This document shows positions 1 to 64,000 of a DNA stretch of 64,000 nt, one piece after another. Below the pieces are notes generated by a model. The model was not told where the DNA came from. It saw only the letters and a list, made by a program, of their open reading frames with translations, and searched no databases. The DNA is taken from positions 16,086,041 through 16,150,040 of the forward strand of contig CM026562.1 of NCBI GenBank assembly GCA_015143295.1, given 5' to 3'. This stretch comes from Tetracentron sinense. Lineage: Eukaryota; Streptophyta; Magnoliopsida; Trochodendrales; Trochodendraceae. Made by a program: the position numbers and the translations under genes. Position 1 is the first letter of the stretch; every line of letters starts with the position of its first letter.

Positions 1-2
1 GA

Positions 3-197
3 GGTGCCACCAACCGGTGTGCTTCGGTTAAAATTCCTAAGGCACAGAAGGCTACCACTACTCTTACTAAGGCCATGGAGTATCGTCAGAACCAGGGGAC
101 TCCTCCCCTATCCCTCTTGACAAAACAAGTTACTGAGAAGAAACAAACTGGATATCGGAAAGACAAGGGTGGTGGGCCCAGAAGTGGGCATCACTAG
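3..197 (+). pseudogene. LINE-A ORF1, C-terminal fragment
   Basis: An open frame runs from the window edge to a TAG at 195-197 (64 codons). It lies 47 bases upstream of the first ATG of ORF2, the same arrangement as in LINE-B, where ORF1 ends about 90 bases before ORF2. The peptide is basic and low in complexity, rich in Lys, Gln and Thr, with a KDKGGGPRSGHH-type end. This suits the nucleic-acid-binding tail of a plant LINE ORF1. The DUF4283-like and zinc-knuckle parts would lie outside the window. The assignment rests on position rather than on a recognised motif. Confidence 0.55.
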
Positions 198-244
198 GAG
201 GGTTCTAGGCTGTGGAGTGCCTCTTTCTTTTTGCTTTTTCCATT

Positions 245-1397
245 ATGTTAGTCGGATTTTGGAATGTGCGTGGCCTGAACAGTGGTACTCGTCAAAGAGA
301 TGTTCGTGATTTTGTTGCTGCAAATAAGCTTCGGTGTGTTGGGCTTGTGGAGACTAAAGTTCGTAGTATTCATGCTGATCGTACCATGCAGCGTCTCTTT
401 AGATCCTGGAACAGAATGGATAATTACTTGGCTGCGTTGAATGGCCGCATTTGGTTCTGCTGGGACCCCTTGTGGCTTGATATTAGCAAGCTAGGTGCTA
501 CTGATCAAGCCATCCACAGTCTGGTGAGCCTCAAGGGTGGGTCCTCTCCCATTGTCATTTCTATGGTTTATGGAGCAGACGATTCTAGGCTTCGAGAATC
601 CCTTTGGAGGGATATCTCCTCGTTCTCTCATCTTCACAGCCTCCCTTGGTTAGTGCTCGGTGACTTTAACTCTGTTATGTCTCCCTCGGAAAAGCGTGGA
701 GGTGTCCCAGTTAGTTTTGCTTCCCTTTAGCATATTGGGGACAGTTTTTTTGAGGCTGGCCTAACGGATTTGAGATGGAAAGGTCCCTTATTCACATGGT
801 CGAATGGTATCATTGGTCCGGGTCGTATTGAGAGCAAGATTGATCATTGCATGTCAAATATTGAGCTGATTCAAGCCTTCCCTAATGATGAGACTGTTAT
901 AGGGTCTTCTAGTACGTCGGATCATCTTCAAATTGTGGTGTCTCTTCAAGAGACTTCTCGGGCTACAGCAAAGCCGTTCAAATTCTACAATTACTGGGTT
1001 GAGGACCCAGAATTCTTTGATGTCGTCCGGAAAGCTTGGTCGACTCAATATCGGGGCACCCCTATGTATCAACTAATTTGCAAGCTTAAGCATACCAAAG
1101 GGGAGTTGAAAAAGTGGAGCAAACAAAAATTTGGCGATCTGAACGTCCATATTGAGTTAGCCCGTGAACACCTTAAACTCGACCTGCAAAGATTGGAAGA
1201 TTATCTGTTGAATATTGAATTACAGCATATTGTCCGTATGGACAAAACTCAGCTTGGCAAACTCCTGGCTATTGAGGAATCCAAACTTTGGCAGTGATCT
1301 TGAATTCAATGGTTGCACCTTGGCGATAATAACAAAGCATTTTTTCATCGCTCCATTAAAGCCCACAATCACCATAACCGAATTATCTCGTTGGACG
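245..1397 (+). pseudogene. LINE-A ORF2, AP-type endonuclease domain
   Basis: This is the N-terminal part of ORF2, an apurinic-like endonuclease that nicks target DNA for target-primed reverse transcription. Visible motifs are FWNVRGLN near the start, GLVETK, VYG and WLVLGDFN, and the late TSDH signature near 915-925. The first ATG is at 245; the frame is open from 212 with no earlier ATG. The frame is broken by TAG at 728-730 and TGA at 1295-1297 and 1301-1303, all in the same frame. Comparison with LINE-B suggests these were CAG, CGA and CGA, that is C-to-T changes. The linker to the reverse transcriptase (WLHLGDNNKAFFH) follows, until LINE-B interrupts at 1399. Confidence 0.85.
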
Positions 1398-1422
1398 ATT
1401 TTTTTTTGGGGGGAGGAAAGCT

Positions 1423-1439
1423 GGGGTTAGGCAGACCCC
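1423..1439 (-). other. LINE 3'-terminal hairpin (LINE-B)
   Basis: Read on the minus strand this is GGGGTCTGCCTAACCCC, whose GGGGT and ACCCC arms can pair. It lies 16 bases from the poly(A) tail. The same hairpin is at the 3' ends of the LINE copies at 28986-29002, 50157-50173 and 56170-56186. It is a candidate recognition site for the LINE reverse transcriptase. Confidence 0.7.
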
Positions 1440-1464
1440 GACCAGGTAAATTAAACCAAACAAA

Positions 1465-4400
1465 TTACATCTTTAAATACTGATGGCCCCTAGCATCATC
1501 ACTAACAATTTTAGCTAGAGTTAGGGGAAATTCATCAGTAGAAAGGAAAATCTCACTAGGAGAGTTACAAAACTTAGAGAGGAAGTCAGCAGCCTTGTTT
1601 GTTTCACGCGGCACAAATCTAATGGAAAACTTGTCGAAGCTTCTAATTAGGACTTCAATATCCATCAGAACATTGGTAGATTTCCAAGGCCATACACATG
1701 CTTTGGATATACAGCACACCGCCCAAGAGGAGTCAGATTCCACCTGGATACTCATCAAATGCAATCGAGTGGCTTCTTCAAGACCCCTTCTCACGGCCAG
1801 GAGCTCCAAATCCAGAATCGAGTTTGAGTTACTAGTCCCGGCAAAAGCATGAACCACAACACCATTGTGATTTCGAAAAATGCATCCATAGCCGTGGTGA
1901 GTTGGTGACAAGGCTCCATCCGTATTAACTGTAATAACACCCGGTTCGGGAGGCAGCCAAGAGACCCAGGTAATGGTTTTTGTTGTCCATCTCAGCCTTA
2001 AGTTCCAGTTGTCTGCAATGGATCTGTTCCGAGGGCAGTCATTAACTTGATTCAAGTCTCCACCAAACTTGAGGGATACTTCCTCCATAATATTGTAAAT
2101 AACAAAATCAGCTTGCATTAGAATATTATTAACCCTCCTTCGGTTCCTCTCCCCCCAAATATGGTACACAAAAGCTCCTAAAACCACCTTTCGGATCCGA
2201 TTAGCAAAACTCTTACCACTGTCATGTCATTGAAAGTAGGGAAGGAATGAGGTCGCACCTGGATTTTTTGGGCTAAAGCATTCCAAATGCTGATGGAAAA
2301 AGGACATAACATAAACAAATGAGAGTGGTCTTCATGGGATCCATTGCAAAGTAAGCACCTGTCATCATTTATGACACCCCAACGGAGTAACTTGTCTCTC
2401 GTCATCAGCGCCTCCTTTATAGCCATCCATAGAATGAAAGAATGCCGAGGAATGTTTCCTGTGTACCAAGTTAATTCATGCCATCGAACCATCCCATTTC
2501 GGGGTCTAATAGACTCCCAGGCCGAAATAAGCGTGAAGACACCATGGTGATCTGGTTTCCATATTATTTTGTCTGCAATGTCAGGAGCCATGGTCTGGAT
2601 ATAATTAATCTCATCCCAAGCCTCAAAAAGTTCTGGCTCTGTGGGGATAGGAAGATCCCAACTATTCCCATCTCGTAAGGCGTCAATAGTAGCACTCCTG
2701 TTAATACCATTCATAGGAAGGCTAAGGTGCTAGTTTTGGTGTAAGAGAATACCTCGAGGATGCCAAGGGTCCAACCAAACCCATGTAGATTGCCCATTCC
2801 CAATCAAATGTGTTATTGCACGCTCAGACAGGTGCCGTACATTTAGAATACTTCGAATACTCCATGATGGTGAAGATGGCATGTTCATGGTCGAAACGGA
2901 GTTGCTCCTCAAGTATTTGCTGTAGAACCACCGAACCCAAATAGATTCGTTGTTACAGGCCAGCTCCCACACCCTTCTCATAAGGGCACTTTTATTCCAA
3001 TCTTCCACTTGCCTCAAGCCAAGGCCCCCTTCGGAACGCGGCATACAAATGGTACTCCAAGCTACCTTGTGACACCGTTTATCCATATCAACTCCTCCCC
3101 ATAGGAATCCAGCAAATATACTCTCTATAGTTCGAGATGTGGCTTTAGGTAACAAAAACACATTGCACCAGAATAATGGAAAGCTACTCAAAACAGCCTT
3201 GATAAGTTCTATCCTCCCTGCATAGGATAGACTTCTATGTTTCCATGAAGCCATACGAGCCTGAATCTTCTCAACAAGAGGAGTGCAGTCTCTCTTCGTA
3301 AGCCGGGTAGTAGATAAAGGAACTCCGAGATATCTCACTGGTAGTCTGCCTTTGTTTATGCAAAGGATACGCTCAATCAAATGGAGGTTTCTGCTGGTCA
3401 CATTACTTACAAAAAATTGCGATTTGCTGGTGTTGACATCAAGGCCAGAGATTTTGAAGCTGTCAAGAGTTGCTTTGATACTTGTAGTAGACCCAATATT
3501 GGCTTCAGAAAAAATAATAATATCGTCAGCGAAACATAGGTGAGTAATCAAAGGAGTAGTGCAGAAAGGGTGTGGGTTGAGTAACCCTGCACGCGCTCTA
3601 GAGTCGAGTTCATGCGAAAGAACCTACATAACGATCATAAAAAGGTATGGAGAGACGGGATCCCCTTGTCTTAATCCCCGACCACAACCAAAGAATCCCT
3701 CCCTATTTCCATTAATCATCACGGCAAATTTTGCTCCCGTGATCAAAGCCATGATGCGGTCAATAAAGATCCCAGGGAACCCCATAGTTGCCATTGCTTC
3801 CTCAAGGAATTTCCAGCTCACCGAGTCATATGCTTTCTGTAAGTCTAGTTTTATTGCAATTCTCGGCTTGCCTTTGTGAAGGTGGTAGTTATGGACTAGG
3901 CTTTGGCACAACAATATATTATCCGTAATCCGACGCCCTTTAATAAATGCAGACTGGCTTGGTCCAACAATAGAAGGCATCACAACCTGCATTCGACGAA
4001 CCAAGATTTTGGAGATGCATCTGTAAATGACATTACACACAGAGATCGGTCGAAATTCACTAAATGAGCATGGCCTATCAACTTTAGGAATTAAGGATAT
4101 CAACGTAGCATTCATCTCCCCCAATAGCTTCCCGCTTTCAAAGAAACTAAGAATTGCTCTCGATACATCTTGGCTTACAATAGTCCAGCAGTGTTGGAAG
4201 AATTTTGCAGTAAAACCATCTGGGCCTGGTGCTTTCGCCCCATCAGAACTAAATATTGAGGCTTTTATCTCATCCATCAAGATAGGACCGCACAGCAAGT
4301 TTTGCTCATCCCTGTTTAAGGAGTTCATGGTAGGAAATTCAAATCGGGCCTGGTTTTCACTATGATTACCTTGTAAGGTATTGGAGAAGTAATGAACTGC

Positions 4401-5654
4401 TTCTCTAGCAATCTGTTGCGCGTCCATAATGATGGTTCCCCCACGATCACGGATAGAATCGATTCTATTCCGGCTTCTCCGGGCACAAAGAGATTTATAG
4501 AAAAAAGCACTGTTGGAGTCACCAAGTTTTAACCAAGTTACACGGGACTTTTGCCTTAATTCGGCTTCTTCCCATTTAAGGAGCTCAGCCAGTTTATGTT
4601 TAGTAGTCCGATGGTCCAACTGGATAGGCGCACTATCTGGTTCCAAATTAAGCTTGATGGTGATCTCTTCCAACTTTGCCCTGCATTCAACCACCTGTTT
4701 TTGGATATGCCCAAACGTTCTACAACTCCACTCTTTGAGAGCCATTTTGACAGCCCGTAGTTTTGAAACAAGCTTAAACATAGGTGTCCCACGCACCTCT
4801 GTAGTCCAGGCTTCAGAAACAATAGCTAGGAAATCTTCATGAGTGGTCCAAAAATTATAAAACTTGAAAGACTTACCAGATCTTTGAGTCTCAAAATTGA
4901 ACCTAGCAACAATCTGGGAGTGATCAGATGTATTCCCACCCTTAAAAAAACCCTCAGCTTCAGGAAATCTCTGATTCCATTCTGGATTGACAAGACATCT
5001 GTCCAGTTTGCAAGAAATACGACCTGGTCCAATGCTTCCATTCGACCACGAGAACATGCCTCCCTTCCATTTAAGGTCAACTAAATTCGCATCATCCAAG
5101 CAGCTCAGCCCCGGTTGCAGGAATCTTTGTGGCACACGATTACCACCCCTTTTTTCTGAGCTATAAAGGGTAGTATTGAAATCGCCAAGAACCATCCAGG
5201 CAATACTATGGGATCTCGCAAATCCGGATATTCCCCTCCACAGGTTTTCCCGTTGGGAGAATAAGTTTGAGCCGTACACGATAGTAACCATAATGGGGGA
5301 TGTCCAATTCGTTTTAATGACCATGCAGTGTATAAATTGGTCAACGATGTGCAATGGGGTGACCGTTAGCTGCGCGGTATCCCATATGATCCAGATCCTA
5401 CCATTCGGCACAATAGAGTAATTATCAATGCGCACCCACGTAGGCGCTAGCTTCTTCATAACTTTGCTAGCATTCTCCTCCCTGATTTTTGTTTCAAGTA
5501 GACCAGCAAAACTAACCTTGGTTTTGTTCAAAAAATCAATAGTGTCTTTCTGCCTGAGAGAGCTATTGAGCCCTCTGACATTCCAGGAACTAAGCAACAT
5601 AGATAACAGAAGCAAGATACGACAAAACAAAACGACCACGCCCAACCCCTGCAT
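1465..5654 (-). pseudogene. LINE-B ORF2: endonuclease, reverse transcriptase, zinc finger and RNase H
   Basis: ORF2 supplies endonuclease and reverse transcriptase for LINE copying. From the N-terminus it shows the endonuclease (SSWNVRGLN, GLLETK, WMVLGDFN, TSDHSQIV), about 5600-4850. The reverse transcriptase follows, with APGPDGF, FRPISVCNV, SAFIKGR, GLRQGDPVSPYLF near 3660 and the catalytic FADD near 3530. Then come a zf-RVT region (RCLLC...H...H) about 2450-2250 and an RNase H domain (NTDG, LELLA, ESDSSW, NKAADF) about 1910-1540. The ATG at 5654 is the first in frame, but the one at 5600 lies closer to the conserved start of the endonuclease. The frame is broken by TAG at 3624-3626, TAG at 2730-2732, and a frameshift near 2178-2190. 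The rest is well preserved, so this is a fairly recent copy. Confidence 0.92.
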
Positions 5655-5746
5655 TTAGGTTCTGGGAATATCTACACTATTGCCTACAGCACCCTCAATA
5701 CCACTGCCCATATGAGCATGCTCCTGATAGAGCTGAATTTTTTCCA

Positions 5747-7551
5747 TCAAAGAGTACCCTCGGTTTTCAAGCCGCTCTCCCCCTGGTCACAAAGGCCTGA
5801 GCTGTCAGGTTCGAGAGGATTTTCACCGTGCTCTGTAGGACTGAGCACTGCAAACCGATTAGGACTATCCACCCTTGATTGTAGCCCCTTAGGTAAAACC
5901 TGACTTTTGGCAGTTATAGGCAGGATTGTCCATGGTTCCATATCCTTGTCTCCCCTCGTACGATCTTGTGCCACTGCGGTAGCTTCTGTTTCCACCAACT
6001 GTTCTATTACATTTGAATCCTCCACCACCTTGTCATTCTCATTTGACTGCACCATCCCTTCCTCATTTTCAGTTCCCCTCTTAGCAGGAGCCTTGTTATG
6101 TTGTACAACAGTCCATTTGGTTTTAGGTACAGGCATGCGGGATCGACTCCGACTTCTACGCTTGGCCTTTCCCTCCATCATGTCCATCCCTCCTTTGAGC
6201 GGGCTGCATTGGCCAGTGGAATGGCCAAACACACAACAACTGGCGCAGCGGGGAGGTTTCCAATCATATTCAATATTAATATGGATGTCCTCGCTACCAT
6301 TCAGACTAAATCGTATTTCTTTCGGCAATTCTTTGTCCCCTGTAACTGCAATAGATACTCTAGCATAGTCCATTCGCTTGTGCGCTAGAGTCGGTCTATC
6401 AACACTGATAGGGGTTCCAATAAAGCTGCCTATAGCACACCTAAGCAAGCTCTATTCCACAAGAACACTGGCAAATTGTACAGCCGAACCCAAATAGGTA
6501 AGTCATTTATCTCCACCTTATCCAACTTGAGGTGCCTATTCCACTCACGGAGGATCAGAACTGCTTGACGAACACGCCAAGGTCCACCCTCTAGAATTCG
6601 TTCTTTATCCTCCGAGCACGAAAATTTGAACAGGTAGTACCCGCTTTCCAGCGCTATGATATCCACCTCGCCTTTTAGTTTCCACAGCCTATTAACCGAG
6701 TTCTTGGTAGTGAAGTAGGAAGGTTTGGGTCCTAGGAAAAACCCAACCAACGTATTCTTCCACTCGAGCAAATCATTCTGGATATCAGATTCAGAACGTT
6801 CTAAGATAAATTTTCCATTCCTTACAATAGGTGGAACAAAAGAAAGGGAGTGATCAGACTCCCCTTGAGGTGAAGCTCCAAACAAACCTCTCCATGCACC
6901 ATCCACTGCTTTAGCAACTAGCTTTTCAGCATGATCACCCTCCCCATCAGATCCACTCCCTGTACAGGGTTGGTCTTGATCCTCAACTCTAATCACATCC
7001 CGTGGAGGTAGGGTGTGACATTGCTGATCCTCCTCTCCATGCGCTAAATGTAATCCAGCCGAGTGATGTGAATGCAAAGGACCAGCAGGGGAGACGTCAG
7101 AACCCTCCAAGGACATCGCAGCAGCCATAGAACCTGAAAAGGTGTTATTGACCACTGAGCTAGGCAAATCCCCATTCCCTATCAAGGAAGAACTACTTCC
7201 AAAAGGTTCTGTGCCAGGAGGACAGGCATTAACATCATTAAGGAGAGAAAAATAAGTTCTGGATCCACCAACCCCCTGGGCCCCACAAGGCTGTAACTGG
7301 GCAGGAGGCCCCAAAGGAACATTCGGAGATGCACCAACCCCAATGTCTCTAGCAGATCGCACACCACCCTTTTTAGAGAAAAGGTGATTCACCTCTTCCA
7401 AACTCAACAAAGAAGACTTTTGCACCCCAAAAGAAGAGCTTGCAGACTTTGTATTAAAGTGATTTCCTGACAAGCTGGTCTTATCAACGGGATTAGGGGA
7501 CCTTTTCCCACTCCGAGCATCACGCCCAGAAAACCTCCCACCGCCAGCCAT
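5747..7551 (-). pseudogene. LINE-B ORF1: gag-like RNA-binding protein with DUF4283 and zinc knuckle
   Basis: ORF1 of plant LINEs encodes an RNA-binding protein that forms the ribonucleoprotein. The ATG at 7551 (MAGGGRFSGRD) is the likely start; the frame is open further upstream, but that stretch reads as hydrophobic UTR. A long Ser/Gly/Pro-rich N-terminal half is followed by a DUF4283-like domain (about 6830-6430: FFLGPKPSY, KERILEGGPW, LPIWVRLYNLP). A CCHC knuckle, CASCCVFGHSTGQC (C-x2-C-x4-H-x4-C), lies near 6230, and a basic RRSRSRSR stretch follows. The ORF ends at 5747, about 90 bases before ORF2. One frameshift at about 6430-6448 splits the frame inside the DUF4283-like domain. Confidence 0.88.
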
Positions 7552-8165
7552 GGAAGCCCCAGCTAAACAAAACAAGGAAAGAAACGAACAGAGAAACAAG
7601 AGAGAATCCTGCCCGGATAGCAACCGTTGGTAGAACATGCAACTAAAAAAGATGAAAAAACGAGAGTAATTAATCACTGAGCACCACTAGCTTACTGGCT
7701 TCAGCTAGAACTAACACTCTGGCAATCAACCCACGAAAAGAAGATAAAAGGAACTCAAACGAAACCAGACACATGATTTCCCTGATCCTCTTAGAGTGAA
7801 CAGCTGACCTTTCTTTGCACTCGCTAGCTTAATGTACAGCTAGAACCGAGCAAACCACATGGACCAGGTAGGAAGAAGTAAAAACCTCACGAAAAAAGGA
7901 TAGAAGCAACAACACAAGGAGATCTAAGGAGATGAGAACAGGTATGATGCACCCATAATAGTAAAAAATGCATCAAGAAGAACCAAAGGAACAGTCTAGA
8001 GAGAAACTAATCCATAACAGAACCAAGAAAAAACAAAACAGGAGAAAAGAAAACAACCTGAAAGTGAGACCGAAGCGACTAGAGGGGAAAAAGGCTCCGG
8101 CTAGATGGCCGGAGAAGAAGAAAGATCAAGCCCCCCCAGAGACCAGGCAACCAGGTAAATCTCGT
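7552..8165 (-). other. LINE-B 5' UTR
   Basis: These roughly 610 bases between the ORF1 start and the return of LINE-A sequence hold no convincing ORF. On the minus strand the distal part is GC-rich with a run of seven G (8131-8137 read in reverse), and the proximal part is purine/pyrimidine-biased. By position this is the LINE 5' UTR and internal promoter region. The distal limit is uncertain by about 10 bases. Confidence 0.65.
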
Positions 8166-8169
8166 CGGC

Positions 8170-9292
8170 TGACAAGTAATTCTCTACTCTCTTGTCTGCT
8201 CGTCACAATCAAGATTTTGGATCATTTCAATGTCCCCCTTCTAATGAGCTGGATGAGAATGATAGGGAATTCTTATCTATGGAATTAGTGGCTGCTGATG
8301 TCAAAGAGGCTGTGTTTAGCTCTAATGGGGATAAAGCCCCTAGGCCTGATGGGTTTAATGCCAAGTTATTCCAGGTTTGTTGGACCATCATCTCGTCTAA
8401 TGTGACTAAAGCAATTCTAAGTTTCTTCTCGAGTGCAAAGCTGCTTGGTGAGGTCAACGCCACCCTTATTTCATTGATTCCGAAGAAGGATAGGCCAGAG
8501 TCCTTTGCTGATTTCCGTCCCATCTCTGTGTGTAATGTTCTCTATCGCTTTATCTCCAAGATGATTGTCTCCCGTCTCAAGCCTATGATGTGCAAGCTCG
8601 TCAGTGCAAATCAGTCTGCTTTCGTTAAAGGGCGTTGGATTTCGGATAACATATTACTTTGTCAGGAGCTAGTTCACAATTATCACCTCCGGCGGGGCAC
8701 TCCCAGAACGGCTATAAAAGTGGACATCAAGAAGGCCTACGATTCTGTCTCGTGGGATTTCTTGGAAACGGTTATGCTCAAATATGGTATGCCTAGGAGA
8801 TTCATTAAGTGGATTATGGCTTGTGTATCAGGTGCCAAGTTCTCCATTATGCTAAATGGTGATCGTGTTGGCTACTTCCATGGAAGCCGGGGTTTGCGCA
8901 AAGGGGACCCTATTTCTCCCTATCTCTTCATGTTAGTTATGTAGGTTCTTTCCAACCTCCTCGACAGGGAACCTCGTGAGGGACGACTGATCCCCCACCC
9001 TTTTTGCTCTAAGCCGTTAATCACTCACTTGTGTTTTGCAGACGATCTTGTTATCCTCTCCAAGGTTAAGCTCTCGTCTATTCGAGCTATTGCTTCCTCC
9101 TTGAAATTGTTCTCCTGTTCTGGACTTCAAATTAACTTGGATAAATCTCATATCTTCCTTGGTAATGTTTCCAATAGGCTTCGCACACGCATTCAACAGA
9201 AGCTGGGATTTTGTATTGGAGCTCTTCCGATCACTTATTTAGGGCTTCCACTCTCTGCTACTAGGCTTACCAAGGCAGACTGTCAAGCCCTC
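8170..9292 (+). pseudogene. LINE-A ORF2, reverse transcriptase domain (middle piece)
   Basis: This piece continues LINE-A ORF2 after the LINE-B insertion. It starts at FSTLLSARHNQ, the segment just before the reverse transcriptase. Motifs in order are DKAPRPDGFNAK, DFRPISVCNV, SAFVKGRWISDN, KVDIKKAYDSVSW, GLRKGDPISPYLF and, near 9032-9043, the catalytic FADD. A TAG at 8942-8944 stands where the intact sister at 53188-56210 has CAG, and LINE-B has TAG at the same codon. The frame is otherwise open to the LTR insertion after TKADCQAL. A TAA at 8176-8178 at the edge may be part of the insertion scar. Confidence 0.9.
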
Positions 9293-9583
9293 TGTCGCGA
9301 CCCAAAACCCACCCTAGGAGTTAGAGTGAACTTTGGACGACTAATCATGACTTGCTTGACAACCAACCTGCAAAACCCACAGAGCATATACCATAGAGGA
9401 CAATATAGCTGAAACATAACTATAAAACACAGCGGAAGTCTAACCAAACCTCTATGAATATACATACGCAAATCCAAGTTTATACAAAAAGTAACCAAAA
9501 GAAAGTGCGGACAGACCCGCCAAAATACATGAATGGATATCTCTCATCTCACCCACAGCTATTCACTCAGAATCTACAACCAC

Positions 9584-9703
9584 CTAATGGTAACCCTCTA
9601 CGGGAGGTTCCTCCAAAGGCTCCTCGACGTACTCCTCCTCCACCCAAGGGCTCGGAGCACAGATATCAAATGGAGCAGCTGCTCCGCCATCACCTGCCGA
9701 CAT
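9584..9703 (-). CDS. Short LTR-borne ORF, 39 codons, conserved between LTR families
   Basis: ATG at 9703, stop TAG at 9584-9586. The peptide begins MSAG, has a core APFDICAPSPWVEEEY and ends EGYH; it is acidic and rich in Pro and Glu. Equivalent frames occur at 13772-13891, 21194-21313, 32309-32425, 56550-56678 and 57881-58003. Most share the start codon, the stop position and the core, while surrounding LTR sequence differs more. No known family is recognised. It could instead be the end of a spliced exon, since the bases around the ATG (ATGTCGGCAG/GT) resemble an acceptor site. Expression is unproven. Confidence 0.45.
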   Translation of the reverse strand: MSAGDGGAAAPFDICAPSPWVEEEYVEEPLEEPPVEGYH

Positions 9704-9713
9704 AAGAAGTACG

Positions 9714-9734
9714 GCTGAGATTGGAATACTCAGC
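9714..9734 (-). other. Inverted repeat GCTGAG/CTCAGC upstream of the short ORF
   Basis: Two perfectly complementary 6-base arms are separated by 9 bases, ending 10 bases before the ATG of the short ORF at 9584-9703. The same structure precedes the short ORF at 21324-21344, 32279-32299, 56519-56539 and 57851-57871. A stem-loop in the transcript or a protein-binding site are both possible. Confidence 0.5.
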
Positions 9735-10004
9735 GGGTACTAAGCACTAACCAACAGTCATAGCATACAGATAGCATACATAAAGCAGGAACAATTCTTA
9801 TAAGTTAGAAGGAAACAATTCATATCATACAAGGAAGTAAAAGCAATTTATAATCATGCTTGTATTTCGTAGAAAGCCGTTAAAACCCTTGAAAATCTTG
9901 TGCACTTGACTTGATTGGAAATACCATTTCTGTGCTTGAAAGTTGTCATGTTGTCTTATCTTATCATATCATGCGTGTCATGCCATGTCATGCTTGCTTG
10001 GAAA

Positions 10005-10345
10005 GTAAACTACTTGTGAGGGAAGGGAGACCCTTCTTCCTAAATGCCCATGCTTGTCATGTCATGTATCATGCTTGCTTGTTCGGAAAAGTAATCTACT
10101 TGTGAGGGAAGGGAGACCCTTCTTCCTAAAATGCTCATGCTTGTCATGCCGTGTCATGTCATGCTTGTATCATGCTTGGAAGAGTAAACTACTTGTGAGG
10201 GAAGGGAGACCCTTCTTTCTAAATGCTCATGTCATGTCCTTTCACTTGTGAGATGTCCTTGTGAGATGTACTTGCGAGGGAAGGGAAACCCTTCTTATGA
10301 TATGTATGTACTTGCGAGGGAAGGGAGACCCTTCTTATGATAATG
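10005..10345 (-). repeat. Tandem small-hairpin array in solo LTR 1
   Basis: Five copies of a unit of roughly 30-95 bases each contain GAAGGG, three bases and CCCTTC, preceded by CTTGTGAGG or CTTGCGAGG and separated by CATGCTTGTCATG-like sequence. Each copy can form a 6-bp stem with a 3-base loop on either strand. Matching arrays occur at about 14145-14400 and 21625-21870, and in variant form at 31890-32005. Confidence 0.7.
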
Positions 10346-11229
10346 CATGATTGACTTGTCCTTGCCAAAAGCGAGGTAAAACATATCGTAGGATGTGCCC
10401 CACCTCTAAATCCCATTCTTGAAAAACGTCGGTAATCCATGTCATGCATGCGTGCTCGTAAGATCGTGTGCATACTTGCATTTGAAATTAAATATGACAA
10501 TTTGGGTAATTTACAAAGCATAGCATATCACGATTTGAACAAGTAATAAATCGCACATTTTGAGAAATGTAAGAAACACACTATCATATGCCCTAACAAT
10601 TTCATGAATAATTAAACATGTATTCCCTTAATTTATCACTCATTTTATTCACCTTGGCATCTCATCAAACATAGTGTGTTCACATGCTTTTCTAGGTGGG
10701 TTTTACTCACATCACATATGTATGTTTATTATGGGTACAATGCCCTCCCCGTTCATCCATCACATCAATACACACGGCATCCAATCGCCCACATTCATCT
10801 CCATTCATCATTCACCATTCACCATTCACAACCCATCTCATAATACATGGATGTATAAAGGAACACAAAGAAAATAAAGGAAAAGAAGAACTATAACTAG
10901 GAGGGTAGCAAGAAGTACCGACCTTGAACAATGAGGAAGAAACCCCTTCCAAAAACGACCGTGTAGCTGCTGCCCTACCTTGGATCACGAGCTCCTCGAA
11001 TGCTTGAGCCTTGATCTTGGAGAAAACGGGCTTGGGGTTGATCTAGGGTCTGTTACCCTTTGATTTCTCCCAAATGAAAACCTAGGTTTTGGAAACCCTT
11101 CTTCTTTCTCTCTATCTCTCAAAAGACTCTAAGGGTTGTGTATGAACCCTCAAATGATCGGGCAAAGCCTTTAAGGTATGAGTGAAACGCCCAAAAGATG
11201 AAAACACCCTTACTAAATTTTCAGCAAAA

Positions 11230-11435
11230 ACGCGAGTACCGAGCGATCGGTGTTAATGACCGATCGATCGGTTGCCTACCGATCGATTGGTTTCATAACC
11301 GAGCGATCGGTTAAAATTTCACTCTCTGGAAAATTTCCCCATACAAAAATCTTGACCAGTCGATAGCCTCCGAGCGATTGGTTTTGGACCGATCGATTGC
11401 TCCATGGACCGAGCGATCGGTTGCCTGCAGGTCCA
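11230..11435 (-). repeat. Cluster of GATC-centred palindromes in the U3-like part of solo LTR 1
   Basis: At least six sites of the form ACCGATCGATCGGT or ACCGAGCGATCGGT lie within about 200 bases, spaced 15-40 bases apart. The G1 LTRs have the same cluster at about 15305-15500 and 22765-22955; further copies are at 30830-30980, 50690-50820 and 63700-63870. The position, 200-400 bases from the LTR 5' end, suggests a regulatory array in U3. This is inference. Confidence 0.65.
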
Positions 11436-11633
11436 GACTGTTTTGGCCATATCTTTTGACTCGCTCGTCGGATTTTGACGATTCAACTTGCGTTGGGTTC
11501 GTACTTCGAAAAGGAACATTTCTGATGTTTCGGAATTTCCAATTTCTTCCTTATTTATTAATTATACCTCTTTGAAGGCAAAATGGCAAAGAAAGTGTCA
11601 TGCATTAAATGTGAAAAGGTCCGGGGCTCTACA

Positions 11634-13465
11634 CCCTCATTGATAAAATTTCCAAGCGTATCTCCTCTTGGAAAAATATGTGGCTTACGTATGGAGGGAG
11701 AGTGGAGTTGATTAACAGGGTGCTCCATAGCTTCCACTTGTACTGGTGTAGTTCTTCTTACTGGCTATACAGGTGGTTGCTCATATTGAAAGCATCCTAG
11801 CTCGATTTCTTTGGTCTGGGCCTGATCTCCATCATAGCCTTCACAAAGTAGCATGGAATGATGTGTGTAGGCCGCATGGTGAAGGGGGGCTGGGTCTTCG
11901 AAGAGTTCTAGAATGGAACTACAGTGCTTTGCTGAGGCAAATTTGGGAAATTGCATCTAAAGGATGCATCTATTTGGGTCGAGTGGTTTCACTGCCGGTA
12001 CCTCACAAATGACTCCATTTGGACCATGCGGATGCCTTCTACCCCTTCTTGGAGTATTAGAAGTATTTTGAAACTACGGCACCTTGCCGAAGGAGCCATC
12101 CATCATATTATTGGTAATGGCCAATCTACCCTTCTGTGGCTTGATCATTGGCACCCTAGGGGAGTGTTGCTCAGAGACTGTAGGCAACATACTTCCCTTA
12201 TCCACGGTATCAACAAAAGAGCGTTGGTAGCTTCTATTAGAGTGGATAGTGGATGGAGGATTGAAGTTCCTAGTGTCCCAGAGTTAATTGAGGTTTGGGA
12301 AGATGTCTGCGACATTCAGTTGCTTGGTGATGTGCCTGACCGCATTGTTTGGACTCCTTCGAGTCACGGTCTATTCACAATGAAGTCGGCTTGGGACTGC
12401 GTTAGAACTGCAAGAGTTAAAGTTCGGTGGGCGGATATTATCTGGTATTCTCAGGCCAATCCCAAGCACTCGGTTATAGCTTGGATGGCGTTTCGGCAAG
12501 CCTTATCAACCAAGGACAAGCTCTCTCGGTTAGGTATTGGCACCAATGTTCAGTGCACCCTTTGTCGGCTTGCCCCTGAGAGTCACGATCACATTTTTGT
12601 CTCTTGTCCCTACTCTTCGATCATCTGGACTCATCTCACTAGGAGACTACAATTGCCGGTTCGCTCATTTCAGCAATGGAACAACGTGATCAGGTTTATG
12701 TTCAGGCTATGTGCTGCCAATGGTCTTAAAGGGATGGCCCGAAAAGTTGTGTTTTGTGCCTTTGTCAATCACATTTGGATAGAAAGGTACAGTAGGTGCT
12801 TTCGCAATGAATTCCATCCTCCTGAGCTGATCACTTGGAGAATTCTTGATGAGGTCTTTATCAAACTGAATTCTGGTAATATCACTGTTGTTGACAATGC
12901 CATTAATAGATCTATTTCGTCCTCCATAGGCATTCAAGCCAGTTGGAAATCTCGCCATGCTCGATGAATCGCTTGGAAACCTCCTAGAGATGGATTTTTC
13001 AAATTGAATATGGATGGGTCTGCCAAGGAGATCAGTAGTGGGTACGGGTGGATCATCAGGGACATGGATGGTCTGCCAATTGTGCCTGTTGTTGGCCGTA
13101 GACATGGTTGTACAGTCATCTCTAGTGAGCTTTATGCTATTAAGAGCCCCCTTGAGATTGCTCATGACCTTATTCAGAATATCCTGATTGAGTCATATTC
13201 TACTTGGGCTGTTGCTTGTGTCCAGAAAACTTGCTTAGCGCCATGGCATTGCTCCTACATTCTTGCTGACATTGAAAGGTTAACCAAGTGCTTTAGTAGT
13301 TGGGAAATTGGTTGTACTTTTCGTCAAGCCAACAAAGCCGCTGATTTTTTGTCTAAAATATGTACTTCCATGGGAGAAATCTCGTTTATTCCTTCTGTTT
13401 TTCCCTTAGCCTTATCTAAGATTGTGCTTAGGGATTGCCAAGGGCGCAACTTCTTGCGTTTGTAA
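11634..13465 (+). pseudogene. LINE-A ORF2, C-terminal part: thumb, zf-RVT and RNase H
   Basis: After the solo LTR the LINE resumes with IDKISKRISSWKN and runs through the thumb region, a zf-RVT segment (CTLCRLAPESHDHIFVSCPY, about 12550-12620) and an RNase H domain (NMDGSAKE, SELYAI, NKAADF) to the stop at 13463-13465. It is broken by a frameshift at about 11756-11775, a one-base insertion at about 11960, and a TGA at 12965-12967 where the sister LINE has Trp. The original end is kept as FLRL, but no 3' UTR follows. Confidence 0.9.
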
Positions 13466-13471
13466 TATTTT

Positions 13472-15708
13472 TTTCGCGACCCAAAACCCACCCTAGGAGT
13501 TAGAGTGAACTTTGGACGACTAATCATGGCTTACATGACTTGCTTGACAAACCAACCTGCAAAAACCCACAGAGCATATACAATTGAGGATATGAACAGC
13601 GGAAAGATAATCTAACACAGCACAGCGGAAGTCTAAACAAACCTCTATGTATATACGAATCCAAGTTTACACAAACAGGAATCCAAAAGAAAGTGCGGAC
13701 AGACCCGCCAAAATACATGAATGTATATCTCTCATCTCACCCACAGCTATTCACTAAGAATCCACAACCACCTAATGGTAACCCTCTACTGGAGGTTCCT
13801 CCAAAGGCTCCTCGACGTACTCCTCCTCCACCCATGGACCAGGAGCACAAAAATCAAATGGAGCAGCAGCTCCCTCAGAACCTGCCGACATACGGATAGC
13901 ATACATAAAGCAGGAAACAATTCACGCATATAAAGCAGGAGCCATCAATATCATAACAAGGAAATAAGGCAATTTATAATCATGCTTGCATTTCATGAAA
14001 AGCCGATAACACCCTTAAAAACACCGTGCACTTGACTTGACTGAAAATACCATTTCCGTGATTGAAAACTTGTCATGTTTGTCTTATCTTATCGTATCAT
14101 TGGTGCCATGTGTGTCATGCCATGTCATGCTTGCTTGGAAAAGTAAACTACTTGTGAGGGAAGGGAGACCCTTCTTCCTAAATGCCCATGCTTGTCATGC
14201 CGTGACATGTCATGCTTGTATCATGCTTGGAAGAGTAAACTACTTGTGAGGGAAGGGAGACCCTTCTTTCTAAATGCTCATGTCATGTCCTTTCACTTGT
14301 GAGATGTCCTTGTGAGATGTACTTGCGAGGGAAGGGAAACCCTTCTTATGATATGTATGTACTTGCGAGGAAAGGGAAACCCTTCTTATGATAATGCATG
14401 ATTGACTTGTCCTTGTCAAGAGCGAGGTAAAACATATCGTAGGATATGTCCCACCTCTAACCATGTTCTTGAAAACCTCGATAAATCATGTCATGCATGC
14501 CGTGCTCGTGGGAACCGTGTACATACTTGCATTTAAATTTAAATATGACATTTGGGTAATTTCACAACACATATAACGTCAATGATTGAGCAATGTAATA
14601 TTCATATCATTTAGGGAAAGCAAGAAACACACTATCATAGGTATTCATAATTTATTTGGCATGCATTTCCTAATTTACAACTCACTTTATTCACCTTGGC
14701 ATTTCATCAAACATGGTGTGTTCATTATTCATTATTCCTTTAACCCTAAATCATGCTTTTCTAGGTGGGTTATGCTCACATCACACTTGTATGTTCATTA
14801 TTAGTACAATGCCCTTTCCCATTCATCCATCACATCATCCACACGGCATCCATTCGCCAACATCCACCTCCATTCACCATTCATAACCATTCACGACCAT
14901 CCATCTCATAGCTCATGTGTAAATGAAAGAAAAATCAAAAGAAATAAAGGGAAAAGAGGAACTATAACCAGGAGGGTAGCAAGAAGTACCGACCTTGATT
15001 AAGTGAGGAAGAAATCCCCTTTCCAACACGACCGTGAGTTGCTGCCCTAGCTTGAGGAGAGTGCCCCACACGAGCTTGAGCCGAGATCTTGAAGAAAATA
15101 GACTTGAGGTGAGTGTGGGTTCACAACCCTTTGATTTCTCCTCCAAAATCAAACCCTAGGTTAGGGATCGCCTTCTTCTCCTCTCCTTAGCTCTCAATCC
15201 TCTAAATATTGTAAATAAGCCCTAAAGGCTCGGGCAAGACTCTTAAGGTAAGAGTAAACCGTCCAAAAGACTAAAACACCCTTACTAAATTTTCGCAAAA
15301 ACGCGAGTACCGAGCGATCGGTGTTAATGACCGATCGATCGGTTGCCTACCGATCGATCGGTTTCATAACCGAGCGATCGGTTAAAATTTCACTCTCTGG
15401 AAAATTTCTCCATACAAAAATCTTGACCAGTCGATAGCCTCCGAGTGATCGGTTTTGGACCGATCGATCGCTCGCTCCATGGACCGAGCGATCGGTTGCC
15501 TGCAGGTCCAGACTGTTTTGGCCATATCTTTTGACTCGCTCGTCGGATTTTGACGATTCAACTTGCGTTGGGTTCGTACTTCGAAAAGGAACATTTCTGA
15601 TGTTTCAGAATTTTCAACTTCTTCCTTATTTATTAATTGTACTACTTTAAAGGCAAAATGGCTATGAAAGTGTCATGCATTAAATGTGAAAAGGTCCGGG
15701 GCTCTACA
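13472..15708 (-). repeat. G1 3' LTR
   Basis: A 2.24-kb copy of the G1 LTR, downstream in the sense of the element. It holds the short ORF (13772-13891), the hairpin array (about 14145-14400) and the palindrome cluster (about 15305-15500). The outer end abuts the LINE-A stop codon region at 13463-13471; the inner end meets the polypurine tract. Confidence 0.93.
13772..13891 (-). CDS. Short LTR-borne ORF (G1 3' LTR copy), 39 codons
   Basis: ATG at 13891, TAG at 13772-13774. It differs from the copy in the other G1 LTR (21194-21313) by one residue in the core (CAPGPWVEEEY is kept). See 9584-9703 for the shared features. Function unknown. Confidence 0.45.
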   Translation of the reverse strand: MSAGSEGAAAPFDFCAPGPWVEEEYVEEPLEEPPVEGYH

Positions 15709-15720
15709 TCCTCCCCCCTT
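15709..15720 (-). other. G1 polypurine tract
   Basis: On the minus strand AAGGGGGGAGGA directly precedes the 3' LTR. This is the expected place and composition of the plus-strand priming site of an LTR retrotransposon. Confidence 0.8.
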
Positions 15721-15808
15721 ACAAAACTTTCGTCCTCGAAATTTAGACGCTACTTGCATTACAACCCAAAAAGAAAATTACAAGTCATATACAAACTTAT
15801 ACAAAAAC

Positions 15809-18800
15809 TCATTCAATTAATTCTGGGTACTTCGCTTTGACTTCGGCTTCATGCTCCCATGTAGCTTCTTCCCGAGCATGGTGTTGCCATTGCACAAGAA
15901 CCAAAGGGATTGTCTTGTTACGAAGCACTTGATCTCTTCGATCCAAAATCTGAACCGGCTTTTCAATCAAGGTGAGGTCCTCTCGAATCTCCAACAGTTC
16001 CAAGTCTATGACATGCGAAGGATCCACAATGTACTTCCGAAGCATAGACACATGGAAGCCGTTGTGAACTGCGACCATGTGAGGTGGGAGAGCTACCCTG
16101 TAAGCAACCTCACCAACTCGCGTGATAATCTCAAAAGGCCCAACATACCGAGGACTGAGCTTGCCTCGCTTGCCAAATCTCATGATCCCTTTGCTAGGAG
16201 ATACTTTCACAAAAACTTGATCCCCTACTTGAAATTCCAAGTCCCTACGGCGCGTGTCCGCATAACTTTTCTGGCGATCTTGAGCGGCTTTCAATCGATC
16301 CCGAATGATCTTAACTGTGTTTGCAGTTTGCTCAATCAACTCCGGACCAAGTACTTTCCTTTCTCCTACCTCATCCCAATAGAGAGGAGACCTACAACTT
16401 CGCCCATACAAGGCCTCAAATGGCACCATTTGGATACTCGCCTGATAGCTGTTATTATAGGCGAATTCAACCAAAGGCAAGTGCTCTTCCCAACTGCCTC
16501 TGAAATCCAACATACAAGCCCGAAGCATGTCTTCAATGACTTGGTTCACTCTCTCGGTTTGTCCATCCGTCTGTGGATGAAAAGCGGTGCTGAAATCAAG
16601 TCGGGAACCCATAGCCTCTTGGAAACTTTTCCAAAATCTTGATGTGAATCTTGGATCCCGATCCGACACAATACTGACGGGCACTCCGTGCAACCTCACC
16701 ACTTCCTTGATGTATAGAGCGGCCAACTGGCAAGAGTTGAAAGTAGTTCGGTAGGGTAGGAAGTGCGCAGACTTCGTCAGACGGTCTACTACAACCCAAA
16801 TTGCATCTGAGCCCCTTGCCGTTTTTGGCAAGCCAACTATGAAATCCATGGATATGTTCTCCCATTTCCACTCGGGAATAGGAAGAGAATGCAATAGACC
16901 GGCAGGTCGCATGTGTTCTGCTTTCACCTGTTGGCACACTAAGCACCGTGCCACATATTCTGCAACATCCCTCTTCATATTCCGCCACCAAAAGTGACTC
17001 TTGAGGTTCCGGTACATCTTTGTACCCCCTGGATGCACTGTGTACTTCGAACGGTGTGCTTCATCCAAAATCTCTCTTCGAAGATCTGCATTGGCTGGGA
17101 CGCATAGCCTTCCCTTGAATGTGATAGCACCCCGACTAGTGAGAGAAAAGTCTTCACTGCCCTTGGCAACTTCCTTATCCCGGAAAGCCACCAATTCCGC
17201 ATCCATGGCTTGATATTCCTGGATCAAATCTATAATGTATGGCCGAACCGTAACATTTGCCAAGGTAGGACCACGGACAGAGTTATTCACACTGATGTCC
17301 AGATTTGCCAAATCTTCTAGTAGCTTCCATTCTTGAACCAACATGTGTGCTAACAACCCCTGAGGTCTTCTACTCAAAGCATCAGCCACTACATTTGCTT
17401 TACCCAGGTGGTATTGAATGGTACAATCATAATCCTTCAGAAATTCCATCCAATGCCGTTGCCTTAGATTCAATTCCTTTCGGGAAAAGAGGTACTTGAG
17501 GCTCTTGTGGTCCGTATACACATAGAATTCCACCCCGTATAAGTAATGTCGCCAGATCTTGAGTGCAAACACGACTGCGGCAAGCTCTAAGTCGTGCGTG
17601 GGGTAATTCTTCTCATGCTCCTTCAATTGCCTCGATGCATAGGCAATGACCTTCTTGTGTTGCATAAGCACACATCCAAGTCCAACGTGTGAGGCATCAC
17701 TGGACACCTCATACCCAAGAGGTCCGGATGGCACTGTAAGGACAGGAGCTGTAGTAAGCCTTTTCTTCAGTTCCGTGAAACTGATCTCACACTTGTCGCT
17801 CCATACAAACTTCGCATTCTTCCTTGTCAAGTAAGTAAGCGGTGCTGCAAGGCTAGAGAAACCCTCTACGAATCTCCTATAGTAGCCTGCCAACCCAAGG
17901 AAGCTGCGTATCTCCGTAACACTCTTGGGCTTCGCCCAACTCATAACTGCTTCGATCTTCTTCGGTTCTACCGAGATACCTTCTGCAGAAACAACGTGGC
18001 CTAGGAATGTCACCTCTTCCAACCAAAACTCACACTTGCTAAGTTTGGCGTATAGCTTGTGCTCTCTGAGCATTTCCAAAGCAAGGCGTAGGTCGCGTGT
18101 GTGATCTTCCTTTGTCTGGGAATAGACCAAAATGTCATCAACAAATACAATCACACACCTATCAAGATATGGCCGGAACACCCGGTTCATCAAATCCATA
18201 AAGGCTGCCGGCGCGTTCGTGAGTCCAAAAGGCATCACCAAGAACTCGTAGTGTCCATACCGAGTCCTGAAAGTAGTTTTGGGAACATCTTCCACCTTAA
18301 TCTTCAACTGGTGATAACCCGATCGAAGATCTATCTTTGAGAAAAATCTCGCTCCCTTCAACTGAACGAACAAATCATCAATTCTAGGCAATGGATACCT
18401 ATTCTTTATAGTGACCTTGTTCAATTGCCGGTAATCGACGCACATCCGCATCGAACCATCTTTCTTCTTAACAAACAACACCGGGGCACCCCACGGTGAG
18501 ACACTTGGTAGAATGAAACCAAGGCCTTGTAATTCCTCCAACTGAGTCTTTAACTCCTTGAGTTCAATCGGAGCCATTCTATACGGAGCCCTGAATATAG
18601 GAGTTGTGCCTGGTGCAAGCTCAATCACAAACTCAATCTCCCTGTCTGGAGGCAATCCTGGCAACTCCTCTGGAAATACATCCAGGAATTCACTCACAAC
18701 CGGAATAGTCGATGAGTCCTTTGCCTCGGGGTTAGCTAAGCTCAACGCCGCAAAACGAGCGATATCTCTACCTTTCAACCCCCCGTAAGTGAAATGGTTT

Positions 18801-19226
18801 TCCTTCTACCGGCTTGAAGAGTACCATCTTCTCAAAGCAAGCTACATGCCCATGATGCGCTGCTAACCAATCCATTCCCAATATAACATCAAAGTCTTGG
18901 AATCCAAGGACGATGAGATCAACCGCCAACTCGTGGCTTCCAACTTGGACCACACTATTTCTATACACTTTATCTGCCAATACTGTTTTGCCGAGGGGAG
19001 TCGAAATGGCTAACTCCGGTTCTAGCTGACTTGGCTCTACAGAAAAGCCTTCTGAAAAACTCGGCGAGACAAATGAATGAGTAGACCCGGTATCAATCAA
19101 CACTTGAGCCAAATACTCATTGACTAGTAGGGTTCCTGAAATTTTAACTAGCAGAGTTAATCCATGCATCAACAGTGTATACATGTAGGTATATATACAT
19201 ATATAACATGCCAAGTATGTACACAA
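15809..19226 (-). CDS. G1 pol region: protease, reverse transcriptase, RNase H, integrase, chromodomain-like tail
   Basis: Domains in order on the minus strand are as follows. The aspartic protease (DTGSTHSF, about 19100) comes first. The reverse transcriptase has [29 protein letters not shown] and the catalytic FVDD, about 18550-17950. RNase H follows ([27 protein letters not shown]), about 17730-17370. The integrase has an HHCC-type zinc segment (HPGGTKMY...C..C), a core ([28 protein letters not shown]) and a C-terminal [13 protein letters not shown] segment resembling the chromodomain of plant chromoviruses. These replicate and integrate the element and may guide it to heterochromatin. This is an element gene, not a host gene. 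Confidence 0.9.
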
Positions 19227-19312
19227 TCAATGAATACTTAACAGTTTAATTTACGGATAATTAAATAAGCTATAACTGCGTACCTTGCACTACATCGTCA
19301 GATGCAAGTGCA

Positions 19313-20533
19313 TCACCCTCTGTCAAGGCAAAAACTCGCCCCTGGTTTGCCTGGCGAGAGACTGAGGTGTAGACCGGGTAGTATGAGATGACGCCTGATA
19401 TGATCTGCTGGGCGTGCTGGTGGACTAATCCCCTGAGACTGACCTGGTAAATGCCGGCTAGGGCAATCCCTGATCATGTGGCCCTGGCGACCACAATGAT
19501 AACATCCACCAGATGCTCTTCGGCAATCTCCTACCGGATGCCTTTTGCCGCATGAAGTGCAGACCTCATATGTGTAGGCCGGAGGGGCCGAAGGTGGTGT
19601 ATACCTCGCTGCCTGAGGTGTAACTGGCCGAGGGGCCGGAAGAGCCTGAGGTCGAGGTGCCTGTGGCACGTACTGTCGTGGGGCTGGAGGCGCATAAGTC
19701 GGCCTCATCTGTGGTGCTGGCCATGTATACTGATAAGGACCAGTCCGGGCCCGCCTCTCTAAAGGTACCGAACCACTAGATTGGCCTCTCACCAATTCTC
19801 TCTTCTTGGACACGGTCTCTGAATTGCTCTCAACCAACAAGGCCTTGTCTACCACTTCAGGGTAGGTAGCATGCCTGAAAATGGAAACCTTCTCCATAAT
19901 AACATCCTTGAGCCCTTGCTCAAATCTTCTCGCCTTCATTGCCTCGGTGGCAATCATATGTGTCGCGAAGCGTGATAGCTCCGAGAACTTGGCCTCATAA
20001 GCGGCCACAGACATCGAACCTTGCTCAAGGTTGATGAATTCTCTCTCTTTCTTTTCCCGTGCACCGATAGGAAAATACTTCTTGTAAAAAGTATCTTTGA
20101 ACTCTTCCCAAGTCCAAGGTTGACCCTGTATGGTCAAATCTCGCGTCCTCAATGCGGACAACCACCAATGGTGGGCTTCACCCTCTAGCATAAAAACTGC
20201 CCATGCCACTCTCTCTTCCTCTGTAGGAGTGAGCACCGCAAATATCTTCTCAACCTGGAGGATCCAAGCCTCCGCAGTAAGAGGGTCCACACTCCCGTGG
20301 AAGGGTGGAGGCCTCAATCTCCTGAATGCCTCAACTCATGCGGTACGATGTACTGGAGCTGCGGGCGGTGGAGTAGGTGCCGCCGATGATGGTATAGCCT
20401 GCCGAGCCGCCAGTATGGCGAGTGTCTCAGCAATAGAGCCTAAGACCTGAGAGAGGTCTGGCTGCTCATCCTCATCCCGTGAAGAAGAGGAAGCTCTGGT
20501 ATGTGGTCCACGACCCCGTGTGCCCCGCCTCAT
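19313..20533 (-). CDS. G1 gag region
   Basis: This is the capsid/nucleocapsid precursor of the Ty3/gypsy element. Visible parts are a Ser/Pro/Ala-rich N-terminus, a retrotransposon gag domain (FHGSVDPLTAEAWI, EAHHWW, YEAKFSELSRFA; about 20300-19850), a Pro/Ala-rich linker and a CCHC knuckle (CYHCGRQGHMIRDC, about 19510-19470). It precedes the protease across an AT-rich spacer of about 90-150 bases that is also recognisable in the G2 element at about 59930-60110. Confidence 0.85.
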
Positions 20534-20877
20534 GACTAAAGTCCTGAGAACAATAGCACCACATGAGTCTCACTTGAAACCACAGTTTATTTCAATGTCG
20601 TTTCACAATAATTCAATTTGTATTAGTTGTATAGTACTAATATACATCACATCAAGTCATCAGAGTATTCATCACATTATACTTATACTTTAGCGTTCTA
20701 GCGTACCTAGGACCGTACTTGGTTAAAGCAACCATTTTAGACTAAGACTAAAGTTTAGTCTTACACTTGGATCAAGACTCTCTTCCGACTTACTTCCTTC
20801 CTAACTTGTTTCCTAACATATGCTCTTGGCAAGTCGTAGTATAAGATTCTAAGTGACCCTAGAGACCTAAAGCCTAA

Positions 20878-20889
20878 GCTTTGATACCA
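20878..20889 (-). other. G1 primer binding site (initiator-methionine tRNA type)
   Basis: On the minus strand TGGTATCAAAGC starts four bases after the end of the 5' LTR. TGGTATCA is the usual plant retrotransposon site complementary to the 3' end of initiator tRNA-Met. The bases 20534-20877 form the untranslated leader and hold no other feature I can support. Confidence 0.8.
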
Positions 20890-20893
20890 CTTC

Positions 20894-23167
20894 TGTCGCG
20901 ACCCAAAACCCACCCTAGGAGTTAGAGTGAACTTTGGACGACTAATCATGGCTTACATGACTTGCTTGACAAACCAACCTGCAAAAACCCACAGAGCATA
21001 TACAATAGAGGATATGAACAGCGGAAAGATAATCTAACATAGCACAGCGGAAGTCTAAACAAACCTCTATGTATATACGAATCCAAGTTTACACAAAAAG
21101 GAATCCAAAAGAAAGTGCGGACAGACCCGCCAAAATACATGAATGTATATCTCTCATCTCACCCACAGCTATTCACTAAGAATCCACAACCACCTAATGG
21201 TAACCCTCTACTGGAGGTTCCTCCAAAGGCTCCTCGACGTACTCCTCCTCCACCCATGGACCAGGAGCACAAACATCAAATGGAGCAGCAGCTCCCTCAG
21301 AACCTGCCGACATAAGAAGTACGGCTGAGCATGGAATACTCAGCGGGTACTAAGCACTAACCAACAGTCATAGCATACGGATAGCATACATAAAGCAGGA
21401 AACAATTCACGCATATAAAGCAGGAGCCATCAATATCATAACAAGGAAATAAGGCAATTTATAATCATGCTTGCATTTCATGAAAAGCCGATAACACCCT
21501 TAAAAACACCGTGCACTTGACTTGACTGAAAATACCATTTCCGTGCTTGAAAACTTGTCATGTTTGTCTATCTTATCGTATCATTGGTGCCATGTGTGTC
21601 ATGCCATGTCATGCTTGCTTGGAAAAGTAAACTACTTGTGAGGGAAGGGAGACCCTTCTTCCTAAATGCCCATGCTTGTCATGCCGTGACATGTCATGCT
21701 TGTATCATGCTTGGAAGAGTAAACTACTGGTGAGGGAAGGGAGACCCTTCTTTCTAAATGCTCATGTCATGTCCTTTCACTTGTGAGATGTACTTGCGAG
21801 GGAAGGAAAACCCTTCTTATGATATGTATGTGTACTTGCGAGGGAAGGGAAACCCTTCTTATGATAATGCATGATTGACTTGTCCTTATCAAGAGCGAGG
21901 TAAAACATATCGTAGGATATGTCCCACCTCTAACCATGTTCTTGAAAACCTCGATAAATCATGTCATGCATGCCGTGCTCGTGGGAACCGTGTACATACT
22001 TGCATTTAAATTTAAATATGACATTTGGGTAATTTCACAACACATATAACGTCAATGATTGAGCAATGTAATATTCATATCATTTAGGGAAAGCAAGAAA
22101 CACACTATCATAGGTATTCATAATTTATTTGGCATGCATTTCCTAATTTACAACTCACTTTATTCACCTTGGCATTTCATCAAACATGGTGTGTTCATTA
22201 TTCATTATTCCTTTAACCCTAAATCATGCTTTTCTAGGTGGGTTATGCTCACATCACACTTGTATGTTCATTATTAGTACAATGCCCTTTCCCATTCATC
22301 CATCACATCATCCACACGGCATCCATTCGCCAACATCCACCTCCATTCACCATTCACGACCATCCATCTCATAGCTCATGTGTAAATGAAAGAAAAATCA
22401 AAAGAAATAAAGGGAAAAGAGGAACTATAACCAGGAGGGTAGCAAGAAGTATCGACCTTGATCAAGTGAGGAAGAAATCCCCTTTCCAAAACGACCGTGA
22501 GTTGCTGCCCTAGCTTGAGGAGAGTGCCCCACACGAGCTTGAGCCGAGATCTTGAAGAAAATAGACTTGAGGTGAGTGTGGGTTCACAACCCTTTGATTT
22601 CTCCTCCAAAATCAAACCCTAGGTTAGGGATCGCCTTCTTCTCCTCTCCTTAGCTCTCAATCCTCTAAGTATTGTAAATAAGCCCTAAAGGCTCGGGCAA
22701 GACTCTTAAGGTAAGAGTAAACCGTCCAAAAGACTAAAACACCCTTACTAAATTTTCGTAAAAACGCGAGTACCGAGCGATCGGTGTTAATGACCGATCG
22801 ATCGGTTGCCTACCGATCGATCGGTTTCATAACCGAGCGATCGGTTAAAATTTCACTCTCTGGAAAATTTCTCCATACAAAAATCTTGACCAGTCGATAG
22901 CCTTCGAGCGATCGGTTTTGGACCGATCGATAGCTCCATGGACCGAGCGAGCGGTTGCCTGCAGGTCCAGACTGTTTTGGCCATATCTTTTGACTCGCTC
23001 GTCGGATTTTGACGATTCAACTTGCGTTGGGTTCGTACTTCGAAAAGGAACATTTTTGACGTTTCGAAATTTTCAACTTCTTCCTTATTTATTAATTGTA
23101 CTACTTTAAAGGCAAAATGGCTATGAAAGTGTCATGCATTAAATGTGAAAAGGTCCGGGGCTCTACA
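20894..23167 (-). repeat. G1 5' LTR
   Basis: A 2274-bp LTR with TG...CA termini. On the minus strand it carries the palindrome cluster (22955-22765), a purine/pyrimidine-biased leader-like stretch, the hairpin array (21870-21625), the GCTGAG/CTCAGC inverted repeat (21344-21324) and the short ORF (21313-21194). Its outer end directly abuts satellite DNA at 23168. Confidence 0.93.
21194..21313 (-). CDS. Short LTR-borne ORF (G1 5' LTR copy), 39 codons
   Basis: ATG at 21313, TAG at 21194-21196; the core reads APFDVCAPGPWVEEEY. The inverted repeat at 21324-21344 lies 10 bases upstream. See 9584-9703. Function unknown; not recognised as any family. Confidence 0.45.
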   Translation of the reverse strand: MSAGSEGAAAPFDVCAPGPWVEEEYVEEPLEEPPVEGYH

Positions 23168-26100
23168 AAATCTAAACCTATGATCGGATTTTGATGTCAT
23201 TTGATCTAACGCCCATATTTCGACCAAACCTGAGTGTGGGAATTCGTTTGGATGGAATGACTGAAATTCATATTTAGAGAGTCTACTTCGGCCAAATCCT
23301 AATAACGTGCACCAAATCTAAACCTGTGAACGGATTTCGATGTCATTTTTTCTAACGCCAGTATTTCGAACAACCCTGAGTGTGGGAATTCGTTTGGATT
23401 GAATCCGAGGTCGTTACCCCGATTTGGACACTGAGAGGCTCGAAATCCATACTTAGAAAGTATATTTTGGCATAAACCTAAAACCGCACAAAATCCAAAC
23501 AGGGGGTCGGATTTCGATGTCGTACTTCTAACGTGTGTATTTCGAACCAAACTAAGTGTAGGCATTCTAATTCGAAGGAATCCGTGGTCGTTTACCCGAT
23601 TAACGCACCGAGAGGCCCGAAATTCATACTTAGAAAGTATACTTCGGCCTAAACCTACAAATGCGCACCAAATCCAAATCGGGGGTCTGATTTCGATTGC
23701 CTTTTTCTAACGCTTGTATTTCGACCCAACCTAAGTGTAGGAAATCGTTTTGATTGAATCTGAGGTCGTTTGCCCGATTTGGGCACCGAGAGGCCCGAAA
23801 ATCATACCTAGAAAGTATACTTCGGCCAAAACCTACAAACGTTGACAAAATTAAAACTTGTGATCGGATTTCGGTGTTATTTGTTCTAACGCATGTATTT
23901 CGATCCAAACTAAGTGTGATAATTCATTTTGATAGATTCCGAGGTCATTTGCCCAATTTGCGCACCAAGAGGCCGAAATCCCTACTTAGAAAGTATACTT
24001 CGGCCAAAACGTAAAAAAGCGCACCAATTTCAAACCGGGAGTTGGACTTCGATGTCGTTTCTTTTGACACCTGTATTTCGACCAAACCTGAGTGAGGGAA
24101 TTCGTTTCGATGGAATCCGAGGTCGTTTCCCCGATTTGAGCATCGAGAGGCCTAAAATTCATGCTTACAAGGTATACTTCGGCCTAAACCTACAAACTCT
24201 CACCAAATCCAAACCTGTGATAAGATTTCGATGTCATTTCTTGTAATGCGTGTATTTCGATCCAACTTAAGTGTGGGAACTCGTTTTGACAGAATCCAAG
24301 AGGATTTGCTCGATTCGGGAAGCCAAGAGGCCCGAAATTCATAACTTTTCGCATACTTCGGTCTAAACCTACAAACGCGCACCAAATCTAAACTGTGCTC
24401 AGATTTCGATGCCGACTCTTCTAACGCAGTATTTTGACCCAACCTTAGTGTAGCAAATCATTTCAATGGAATCCGGGGTTGTTTTCCCGATTTGGGCATC
24501 AAGACGCCTGAAATTCATATTTAGAATGTCTACTTCGGCCAAAACCAACAAACGCGCACCAAATCTAAATCTGTGATCGGATTTTAATGTCATTTGTTCT
24601 AACGCCCGTATTTCGACCAAACTTGAGTGTGGGAATTCGTTTGGATGGAATGCCTGAAATTCATATTTAGAAAGTCTACTTCGGCCAAAACCTAAAAACG
24701 CGCACCAAATCTAAACCTGTGAACTGATTTCGATGTCATTTTTTCTAACGCCAGTATTTCGACCAAACCTGAGTGTGGGAATTCGTTTGGATTGAATCCG
24801 AGGTGGTTACCACGATTTGGGCACTGAGAGGCTCGAAATCCATACTTAGAAAGTATACTTCGGCCTAAACCTAAAAACGCACAAAATCCAAACAGGGGGT
24901 CAGATTTCGTTGTCGTACTTCTAACGTGTGCATTTTGACCCAACCTAAGTGTAGGAATTCTAATTCAAAGGTATCCGGGGTCGTTTACCCGATTCGCCCA
25001 CTTAGAAGCCGAAATCCATACTTAGAAAGTATACTTCGGCCTAAATGTAAAAAAGCGCTCCAATTCCAAACCGGGGGTCGGATTTCGATGTTCCTTCTTT
25101 AAACGAACATACTTCGACCAAACCTAAGTGTGGAAATTCGTTTCGATGGAATCTGATATCATTTGCCCGATTTGGGCACCGAGAGGCTCGAAATCCATAC
25201 TTGGAAAGTATACTTCGGCCTAAAAAAAACAAACAACACGCAAGGACTCAAAACCTGTGATCAGATTTGGGATGTAATTTCTTCTAACGCATGTAATTAG
25301 ATCCAACGTAAGTGTGGGAATTCGTTTCAATAGAATCCGAGGCCGTTTGCCCGATTTGCGAACCAAGAGGCTGAAACACATGCTTAGAAAGTATACTTCG
25401 TCCTAAACCTAGAAAAGTGCACCACATCCAAACTGGGGGGGGTCGGATTTTGATGCCATTTCATCTAATGCGTGTATCTCGACCCAACCTAAGTGTAAGA
25501 ATTCGTTTCGATAGAATACGAGTTCGTTTTTCCCGATTTGGGCATCGAGAGGCCCGAAATTCATACTTAGAAAGTAAACTTCGGCCTAAACCTACAAACA
25601 TCAACCAAATCAAAACCTGTGATAAGATTTCAATGTCATTTGTTCTAACTCGTGTTTTTCAATCAAACCTAAGTGTAGGAATTCATTTCGATAGAATACG
25701 AGGTCGTTGGCTTGATTTACACATTGAGAGGCCGAAATCCATACTTAGTGTACTTCGGCCTAAAAGTAAAAAAACGCACTAATTCCAAACTGTGGGTCGG
25801 ATTTCGATGTTGTTTCTTTGAACGCCTGTATTTCGACCAAACCTGAGTCTAGGAATTTGTTTCGATTGAATCCGAGGTCTTTTCCCTAATTTGGTACCGA
25901 GAGGCTCAAACTCCGTACTTAGAAAGTATACTTCAGTCTAAACCTACAAACGAGACCCAAATCCAAACCGGGGGTCGGATTTTGGTGCCGTTTCTACTAA
26001 TGCTTGTATTTCAACCAAACCTAAGTGTGGGAATTCGTTTCGATGGAATCCGAGGTCATTTCCCCGATTTGGGCACTGAGAGGCCCGAATATCATACCTA

Positions 26101-28955
26101 GAGAAAGTATACTTCGGGCTAAACCTACAAACGTGGACAAAATCAAAACCTGTGATCGGATTTCGATGTCATTTGTTCTAACACGTGTATTTCGATCCAA
26201 CCTAAGTGTGATAATTCATTTTGATAGATTCCGAGGTCATTTGCCCGATTTGCGCACCGAGAGGCCGAAATCCATACTTAGAAAGTATACTTCGGCCAAA
26301 ACGTAAAAAAGCGCACCAATTCCAAACCGGGAGTTGGACTTCGATGTCGTTTCTTCTAACACCAGTATTTCGACCAAACCTGAGTGAGGGAATTCGATTC
26401 GATGGAATCCGAGGTCGTTTCTCCGATTTGGGCACCGCGAGGCCCAAATTTCATGCTTACAAAGTATACTGCGGCCTAAACCTACAAACGCGCACCAAAT
26501 CCAAACTTGTGATAAGATTTCGATGTCATTTCTTCTAACGCATGTATTTCGATCGAAACCAAGTGTGGGAATTCGTTTCGACATAATCCGAGGGTGATTG
26601 CTCAATTTGGGAACTGAGAGGCCCGAAATTCATAACCTTTCGCATACTTCTATCTAAACCTACAAACGCGCACCAAATCTAAACTTGTGATCAGATTTCG
26701 ATGCCGATTCTTCTAACGCGGGTATTTCGACCCAACCTTAGTGTGGGAAATCATGTCAATGGAATCCGGGGTTTTTTGCCCGATTTGGGCACTGAGACGC
26801 CTGAAATTGATATTTAGAAAGTCTACTTCGGCGAAAACCAACAATCGCGTACCAAATCAAAACCTGTGATCGGATTTCGATGTCATTTTGTTCTAACGCC
26901 CGTATTTCGACCAAACCTGATTGTGGGAATTCGTTTGGAAGGAATGCCTCAAACTCATATTTAGAAAGTCTACTTCGGCCAAAACTTAAAAACACGCACC
27001 AAATCTAAACCTATGAACGGATTTCGTTGTCATTTTTTCTAACGCCAGTATCTCGACCAAACCTGAGTGTGGGAATTCGTTTGGATTTAATTTGAGGTGG
27101 TTACCCCAATTTGGGCACTGACAGGCTCAAAATCCATACTTAGAAAGTATACTTCGGCCTAAACATGAAAACGCACAAAATCCAAACAGGGGCTCAGATT
27201 TCAATGTCGTACTTCTAACGTGTGTATTTCGACCCAACCTAAGTGTAGGAATTCTATTCGAAGGAATCTGTGGTCGTTTACCCAATTCGCGCATTGAGAA
27301 GCCAAAATCCATACCTAGAATTATACTACTGCCGAAACGTAAAAAAGCGCTCCAATTCCAAACCGGGGGTTCGTTTTTCGATGTTCCTTCTTTAAATGCA
27401 CATATTTCGACCAAACCTAAGTTTGGAAATTTTTTTCGATTTAATCTGATATCGGTTGCCCGATTTGGGCACCGAGAGGCTCAAAATCCATACTTAGAAA
27501 GTATACTTCGGCCTAAAAAAAACTAACGCGCAAGGAGTCAAAACCTATGATCAGATTTTGATGTAATTTCTTCTAACGCGTGTATTTCGATCCAACGTAA
27601 GTGTGGGAATTAGTTTCAATAGAATCCGAGGCCGTTTGCCCGATTTTCACCCCATGAAGCTGAAACACATGCTTAGAAAGTATACTTTGTCCTAAACCGA
27701 GAAAAGCGCCCCACATCCAATCTAGGGGTCGGATTTTAATGCCGTTTCATCTAATGCGTGTATCTCGACCCAACCTAAGTGTAAGAATTCATTTCGATAG
27801 AATCCGAGTTTGTTTCCCCGATTTGGGCACCGAGAGGCCCGAAATTCAGACTTAGAAAGTAAACTTCAGCCTAAACCTACAAACGCGCACCAAATCAAAA
27901 TCTGTGATCAGATTTCGATGTCATTTGTTCTAACTCGTGTTTTTCGATCAAACCTAAGTGTAGGAATTCGTTTCGATAGAATACGAGGTCGTTTGCCTGA
28001 TTTACGCACTGAGAGGCCGAAATCCATACTTAGAAAGTGTACTTGGCCTAAAAGTAAGAAAAACACACTAATTCCAAACTGTGGGTCGGATTTCGATGTC
28101 GTTTCTTTTAACGCCTGTATTTCGACCAAACCTTAAGTCCAGGAATTCGTTTCGATGGAATCCGAGGTCTTTTCCCTAATTTGGGTACCGAGAGGCTCAA
28201 AATCCATACTTAGAAAGTATACTTCGGTCTAAACCTATAAACGCGGCCCAAATCCAAACCGGGGCTTAGATTTCGGTGCCATTTCTTCTAACACTTGTAT
28301 TTCAACCAAACCTAAGTGTGAGAATTCGTTTCGATGGAATCCAAGGTTGCTAGTTCGATTTGGGCACCGAGATGCTGAAATTCATACTTAGAAAGTATAC
28401 TTCAGCCTAAACGTAAAAAAGCGCAGCAATTCCAAATCAAGGGTTGGATATTGATGTCCTTTCTTCTAACACCTATATTTTGACCAAACCTGAGTGTGGG
28501 AATTCGTTTCGATGGAATCCGAAGTCGTTTCTCCGATTTGGGCACCGAGAGGTTTGAAATCTATACTTAAAAAGTATACTTCGGCCTAAACCTACAAATG
28601 TGCACCAAATCTAAACCGAGGGTCAGATTTCGATGATGTTTCTTCTAACGCATGTATTTCGACCAAACCTAAGTGTGGGAATTCCTTTCGATGGAATCCG
28701 AGATTATTTGCCCAATTTACGCACCGAGAGGCCGAAATCCACACTTAGATAGTATAATTCGGCCTAAAAGTAAAAAAGCGCACTAAGTCAAAACTAGGGG
28801 TCGGATTTCGATGTCGTTTCTTTTCACGCCTATATTTCGACCAAACCTGAGTCTAGGAATTCGTTTTGATGGAATCCGAGGTCTTTTTCCTGATTTGGGT
28901 ATCGAGAGGCTCAAAATCCATACTTAGAAAGTATACTTCAGACTAAACCTACAAT
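23168..28955. repeat. Satellite array, part 1 (monomer about 179 bp)
   Basis: Head-to-tail repeats spaced about 178-180 bases. Landmarks in nearly every monomer are GTGTATTTCGA, GGGAATTCGTTT (an EcoRI site), ATTTGGGCACCGAGAGG, ACTTAGAAAGTATACTTCGG (with the perfect palindrome AAGTATACTT) and CTAAACCTACAAACGCGCACC. Some monomers are shortened to about 140 bases (near 23170-23290, 24560-24690 and 26850-26980). Blocks repeat at a larger scale: distinctive variants at 24700, 25040 and 25220 return at about 26990, 27340 and 27515, a period near 2.3 kb. Both strands show chance ORFs of 60-120 codons; the period is not a multiple of three and I see no gene. Confidence 0.95.
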
Positions 28956-28985
28956 ATTTTTATTTTTTTTTGGAAAAGGAAAGCT

Positions 28986-29002
28986 GGGGTTAGGGAGACC
29001 CC
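28986..29002 (-). other. LINE 3'-terminal hairpin (LINE-D)
   Basis: Minus-strand GGGGTCTCCCTAACCCC keeps the GGGG and CCCC arms of the hairpin in LINE-B, with one loop change. It lies 14 bases from the T-rich tail. Confidence 0.65.
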
Positions 29003-29030
29003 GACCAGAATAGAATAAATAACAATAATA

Positions 29031-29274
29031 TTACATCTTAAGGTACCAACGACCCCTGGCATCGTCACTAACAATTTTAGCAAGAGCTAGAGGGAAGTCA
29101 TCAAAGGCAAGAAAAGTCTCACTAGGAGATGTACAAAAGTTTGATAGAAAATCACCAGCCTTGTTTGTGGCCCTCGGCACAAAAATAATTGTGAAACTCT
29201 CAATAGTTGAGGACAAGGTTTCAATTTCTAGGAGAATACTAGTGAATCGCCACAGCCATTTGCAAGCTTTGGTA
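29031..29274 (-). pseudogene. LINE-D ORF2 C-terminus (end of RNase H domain)
   Basis: An open frame on the minus strand from the truncation point to the TAA at 29031 reads KACKWLWRF, then VPRATNKAGDFLSNF, and ends RWYLKM. It matches the last 80 or so residues of LINE-B ORF2 (PRETNKAADFLSKF, HQYLKM). The N-terminal 90% or more of ORF2 is absent. The last RNase H aspartate (AGDF) is kept. Non-functional by truncation. Confidence 0.85.
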
Positions 29275-29275
29275 A

Positions 29276-30563
29276 TACATGTGTATTTCGACCCAATCTA
29301 AGTGTGTGAATTTGTTTCGATGGTATCTGAGTTCGTTTGCCCAATTTGGGATCCGAGAGGCCGGAAAATTATACTAAGAAAGTATACTTCGGCCTGAACC
29401 TATAAACGCGCACCAAATCCAAACCTGTGATCGGATTTCGATGTTATTTGATTTAACGCATGTATTTCAATCCAACCTAAGTGTGGGAATTCGTTTCAAT
29501 GGATTCTGTGGTCGTTTGCCCGATTTCTTCTAATGCGTGTATTTCGACTCAACCTAAGTGTGAGAATTCGTTTCAATGGAATCCGAGGTCGCTAACCTGA
29601 TTTTGGAACCGAGAGGCCGAAATTCTTACTTAGAAATATACTTCGACCTAAATCTAAAAATGGGCACCAAAATGCAAACCGCGGGTCGGACTTCGTTGCC
29701 GATTCTTCTAACGTGGGTATCTCGACCCAAACTTTGTGTGGGAAATCGTTTCAATGGAATCCGAGGTCGTTTGCCCAATTTAGGCACCGAGAGGCCCAAA
29801 ATTCGTACTTATAGAAAGTATACTTCGGCCTAAACCTACAAACGTGCACCAAAGCCAAACCGAGGGTCTAATTTCGATGGCCTTTTTCTAACACTTGTAT
29901 TTCAACCCAACCTAAGTGTGGGAAATCGTTTTGATTGAATCCGAGCTCGTTTGCCCGATTTGGGCACTAAGAGGCCCGAAAATGATACCTAGAAAGTATA
30001 CTTCGGCCTAAACCTACAAACGCGAACCAAATCCAAATCGGGGGTCAGATTTTGATTTTGTTTCTTCTAACGCGTGTATTTCGATCCAACCTATGTGTTG
30101 AAATTCGTTTCGATAGAATCCGGGGTCATTTGCCCGATTTCCGCACCGAGAGGCCCAAATCCATACTTACAAAGTATATTTTGTCCCAGACCTAAAAAAG
30201 TGCAGCACATCCAAACCGGGGGTTAGATTTTAACGTCATTTCTTCTAACGCGTGTATTTCGACCCAATCCAATTGTGAGAATTGTTTCAATGGAATTCAA
30301 GTTCGTTTGCCCAATTTGGGCTCTGAGAAGCTGATCTCATCATTTCTTCTAATAAACGTAAAAAAGAGCACTAATTCCAAACCGGGAGTCGGATTTCGAT
30401 ATTATTTCTTCTAATGCTTGTATTTTGACCAAACCTGAGTGAGGTATTCATTTCGATGGAATTTGAGGTTGTTTCCCCGATTTGGGCACCGAGAAGCCGA
30501 AATCCATACTTAGAAAGTATACTTCGGCCTAAACGTAAAAATGCGCACCAATTCCAAATCGGG
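29276..30563. repeat. Satellite array, part 2
   Basis: About seven monomers of the same roughly 179-bp satellite between the LINE stub and the solo LTR. A distinctive monomer (GTCGCTAACC, CTTACTTAGAAATATACTTCGACC) near 29590-29640 recurs near 33550, 39110 and 43750, marking larger duplicated blocks. Confidence 0.93.
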
Positions 30564-32722
30564 TGTAGAACCCTGGAACTTTTTGCATATGTCTTGGAAT
30601 GTGTGTCAATGCATGATGTCCTTGTAATCTCCTTTTTTATAGAATGAGAATTTGGAAGCCTTTGAGAAATTGTTTCAAGAATGCTATAATTAATTAAATA
30701 AATTATTTAATAATGTTCTATATCCTTGAAAGGGTCCTAGTCATGTTTAGAAGAGGTGATAAGGGAAGTAGGATGAGTCCAAGTAGTAGGAATGGGTGAA
30801 AAATGGACTTGGTGTCAAAACCTACAGAGAATCGATCGCTTGGTCCATGTAGCGATCGATTGGTCCATAACCGATCTATCCGTAGCTATTGACTGGTGCA
30901 CTTTTTTGTATGGGGAAAAATTCAGAGAGCTTGTTTTTGACCGATCGTTCGGTATTAGTCACCGATCGATCGGTTTTTCTTATTTTGCAGAATTTCATTA
31001 AGGGCCTTTTCGTCTTTGGGGCTTTATTAAGGCTTACCCGAGCCTTATGGGTTTCATAAACCCTAAGTAAGGCATTTGAAAGAAAGGGAGAGAGGAGAAA
31101 GGGGATTCTAACCTAGGGTTTCCATTTAGGAAGGACTCAAAGGGTTTAAAGACCCTAGATCATACCTCAAGGCTCTGATTCTTCAGTCCAAGGTTCAAAC
31201 TCGTGAGGAGCACGTTCTTCAAGCTAGGGCAGCGACTTCACACACGTGTTGGAGGGTTTTCCTCGCTTCTTCAAGGTCGGTACCTTTTGCTACCCTCCTA
31301 GTTATGGTTTCCTCTTTTCTTTCCTTATTTCTTTGTTTCTCTAAACTATAACTATGCTATGAGTTGGGATGCATGAATGGAGATGGGTGTTGGGTGATGG
31401 ATGTCATGTGAATGTGTTGTGATGAATGGAATGGGAAGGGTATTGTACCAATAATAAACACATATGTATGTCGTAAACATAAACTCACCTAGAAAAGCAT
31501 GATGTAGGCTTTAACAAATAATGTACACACCACATGTTTGATGAAATGCCAAGGTGAAGAAAATGAGTTTTAAATCAAGAAATGGATGTTTAAAAGTGTA
31601 TGAAATTGCTAGGGTTTGTAATAGTGTGATTAATTGCTTTCCTTAAATGACATGAATATTTACTTATTTAAAATTATGATATTCTAGGTATTATTGAAAT
31701 CCCAAATGTTATATTTAATTTCAAATGGAAGCATGTACACGATCCCACAAGCACGGCATGCATAACATGGTTTACCGGCGTTTTCAAGAAAAAGGTTTAG
31801 AGGTGAGACATATCTTACGATATGTTTTGCCTCGCTTTTGACAAGAAGACAAGAACAAGCATTGCATAGGAGGGAGTTTACACTTCCCTCCCTACCAAGA
31901 GGGGTCTCCCCTCACTCACAAGTGCATGGCATTGAAAGAAGGGTCTCCCTTCCCTCTCAAGTGCATGTCATTAGAAGAGGGGTCTCCCCTCCCTCCCAAG
32001 TGCATCTCACAAGCGCATCTCACAAGTTACATGAGCATGTTGAAATTCCACGCAAGCACGCATGACAGACACGCTCGACAAGATGATAAGTTTTTAAGCA
32101 CGAAAAGAGTACTTTCAAGTCAAGTCAAGTGCACGATGATTTCAAGAGATTTATCGGCTTTCATGTGATGCAAGCACGAATATGAACTGTTTTGCTTTCC
32201 TTTTATTATATGAATTGCTTCCTGCTTTATATATCTCGTTATTGTTATGCTGTGACTATTGGTTAGCATTTGGTACACGTTGAGTATTCCATGCTCAGCT
32301 GTACGTTTATGTCGGCAGGTACTGAGGGGGCTGCTGCTCCATTTGTTATCTGTGCTCCTGCCCCTTGGGTGGAGGAGTATGTTGAGGAACCTGTGGAGGA
32401 ACCTCAGGTAGATGAGTACTACTAGGTGGTAGATTCTGAGTGATCTGTGGGTGAGCTTGAGAGAGTATGTCCATGTATTTTGGCGGGCCTGTCCGCACCT
32501 TCTTTTGTGATTTCCTTTTGTACAACTTGGATCATGTGTATATATACTTAGAAGTTTGGTTAGTCTTCCACTGTGCTATGTTAAGTTCATGCTTCTGCTA
32601 TTATGTCCTCTTTGTATATGCTCCAGGTGTTTTGCAGGATGGTTTGTCAAACAACTCATGTAAGTCATGATAGGTCATCCAAGATTCACTCTAACTCCTA
32701 GGTTGGGTTTTGGGTCGCGACA
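30564..32722 (+). mobile_element. Solo LTR 2 (Ty3/gypsy, G2-related family)
   Basis: A 2159-bp sequence starting TGTAGAACCC and ending GGGTCGCGACA is flanked by a perfect 5-bp duplication TCGGG (30559-30563 and 32723-32727), and satellite continues on both sides. Its start, palindrome cluster (about 30830-30980), GGTCGGTACC block (31283) and end resemble the LTRs of the G2 element (49860-64000). There is no internal region, so it is a solo LTR. It also carries the inverted repeat (32279-32299), the hairpin array (about 31890-32005) and the short ORF (32309-32425). Confidence 0.93.
32309..32425 (+). CDS. Short LTR-borne ORF (solo LTR 2), 38 codons
   Basis: ATG at 32309, TAG at 32423-32425. 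It reads MSAGTEGAAAPFVICAPAPW, then VEEYVEEP, and ends VDEYY. Compared with the G1 copies it has substitutions and one codon fewer, yet frame, start, stop and core are kept although the surrounding LTRs are strongly diverged. Function unknown. Confidence 0.5.
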   Translation: MSAGTEGAAAPFVICAPAPWVEEYVEEPVEEPQVDEYY

Positions 32723-35700
32723 TCGGGGGTCGGATTTTGATGTCATTTCTTCTAACACCTGTATTTTGACCAAACTAAGTGTGACAATTCCTTTCGATGG
32801 AATCCGAGGTCGTTTCCCCGATTTGGGCACCGAGAGGTTCGCATGATGTCGTTTCTTCCTACAAACGCACACCAAATCCAAACTGAGGGTCGCATTTCGA
32901 TGTCGTTTCTTCTAACGCATGTATTTCGACCGAACCTAAATGTGGGAAATCGGTTCGATGGAATCCATGGTCGTTTACCCGATTTACGAACCGAGAGACC
33001 TGAAATTCAAACCTAGAAAGTATACTTTGGCCTAAACCTATAAACGTGCACCAAATCCAAAACTGTGATCGGATTTCGATGTCATTCGATTTAACGCGTG
33101 TATTTCGATCCAACCTAAGCGTGAGAATTCGTTTCGATGGAATCCGAGGTCTTTTCCTAGATTTGGGTACCGAGGGGCTCAAAATCCATACTTCGGCCTA
33201 AACCTACAAACGCAGCCCAAATCCAAACCGGGAGTCGAATTTCGATGCCGTTTCTTCTAACGCGTGTATTTCGACCCAATCTAAGTGTGCGAATTTGTTT
33301 CGATTGAATCCGAATTCGTTTGCCCGATTTGGGCTCCGAGAGGCCGGAAATTTATACTTAGAAAGTATACTTCGGCCTGAACCTATAGACGCGCACCAAA
33401 TCCAAACCTGTGATCAGATTTCGATGTCATTTGATTTAACACGTGTATTTCAATCCAACCTAAGTGTGGGAATTCATTTCGATGGATTTTGAGGTCGTTT
33501 GCCCGATTTCTTCAAAAGCGTGTATTTCGACTCAACCTAAGTGTGGGAATTCGTTTCAATGGAATCCGAGGTCGCTAGCCCAATTTGGGAACCGAGAGGC
33601 CGAAATTCTTACTTAGAAATATACTTCGACCTAAATCTAAAAAAAGGCACCAAAATGCAAACCGTGGGTCGGACTTCGATGCCGATTCTTCTAACGTGGA
33701 TATTTCGACCCAAACTTTGTGTAGGAAATCGTTTCGATGGAATCCGAGGTCGTTTGCCTGATTTAGGCACCGAAGAGGCCCGAATTCATACTTATAGAAA
33801 GTATACTTCGGCCTAAACCTACAAACGTGCACCAAATCCAAATCGGGGGTCTAATTTCGATGGCCATTTTCTAACACTTATATTTTTGACACAACCTAAG
33901 TGTAGGAAATCGTTTTGATTGAATCCGAGGTCGTTTGCCCAACTTGGGCACCGAGAGGCCCGAAAATCATACCTAGAGAAAGTATACTTTGGCCTAAACC
34001 TACAAACGCGGACAAAATCAAAACCTGTGATCGGATTTCGATGTCATTTGTTCTAACGCGTGTATTTCGATCCAAAATAAGTGTGATAACTCATTTCGAT
34101 AGATTCCGAGGTCGTTTGCCTGATTTGCGCACCGAGAGGTCGAAATCCATACTTAGAAAGTATACTTCGCCCAAAATGTAAAAAAGCGCACCAATTCCAA
34201 ACCGGGAGATGGACTTCGATGTCGTTTCTTCTAACACTTATATTTCGACCAAACCAAAGTGAGGGAATTCGTTTCGATGGAATCTGAGGTCGTTTCCCCG
34301 ATTTGGACACCGAGAGGCCCAAAATTCTTGCTTACAAAATATACTTCGACCTAAACCTACAAACACGCACCAAATCCAAACCTGTGATAAGATTTCTATG
34401 TCATTTCTTCTAACGCGTGTATTTCGATCCAACCTAAGTGTGCGAATTCGTTTCAACAAAATCCAAGGGCGTTTGGTCGATTTGGGAACCGAGAGGCCCG
34501 AAAGACATAACTTTTCGCATACCTCGGTCTAAACCTACAAACACACACCAAATCTAAACCTGTGATCGGATTTCGATATCGATTCTCCTAACGGGGGTAT
34601 TTCAACCCAACCTTAGTGTGGGAAATCGTTTCAATGGAATCCGGGGTTGTTTGCCCGATTTGGGCACCGAGACGCCTGAAATTCATATTTAGAAAGTCTA
34701 CTTTGGCCAAGACCAACAAACGCGCACCAAATCTAAACCTGTGATCGGATTTCGATGTCATTTGTCCTAACGCCCATATTTCGACCAAACCTTAGCGTGG
34801 GAATTCGTTTGGATGGAATGCCTGAATTTCATATTTAGAAAGTCTACTTCGGCCAAAACCTAAAAATGCTGACCAAATCTAAACCTGTGAATGGATTTCA
34901 ATGTCATTTTTTCTAACCCCAGTATTTCGACCAAACCTGAGTGCGGGAATTCATTTGGATGGAATCCGAGTTCGTTACCCCGATTTGGGCACTGAGAGGC
35001 TCGAAATCCATACTTCGAAAGTATATTTCAGCCTAAACCTAAAAACACACCGAATCCAAACAAGGGGTCGGGTTTCGATGTCGTACTTCTAACGAGTGTA
35101 TTTCGACCCAACCTAAGTGTAGGAATTCAATTCGAAGGAATCCATGGTCGTTTACCCGATTGGCAAACAGAGAAGCCGAAATCAATAACTAGAAGGTATA
35201 CATAGGCCTAAACGTAAAAAAGTGCTCCAATTCTGAACCGGGGGTCGAATTTAGATGTCCTTCTTTAAAGGCATATATTTCGACCAAACCTAAGTGTGGG
35301 AATTCGTTTCAATAGAATCCAAGGTCTTTTGCCCGATTTACGAACCAAGAGGCTGAAACACATGCTTAAAAAGTATACTTCGTCCTAAATCTAAAAAAGT
35401 GCACCACATCCAAACCGGGTTTCGGAATTTGATGTTTTTTCTTTTAATGCGTGTATCTCGATCCAACCTAAGTGTAAGAATTCGTTTAGATGGAATCCGA
35501 GTTTGTTTCCCCGATTTGGGCACCGAGAGGCCCAAAATTCATACTTAGAAAGTAAACTTCGGCCTAAACCTACAAACGCGCACCAAATCCAAACCTGTGA
35601 TCAGATTTTGATGTCATTTGTTCTAACTCGTGTATTTCGATCAAACTTGCATGTAGGAATTCGTTTCGATAGAATACGAAGTCGTTTGCCCGATTTACGC

Positions 35701-38700
35701 ATCGAGAGGCCGAAATCCATACTTAGAAAGTATACTTCGGCCAAAACGTAAAAAAATGCACCAATTCAAAACCGGGAGTTGGACTTCAATGTCGTTTCTT
35801 CTAACACCTATATTTCGACCAAACCTATGTGAAGGAATTCATTTCGATGGAATCCGAGGTCGTTTCCCCGATTTGGGCACCGAGAGGCCCAAAATTCATG
35901 CTTACAAAATAAACTTCGGCCTAAACCTACAAACACACACCAAATCCAAACCTACGATAAGATTTCGATGTCATTTCTTCTAACGTGTGTATTTCGATAC
36001 ATCCTAAGTGTGGGAATTCGTTTCGACAGAATCCGAGGGCGTTTGCTCGATTTGGGAACCGAGAGGCCGAAATTCATACTTAAAAAGTATACTTCGGCCT
36101 AAACCTACAAACGCACACCAAATCCAGACCTGAGTGTGGGAATTCGTTTCGTTGGAATCCGAGTTCGTTTGCCCGATTTGGGCACCGAGAGGTTCGAAAT
36201 CCATACTTAGAAAGTATACTTCAGCCTAAACCTACAAACGCACACCAAATCCAAACCGGGGGTCGGATTTCGATGGCCTTTTTCTAACGCGTGTATTTCG
36301 ATCCAACCTAAGTGTGGCAATTCGTTTCGATGGAATCCGAGGTTGTTTGCCAAATTTGGGCACCGAGAGGCCCGAAATTCTTACCTAGAAAGTATACTGT
36401 CTAAACCTACAAACGCACACCAAATTCAAATCAAGGGTCGAATTTCGATTCCGTTTCTTCTAACCCGTGTATTTCAGTCCAAGCAAAATGTGGAAATTTG
36501 TTTCAATAGAATTCGGGGTTGTTTGCCCAATTTCCGCACCGAGAGGCCCAAATCCATACTTTCAAAGTACCCTTCGTCCTAGACCTAATAAAGTGCAACA
36601 CATCCAAACCAGGGGTCAGATTTTGATATTGTTTCTTCTAACGCGTGTATTTTGACCCAATCTAAGTGTGAGAATTTGTTTCGTTGGAATCCGAGTTCGT
36701 TTGCCCGATTTGGGCACCGAGAGGTTCGAAATCCATACTTAGAAAGTATACTTCGGCCTAAACCTACAAACGCACACAAAATCAAAACCGGGGGTCGAAT
36801 TTCGATGGCCTTTTCTAACGCGTGTGTTTCGATCCAACTTAACTGTGGCAATTCGTTTTGATGAATCCGAGGTCTTTTGCTCGATTTGGGCACCGAGAGG
36901 CCCGAAATGCTTACCTAGAAAGTATACTTCGGTCTAAACCTACAAACGTGCACCAAATACAAATCATGGGTCGGATTTCGATTCCGTTTCTTCTAACGCG
37001 TGTATTTCGATCCAACCTATATGTGGAAATTCGTTTCGATAGAATTTGGGGTCCTTTGCCCAATTTCCGCACCGAGAGGCCCAAATCCATACTTACAAAG
37101 TACACTTCATCCTAGACCTAAAAAATTGCAACACATCTAAACCGGGGGTGGGATTTTGATGTCGTTCCTTATATATTTCGACCCATTCTAAGTGTGAGAA
37201 TCCGTTTCGATTGAATCCGAGTTCGTTTGCCCGTTTTGGGCTCCGAGAGGCTGAAATCCATACTTTAGAAAGTATACTTCGGCCTAAACGTAAAAAAGCG
37301 CACCAATTAAAAACCGGGAGTCAGATTTCGAAATCATTTATTCTAATGCCTGTATTTCGACCAAAACTAATTGAGGAATTCATTTTGATGGAATCTGAGG
37401 TCGTTTCCCCAATTTGGGCACCGAGAGGTTTAAAATTCATATTTAGAAGGTATACTTCGGCCTAAACCTAAAAATTCGAATGAAATCTAAATCGGGGGTT
37501 GGATTTTGATGTCGTTTCTTTTCACGCATGTATTTCGACTTAACCTAAGTGTGGGAATTCATGTCGATGGAATCCGAGGTCGTCTGCCTAATTTGGGAAC
37601 CGAGAGGTTCGAAATCAGTGTATACCTTGGCCTAAACCTACAAACGCGCACAAAATCCAAACCTATGATCGTATTTCGATGTTATTTCTTCTAACGCGTG
37701 TATTTCGATCCAACCTTAGTGTGGGAATTTGTTTCGATAGATTCCGATCTCATACCGAGATGCCGAAATCCATACCTAGAAAGTATACTTCAGCCTAAAC
37801 GTAAAAATGTGCACCAATTCCAAACCGGGGGTCGGATTTTTATGTTGTTTCTGCTAACGCCTGTATTTTGACCAAACTAAGTGTGTGAATTCTTTTTGAT
37901 GGAATCCGAGGTCGTTTCCCCGATTTGCACCGAGAGGTTCAAATTCTATACTTTGAAAGTATACTTCGGCCTAAGCCTACAAACGCGGACCAAATCCAAA
38001 CCGAGGGCCGCATTTCGATGCCGTTTCTTCTAACGCATGTATTTCGACCAAACCTAAGTGTGGGAAATCGGTTCGATGGAATCCATGGTCATTTGCCCGA
38101 TTGGCGAATCGAGAGACCCAAAATTCATACCTAGAAAGTATACTTCGGCCTAAACCTATAAACGTGCATCAAATCCAAATTTGTGATCGGATTTCGATGT
38201 CATTTGATTTAACGAGTGTATTTTGATCCAACCTAAGTGTGGGAATTCGTTTCGATGGAATCCGAGGGCGTTTACCCGATTTGGGCACCGAGAAGCCTAA
38301 ACATACAAAAGCGCGCCAATTCCAAACCGGGGGTCGGATTTCGATGTTGTTTCTTCTAATGCCTGTATTTCGACCAAACCTGAGTGTGGGAATTCGTTTT
38401 GATGTTATTCGTGGTCGTTTACCCGATTTGGGCACCGAGATGCTCGAAATCAATACTTACAAAGTATGCTTCGGCCTCAGCCTACAAACACGCACAAAAT
38501 CCAAACCAGCGGTTGTATTCCAATTGCCTTTTTCTAATGCTTGTATTTCAACCCAACCTAAGTGTGGGAAATCATTTCGATTGAATTTGAGGTCGTTTGC
38601 CAGATTTGGGCACCGATAGCCCGAAATTCATACACAGAAAGTATACTTCGGCCTAAACCTACAAATGCACACCAAACCCAAACCAGTGATCGGATTTCGA

Positions 38701-41700
38701 TGCCATTTCTTCTAACACGTGTATTTCGATCCAACCTAAGTGTGGCAATTCATTTCGATAGAATCTGAGGTCGTTTGACCGATTTGCGCACCGAGAGGCC
38801 GAAATCCAAACTTAGAAAGTATACTTCAACCCAATCTAAGTTTGTGAATTTGTTTCGATGGAATCCGAGTTCGTTTGCCCGATTTGGGCTCTGAGAGGCC
38901 GGAAATTTATACTTACAAAGTATACTTCAGTCTGAACCTATAAACGCGCACTTAATCCAAACCAGTGATCGGATTTCAATGTCATTTGATTTAACGCGTG
39001 TATTTATCCAACCTAAGTGTGGGAATTCGTTTTGATGGATTCCGAGGTAGTTTGCCCGATTTCTTCTAGTTGTATTTCGACTCAACCTAAGTGTGGGAAT
39101 TCGTTTCAATGGAATCCGAGGTCGCTAGCCCAATTTGGGAACCGAGAGGCCGAAATTCTTACTTAGAAATATACTTTGACCTAAATCTAAAAAAGGGCAC
39201 CAAAATGCAAACCGTGGGTCGGATTTCAATGCCGATTCTTCTAACGTGGGTATTCCGACCCAAACTTTGTGTGGGAAATCGTTTCGATGGAATCCGACGT
39301 CGTTTGCCCGATTTAGGCACCGAGAGGCCAGAAATTCATACTTATAGAAAGTATACTTCGGCCTAAAACTACAAACGTGCACCAAATCCAATCGGGGGTC
39401 TGATTTCGATGGCTTGTTTCTAACGCTTGTATTCGACCTAACCTAAGTGTGGGAAATCATTTTGATTGAATCCGAGATCGTTTGCCCGATTTGGGCACCG
39501 AGAGGCCCAAAAATCATGCCTAGAAAGTATACTTTGGCCTAAACCTACAAACGCGGACAAAATCAAAACCTGTGATCGGATTTCGATGTCATTTGTTCTA
39601 ACGCCAATATTTCGACCAAACCTGAGTGTGGGAATTCGTTTGGATGGAATGCCTGAAATTCATATTTAGAAAGTCTACTTCGGCCAAAACCTAAAAACAC
39701 GCAACAAATCTAAACCTATGATCGGATTTCGATGTCATTTCTTCTACGCTAGTATTTCAATCAAACCTAAGTGTGGGAATTCGTTTGGATGGAATCCGAG
39801 GTCGTTACCCCGATTTGGGCACGGAGAGGCTCGATATCCATACTTAAGAAGTATACTTCGGCCTAAACCTAAAAACGCGCACCAAATCCAAACAGGGGGT
39901 CGGATTTCGATGTCGTACTTCTAACGCGTGTATTTCGACCCAACCTAAGTGTGGGAATTCGATTCGAAGGAATCCATGGTTGTTTACCCGATTGGCGCAC
40001 TGAGAAGCCAAAATCCATACTTAGAAAGTATACTTCGGCCTAAACGTTAAAAAGCGCTCCAATTCCGAACCGGGGCTCAAATTTTGATGTTCCTTCTTCA
40101 AACGCACATAATTCGACCAAACCTAAGTATGGGAATTCGTTTCGATGGAATCCGAGGTCGTTTGCCCGATTTGGGCACCGAGAGGCTCGAAATCCATACT
40201 TAGAAGGTATACTTTGGCCTAAAAAAACTAACAATGTGCTAAGGAATCAAAACCTGTGATCAGATTTTGATGTGATTTCGTCTAACGTGTGTATTTCGAT
40301 CCAACGTAAGTGTGGGAATTCGTTTCAATAGAATCCGAGACCGTTCGCCCGATTTGCGCACCAAGAGGCTGAAACGCATGCTTAGAAAGTATACTTCGTC
40401 CTAAACCTAAAAAATTGCACCACATCCAAACCGGGTGTCAGATTTTTATGGTGTTTCTTCTAATGCGTGTATCTCGACCCAACCTAAGTGTAAGAATTTG
40501 TTTCGATGGAATCCGAGTTTGTTTCCCCGATTTGGGCACCGAGAGGCCCAAAATTCGTACTTAGAAAGTAAACTTCGGCCAAAACCTACAAACGCGCACC
40601 AAATCCAAACCTGTGAACAGATTTCGATGTCATTTGTTCTAACTCGTGTATTTCGATCAAACTTGCATGTAGGAATTCGTTTCGATAGAATACAAAGTCG
40701 TTTGCCCGATTTACGCATCGAGAGGCCGAAATCCATACTTAGAAAGTATACTTCGGCCAAAACGTAAAAAAACGCACCAATTCAAAACCGGGAGTTGGAC
40801 TTCGATGTCGTTTCTTCTAACACCTATATTTCGACCATACCTATGTGAGGGAATTCGTTTCGATGGAATCCGAGGTCGTTTCCCGGATTTGGGCACCGAG
40901 AGGCCCAAAATTCATACTTAGAAAGTAAACTTCGGCCTAAACCTACAAACGCGCACCAAATCCAAACCTGTGATCAAATTTCGATGTCATTTTCTCTAAC
41001 TCGTGTATTTCGATAGAATACGAGGTCGTTTCCAAGATTTGCACACCAAGAGGCCGAAATCCATACTTAGAAAGTATACTTCGGCCTAAAAGTAAAAAAG
41101 CGCACTAATTCAAAACTGGGGGTCGGATTTCGATGTTGTTTCTTTTAACGCCTGTATTTCGACCAAACCTGTGTCTAGGAATTCGTTTCGATGGAATCCG
41201 AGGTCTTTTCCCTGATTTGGGTACTGAGAGGCACAAAATCCGTACTTAGAAAGTATACTTTGGCCTAAACCTACAAACGCGGCCCAAATCCAAACCGGGG
41301 GTCGGATTTCGATTCCGTTTCTTCTAACGCATGTATTTCAACCAAACCTAAGTGTGGGAATTCTTTTTGATGGAATCTGAGATTGTTTCCCCGATTTGGG
41401 TATCGAGAGGTTCAAAATCCGTACTTAGAAAGTATACCTCGGCCCAAACATACAAACGCGCAAAAAATCCAAACCCATGATCGTATTTCGATGTCATTTC
41501 TTCTAACGCGTGTATTTCGATCCAACTTAGTGTGGAAATTTGTTTCGCTAGAATCCGAGCTCGTTTGCCCGATTTGTGCATCGAGAGGCCAAAATCTATA
41601 CTTAGAAAGTATACTTCGTCCTAAACCTAAAAAAGTGCACCACATCCAAACCGGGGGTTGGATTTCGATGCCGTTTCTTCTAACGCGTGTATTTTAACCC

Positions 41701-44700
41701 AATCTAAGTGTGGCAAATCGTTTCGATGGAATCCGAGTTCGTTTGCCCGATTTGGTCTCTAAGAGGCCGAAATCCATACTTAGAAAGTATAATTCGGTCT
41801 AAAAGTAAAAAAGTGTACCAATTCCAAACCGGGGGTCAGATTTTGATATTGTTTCTTCTAACGCCTGTATTTCGACCAAACCTGAGTGTGGGAATTCGTT
41901 TCGTTGGAATCCGAGTTCGTTTGCCCGATTTGGGCACCGAGAGGTTCGAAATCCATACTTGGAAAGTATACTTCGGCCCAAACCTACAAACGCACACCAA
42001 ATTCAAACCGGGGGTCGGATTTTGATGACCTTTTCTAACGCGTGTGTTTCGATCCAACTTAAGTGTGGCAATTCGTTTTGATGAATCCGAGGTTGTTTGC
42101 TCGATTTGGGCACCGAGAGGCCCGAAATGCTTACCTAGAAGGTATACTTCGGTCTAAACCTACGAACGTGCACCAAATACAAATCATGGGTCAGATTTCG
42201 ATTTCGTTTCTTCTAACGCGTGTATTTCGATCCAACCTATATGTTGACATTCGTTTCGATAGAATCTGGAGTCGTTTGCCCGATTTCCGCACCGAGAGGC
42301 CCAAATCCATACTTACAAAGTACACTTCGTCCTAGACCTAAAAAGTGCAACACATCTAAACCGGGGGTCGGATTTTGATGTCATTTCTTCTAACGCGTGT
42401 ATTTCGACCCAATCTAAGTGTGAGAATTCGTTTCGATGGAATCCGAGTTTGTTTGCCCGATTTGGGCTCCGAGTGGCTCAAAATTCATACTTAGAAAGTA
42501 TACTTCGGCCTAAACCTTCAAATTCACGCAAAATCTAAATCGGGTTGGATTTTGACGTCATATCTTCTAACGCATGTATTTCGACTTAACCTAAGTGTGG
42601 GAATTCATGTCGATGGAATCCGAGGTCGTTTGCCCAATTTGGGCACTGAGAGGTTCGAAATTAGAGTATACCTCAGCCTAAACCTATAAACGCGAACAAA
42701 ATCCAAACCTGTGATCGCATTTCGGTGTCATTTCTTCTAACCCGTGTATTTCGATCCAAACTTAGTGTAGGAATTCGTTTTGATAGAATCCGAGCTCGTT
42801 TGCCTGATTTGCGCACCGAGAAGCCGAAATCCATACTTAGAAAGTATACTTCGGCCTAAACGTAAAAATGCGCATCAATTCCAAACCGGGGGTCGGATTT
42901 TGATATCATTTCATCTAACTTCTGTATTTTGACCAAACTAAGTGTGGGAATTCTTTTCAATGGAATCCGTAATCGTTTACCCGATTTGGGCACCAAGAGG
43001 CTCGAAATCAATACTTAGAAAGTATACTTCGGCCTATTCCTACAAACACGCACAAAATGCAAACCGGGGGTCAGATTTCGATTGCCTTTTTCTAATGCTT
43101 GTATTTCAACCCAACCTATGTGTGGTTTCTTTCGATTGAATTCGAGGTTGTTTCCCCGATTTGGGCACCGAGAGCCCGAAATTCATACATAGAAAGTATA
43201 CTTCGGCCTAAACCTACAAACGCGCACCAAACCCAAACCTGTGATCAGATTTCGATGTCATTTCTTCAAACGTGTGTATTTCGATCCTACCTATGTGTGG
43301 GAATTGATTTCGATAGAATCCGAGGTCGTTTGACCGATTTGCGCACCGAGAGGCCGAAAACCATACTTAGAAAGCATACTTCATCCTAAACCTTAAAAAG
43401 TGCACCACATCGAAACCGGGGATCGAATTTCGATGCCGTTTCTTCTAACACGTGTATTTCGACCCAATCTAAGTGTGTGAATTTGTTTTGATGGAATCCG
43501 AGTTAGTTTGCCCGATTTGGGCTCCGTGAGGCTGGAAAATACTTAGAAAGTATACTTCGGCCTGAACCTATAAACGCACACCAAATCCAAACCTATGATC
43601 GGATTTCGATGTCATTTGATTTAACGCGTTTATTTAAAATCCAACCTAAGTGTGGGAATTCGTTTCGATGGATTCCGAGGTCATTTGCCTGATTTCTTCT
43701 AACGCGTATATTTCGACTTAACCTAAGTGTGGGAATTCATTTCAATGGAATCCGAGGTCGCTAGCCCCATTTGGGAACCGAGAGGCCGAAATTCTTACTT
43801 AGAAATATACTTTGACCTAAATCTAAAAAAGGGTACCAAAATGCAAACCGCGGGTCAGATTTCAATGCCGATTCTTCTAATGTGGGTATTTCGACCCAAA
43901 CTTTGTGTGGAAAATCGTTTCGATGGAATTCATACTTATAGAAAGTATACTTCGGCCTAAACCTACAAACGTGCACCAAATCCAAATCGGGGGTCTTATT
44001 TCGATGGCCTTTTTCTAACGCTTGTATTTCGACCCAACCTAAGTGTGGGAAATCGTTTTGATTGAATCTGAAGTCGTTTTCCCGATTTGGGCATCGAGAG
44101 GCCCGAAAATCATACTTAGAAAGTATACTTTGGCCTAAACCTACAAACGAGGACAAAATCAAAACCTGTGATCAGATTTCAATGTCATTTGTTCTAACGC
44201 GTGTATTTCGATCCAACCTAAGTGTGATAATTCATTTCGATAGATTCCGAGGTCGTTTGCCCGATTTGCGCACCCGAGAGGCCGAAATCCGTACTTAGAA
44301 AGTATACTTCGGCCAAAACGTAAAAAAGAACACCAATTCCAAACCAGGAGTTGGACTTCGATGTCGTTTCTTCTAACACCTGTATTTCGACCAAACCTAA
44401 GTGAGGGAATTCGTTTAGATGGAATCCGAGGTTTTTTCCCCGATTTGGGCACCGAGAGGCCCCAAAATTCATGCTTACAAAGTATACTTCGGCCTAAACC
44501 TACAAACGCGCACCAAATCCAAACCTGTGATAAGATTTCATTGTCATTTCTTCTAACGGGTGTATTTCGATCCAACCTAAGTGTGGGAATTCATTTCGAC
44601 AAAATTTGAGGGCGTTTGCTCGGTTTGGGAATCGAGAGGCCCGAAATTCATAACTAGAAAGCATACTTCGGTCTAAACCTACAAACACACACCATATCTA

Positions 44701-45275
44701 AACCTGTGATCGGATTTCAATGCCGATTCTTCTAACGTGGGTATTTCGACCCAACCTTAGTGTGGGAAATCGTTTCAATGGAATATGGGATCGTTTGCCC
44801 GATTTGGGCACCGAGACACCTAAAATTCATATTTAGAAAGTCTACTTCGGCCAAAACCAACAAACGCGCACCCAATCTAAACCTGTGATTGGATTTCAAT
44901 TCGGAGGAATCCATGGTCGTTTACCCGATTGGCGCACTAAGAAGCCAAAATCCATACTTAAAAAGTATACTTCGGCCTAAACGTAAAAAAGCGCTCCAAT
45001 TCTGAACCCGGGGTCGGATTTCGATGTTCCTTCTTCAAACGCACATATTTCGACCAAACCTAAGTGTGGGAATTCATTTCAATGGAATCCGAGATCGTTT
45101 GCCCGATTTGGGCACTGAGAGGCTTGAAATCCATACTTAGAAAGTATACTTCGGCCTAAAAACACTAACAATGCGCAAGGAATCAAAACCTGTGATCAGA
45201 TTTCGATGTGATTTCGTCTAACGCGTGTATTTCGATCCAACGTAAGTGTAGGAATTCGTGTCAATAGAATCCGAG
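32723..45275. repeat. Satellite array, part 3
   Basis: Roughly 70 further monomers of the 179-bp satellite. Larger blocks repeat here with a period near 4.9 kb: a variant junction (AAAAAACTAACAATG) near 40225 recurs near 45160, and CGCTCCAATTC variants near 35225, 40055 and 44995 follow the same spacing. The array stops at about 45275 in mid-monomer, directly against an exon of the ATXR7-like gene fragment. No genes or other insertions are visible within this part. Confidence 0.95.
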
Positions 45276-47300
45276 AATAAAGTTCCGTAAGAGAATGTGG
45301 CCCACGTTTCCTCCCCTCATCATCCTTGAACACCCAACATGATTCTTCACCTGAATGTAGTAGGAAAAACCAATATAAGGGACGAATATTGAATGGGAGC
45401 GGTGAGTATTTTTGATTTATTCAGACTGGAAAACACAAACAAGAAGTATTCTTCAATGGATAAAAAGGTTTGACCAACCCAAAGTAAGGTCAATACCATT
45501 GGCAGATCTGATGAAGTCTAATTAGTAGCTTCAAGGTTTGACATTTGTTGGTTGGAGCCGTGACTACTATAATTGACACATGACTGGACCGCTAACTGTG
45601 ATTCGGAATAATCAAAAGATGGAGCAGCATAAATAGCAGGCTCTTCTTGTCTATATGCCACTGAGTTTCTGTTGCAAGCAGTAGAATAGTTTATAGGCTC
45701 ACTTGTGCTTGAGATGCCGACAGTCCAACATCTTAAACCAGTGGCAACATGGTCAGGAAATTGTTTGAGGTTCTTCAATGGAACAGGGTTGATTAGAGTT
45801 CCATTTAGGACTGGATATACAGGAAGTTCTTCAGGCAAGAATTCAATAGACAACCCAACATATAATTGCTCTTCAATGTAGGGACCACACATCTGCCCAC
45901 ATTCATTAACATACATCCATCCACTCACAGAAATAGCCTAAGAAATATCACCACTATTGTTTGTGGATTGGCAGCTTCCCTCCATTACAGCATGTGGATT
46001 TACTTTTTTGTCAGGACTGCAGCACTGGGAAGGTAACTGAACATCATCTGAGCACCTGGATATGGCATTTCAGAAGGAAACAAAAAACAATTAGAGAACT
46101 AAAAACAGTACAAGTGTTGCAGGTAGTAGGCAATGAAGAAATACCCATAGGATAAGCAGCCTTCTATGTGTTGTTGTATAGGTGAGGAAACATCTCGGTG
46201 CTCCGAGTCCAATGTTTTCAGCTTCTTTCTGGAGAAAAATGAATGGTCGTATTCAGAGAGTTGGGTTCCTGAGTCATAGGAGTCAGCCTTACTGCAGCAA
46301 CGGGTTGAAGAAACCATACTTTATAGGAGTTCCTCGCAAGCAACCTGGATTAAATATTACATAAACTCATTATTTCTGCATGCTTCACCCAGAGTGCTAA
46401 AGGGCAACAAAACATGATTTATATCGCAACTGAAAACCACAAAGTAAACTACACTTGTAATTTCAAAACCCTTGGGAAAATGATGGCATAACCTATCTAT
46501 AAAAATAAATCTATAATATTTTCTCTGATTTTCCCCTACATTAAAAAATAATAAAAATAATAATAAAGAAGAAGAAAAAACACTCCCTTTTGAATCCAAA
46601 AAGAAAGGAAGGATAAATAAAGAAAATAGCTACAGGAGCAGGATCATGCATCAGGGTGCAAGTTCCATGAATTGTTGTATCAACTTTACTATGTAAGCCC
46701 ATTAAAACAAACAATTCAGGTACTAAATGATCAACATAGTCAGGAACACTAGCAGATGCCAAACAGCGGGAAAAAAAAAAGAACATAATTTACGAACAAA
46801 ACCCTACTAGGCAGAAAGAGAACAGATCTACAAAGCTTCTAATAATTGCAATTGAGACGTTCGTGGGAGAAGGCGTAAAAACTTTAGCAGCCCAAAGATA
46901 TGCCACATGTTCTAGAGTTTATGAAGAAATTACATAATCTAATTTGAAAAAAAAAACATAGATTGAAGAAGACCATCACCATGATCGATCGAAAGCAGTA
47001 GGAGCTGCTTTGGGGGGCAACAAGCACTGTTGGCTTGAATGGATACACCATTCTGAAAGGGAATAAACTAAGTGTATTGAAAGAAATAAAATTGAAAATG
47101 AAACAATGTTGGAGAGAGAGGGTAGAAAGTACCATTGAACTTGAAGCAAGCCCGCCGATCACCGGAATTGGATGATGCGTCAGCCACGGCTATAGATACG
47201 GATGTCTTCCCTCTCCAATGAGCAGAACCCCCCAACCAAATCCCCTTGCATTTTGTGACTTTTGTAATACGATGCAAATCCCAACAAAAGAGAAATGGCA
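45276..47300 (-). pseudogene. 5' fragment of a host gene resembling histone methyltransferase ATXR7/SDG25, cut by the satellite
   Basis: Read on the minus strand: a 5' UTR exon (about 47300-47133, donor ATG/GTACTT), an intron, an exon with the ATG at 46317 (MVSSTRCCSKADS, YDHSFFSRKKLKTLD; 46344-46145), a short intron, an exon 46055-45497 and a third coding exon 45350-45276. GT/AG borders fit each intron. The third block has GWMYVNECGQMCGPYIEEQL and LPVYPVLNGTLINPVPLK; the last has CWVFKDDEGRKRGPHSL. From memory these match the N-terminal GYF-like region of plant ATXR7, a SET-domain H3K4 methyltransferase; the SET domain is absent. In-frame TAGs at 45938-45940 and 45518-45520 and the truncation indicate a pseudogene. 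Exon 2/3 splice phase does not fit exactly. Confidence 0.65.
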
Positions 47301-47380
47301 AAAGATGTGCCCTTTAATTTGTGAAGTGACAGACGAGGAGGTGCCCTTGAATTTGTGGGGAGAGAGAAAAGGCGAGATGG

Positions 47381-48414
47381 TTTAGCAACCCTAAAATTGT
47401 TACGTATAAATTAGCCTATTCGATATGGCAATTCTCCTCTAAACTCTTCTTTAATTCATTCAATGATCATTTAAAGAGTACAGCTCTAATATTTATAGAC
47501 TAAAAAAAACTCCTAAATAACATCATAACAATTAAATATAAGACTTATCCTAATTCTACTCTAATCCTATCAACTAATAGTAATCCTATCCTAATAATGG
47601 GAACGTTACAATCCTGACTACTTGAGAATAGCCTTGTCCTTAAGGCTAAATATCCATAAATATTTAACTAGTTCTTCATCTTTGTTCTCTTCTTGAAATT
47701 GACATTGATAGGCCATCTAGGTGGAGATAGATCATTTCGTATTATAGCTTGAAAAAACCACTCAACCCATATCTTGATGATCTTTGGTTGGAATAATTGG
47801 GGCTGGATCCAAACATCATAAATCTTTTTTGATTCAAATCTAATATATATGATTAGATCTGAAAGTTGAGACTGGTTGCAAACACATGTTTCTTTAGATC
47901 TTATTTGTATAGCATCATTTTCACTTCTTTCTTCAACTGCATCTGCATCCTGTGTTTTGTCATTTTTTGCATCTTCAACTGCATTTGCATCTTGTTCACC
48001 ATTGATGTCATCTTCAATCAGATTTGACAGAAAAGTCTTGAAGGCGATTCTGAAGATTGAAAATTCTTCTTTTATAGCCCTCATTTCATCATTAGCAATC
48101 CTTAGATCTTCTTTAAACTCCTTCCAAGTATAGATGCCCTTAATTTGAATATGGATCAACCTTGCTCTAATACCTTTGTAACAACCCTAAAGTTGTTACA
48201 TAGAGATTAGCCTATTCGAGATGGCAATTCTCCTCTAAACTCTTCTTTAATTCATTTATTGATCATTTAAATAGTACAACTCTGATATTTATAAACTAAA
48301 CAAGACTCCTAAATAAATAAATAACATCATAACAATTAAATATAAGACTTATCCTAATTCTACTCTAATCCTATCCAACCAATGTAATCATATCCTAATA
48401 AGGGGAACGTTACA
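47381..48414 (-). mobile_element. Short LTR retroelement (TRIM/LARD-like), 1.03 kb
   Basis: Two direct repeats of about 230 bases (47381-47612 and 48177-48414), ending TGTAAC/GTTACA, enclose 564 bases, and the whole is flanked by a perfect 5-bp duplication GATGG (47376-47380 and 48415-48419). On the minus strand a primer-binding-like GGTATTAGAGC follows the 5' LTR. The internal region carries one ORF and no pol, so the element must depend on others for copying. The LTRs are roughly 90% alike by eye, indicating an older insertion. It lies about 80 bases upstream of the presumed 5' UTR exon of the ATXR7-like fragment. Confidence 0.88.
47668..48159 (-). CDS. Internal ORF of the short LTR element, 163 codons, unknown
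   Basis: A single open frame fills almost the whole internal region of the short LTR element. The N-terminal third is alpha-helical in character (YTWKEFKEDLRIANDEMRAI), the middle is rich in Asp, Glu and Ala, and the C-terminus is basic. I do not recognise a gag, protease or reverse-transcriptase motif. It may descend from the N-terminus of a gag protein of a larger element, but that is inference. Confidence 0.4.
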   Translation of the reverse strand: MIHIQIKGIYTWKEFKEDLRIANDEMRAIKEEFSIFRIAFKTFLSNLIEDDINGEQDANAVEDAKNDKTQDADAVEERSENDAIQIRSKETCVCNQSQLSDLIIYIRFESKKIYDVWIQPQLFQPKIIKIWVEWFFQAIIRNDLSPPRWPINVNFKKRTKMKN

Positions 48415-48419
48415 GATGG

Positions 48420-49010
48420 GAGACACCAACCCTTTAGTTTGCCTTTTGGGATTTTTTCCCCACTAGTATGGGCATCTTCCCTAAATACCTAGATTTAAAA
48501 AACCCTTCTCTAAATACCCTTATGGAGTATTATTGGTTATTATGGATATATGTAAAGTCCAAAATACCCCTCCACTACCTACAAAGCATTAAACAAAACA
48601 TGAATGCACTAACTTTCAAAAACAAGTGGGGAGCGATATGTTTTATGTATCTGCATGGGAAAATCTTCTACGTGCATTTCCCAGAAAATTTCCCGGCGAA
48701 CTCCAATCCAAACTCATTCTTTTTTGTGTGAATCCTTTTCCGGCGAACTCCAAACTCATGGGTTTTGTGTGATGATCATTTACCTTGTGATAACCAAAAC
48801 CTAGAAAGATATGTTTTGATTCCTTAATATCTATACCTTGTGATTAACTTCTTACTAATGGTATATGTGGTTTTCTCCGAAAATCTGGTCGTTAAATAAG
48901 TTTTAGGAACGCAGGGGACTAAGTCGGTGGAAATTGGTTCAGGGTCGATACATTTTGCTTGAGAAGTCGATGCATGGTTCTTGTCCATGCTCTTGCTGTT
49001 GTCGAAACAC
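48420..49010. other. Intergenic DNA, nothing recognised
   Basis: About 590 bases of AT-rich single-copy-looking sequence. A short duplication (TTCCGGCGAACTCCAA) occurs at about 48700 and 48737. There is no convincing ORF, RNA gene or element end. It continues the flank of the short LTR element, and so belonged to the region upstream of the ATXR7-like gene. Confidence 0.5.
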
Positions 49011-49640
49011 TTGATACAATTTTGTTTCGACCCTTAGGGTATTTGCATCAACCCATTGCGTATTTGCATCGACCCTTAGATTTTTTCATTGACCATCCAC
49101 ATTGTTTCGAACCTTAGGGTTGTTTACATCAACCCATTACGTATTTGCATCAACCCTTAGATTTTTTCATTGACCATGCACATTGTTTCGAACCTTAGGG
49201 TTGTTGCATCAACCCATTACGTATTTGCATCGACCCTTAGGTTTTTTCATTGACCATCTACACTGTGTCGACCCAGTCCCTTCCATGTATCGACTCTTTG
49301 CATATTTGCATTGACCCTTTGCTCATGTACACTGTATCGACCTTGTCCCTTCCATGCATCGACCATTTACATATTTGCATCGACCATTTACATATTTGCA
49401 TCGACCCTTTGCTAAGTTGCATAGACCCTTTGCTCATGTACACTGTGATGACCCTTTGCATATTGGCATCGACCCTTTGCTAAGTTGCATAGACCATCGA
49501 CCCTTTGCTAAGTTGCATAGACAAGTTCATGTACACTGTGTCGACCCTTTGCATATTTGCATCGACCCTTTGCTCATGTACACTGTGTCGACCTTATCCC
49601 TTCTATCTTTGACCCTTGGCTGATTTGAATCGATACTTTG
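49010..49640. repeat. Degenerate minisatellite with TTTGCATCGACCC-type units
   Basis: The first part (about 49020-49265) is three copies of a unit of about 80-85 bases, each with a CGACCCTTAG or CGAACCTTAG start, GCATCAACCCATT and TTTTTTCATTGACCAT. The second part (about 49265-49640) shrinks to units of about 21-50 bases around CGACCCTTTGC, CATATTTGCATCGACC and TCATGTACACTGTGTCGACC. Overlapping ORFs on both strands (49250-49483, 49354-49623, 49258-49461) come from the repeat and are not taken as genes. Confidence 0.85.
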
Positions 49641-49705
49641 CTTATTTTCACAACTCATTCATTTGTCCGTTATCTAACTAATCAATAATATGTTTCTTAC
49701 TGACA

Positions 49706-49864
49706 ATGGTGCCAAAAGTATCACTAATTTGTTGTTACGATGGAAAACGGGTTGTGGAAAGTGATGGATTGTTGGAAAATGGAGCACAAGGTATCTGTTA
49801 TCGAGGTGGAACGACTCAGTGTCTACTAGTAGATAACAGTATTATACACAAGGAGCTATTTTAG
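49706..49864 (+). pseudogene. N-terminal stub resembling Mutator-type transposase proteins
   Basis: ATG at 49706 opens 52 codons (MVPKVSLICCYDGKRVV, then YRGGTTQCLLVD, then HKEL) before a stop formed at the edge of the G2 LTR. The pattern of a hydrophobic strand, YDG/YGG, a C.Y.GG motif and an ..EL helix start resembles the PB1-like N-terminus found in many plant MULE-derived transposases. The rest would lie beyond the G2 element, outside the window. The match is from general family memory and is weak. Confidence 0.35.
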
Positions 49865-50156
49865 AACCCCAGAACTTTTGTAGATGTCTGGGAATGCGTG
49901 TCAAGGCATGATGCGTTGTAATCTCCAATTTTCATAAAATGAGAATTTAGAACCTTTGAGAATTTTGCATTTGTATTATACAACAATTAAATGAAATAAT
50001 TAATAATGTACTATAGCCTTAGAAGGGCCCTAGTCATGTCTAGAAGATGTTAGAATAGAAGTGGGATAAGTCCAAGTAGTGGAATTGAGTGAGAAATAGA
50101 TTCAGTGTCGAAATTTGCAGAGTACCAATCTTTTTTTTTTTTTTGGAAGGTAAACT

Positions 50157-50173
50157 GGGGTTAGGCAGACCCC
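50157..50173 (-). other. LINE 3'-terminal hairpin (LINE-E)
   Basis: Minus-strand GGGGTCTGCCTAACCCC, identical to LINE-B, although the adjacent ORF2 end of LINE-E is well diverged from LINE-B. Confidence 0.7.
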
Positions 50174-50200
50174 GACCAGATATATATAAAGAAGAAAAAA

Positions 50201-50643
50201 TTACAATCTGAGGAATTTACAACCCACTCTGTCCTTCTCAAAAATAGAAGAAAGGACAGAAGGGAAGTCACAAGGGGAAAGAACTATAGAAGAGATAGAA
50301 TTACAAAATTTTGCCAAAAAATCAGCTCCTGCGTTGCTTTCTCACCATATATGATGAATGGTGTAGGAGGAAAAATCTGTCAAAAGGCGTTTGCAATATG
50401 CCACAAGGTTACTTAGAGTCCAAGGGGGCTCACTCGAAGAGGAAAGAAGTTTGGTAGCTTGTAAGGAATCAGAATCAATCACTAGGTTTTGCACTCCATA
50501 ATCCTTGGCAATTTCGAGACCTCGCGCAATGGCCATGATTTCTAACTTTAGAATATCCGTTTCAACTATCCCGGTAGCGTAGGCCACCAAGGGATCTCCT
50601 CTGTGGTCTCGTATGATACCCCCAAAGCCTGCACCTCCAGCTC
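50201..50643 (-). pseudogene. LINE-E ORF2 C-terminus: RNase H domain
   Basis: Minus-strand frame from the truncation point to the TAA at 50201-50203. It begins AGGAGFGGIIRDHRGDP and shows the RNase H landmarks LEIMAIARGL, VIDSDS and GADFLAKF. The first catalytic strand (xTDG) is cut off by the 5' truncation. One in-frame TGA (50342-50344) stands before ESNAGADFL where related LINEs have Arg, which fits CGA to TGA. Sequence is clearly different from LINE-A to LINE-D, so this is another subfamily. Confidence 0.85.
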
Positions 50644-51764
50644 TTGCAGAGTACCAATGCTCAGTCCAAAGTAGCGATCGATCGGTCCACAACCGATCAA
50701 TCGGTATCGGTCGACTGGTCCAAATATTTGTATGGGGAAAATTTCAGAGAAGTGATTTTTGACCGAGAGCTCAGTCAAAAACACCGATCGCTCGGTCGTA
50801 ACCACCGATCACTCTGTCCTTCACGTTTTGTAGAAATTTCATTAAGGGCTTTATTATCTTTTGGGCATTCCACCCTTGCCTATAAGGGCTTGCTCGAGCC
50901 AAGGGTGTTCATAAACACCCTTAGCCATATATTTGAGAGAGAGTGACAGAGGAGAAAGGGGTTTTCTTCTAGGGCATCAAGAAATCAAGGGTTTGGAAAC
51001 CCTAGATCATCACAAGCTTGGATTTCTTCAAGCACACGGCTCAAGCACGCGTGGAGCACCTCCTCCAAGCTCGACAGAAACTCCACGCACAATTGGAGGT
51101 TTTTCTCTCACCTTCTTCAAGGTCGGTACCCTATGCTATTGTAGAACCCCGGATCTTGAAGTTATGGTTGTGAATAGTGACTAAGGCTTATAGCCTATTG
51201 TGAGGTCTTGAATGCGTATCAATCTAAGGAGAATCTTGGGTTTGATATAATTTAGGTGTGTGATGTTTGATGACGTGTTTTAAAGTCCTAAGAAATACTT
51301 TCTTAAGTATATGGTTGTTTAGGATGATAGGAATAAGAGTATAGAATACTCTTAAGTATCAATGAGGTTTATGCCTTAGCATACCCTGAACTTTGAAAAA
51401 CACTAGTCCTCTCACCGCTAATCGGAATAGGGTGATTCTTGAATTTTTGGAAATGTATTGGAACCCTCTTCGAGGTCCATGTTGATCACTTTTCCAGATT
51501 TTGAGTCGAGGTAGAGTCAAACGTCCGATTTCCAAAACCGGGTCGGCTGCAAATCTGGGCTGTCGCAACCTATTGCAGATTGTCAGCTTTAAGGGAAAAA
51601 TGGTTCAAGAATAAAGAAGAATTAAAAGTGGTGCAAAATATCAAAGTTGTTCCTCTTCGAAAGACAAGTTCAACGTAAGTTGAATCGTCAAAATCCGACG
51701 AGCGAGTCAAAAGTTATGGCCGAAATACGAAAACGCGAAAAGCTGGAAACTTTCTACAAAAGTT

Positions 51765-51955
51765 GCGATCGTTCGTAGGGACCCTACGAACGATCATAGC
51801 AGCGCTACGAACGATCGTAGAGTTACTACGATCGATTGTAAACACCTGGAAAATGCTAGAAACTCACTGGTGAAGCTACAATCTATCGTAGGAAGCTACG
51901 AACGATCGTAGAAAGCTGCGATTGATCGTAAACATGAACGAACGATCGTAGATAT
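51765..51955 (+). repeat. Palindrome cluster with CTACGATCGTAG core in solo LTR 3
   Basis: About eight sites of the type CTACGAACGATCGTAG or ACGATCGTAG within 190 bases. They occupy the position that ACCGATCGATCGGT sites have in G1 and G2, but with different arms around the same CGATCG centre. A TATA box follows about 55 bases downstream. Confidence 0.65.
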
Positions 51956-52008
51956 GCGATTTTGCTTCTTTTTGTGCGATTTTTTTTTTGGGGTTTCACC
52001 CCTTTGCC

Positions 52009-52016
52009 TATAAATA
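52009..52016 (+). promoter_or_regulatory. TATA box of solo LTR 3
   Basis: TATAAATA in the context GCCTATAAATAG, about 55 bases after the palindrome cluster and roughly 870 bases from the LTR start. A purine-rich leader (GAGAGAAAGAGAGAAG) begins about 55 bases downstream, as in the other LTRs. Likely U3 core promoter. Confidence 0.6.
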
Positions 52017-52739
52017 GATGATCTTTTGTGGGGTTTTGGTTTACCCTAAACCTAAGGAGAGTTTCTTGAGAGAGAAAGAGAGAAGAGTAGGGATTTCTAA
52101 AGGAGGATTTTGGATTGTGAAAGGAGAGCTTCAATCAAGCTCCCACAAGTGGGATTTCTACACAAGGGTTCTTTCTTCAACCTAGAAATTGATCAAAAGA
52201 GGTAAGTAAAACCACTATTTAGCTTTGTTATCATACTAAGGTTGAATAGATGATTAAATATGTGATTTAGCTTCAATATGATGCAAATGGTAAATATATC
52301 ATTTAGGGTAAAACTAGATAATGATCAAATGAGTAAATAGGGATTTGAGATTTGGGGGTCAATAAGAGGGTTGATATGCCTATATTTATAAGCAAATGTT
52401 GCTATCTCCAAATAAAGCATGATTTTTAGTGTGATGTGATGAATTAGGCTTAAATGCCATGGTCTTGATAACGTGATGGAACGAAGGGAAAATATGCTAT
52501 GTTTCTAGAATTATGCAAGTATACTATAAGCACATGTCTTGTATGGATTTGCATAAATTGTTAAGGCTTCCATATATACACGATGATGCTCACAAGCACC
52601 CACGCACAATAAGTTTCATATGATCAAGTTTACGCATAAGCAAGTATTTTAAGAATTATGAGCAAGGTTTTTCAAAATCAATTCATAAGAAAGAAGCATA
52701 AGCATTTGACAAAGCCAAACTTTGGGTTAGTGTTTCTAA

Positions 52740-53187
52740 GATCGATTACTTCAAGAACTCATAAGAACTTCATAAGTCTAAGATCATGCATTTGTCTACA
52801 AGGATCATAAGCTCACAAGAATAAGCTCAGAAGAACTCGTAAGCTAGTGGGATGGTCCGAGGAGCGCCACTAACCATCTGATATTCCCAAGCTACTTTGG
52901 GTGGGTGTTTAGTGGGATGGTACAAAGGGCGCCACTAGTAAAGAACTCGTAAGGACTTGTAAGAACTGGAAAGACTTGTAAGAACTCGTAAGCTAGTGGG
53001 ATGGCCCGAGGAGCGCCACTAACCATCTGATATTCTCAAGCTATTTTGGGTAGGTGTTTAGTGGGATGGTACAAAGGGCGCAACTAGGAAAGAACTTGTA
53101 AAAACTCATAAGCTAGTGGGACAGTCCGAGGAGTGCCACTAACCATCTGATATTCCCAAGCTACTTTTGGTGGATGTCAATGGGATG
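52740..53187 (+). repeat. Tandem repeats in solo LTR 3 (AGAACTCGTAAG and 120-150-bp units)
   Basis: Three composite units start near 52844, 52994 and 53114. Each contains TAGTGG ... CCACTA arms around GATGGTCCGAGGAGCG and a second TAGTGG...CCACTA pair around GATGGTACAAAGGGCG, separated by AACCATCTGATATTC. Short AGAACTCGTAAG-type motifs lie between them and continue after LINE-C (56211-56360). LINE-C is inserted inside the third unit, after GGGATG. Confidence 0.8.
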
Positions 53188-53189
53188 CA

Positions 53190-56135
53190 TTTTTCACAAA
53201 TCTTCTATCAGCTAATCCCACCCTAGAGCCGTGCTCTTTTCCCCTACCCCATGCCCATGTGTTGGGGGAGGAGGATAGCTCTGGGTTATCTGCGGACTTT
53301 TCAGCTGCCGATGTCAAAGAGGCTGTGTTTAGCTCGAATGGGGATAAGGCTCCTGGGCCGGATGGCTTTATAGCAAAATTTTTTCAGGCATGTTGGGATA
53401 TTATCTCAATTGATTTAACCAAAGCTATCCTTAGCTTCTTTGCTAGCTCCAAGTTGTTGGGTGAGGTTAATGCTACGCTAATCGCGCTTATTCCTAAAAC
53501 AGATAGGCCCGAGACGTTTGCCGATTTCAGACCTATATCCGTTTGTAATGTTATATATAGGTTCATATCTAAAATGCTTGTCGGCAGATTTCAGCCAATC
53601 ATGTGCAAGCTCGTGAATGGCAATCAATCAGCCTTTATCAAAGGTCGTAGCATATCGGATAACATTCTCCTTTGTCAGGAGCTCCTACACAATTATCACC
53701 TTCCCCGTGGCACTCCTAGAATGGCTATTAAAGTTGATATTAAAAAGGCTTACGATACTGTCTCATGGGACTTTGTTAAGATGGTATTACTTAAACATGG
53801 TGTTCCTGTCAGATTTATTGACTGGATCATGGCTTGCATCTCAGGTGCCCGATTTTCCATTATGATAAATGGGGAACGGGTGGGCTATTTTCATGGCAGT
53901 CGTGGCTTGAGGCAAGGGGACCCTATCTCCCCCTACTTATTTATGCTGGTTATGCAGGTCTTATCTACCTTGCTTGATAAGGAAGCTCAGGAAGGTCGGC
54001 TTTCTCCCCATCCCTTATGCTTGTCTCCGCTGATCACACACCTCTGCTTTGCTGATGATCTGGTTATTTTTGCTCGCGCAAATCTTGGGTCCGCTAAAGC
54101 TATTGACTCCACCTTGAAGCTCTTCTCTAGATCGGGGCTTGAAGCCAATCTGATGAAGTCTCATGTTTTCTTTGCTAATGTGCGCACGAGGAAGCGGGTC
54201 CAAATTCAAAACAAGTTGGGGTTCCGGGCTGGTACTTTGCCCATTAAATATTTGGGACTTCCCCTTTCTGTGACACGGCTTACATTTGGGAACTGTCATG
54301 ATCTCATTGATAAAATCTCGAAACGTATTTCTTCTTGGAAAAACAGGTGGCTGTCCTATGGAGGGAGAGTGGAGCTTATTAAGGGGGTTCTCCATAGCTT
54401 CCGTTTGTATTGGTGCAGCGTCTTCTTGTTACCTAAAGGGGTCATTAAGCTTATTGAGCGTCTGCTCGCCCGTTTTCTTTGGGCAGGCCCTGATCTTCAT
54501 AGTGCTATTCACAAAGTTGCTTGGGAACACGTTTGCCGTCCTCATGCAGAAGGGGGGTTGGAGTTGCGAAGGGTACTGGACTGGAACCATAGCGCTTTAT
54601 GTAGACGTATATGGGAGATTGCCTCTACGAAAGATTCTCTATGGGTTGCGTGGTTCCGGGCTAGATACCTTAAGAAAGAGTCTATTTGGACTATGAAAAT
54701 GCCAGCTTCGCCATCTTGGAGTGTCCGGAGTATTTTGAAGACTAGACCGCTAGCCGAGGGTGCTATTCATCATTTAGTTGGTGATGGTCTCTCCACTCGG
54801 ATTTGGCTTGATCATTGGCATCCTAGAGGTGTTTTACTGAAGGAATGCAGAGTTACAGATTCTTATATTCACGGTATTGACAGAAATGCCTTAGTTGCTT
54901 CTCTTCGGCAAGAGAATGGATGGATTCTCCAAGCTCCTAGCCTTCCTGAGCTGATTGGCGTGTGGGAAGAGATCAGTAACATTCCATTACTGGGTGAGGG
55001 TGCTGACCGTATTGTTTGGACTCCATCTGTTAATGGTAATTTCTCTTTAAAATCGGCTTGGAATCACATCAGGTCTTCTAATATCAATGTTCGCTGGGCT
55101 AACCTCCTATGGCATTCCCATGCAATTCCTAAACATTCGATGATTACTTGGATGGCTATTCGCCATGCCCTATCCACTAAGGACAGGCTATTTCGGTTGG
55201 GGATTGTTGGTGATGCCCAATGCATCCTATGCCGCTCAGCTCCTGAAAGCCATGACCATCTCTTTGTCTCTTGCCCTTTTACTTCAGTAATCTGGGCTCA
55301 AATTACTAAACGCATCCAGCTGCCTGTCCGCCAGTTCCTTGATTGGAATGATATGATCCGTTCTTTGACCAGATATTGTAAAGTGACCCATATCAAAGGG
55401 CTCATTCGCAAAACTGTTTTTTGTGCGTTCATCTATCATGTTTGGATTGAGAGGAATAACAGGACATTTCGCAATGAGTACCGGCCTTCTAATGTGGTTC
55501 ATAGGAAAATCATTGATGATGTGGTGATTCGGCTTAGTATGGACAAGCTAGCTGTTGAAGATAATGCAGATAACAGAGATAATATTGCTTCCTTTGGTAT
55601 CCAGGCCTACTGGACCTTGGCTTATGCTCGTTGGGTCTCTTGGGTCCCACCAAGGGATGGTCACCTTAAATTGAATACTGATGGATCAGCAAAACAGGGG
55701 CATAGTGGCTATGGTTGTATCCTTCGGGACGCCATGGGAAGTGCAATATATGCGTTAGCCGGTGGGTGCCCAGAACAAACTGTTATCTACATCGAGCTAT
55801 ATGCTATTCGACGTGGCCTTGAGGTTGCTCGCAGATTAGGTATTCAGCATATCTGCATTGAATCCGACTCCACCTGGGCTGTTAAGTGTGTACAAAGGAA
55901 ATGTGTCTGGCCTTGGGAATGCTCCTTTATCCTTGCTGATATAGGTAGGATGCTTCAGCACTTCGATGCTTGGGATATTAGCCACACTCCGCGAGCAGCA
56001 AACAAAGCTGCAGACTTCTTATCTAAATTTTGTCCCTCATTGGGGGAAATATCTTTAGTTCCTTCGGTGTTTCCAATGGGATTATCTCATCTTGTTGCTA
56101 TGGACTCTATGGGTCATAGTTATATGCGAATGTAA
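53190..56135 (+). CDS. LINE-C ORF2 remnant: reverse transcriptase, zf-RVT and RNase H, open
   Basis: The frame is open from the truncation point to TAA at 56133-56135, about 980 codons; its endonuclease and start codon are missing. Counting from codon 53259 as 1: APGPDGF at about 31-37, FRPISVCN near 90, GLRQGDP at 216-222 and the catalytic FADD at 264-267. A thumb and a C/H-rich zf-RVT segment (CILCRSAPESHDH) lie near 655-670. The RNase H domain is at 803-930 with D808, E846, D870 and D919 all present. All catalytic residues I can check are intact. Lacking its 5' part, it is not expected to be translated from its own promoter; LTR transcription could pass through it. Confidence 0.92.
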   Translation, partial: FFTNLLSANPTLEPCSFPLPHAHVLGEEDSSGLSADFSAADVKEAVFSSNGDKAPGPDGFIAKFFQACWDIISIDLTKAILSFFASSKLLGEVNATLIALIPKTDRPETFADFRPISVCNVIYRFISKMLVGRFQPIMCKLVNGNQSAFIKGRSISDNILLCQELLHNYHLPRGTPRMAIKVDIKKAYDTVSWDFVKMVLLKHGVPVRFIDWIMACISGARFSIMINGERVGYFHGSRGLRQGDPISPYLFMLVMQVLSTLLDKEAQEGRLSPHPLCLSPLITHLCFADDLVIFARANLGSAKAIDSTLKLFSRSGLEANLMKSHVFFANVRTRKRVQIQNKLGFRAGTLPIKYLGLPLSVTRLTFGNCHDLIDKISKRISSWKNRWLSYGGRVELIKGVLHSFRLYWCSVFLLPKGVIKLIERLLARFLWAGPDLHSAIHKVAWEHVCRPHAEGGLELRRVLDWNHSALCRRIWEIASTKDSLWVAWFRARYLKKESIWTMKMPASPSWSVRSILKTRPLAEGAIHHLVGDGLSTRIWLDHWHPRGVLLKECRVTDSYIHGIDRNALVASLRQENGWILQAPSLPELIGVWEEISNIPLLGEGADRIVWTPSVNGNFSLKSAWNHIRSSNINVRWANLLWHSHAIPKHSMITWMAIRHALSTKDRLFRLGIVGDAQCILCRSAPESHDHLFVSCPFTSVIWAQITKRIQLPVRQFLDWNDMIRSLTRYCKVTHIKGLIRKTVFCAFIYHVWIERNNRTFRNEYRPSNVVHRKIIDDVVIRLSMDKLAVEDNADNRDNIASFGIQAYWTLAYARWVSWVPPRDGHLKLNTDGSAKQGHSGYGCILRDAMGSAIYALAGGCPEQTVIYIELYAIRRGLEVARRLGIQHICIESDSTWAVKCVQRKCVWPWECSFILADIGRMLQHFDAWDISHTPRAANKAADFLSKFCPSLGEISLVPSVFPMGLSHLVAMDSMGHSYMRM

Positions 56136-56169
56136 TTGTTTTCCCTTATATATTTATTCCATTCTGGTT

Positions 56170-56186
56170 GGGGTCTGCCTAACCCC
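56170..56186 (+). other. LINE 3'-terminal hairpin (LINE-C)
   Basis: GGGGTCTGCCTAACCCC, 14 bases before the poly(A). Same sequence as in LINE-B and LINE-E. Confidence 0.7.
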
Positions 56187-56549
56187 GCTTTCCTTCCCCC
56201 AAAAAAAAAAGTACACATAAGAACTCGTATGCACACAAGAAAAGTTATAAGAACTCGAAAGCTTATAAGAACTTGTAAGCTCATAAGAAAGACAATAAGA
56301 GCTCGAAAGTTTATAAGAACTCATAAAAACGCACGAGACTCACAAGTATTCATAAGCTCTCATAAGCATGCAAGACAGTGTTTTCCACGAAAAGAACAGG
56401 TTTTAAGAAAGGTTCTCCACGACAGGATTTTAAGCATCAATTTTATGATTAATGTTCCCTTACGCAATTGTATGTAATATTTGATTATGATAGCATTGTT
56501 AGCTAATAGTTTTGGTTTGCTGAGTATTTCATGCTCAGCCGTATATATT

Positions 56550-56678
56550 ATGTCGGTAGGTACACGGGGTCCTTTTGACATCTGTGATCAAGGGCCTTGG
56601 ATAGAGGAAGATTATAGCGAGGAGGAGCCAAATGTGGTGATTATTGAGAGAGAGGGGTCATTACATTTTGTATTTTGA
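56550..56678 (+). CDS. Short LTR-borne ORF (solo LTR 3), 42 codons, diverged
   Basis: ATG at 56550, stop at 56676-56678. It starts MSVGTRGPFDICDQGPWIEE and remains acidic, then diverges at the C-terminus. The GPFDIC..GPW.EE core aligns with the G1 and G2 copies. The inverted repeat at 56519-56539 ends 10 bases upstream, as elsewhere. Function unknown. Confidence 0.4.
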   Translation: MSVGTRGPFDICDQGPWIEEDYSEEEPNVVIIEREGSLHFVF

Positions 56679-57880
56679 TGAGTAGGCCTGTCTACTCTTA
56701 TTTTGGGATTTTGTATTGTACAAACTTGGAATACAAATTATAAATAAAAAAAGAAAATTTTGAGTTACGCTTCTACATTGTATTATGATTTCATTATGTC
56801 TTGCCTTATGTATATTACAGGATGGTTTGCTAGGTTAAGTATTGTCACACCTAAAGTATCCCTTAACTCCTAGGGGGTATTTTGGGGTGCGACAGCTACC
56901 CTCCTAGTCATGTCTTTGCCTCTTTTCTTTCTTTTTATGGTTTTTTCCCAAAATTCTAAGCATGATAATATGTTGGGATGAATGGATAGAGATGGATAAC
57001 CGAACATTAATCTATCTAGAAAAGCATGATGTAGGGTTTAACCATAATGTACACAACAAGTGTTTGATGAAATGCCAAGGTGAAGAATTAGTTCTAGAAA
57101 TGCATATACAAATTCGCTTTCTATAACGGCATGAATATTCTTATGAGTTGATTTGAATGCTAGTCCATATATTGTTGAACCTCAAATGTCACGTTTAATT
57201 ACAAGCTAAAGCATGTACACGACTTCACGAGCACGGCATGCATGACATGGTTTATTGGTGCTTTTCAAAAACAAGGGTTTTATTTTCGATTCACGAACAC
57301 CATGACAAGGCCAAACGTAAGGGTTGGTAAATAGAGGTAGGACATATCTTAAGATAGGTTTTGCCTCGCTTTTGACAAGAATAAGAACCCGCCAAGCAAG
57401 ACTCCAAGCATGCATGTTTACTTTCAATGCATTTTCGCTAAAGAAAGGTTTCCCCTCCCTCACAAGTTGTATCTCATTTAAGAAGAGGGGGTTCTAAACC
57501 ACCCTCCCTCACAAGTAGCATGAGCATGTTTAATTTTCTAGGCAAGCAAGTAAGCATGAGCATTTTAATTTCATGGCATGACATGCATGATACTACATGA
57601 CACGCATGACAAGACAAGCACGACTCGACAAGACCAACAAGACAGAAGAACATGATAAGACAAGTTTTTCAAGCATGAAAGGAGTATTTTAAGTCAAGTC
57701 AAGCACACGATGATTTCAAGAGTTTTTCCGACTATGATGTAATGCAAGCATGAAATATAAACTGTTTACTTTCTTGTCAATTATATGAAGTGCTTCCTGC
57801 TTTATTTCCATTACTATATTACTATGACTGTTGGTCCGTGTTTGGTACCCGCTGAGTATTTCATGCTCAGCGTACTTTTG

Positions 57881-58003
57881 ATGTTGGCAAGTGTTAGTGG
57901 AGCGCCCGCTCCTTTTGGCATATGTGCTCCCGGTCCATGGGAGGAAGAGGAGTACATCGAGGAGGCCCCTGCTGAGGAGCCTCATGTGGAGGGCTACTAC
58001 TAG
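57881..58003 (+). CDS. Short LTR-borne ORF (G2 5' LTR), 40 codons
   Basis: ATG at 57881, TAG at 58001-58003. The core reads APFGICAPGPWEEEEY and the end VEGYY. It lies in an old, much interrupted LTR, yet start, stop and core are kept. The inverted repeat at 57851-57871 ends 9 bases upstream. Function unknown. Confidence 0.45.
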   Translation: MLASVSGAPAPFGICAPGPWEEEEYIEEAPAEEPHVEGYY

Positions 58004-58639
58004 GTGGTAGATTCTATGTGAGTGGGGGAGATAACGAGAGATTTTATACTCATGCATTTTTGGGCGGGCATGTCCACACTTTGCTTTTGTTTACACTTTT
58101 GTATAAAACTTGGATCATGTATATACATAGTGGTTTTGGTTAGACTTCCGCTGTGCCATGTTAGTTTGTGCTTCCGCTATTTTGTCCTCTATTGTATATG
58201 CTTTGTATGTTTTGCAGGATGGTTTGTCAAGCATGTCATGTAAGCCATGATAAGTCGTCCAAGATTCACTCCAACTCTTAGGGTGGGTTTTAGGTCGCGA
58301 CAAAAGTGTTATTAGAGCTTAGACTTTAGGTCTCGTAGGTCACTTAGAATCTAGTACCACGTCTTGACAAGAGTATATGTCAAGAAGTAAGTTAGGAAGG
58401 AAGCAAGTCTGAAGTGAGTCATGTTCCAAGTATAAGACTAAACTTTAGTCTTAGTTTAAAAAACTGGTTGTTTCAACCAAGTACGGGTCTCAAGAACGCT
58501 AGGACACCAAAGTGTAATATTATAAATACTTCGATGACTTGATGTGATGAATATAATAGTACTATACTATTATTGTTAACTATTATTGATTGCTCTATTA
58601 TGAAAATTGAATCAATGCAATAAATTGTGGTTCCAAGTT

Positions 58640-59930
58640 AGACTCATGTGGTGCTATTGTTCTCAGGGATTTAGTGGGCACACGGGGTCGCGAACCACAC
58701 ACTAGAGCTTCCTCTTCTTCTCAGGATGGGGATGAGCAGCCAGACCTCTCTTAGGTCTTAGGCTCTATTGCTGAGACACTAGCCATACTGGTGGCTAGGC
58801 AGACTATTCCATCATCGGCAACACTTACTCCACTGCCTGTTGCACCAGTACATCGCACGACTGAGGTTGAGGTATTTCGGAGAATGAGGCCTCCAGCATT
58901 CCATGGGAGTGTGGACCCTCTTACTGCAGTGGCTTTGATCCTCTAGTTGGAGAAGATCTTTGCAGTCCTCTCACCCACAGAGGAAGCATGTACTATTTTC
59001 ATGCTAGAGGGCGAGGCCCACCATTGGTGGTTGTCCACCTTGAGGACTCGGGAATTGACCAGGCAAGGTCAACCATGGACATGGGGCGAGTTCATGGATA
59101 CCTTCTACAAGAAGTACTTCCTGGTTGGAGCTCGGGAAAAGAAAGAGAGGGAGTTCATCAACCTCGAGCAGGGTTCTATGTCTGTTGCTCAATATGAGGC
59201 CAAGTTCTCGGAGCTCTCAAGATTCGCGTCTCACATGATCATCACCGAGGTGATGAAGGCAAGAAGGTTTGAGCAAGGGCTCAAAGACGTCATTATGGAA
59301 AGAGTCTCAGCCTTCAGGCACGCCACTTATCCAGAAGTGGTGGACAAGGCCTTGTTGATCGAGACCAATTCTGAGGCCGTGTCTAAGAAGAGGGATTTGG
59401 CGAGAGGCCAATCCAACAGTTCAGCACCTCCAAAGAGGCGGCCCGGACTGGCCCTTATTAGTACACTTGGCCAGCACCACCTCAGTATGCGTGGCCAACA
59501 ACACCGTAGAGGCCATCTTATGAGCCTCCAGCTCCACGGCAGTATGCACCTCAGGTACCACGACCTCAGGCTCTTCCAGCCCCACGGCCCATTGCACCTC
59601 AGGCAGCGAGTTATGCTCCATCTCCGGCCCCTCCGACCTACACATATGAGGTATGTAACTCTTGCGGTCGAAGGCACCCGGCAGGAGATTACCAGAAGGC
59701 ATCGAGTGGATATTTCCACTGTGGTCGCCAGGGCCACATGATCAGGGATTGCTCGATGAGACATTTTTCAGGCTAGTCGTAGGGGATTAGGCCCCCAGTT
59801 TATCCAGTAGGATCATATCAAGCGTCCTCCTAGCCTGCACGGTTTGTACCTCCGCCACGCCAGGCGAACCAGGGACGAGTATTCGCCTTGACTGAGGGAG
59901 ATGCACTTGCATCAGATGATGTAGTGCAAG
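58640..59930 (+). pseudogene. G2 gag region (fossil)
   Basis: Homologous to the G1 gag along its length: an acidic, Ser-rich N-terminus, the gag domain (EAHHWW, YEAKFSELSRFA, RRFEQGLKDVIME), a Pro-rich linker and remains of the CCHC knuckle. It is broken. Codes for capsid/nucleocapsid in the parent family; not a host gene. Confidence 0.85.
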
Positions 59931-60199
59931 GTACGTGTTTAGAGTTTATTCATTTGTCCATAATTGTCTTATTATGCCTTATTCTTTGTGTACGTATATG
60001 GCATGTTATATATCTATATATACGCTGTTGATGCATGGATTGACTTAGCTAGTTATAATTTCAAGAACTTTATTAGTCAATGAATATTTGGCTTGAGTAT
60101 TAATTGATATCAGATCTACTCATTCATTTGTCTCGCCGAGTTTTTCCCAAGGCTTTTTTATAGAGCCTAGTTATTCATTTCATCTCCTCTCGGCAAGAC

Positions 60200-63100
60200 A
60201 GTGGTAGTAGATAGTATTTTCAGAGACAGTACAGTTCAAGTTGGAAGCCACGAGTTGGTAGCTAATCTCATCGTCCTTAGATTCCAGGATTTCGACGTTA
60301 TCTTTGGGATGGATTGGTTAGCAGCTCATCATGGGCATGTGGCTTGCTTTGAGAAGATGTTACACTTCAAGTCGGTGGAAGGGAAGCTATTTCATTTTCA
60401 GGGGTTGAGAAGTAAAGATATCGCCCACTTTGCGGCATTAAGTCTAGCGAACCCCGAGGCTAAGGACTTTTCGACTATTCTACTCGTCAGTGAATTCCTG
60501 AATGTATTTCCAGATGAATTTCTAGGGTTGCCCTCAAACAGGGAGATTGAATTTATGATCGAGCTTGCACCAGGCACAACTCCCATCTCTTGCGCTCCGT
60601 ACAGGATGACCCCGATTGAACTCAAGGAGTTGAAGACTCAATTGGAAGAGATGCAAGACCTTGGTTTCATTCGACCAAGTGTCTCACCGTGGGGTGCCCC
60701 GGTGCTATTTGTCAAGAAGAATGATGGCTCGATGCGGATGTGCATCGATTACAGGCAATTAAACAAGGTCACAATATAGAATAAGTACCCATTGCCTAGG
60801 ATTGATGACTTGTTCAATCAGTTAAAGGAAGCAAAATCTTTCTCTAAGATTGATCTTCAGTCCGGTTACCACCAGTTGAAGATCAAGGAGGAAGATATTC
60901 CCAAAACTGCATTCAGGATTCGATATGGGCATTACGAGTTCTTAGTGATGCCTTTTGGTCACACAAATGCGCCGGCATCCTTTATGGATCTGATGAACCG
61001 GGTGTTCCGACCATACCTGGATCGATGCGTGGTAGTGTTTGTCGATGACATCTTAGTCTATTCCCAGACACGGGAAGATCACACACGAGACCTTCGCCTT
61101 ACTTTGGAAATGCTGAGAGAGCACAAGCTGTATGTCAAACTAAGCAAATGTGAGTTTTGGTTGGAGGAAGTGGCATTCTTAGGCCACGTTGTTTCTGCGG
61201 AAGGCATCTCAGTAGATCCGACGAAGATAAAGGTAGACATAAGTTGGGCGAGGCCCAAGAGAGTCACAGAGATCCGCAACTTCCTTGGGTTGGTAGGCAA
61301 TTACCAGAGTTTCGTAGAGGGTTTCTCCAACTTTGCAGCGCCCCTCACTTATCTAACAAGGAAGAATACCAAGTTTGTATGGAACGATAAGTGCGAGATC
61401 AGCTTCACAGAGCTGAATAAGAGGCTTACCACGGCCCCCATCCTTACAGTGTCATCAGAACGTGATGGTTATAAGGTGTACAGTGATGCCTCACACGTCG
61501 GGCTTGGGTGTGTTCTTATGCAGCACAAGAAGGTCATTGCCTATGCGTCAAGGCAATTGAAGGAACATGAAAAGAATTACCCCACGCCTAGAGCTTGCCG
61601 CAGTGGTGTTTGCTCTCAAGATTTGACGACATTACCTTTACGGAGAAGAGTTCTATCTGTTCACGAACCATAAGAGGCTCAAGTACCTCTTTTCCCAAAA
61701 GGAGTTGAATTTACGGCAGCGGTGTTGGATAGAGTTTCTGAAAGACTATGACTGCTCCATTCAGTATCACCCAGGGCAAAACGAATGGAGTGGCTAACGC
61801 TTTGAGTAAAAGACCTCCGGGGTTGTTGGCTCACATGATGGTTCAGGAATGGAAGCTATTGGAAAACCTGGCAAACCTAGACATCAGTGTGAATGCTTCC
61901 GTCCGCAATCCAGTGATGGTGAATATCATGGTTCGGCCGTACATCTTGGATCGGATCCGAGAATTGCAAGCCTCGAATGTTGACTTGTTGGCTTTCCGGG
62001 ACAAGGAAGTTGCCAAGGGTAGTGAAGATTTTTCTGTGACTAGCCAAGGTGCTATCACATTCAGGGGAAGACTGTGTGTCCCATCCAATGCAGAGTTGAG
62101 GTGGGAGATTATGGATGAAGCCCACCGTTCGAAGTATACCGTCCATCCTGGGGGTACGAAGATGTACCGGAACCTCAAGAGGCATTTTTAGTGGCGAAAT
62201 ATGAAGAGAGATGTTGCAGAGTATGTGGCACGGTGCTTGGTGTGCCAGTAGGTGAAAGCAGAGCACATGCGACCTGTAGGTCTATTACAGTCTCTCCTTA
62301 TTTCCGAGTGGAAAAGGAGCACATCTCCATGAATTTCATTGTTGGCTTGCCGAAGATGGCAAGGAACTCAGATGCAATATGGATTGTGGTGGACCGTTTG
62401 ACAAAGTCTGCGCATTTCTTACCCTATCGGACTACGTTCAACTCGAACCAGTTGGCGGCATTGTATATTAAGGAAGTGGTTCGGTTGCACGGGTACCAGC
62501 CAGCATTGTATCAGATCGGGATCTAAGATTTACATCCAAGTTCTGGAAGAGTTTTCAGAGCGCTATGGGTTCTCGACTTGATTTCAGCACCGCCTTTCAT
62601 CCACAGACGAATGGACAAACCGAGAGGGTAAACCAAATCATCGAAGACATGCTTCGGGCATGTATGTTGGATTTCAAAGGTAGTTGGGAAGAGCACTTGT
62701 CTTTGGTTGAATTCACCTATAACAATAGATAACAAGCGAGCATCCAGATGGCATCATTTAAGGCCTTGTATGGGTGAAGTTGCAAGTCTCCTCTCTACTG
62801 GGATGAAGTGGAAGAGAGAAAGATGTTGGGTCTTGAGTTGATCGAAGCAAACTGTGAACAAAGTTAAGATCATCCGGCATAGGTTGAGAGCGGCTCAAGA
62901 TCGTCAAAAGAGCTAAGCTGACACTTGCCGCATGGACTTGGAATTCCAGATCAAGTCTTCGTCAAGATATTTCCTAGCGAGGGGATCATGAGGCTCGGCA
63001 AAAGAGGCAAGCTTAGTCCTCGGTATGTTGGGCCCTTTGAGATTAACACGCGAGTTGGTGAAGTTGCTTACTATGTAGCTCTTCCAACTCATATGGCCGT

Positions 63101-63363
63101 AGTCCACAATGTGTTTCTATGTGTCGATGCTCCGAATGTACATTTCAGACCCTTCGCATGTCCTAGACTTGAAACCGTTGGAAATTCGAGAGGATTTCCC
63201 TTTGGTTGAAAAGCCGGTTCTTATATTGATCGAAGAGATCAAGTGCTTTGCAACAAGACTGTTCCATTAGTTCTCGTGCAATGGCAACATCATGCTCGAG
63301 AAGAGGCCACATGGGAGTGCGAGGCCGAAGTCAAAGCAAAGTACCCGGAGTTGTTTGAATAGG
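60200..63363 (+). pseudogene. G2 pol region (fossil): protease, reverse transcriptase, RNase H, integrase
   Basis: Successive segments match G1: protease C-terminal part ([14 protein letters not shown]), reverse transcriptase ([18 protein letters not shown]), RNase H (SDASHVGLG), integrase zinc region and core (FIVGLPKM, HPQTNGQTER) and a chromodomain-like tail ([13 protein letters not shown]). The region is broken in several places and cannot encode a working polyprotein as it stands. The family is the same chromovirus-type group as G1. Confidence 0.87.
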
Positions 63364-63451
63364 TTTTTGTATGAGCCATGTAACTCTTTTTTGGTTTTGT
63401 AATGCAAGTATCGTCCCAATTTTGAGGATGAAATTTTTATAAGGGAGAGGA

Positions 63452-64000
63452 TGTAGAACCCTGAACTTTTGTAGATGTCTGGGAATGCGTGTCAAGGCAT
63501 GATGCATTGTAATCTCCATTTTTTATGAAATGAGAATTTGGAACCTTTGAGAATTTTGCATTTGTATTATAAAATAATTAATAATGTACTATAGCCTTAG
63601 AAGGGCCCTAGTTATGTCTAGAAGATGTTAGAATAGAAGTGGGATAAGTCCAAGTAGTAAAATTGAGTAAGAAATGGATTCAGTGTCGAAATTTGCAGAG
63701 TACCGATCACTCGGTCCAAAGTAGCGATCGATCGGTCCAAAACCGATCGATCGGTATCAGTCGACTAGTCCAAAAATTTGTATGGGAAAAAATTCCAGAG
63801 AGGTGATTTTTGACCAAGAGCTCGGTCAAAAACACCGATCGATCGGTCGTAACCACCGATCGCTCGGTCCTTCGCGTTTTGCAGAAATTTCATTAAGGGC
63901 TTTATTGTCTTTTGGGCCTTCCACCCTTGCCTATAAGGGTTTGCTCGAGCCAAGGGTGTTCATAAACACCCTTAGCTATATATTTGAGAGAGAGTGAGAG
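63452..64000 (+). repeat. G2 3' LTR, first 549 bases (cut by the window end)
   Basis: Begins TGTAGAACCC directly after the polypurine tract. It contains the palindrome cluster (about 63700-63870) and the CTATAAGG promoter-like motif (63931-63938). It matches the split 5' LTR (49860-50129 plus 50644 onward) at roughly 95%, which fixes the LINE-E insertion point in the 5' LTR. Confidence 0.92.

Follow-up and report, generated by a model that had tools for sequence, protein, structure and literature searches.

The window, by which we mean the whole 64,000-nucleotide stretch of Tetracentron sinense DNA analysed here, contains a full LTR retrotransposon on the minus strand together with solo LTRs. 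The features of the full element and of the two solo LTRs that are bounded by target duplications are as follows.

9293..11633, minus strand: solo LTR, 5-base target duplication GAGGG
13474..15708, minus strand: 3' LTR of the full element, final two bases gone
15809..18805, minus strand: pol open segment, with RT, RNase H and the integrase zinc-binding domain; integrase core and chromodomain below cut-off
19313..20335, minus strand: gag open segment, Retrotrans_gag with a CCHC zinc knuckle
20531..20533, minus strand: gag ATG, 10 bases past the candidate gag acceptor
20878..20889, minus strand: primer-binding-site-like TGGTATCAAAGC of the full element
20894..23167, minus strand: 5' LTR of the full element, 2274 bases
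30564..32722, plus strand: solo LTR, 5-base target duplication TCGGG

The full element runs from 23167 down to 13474, and its two LTRs are 99.0% identical over 2,209 aligned bases. The Pfam matches above cut-off are Retrotrans_gag, RVT_1, RT_RNaseH and Integrase_H2C2, while rve (22.9 bits, cut-off 32.6) and Chromo at the C-terminus of pol (23.7, cut-off 25.1) fall below it. Complete LTRs bearing the ORF described below start with TGTAGA and end with TCGCGACA, and three of those in the window measure 2.16–2.34 kb. From the LTR length and the chromodomain-like end of pol, we provisionally take the host elements to be Tekay/Del-like chromoviruses; judged from LTR length and the sub-cut-off chromodomain, the ORF carriers look like a large chromovirus group of that kind. 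Intact Bongo LTRs are put at 2.56–3.0 kb in an extract of PMC3605345.

From 23169 to at least 45038 there are repeats spaced 178–179 bases, in dozens of copies of 60–90% identity, which are possibly a centromeric or pericentromeric satellite; the solo LTR at 30564–32722 sits inside this array. LTR copies are nested in and around open frames at 53151–56135 and 8180–12967, which, by eye, we presume to be LINE-like. Also by eye, the 56550 LTR is apparently inserted within the 57881 LTR, and the 3' LTR of the full element lacks about 60 bases at 13830–13950, including a hairpin described below, that the 5' LTR keeps. The U3 regions at 22760–22960 and 11240–11430 show several palindromic CCGATCGMTCGGT-like units, seen by eye in the 30564 LTR as well, and these are possible factor-binding repeats.

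Each of the six LTR micro-ORFs claimed in the earlier note is real in the sense of being open from ATG to stop, at 38–42 codons, three on the minus strand and three on the plus strand.

9584..9703, minus strand: micro-ORF MSAGDGG...VEGYH, 39 codons and stop, in a solo LTR
13772..13891, minus strand: micro-ORF, 39 codons, in the 3' LTR of the full element; hairpin missing upstream
21194..21313, minus strand: micro-ORF, 39 codons, in the 5' LTR of the full element
32309..32425, plus strand: micro-ORF, 38 codons, in a solo LTR
56550..56678, plus strand: micro-ORF, 42 codons, family B, altered C-terminus
57881..58003, plus strand: micro-ORF, 40 codons, in the 5' LTR of a decayed element

The full element has the ORF within each of its two LTRs and solo LTRs carry it too, which places it outside the internal region. 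The MSAG start ascribed to most copies is found in four of the six, the exceptions being MSVG (56550) and MLAS (57881), and the matching ends GYH, EYY or GYY recur in five. The core APF..CAP.PW.EE was said to be kept, but in 56550–56678 it reads PFDICDQGPWIEE, and CAP is lost there. The family B relatives of that copy mostly have another, longer C-terminus (...DLDHWPF). In composition, five window peptides have 9–10 acidic residues of 38–42, none or two basic residues and some aromatic ones. A Pfam search of the six peptides gave no family at E up to 1, and a search for relatives in viral contigs gave seven stretches fitting the pattern, none of them confirmed. Peptide pairs taken across families A, B and C (family C coming from an LTR lying in L062) score z 8.3–12.5 above shuffles.

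Further copies were drawn from the genome of the same species (1.16 Gb, 1,479 contigs). A 25-base hairpin sequence that precedes the ORF has 14,093 exact matches there and its reversed control none; four peptide searches gave 20,560–25,149 first-look candidates each, and in every search scoring covered the best 150. Two samples were taken by downstream DNA, namely 20 of the 40 loci listed for similarity 3' of the ORF of the 57881 element (W57) and 20 of 40 for W32. A third was chosen by the hairpin alone, with 40 loci from among the matches listed, 39 of them usable (without L117). The hairpin-sampled loci are all on contig C1. L031 was dropped because its orientation was not set. For dN/dS, frameshifted or unalignable copies were excluded and in-frame stop codons skipped. 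Five of the 40 flank-sampled loci (L074, L076, L081, L087 and L108) were left out of both dN/dS and the private/shared counts given below, and the hairpin-sample dN/dS was computed without six shortened copies (L118, L124, L129, L131, L139 and L149) and two open ones (L135 and L147).

In the two downstream samples, 15 of 20 and 18 of 20 copies have a frame uninterrupted by frameshifts or internal stops; among those 18, two stop one codon early, one has lost its stop and two lack the ATG. In the hairpin sample, 33 of 39 copies, spread over several diverged LTR families, are open for at least 36 codons, so that the extra ORF is present in most copies, as is expected of an accessory ORF of the type called aORF in plant elements. 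Among the 31 kept for dN/dS, one has ATA in place of ATG. Relatives first seen through this sample include MSAGTVDVLDPEPWVEEEYVEE..., MSTGQFDISNPEPWVEEEYEEE... and MSASPFDIRGDRPQEPWVEEEYIEE..., and L124 and L129 may represent a further family (MSAGTLCDIHTPVPWIEA..., MSTGTLDEIWTQVPWMEV...) with a weaker core match and an earlier stop.

Comparison of these copies demonstrates codon-type evolution across at least four LTR families. The earlier note had named a dN/dS near 1 as the result that would speak against coding; in copies chosen by downstream DNA the values are 0.44 (17 sequences used) and 0.30 (20 used). Off-frame controls, which belong to these downstream-sampled sets and not to the hairpin sample, gave 0.59 and 0.78, 1.17 and 0.85, and the downstream flank read as codons gave 0.61–0.80; therefore, the practical neutral baseline is about 0.6–0.8 and not 1. 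In the hairpin-only sample, dN/dS is 0.11–0.44 in 11 of 14 family pairs, and in the other three it is not computable, the synonymous sites being saturated (pS 0.76–0.88). Between groups it is 0.10–0.34, in 23 of 73 sequences that were hand-chosen and largely peptide-selected and are thus biased towards conservation. That many differences between copies are silent was borne out between families A and C, where the core block PWVEEEYxEE differs by 7% at first, 3% at second and 53% at third codon positions (165 sequence pairs, the block being located by PWV, which is present in 15 of 16 A sequences).

The distribution of substitutions among copies has the same character. Substitutions private to one copy have a nonsynonymous to synonymous count of 68:18 (3.8), and those shared by at least three copies 36:26 (1.4; Fisher P = 0.007). 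The shift is absent in the other frames and in the flank (P 0.35–0.86), although the shared substitutions taken alone do not differ significantly between the ORF frame and the other frames or flank (P 0.10 and 0.11). This contrast is what would be expected of selection on active elements followed by neutral decay of each copy after insertion. Length changes follow a similar division. The claim that they come in whole codons holds between families, where there are 9-nt and 3-nt steps, but in single old copies only two of eight distinct gap runs inside the ORF are multiples of three, as decay after insertion would lead one to expect. Equal conservation of the flank, the other result named beforehand as speaking against coding, was seen at one depth and not at the other. 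Between A and B (40 of 73 sequences, mutually below 93% identity) most of the flank is less conserved than the core, but among close copies the ORF is no less divergent than its downstream flank, with total divergences of 0.190 and 0.154 against 0.08–0.12 in a flank that was itself the search query; in the W32 set the ORF also exceeds the upstream flank (0.134). Since the ORF is not less divergent overall than the flank among close copies, the case rests on the codon pattern. With that pattern in hand, we consider it very probable that the micro-ORF is coding and under purifying selection.

Just upstream of the ORF in most window copies is a short hairpin.

9714..9734, minus strand: hairpin sequence with one arm altered; this copy folds otherwise
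21324..21344, minus strand: hairpin GCTGAGTAT-TCC-ATGCTCAGC, conserved, nine pairs
32279..32299, plus strand: hairpin, conserved, nine pairs with G-U wobbles
56519..56539, plus strand: hairpin, conserved, nine pairs
57851..57871, plus strand: hairpin, conserved, nine pairs

As RNA, GCUGAGUAU-UCC-AUGCUCAGC forms in four of the five window copies folded, with z of -1.9 to -4.0 across the five. In 38 rows (36 flank-sampled loci and two window copies), most of the pairs that differ are G-U or no longer pair, and one is compensated; three further rows were unaligned, two of them still complementary by eye. Conservation of the hairpin as a structure beyond its sequence is thus weakly indicated. An Rfam search of 20500–23300 gave one sub-threshold match to an animal miRNA, which we take as chance. 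The hairpin is followed by CGTAC and then by ATGTCGGYAG/GT (the slash marking the putative splice junction, here and below), which opens the ORF. With the ORF start placed by best match to this motif, the first 12 ORF bases are identical in 33–39 of 39 letters per position, synonymous sites included, unlike the core. Over ATGTCGGYAGGT, the A versus C third-position differences at codons 2–4 are 0.125, 0.06 and 0, whereas the core block has 0.53. Where codon 3 has become Val or Thr, YAG/G is mostly kept, L144 being an exception. The nucleotide constraint over the ORF start looks like that of a 3' splice site.

Conservation of the hairpin and of the first 12 bases as nucleotides would also fit an RNA or DNA element that happens to be open, such as a splicing enhancer or a packaging or dimerisation signal. 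The ORF is rich in GAGGAG, and GAG-rich sequence could be an exonic splicing enhancer; the divergence of the ORF among close copies, which is no lower than that of the downstream flank, points the same way. However, an element of this sort would not lead to third-position changes while residues are conserved, to a private/shared contrast confined to the ORF frame, or to codon-sized length differences between families, and we regard it as very improbable.

The acceptor-like sequence at the ORF start has potential partners elsewhere in the element, of which the following are examples.

20543..20558, minus strand: candidate 3' splice site TGCTATTGTTCTCAG/G before gag, largely conserved between A and B
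21303..21313, minus strand: ATGTCGGCAG/G, where the start codon overlaps the acceptor-like YAG/G, with the AG at 21305–21304
22455..22457, minus strand: candidate 5' splice site CAAG/GTCGAT in the LTR leader, intron start 22456
31275..31277, plus strand: candidate 5' splice site CAAG/GTCGGT in a solo LTR, intron start 31276

In ten LTRs of families A, B and C, donor-like leader ends chosen by eye read CAAG/GTCGGT or similar, GAG/GTTAGT, AAG/GTTAGT or AAG/GTAAGT. The sequence before them, up to 260 nt, has no AUG in seven of the ten and one each in three (in L021, 34 nt before the donor), against 3.5–5.3 per 230 bases expected from shuffling; the next 1,033–1,247 nt have 36–63. A strict TATAAA or TATATA lies 220–242 bases before the donor in three of the ten, and a looser motif that includes TATTTA in six. 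The LTR therefore looks like a split gene in its layout, with a leader, a donor-like site, an AUG-rich 1.0–1.25 kb, the hairpin and the ORF in that order. In front of gag, A and B share CAAGTTAGACTCATGT...TTCTCAG/GA, and the gag ATG follows after 7 or 10 bases (9 in L061). The A–B identity at this acceptor is 0.72–0.78 against 0.45–0.53 in the preceding 80 bases, and other stretches of the leader reach 0.81–0.88. Since an AUG-poor leader is followed by an AUG-rich stretch and acceptor-like sites stand before both the MSAG ORF and gag, the simplest reading is a leader that is spliced to one acceptor or the other, and from these signals we consider it likely that leader splicing is real. Genome pattern searches for spliced retrocopies, which covered some of the family and acceptor combinations, returned no exact match for an A or C leader joined to the ORF and none with up to three mismatches for an A or B leader joined to gag.

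Which acceptor would serve the ORF affects what could be made from it. A second acceptor-like AG stands in the 3' arm of the hairpin (CTCAG/C); where a window copy retains it, the ATG follows 10–11 bases later. The hairpin AG (CTCAG) is kept in 28 of the 38 rows and the ORF AG (GYAG) in 33, and with retention so similar the data do not choose between them. If YAG/GT is the working acceptor, the ATG would be removed with the intron and could not serve as the start of the peptide, which would then be part of a larger spliced product. The ORF would in that case be an internal or 3'-terminal coding exon whose frame continues from an upstream exon, for example from an N-terminal part of Gag spliced into the LTR, giving a chimeric accessory protein in the manner of the CERV protein of Cer1 (see below). 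The low variation of ATGTCGGYAGGT even at synonymous sites, and the codon 3 changes that mostly preserve YAG/G, are as this arrangement would have them. It sits poorly with a leader exon that has few or no AUGs, with the lack of an identified donor in gag, and with conservation of ATGTCGG beyond the needs of a splice site, and we judge it unlikely. The idea in the earlier note that the ORF might be an exon end thus finds some support, in that it opens on an acceptor-like YAG/GT with little synonymous variation, for a splicing event that we infer.

The position of the ORF, in the 5' leader of gag-pol, raises a second alternative, that it is a cis-acting upstream ORF whose nascent peptide or whose translation tunes that of gag on the same RNA. 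It is short, it is conserved at the level of amino acids, and the hairpin lies 9–10 nt before its AUG. Conserved-peptide upstream ORFs have a conserved C-terminus beside a fixed stop and lie upstream of the main ORF on the same mRNA, and stalling ones usually keep the C-terminus, but here the C-termini of families A, B and C differ. Moreover, in five copies there are 17–26 AUGs between the ORF start and the gag acceptor, and on unspliced RNA the 36–63 noted above would come before the ORF. We hold this reading to be improbable, to about the same degree as the chimeric exon; because the MSAG start is lost if YAG/GT is used, both are kept in consideration at that level.

A third alternative is that the ORF encodes the N-terminus of Gag, as an exon joined in frame to the gag acceptor by splicing. 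The gag frame is indeed open back to the acceptor in A and B, differing there by one codon, and at 58667–58690 an in-frame difference of 9 bases leaves the 57881 element without the gag ATG, while its acceptor-like site is kept. Against it, no donor of the right phase and of conserved position was seen by eye in the ORF, the ORF has its own stop in A, B and C, and L061 breaks the phase. We consider it extremely unlikely.

We are left with a preferred reading, to which we give about an even chance. In it, Tekay/Del-like chromoviruses carry in their LTRs, beyond the promoter portion, the coding sequence of a selected acidic accessory micropeptide of about 38–47 residues, and a spliced LTR transcript is its probable source. 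Transcription would start in the LTR ahead of the AUG-poor leader. Splicing of the leader to the hairpin acceptor would make the MSAG AUG the first or nearly the first and so give the peptide; splicing instead to the acceptor before gag would give Gag-Pol, and the unspliced RNA would serve as genome, as in retroviruses. The packaged RNA would have to be the unspliced one because the intron persists in the DNA and would otherwise be lost at reverse transcription. The chances that the peptide is made from such a spliced transcript with the MSAG start seem to us evenly balanced, and those that it acts in trans slightly poorer than that. A role in trans is suggested by its acidic and aromatic residues, a composition that could recall acidic activation domains; alternatively, it may serve in export or in countering silencing. 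With a poly(A) site beyond the ORF, a solo LTR would amount to a whole micro-gene; with one in front of the ORF, only a 5' LTR reading into the element could supply the peptide. It is possible, although we doubt it, that each LTR is a complete split micro-gene with a promoter, an AUG-free exon, an intron, a hairpin-gated acceptor and the ORF, and that solo LTRs make a trans-acting acidic peptide.

Accessory ORFs within LTR sequence are known in MMTV sag and lentiviral nef, which are in U3, belong to animal retroviruses and encode far larger proteins. In plant LTR retrotransposons, the aORFs (env-like and antisense), as described in extracts of PMC7264820 and PMC11963269, are like the micro-ORF in being extra conserved ORFs of unknown function; they differ in that they are placed, according to the former, in the internal region, mostly between pol and the 3' LTR, whereas the micro-ORF has 38–47 codons and is wholly inside the LTR. 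In CRM and some Reina chromoviruses, the gag-pol ORF extends into the 3' LTR (PMC3605345, in part), so that coding sequence overlaps the LTR of a plant chromovirus there too, but it is the C-terminus of pol that enters from the 5' side, while the micro-ORF is separate and near the 3' end of the LTR. An overlap of the CRM type is out for the full element, whose pol ends at 15809, about 100 bases before the 3' LTR (15708), the ORF being near the other end of the LTR.

The closest precedent in function is the nematode Ty3/gypsy element Cer1, in which a spliced retrotransposon RNA gives rise to an accessory product (PMC10309623 and PMC12786077, in part). Its CERV protein comes from a spliced mRNA and is tied to export of the unspliced genomic RNA; it has 517 residues from five exons and is partly Gag. 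Introns or spliced or subgenomic Gag mRNAs are reported in excerpts on BARE (PMC3735527), sunflower elements (PMC7730604) and triticale GAG RNAs (PMC7765848). As in the scheme proposed here, splicing in these cases yields translated RNAs distinct from genomic RNA. They are mostly Ty1/copia, the one Ty3/gypsy GAG RNA of triticale being without an intron, and an LTR-internal intron with a coding exon is not described in those excerpts. Plant elements are generally without introns, with Ogre and EVADE as notable exceptions, according to part of a 2025 review (PMC12786077). Grape peptidomics placed 47 non-conventional peptides in LTR-retrotransposon regions, their position within these being unstated in the excerpt of PMC9070638. 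PMC3059260 makes no mention of introns, splicing or ORFs. Searches of the open-access literature found no LTR-internal conserved micro-ORF and no LTR intron in Tekay elements.

Usual practice treats LTRs as regulatory DNA without coding function and solo LTRs as inert scars. If the preferred reading is true, a selected LTR peptide in a very abundant group of plant retrotransposons would be a missed accessory gene of viral type and one explanation for the long LTRs, and solo LTRs may still express something. The inferred LTR intron could tell how these elements keep translated and genomic RNA apart, and can be put to the test. Should each LTR be a complete split micro-gene, the case that we doubt, the peptide from a solo LTR might for instance work as an activator, counter silencing, or export unspliced RNA on recognising the hairpin, and the thousands of dispersed LTR copies could act as one distributed gene.
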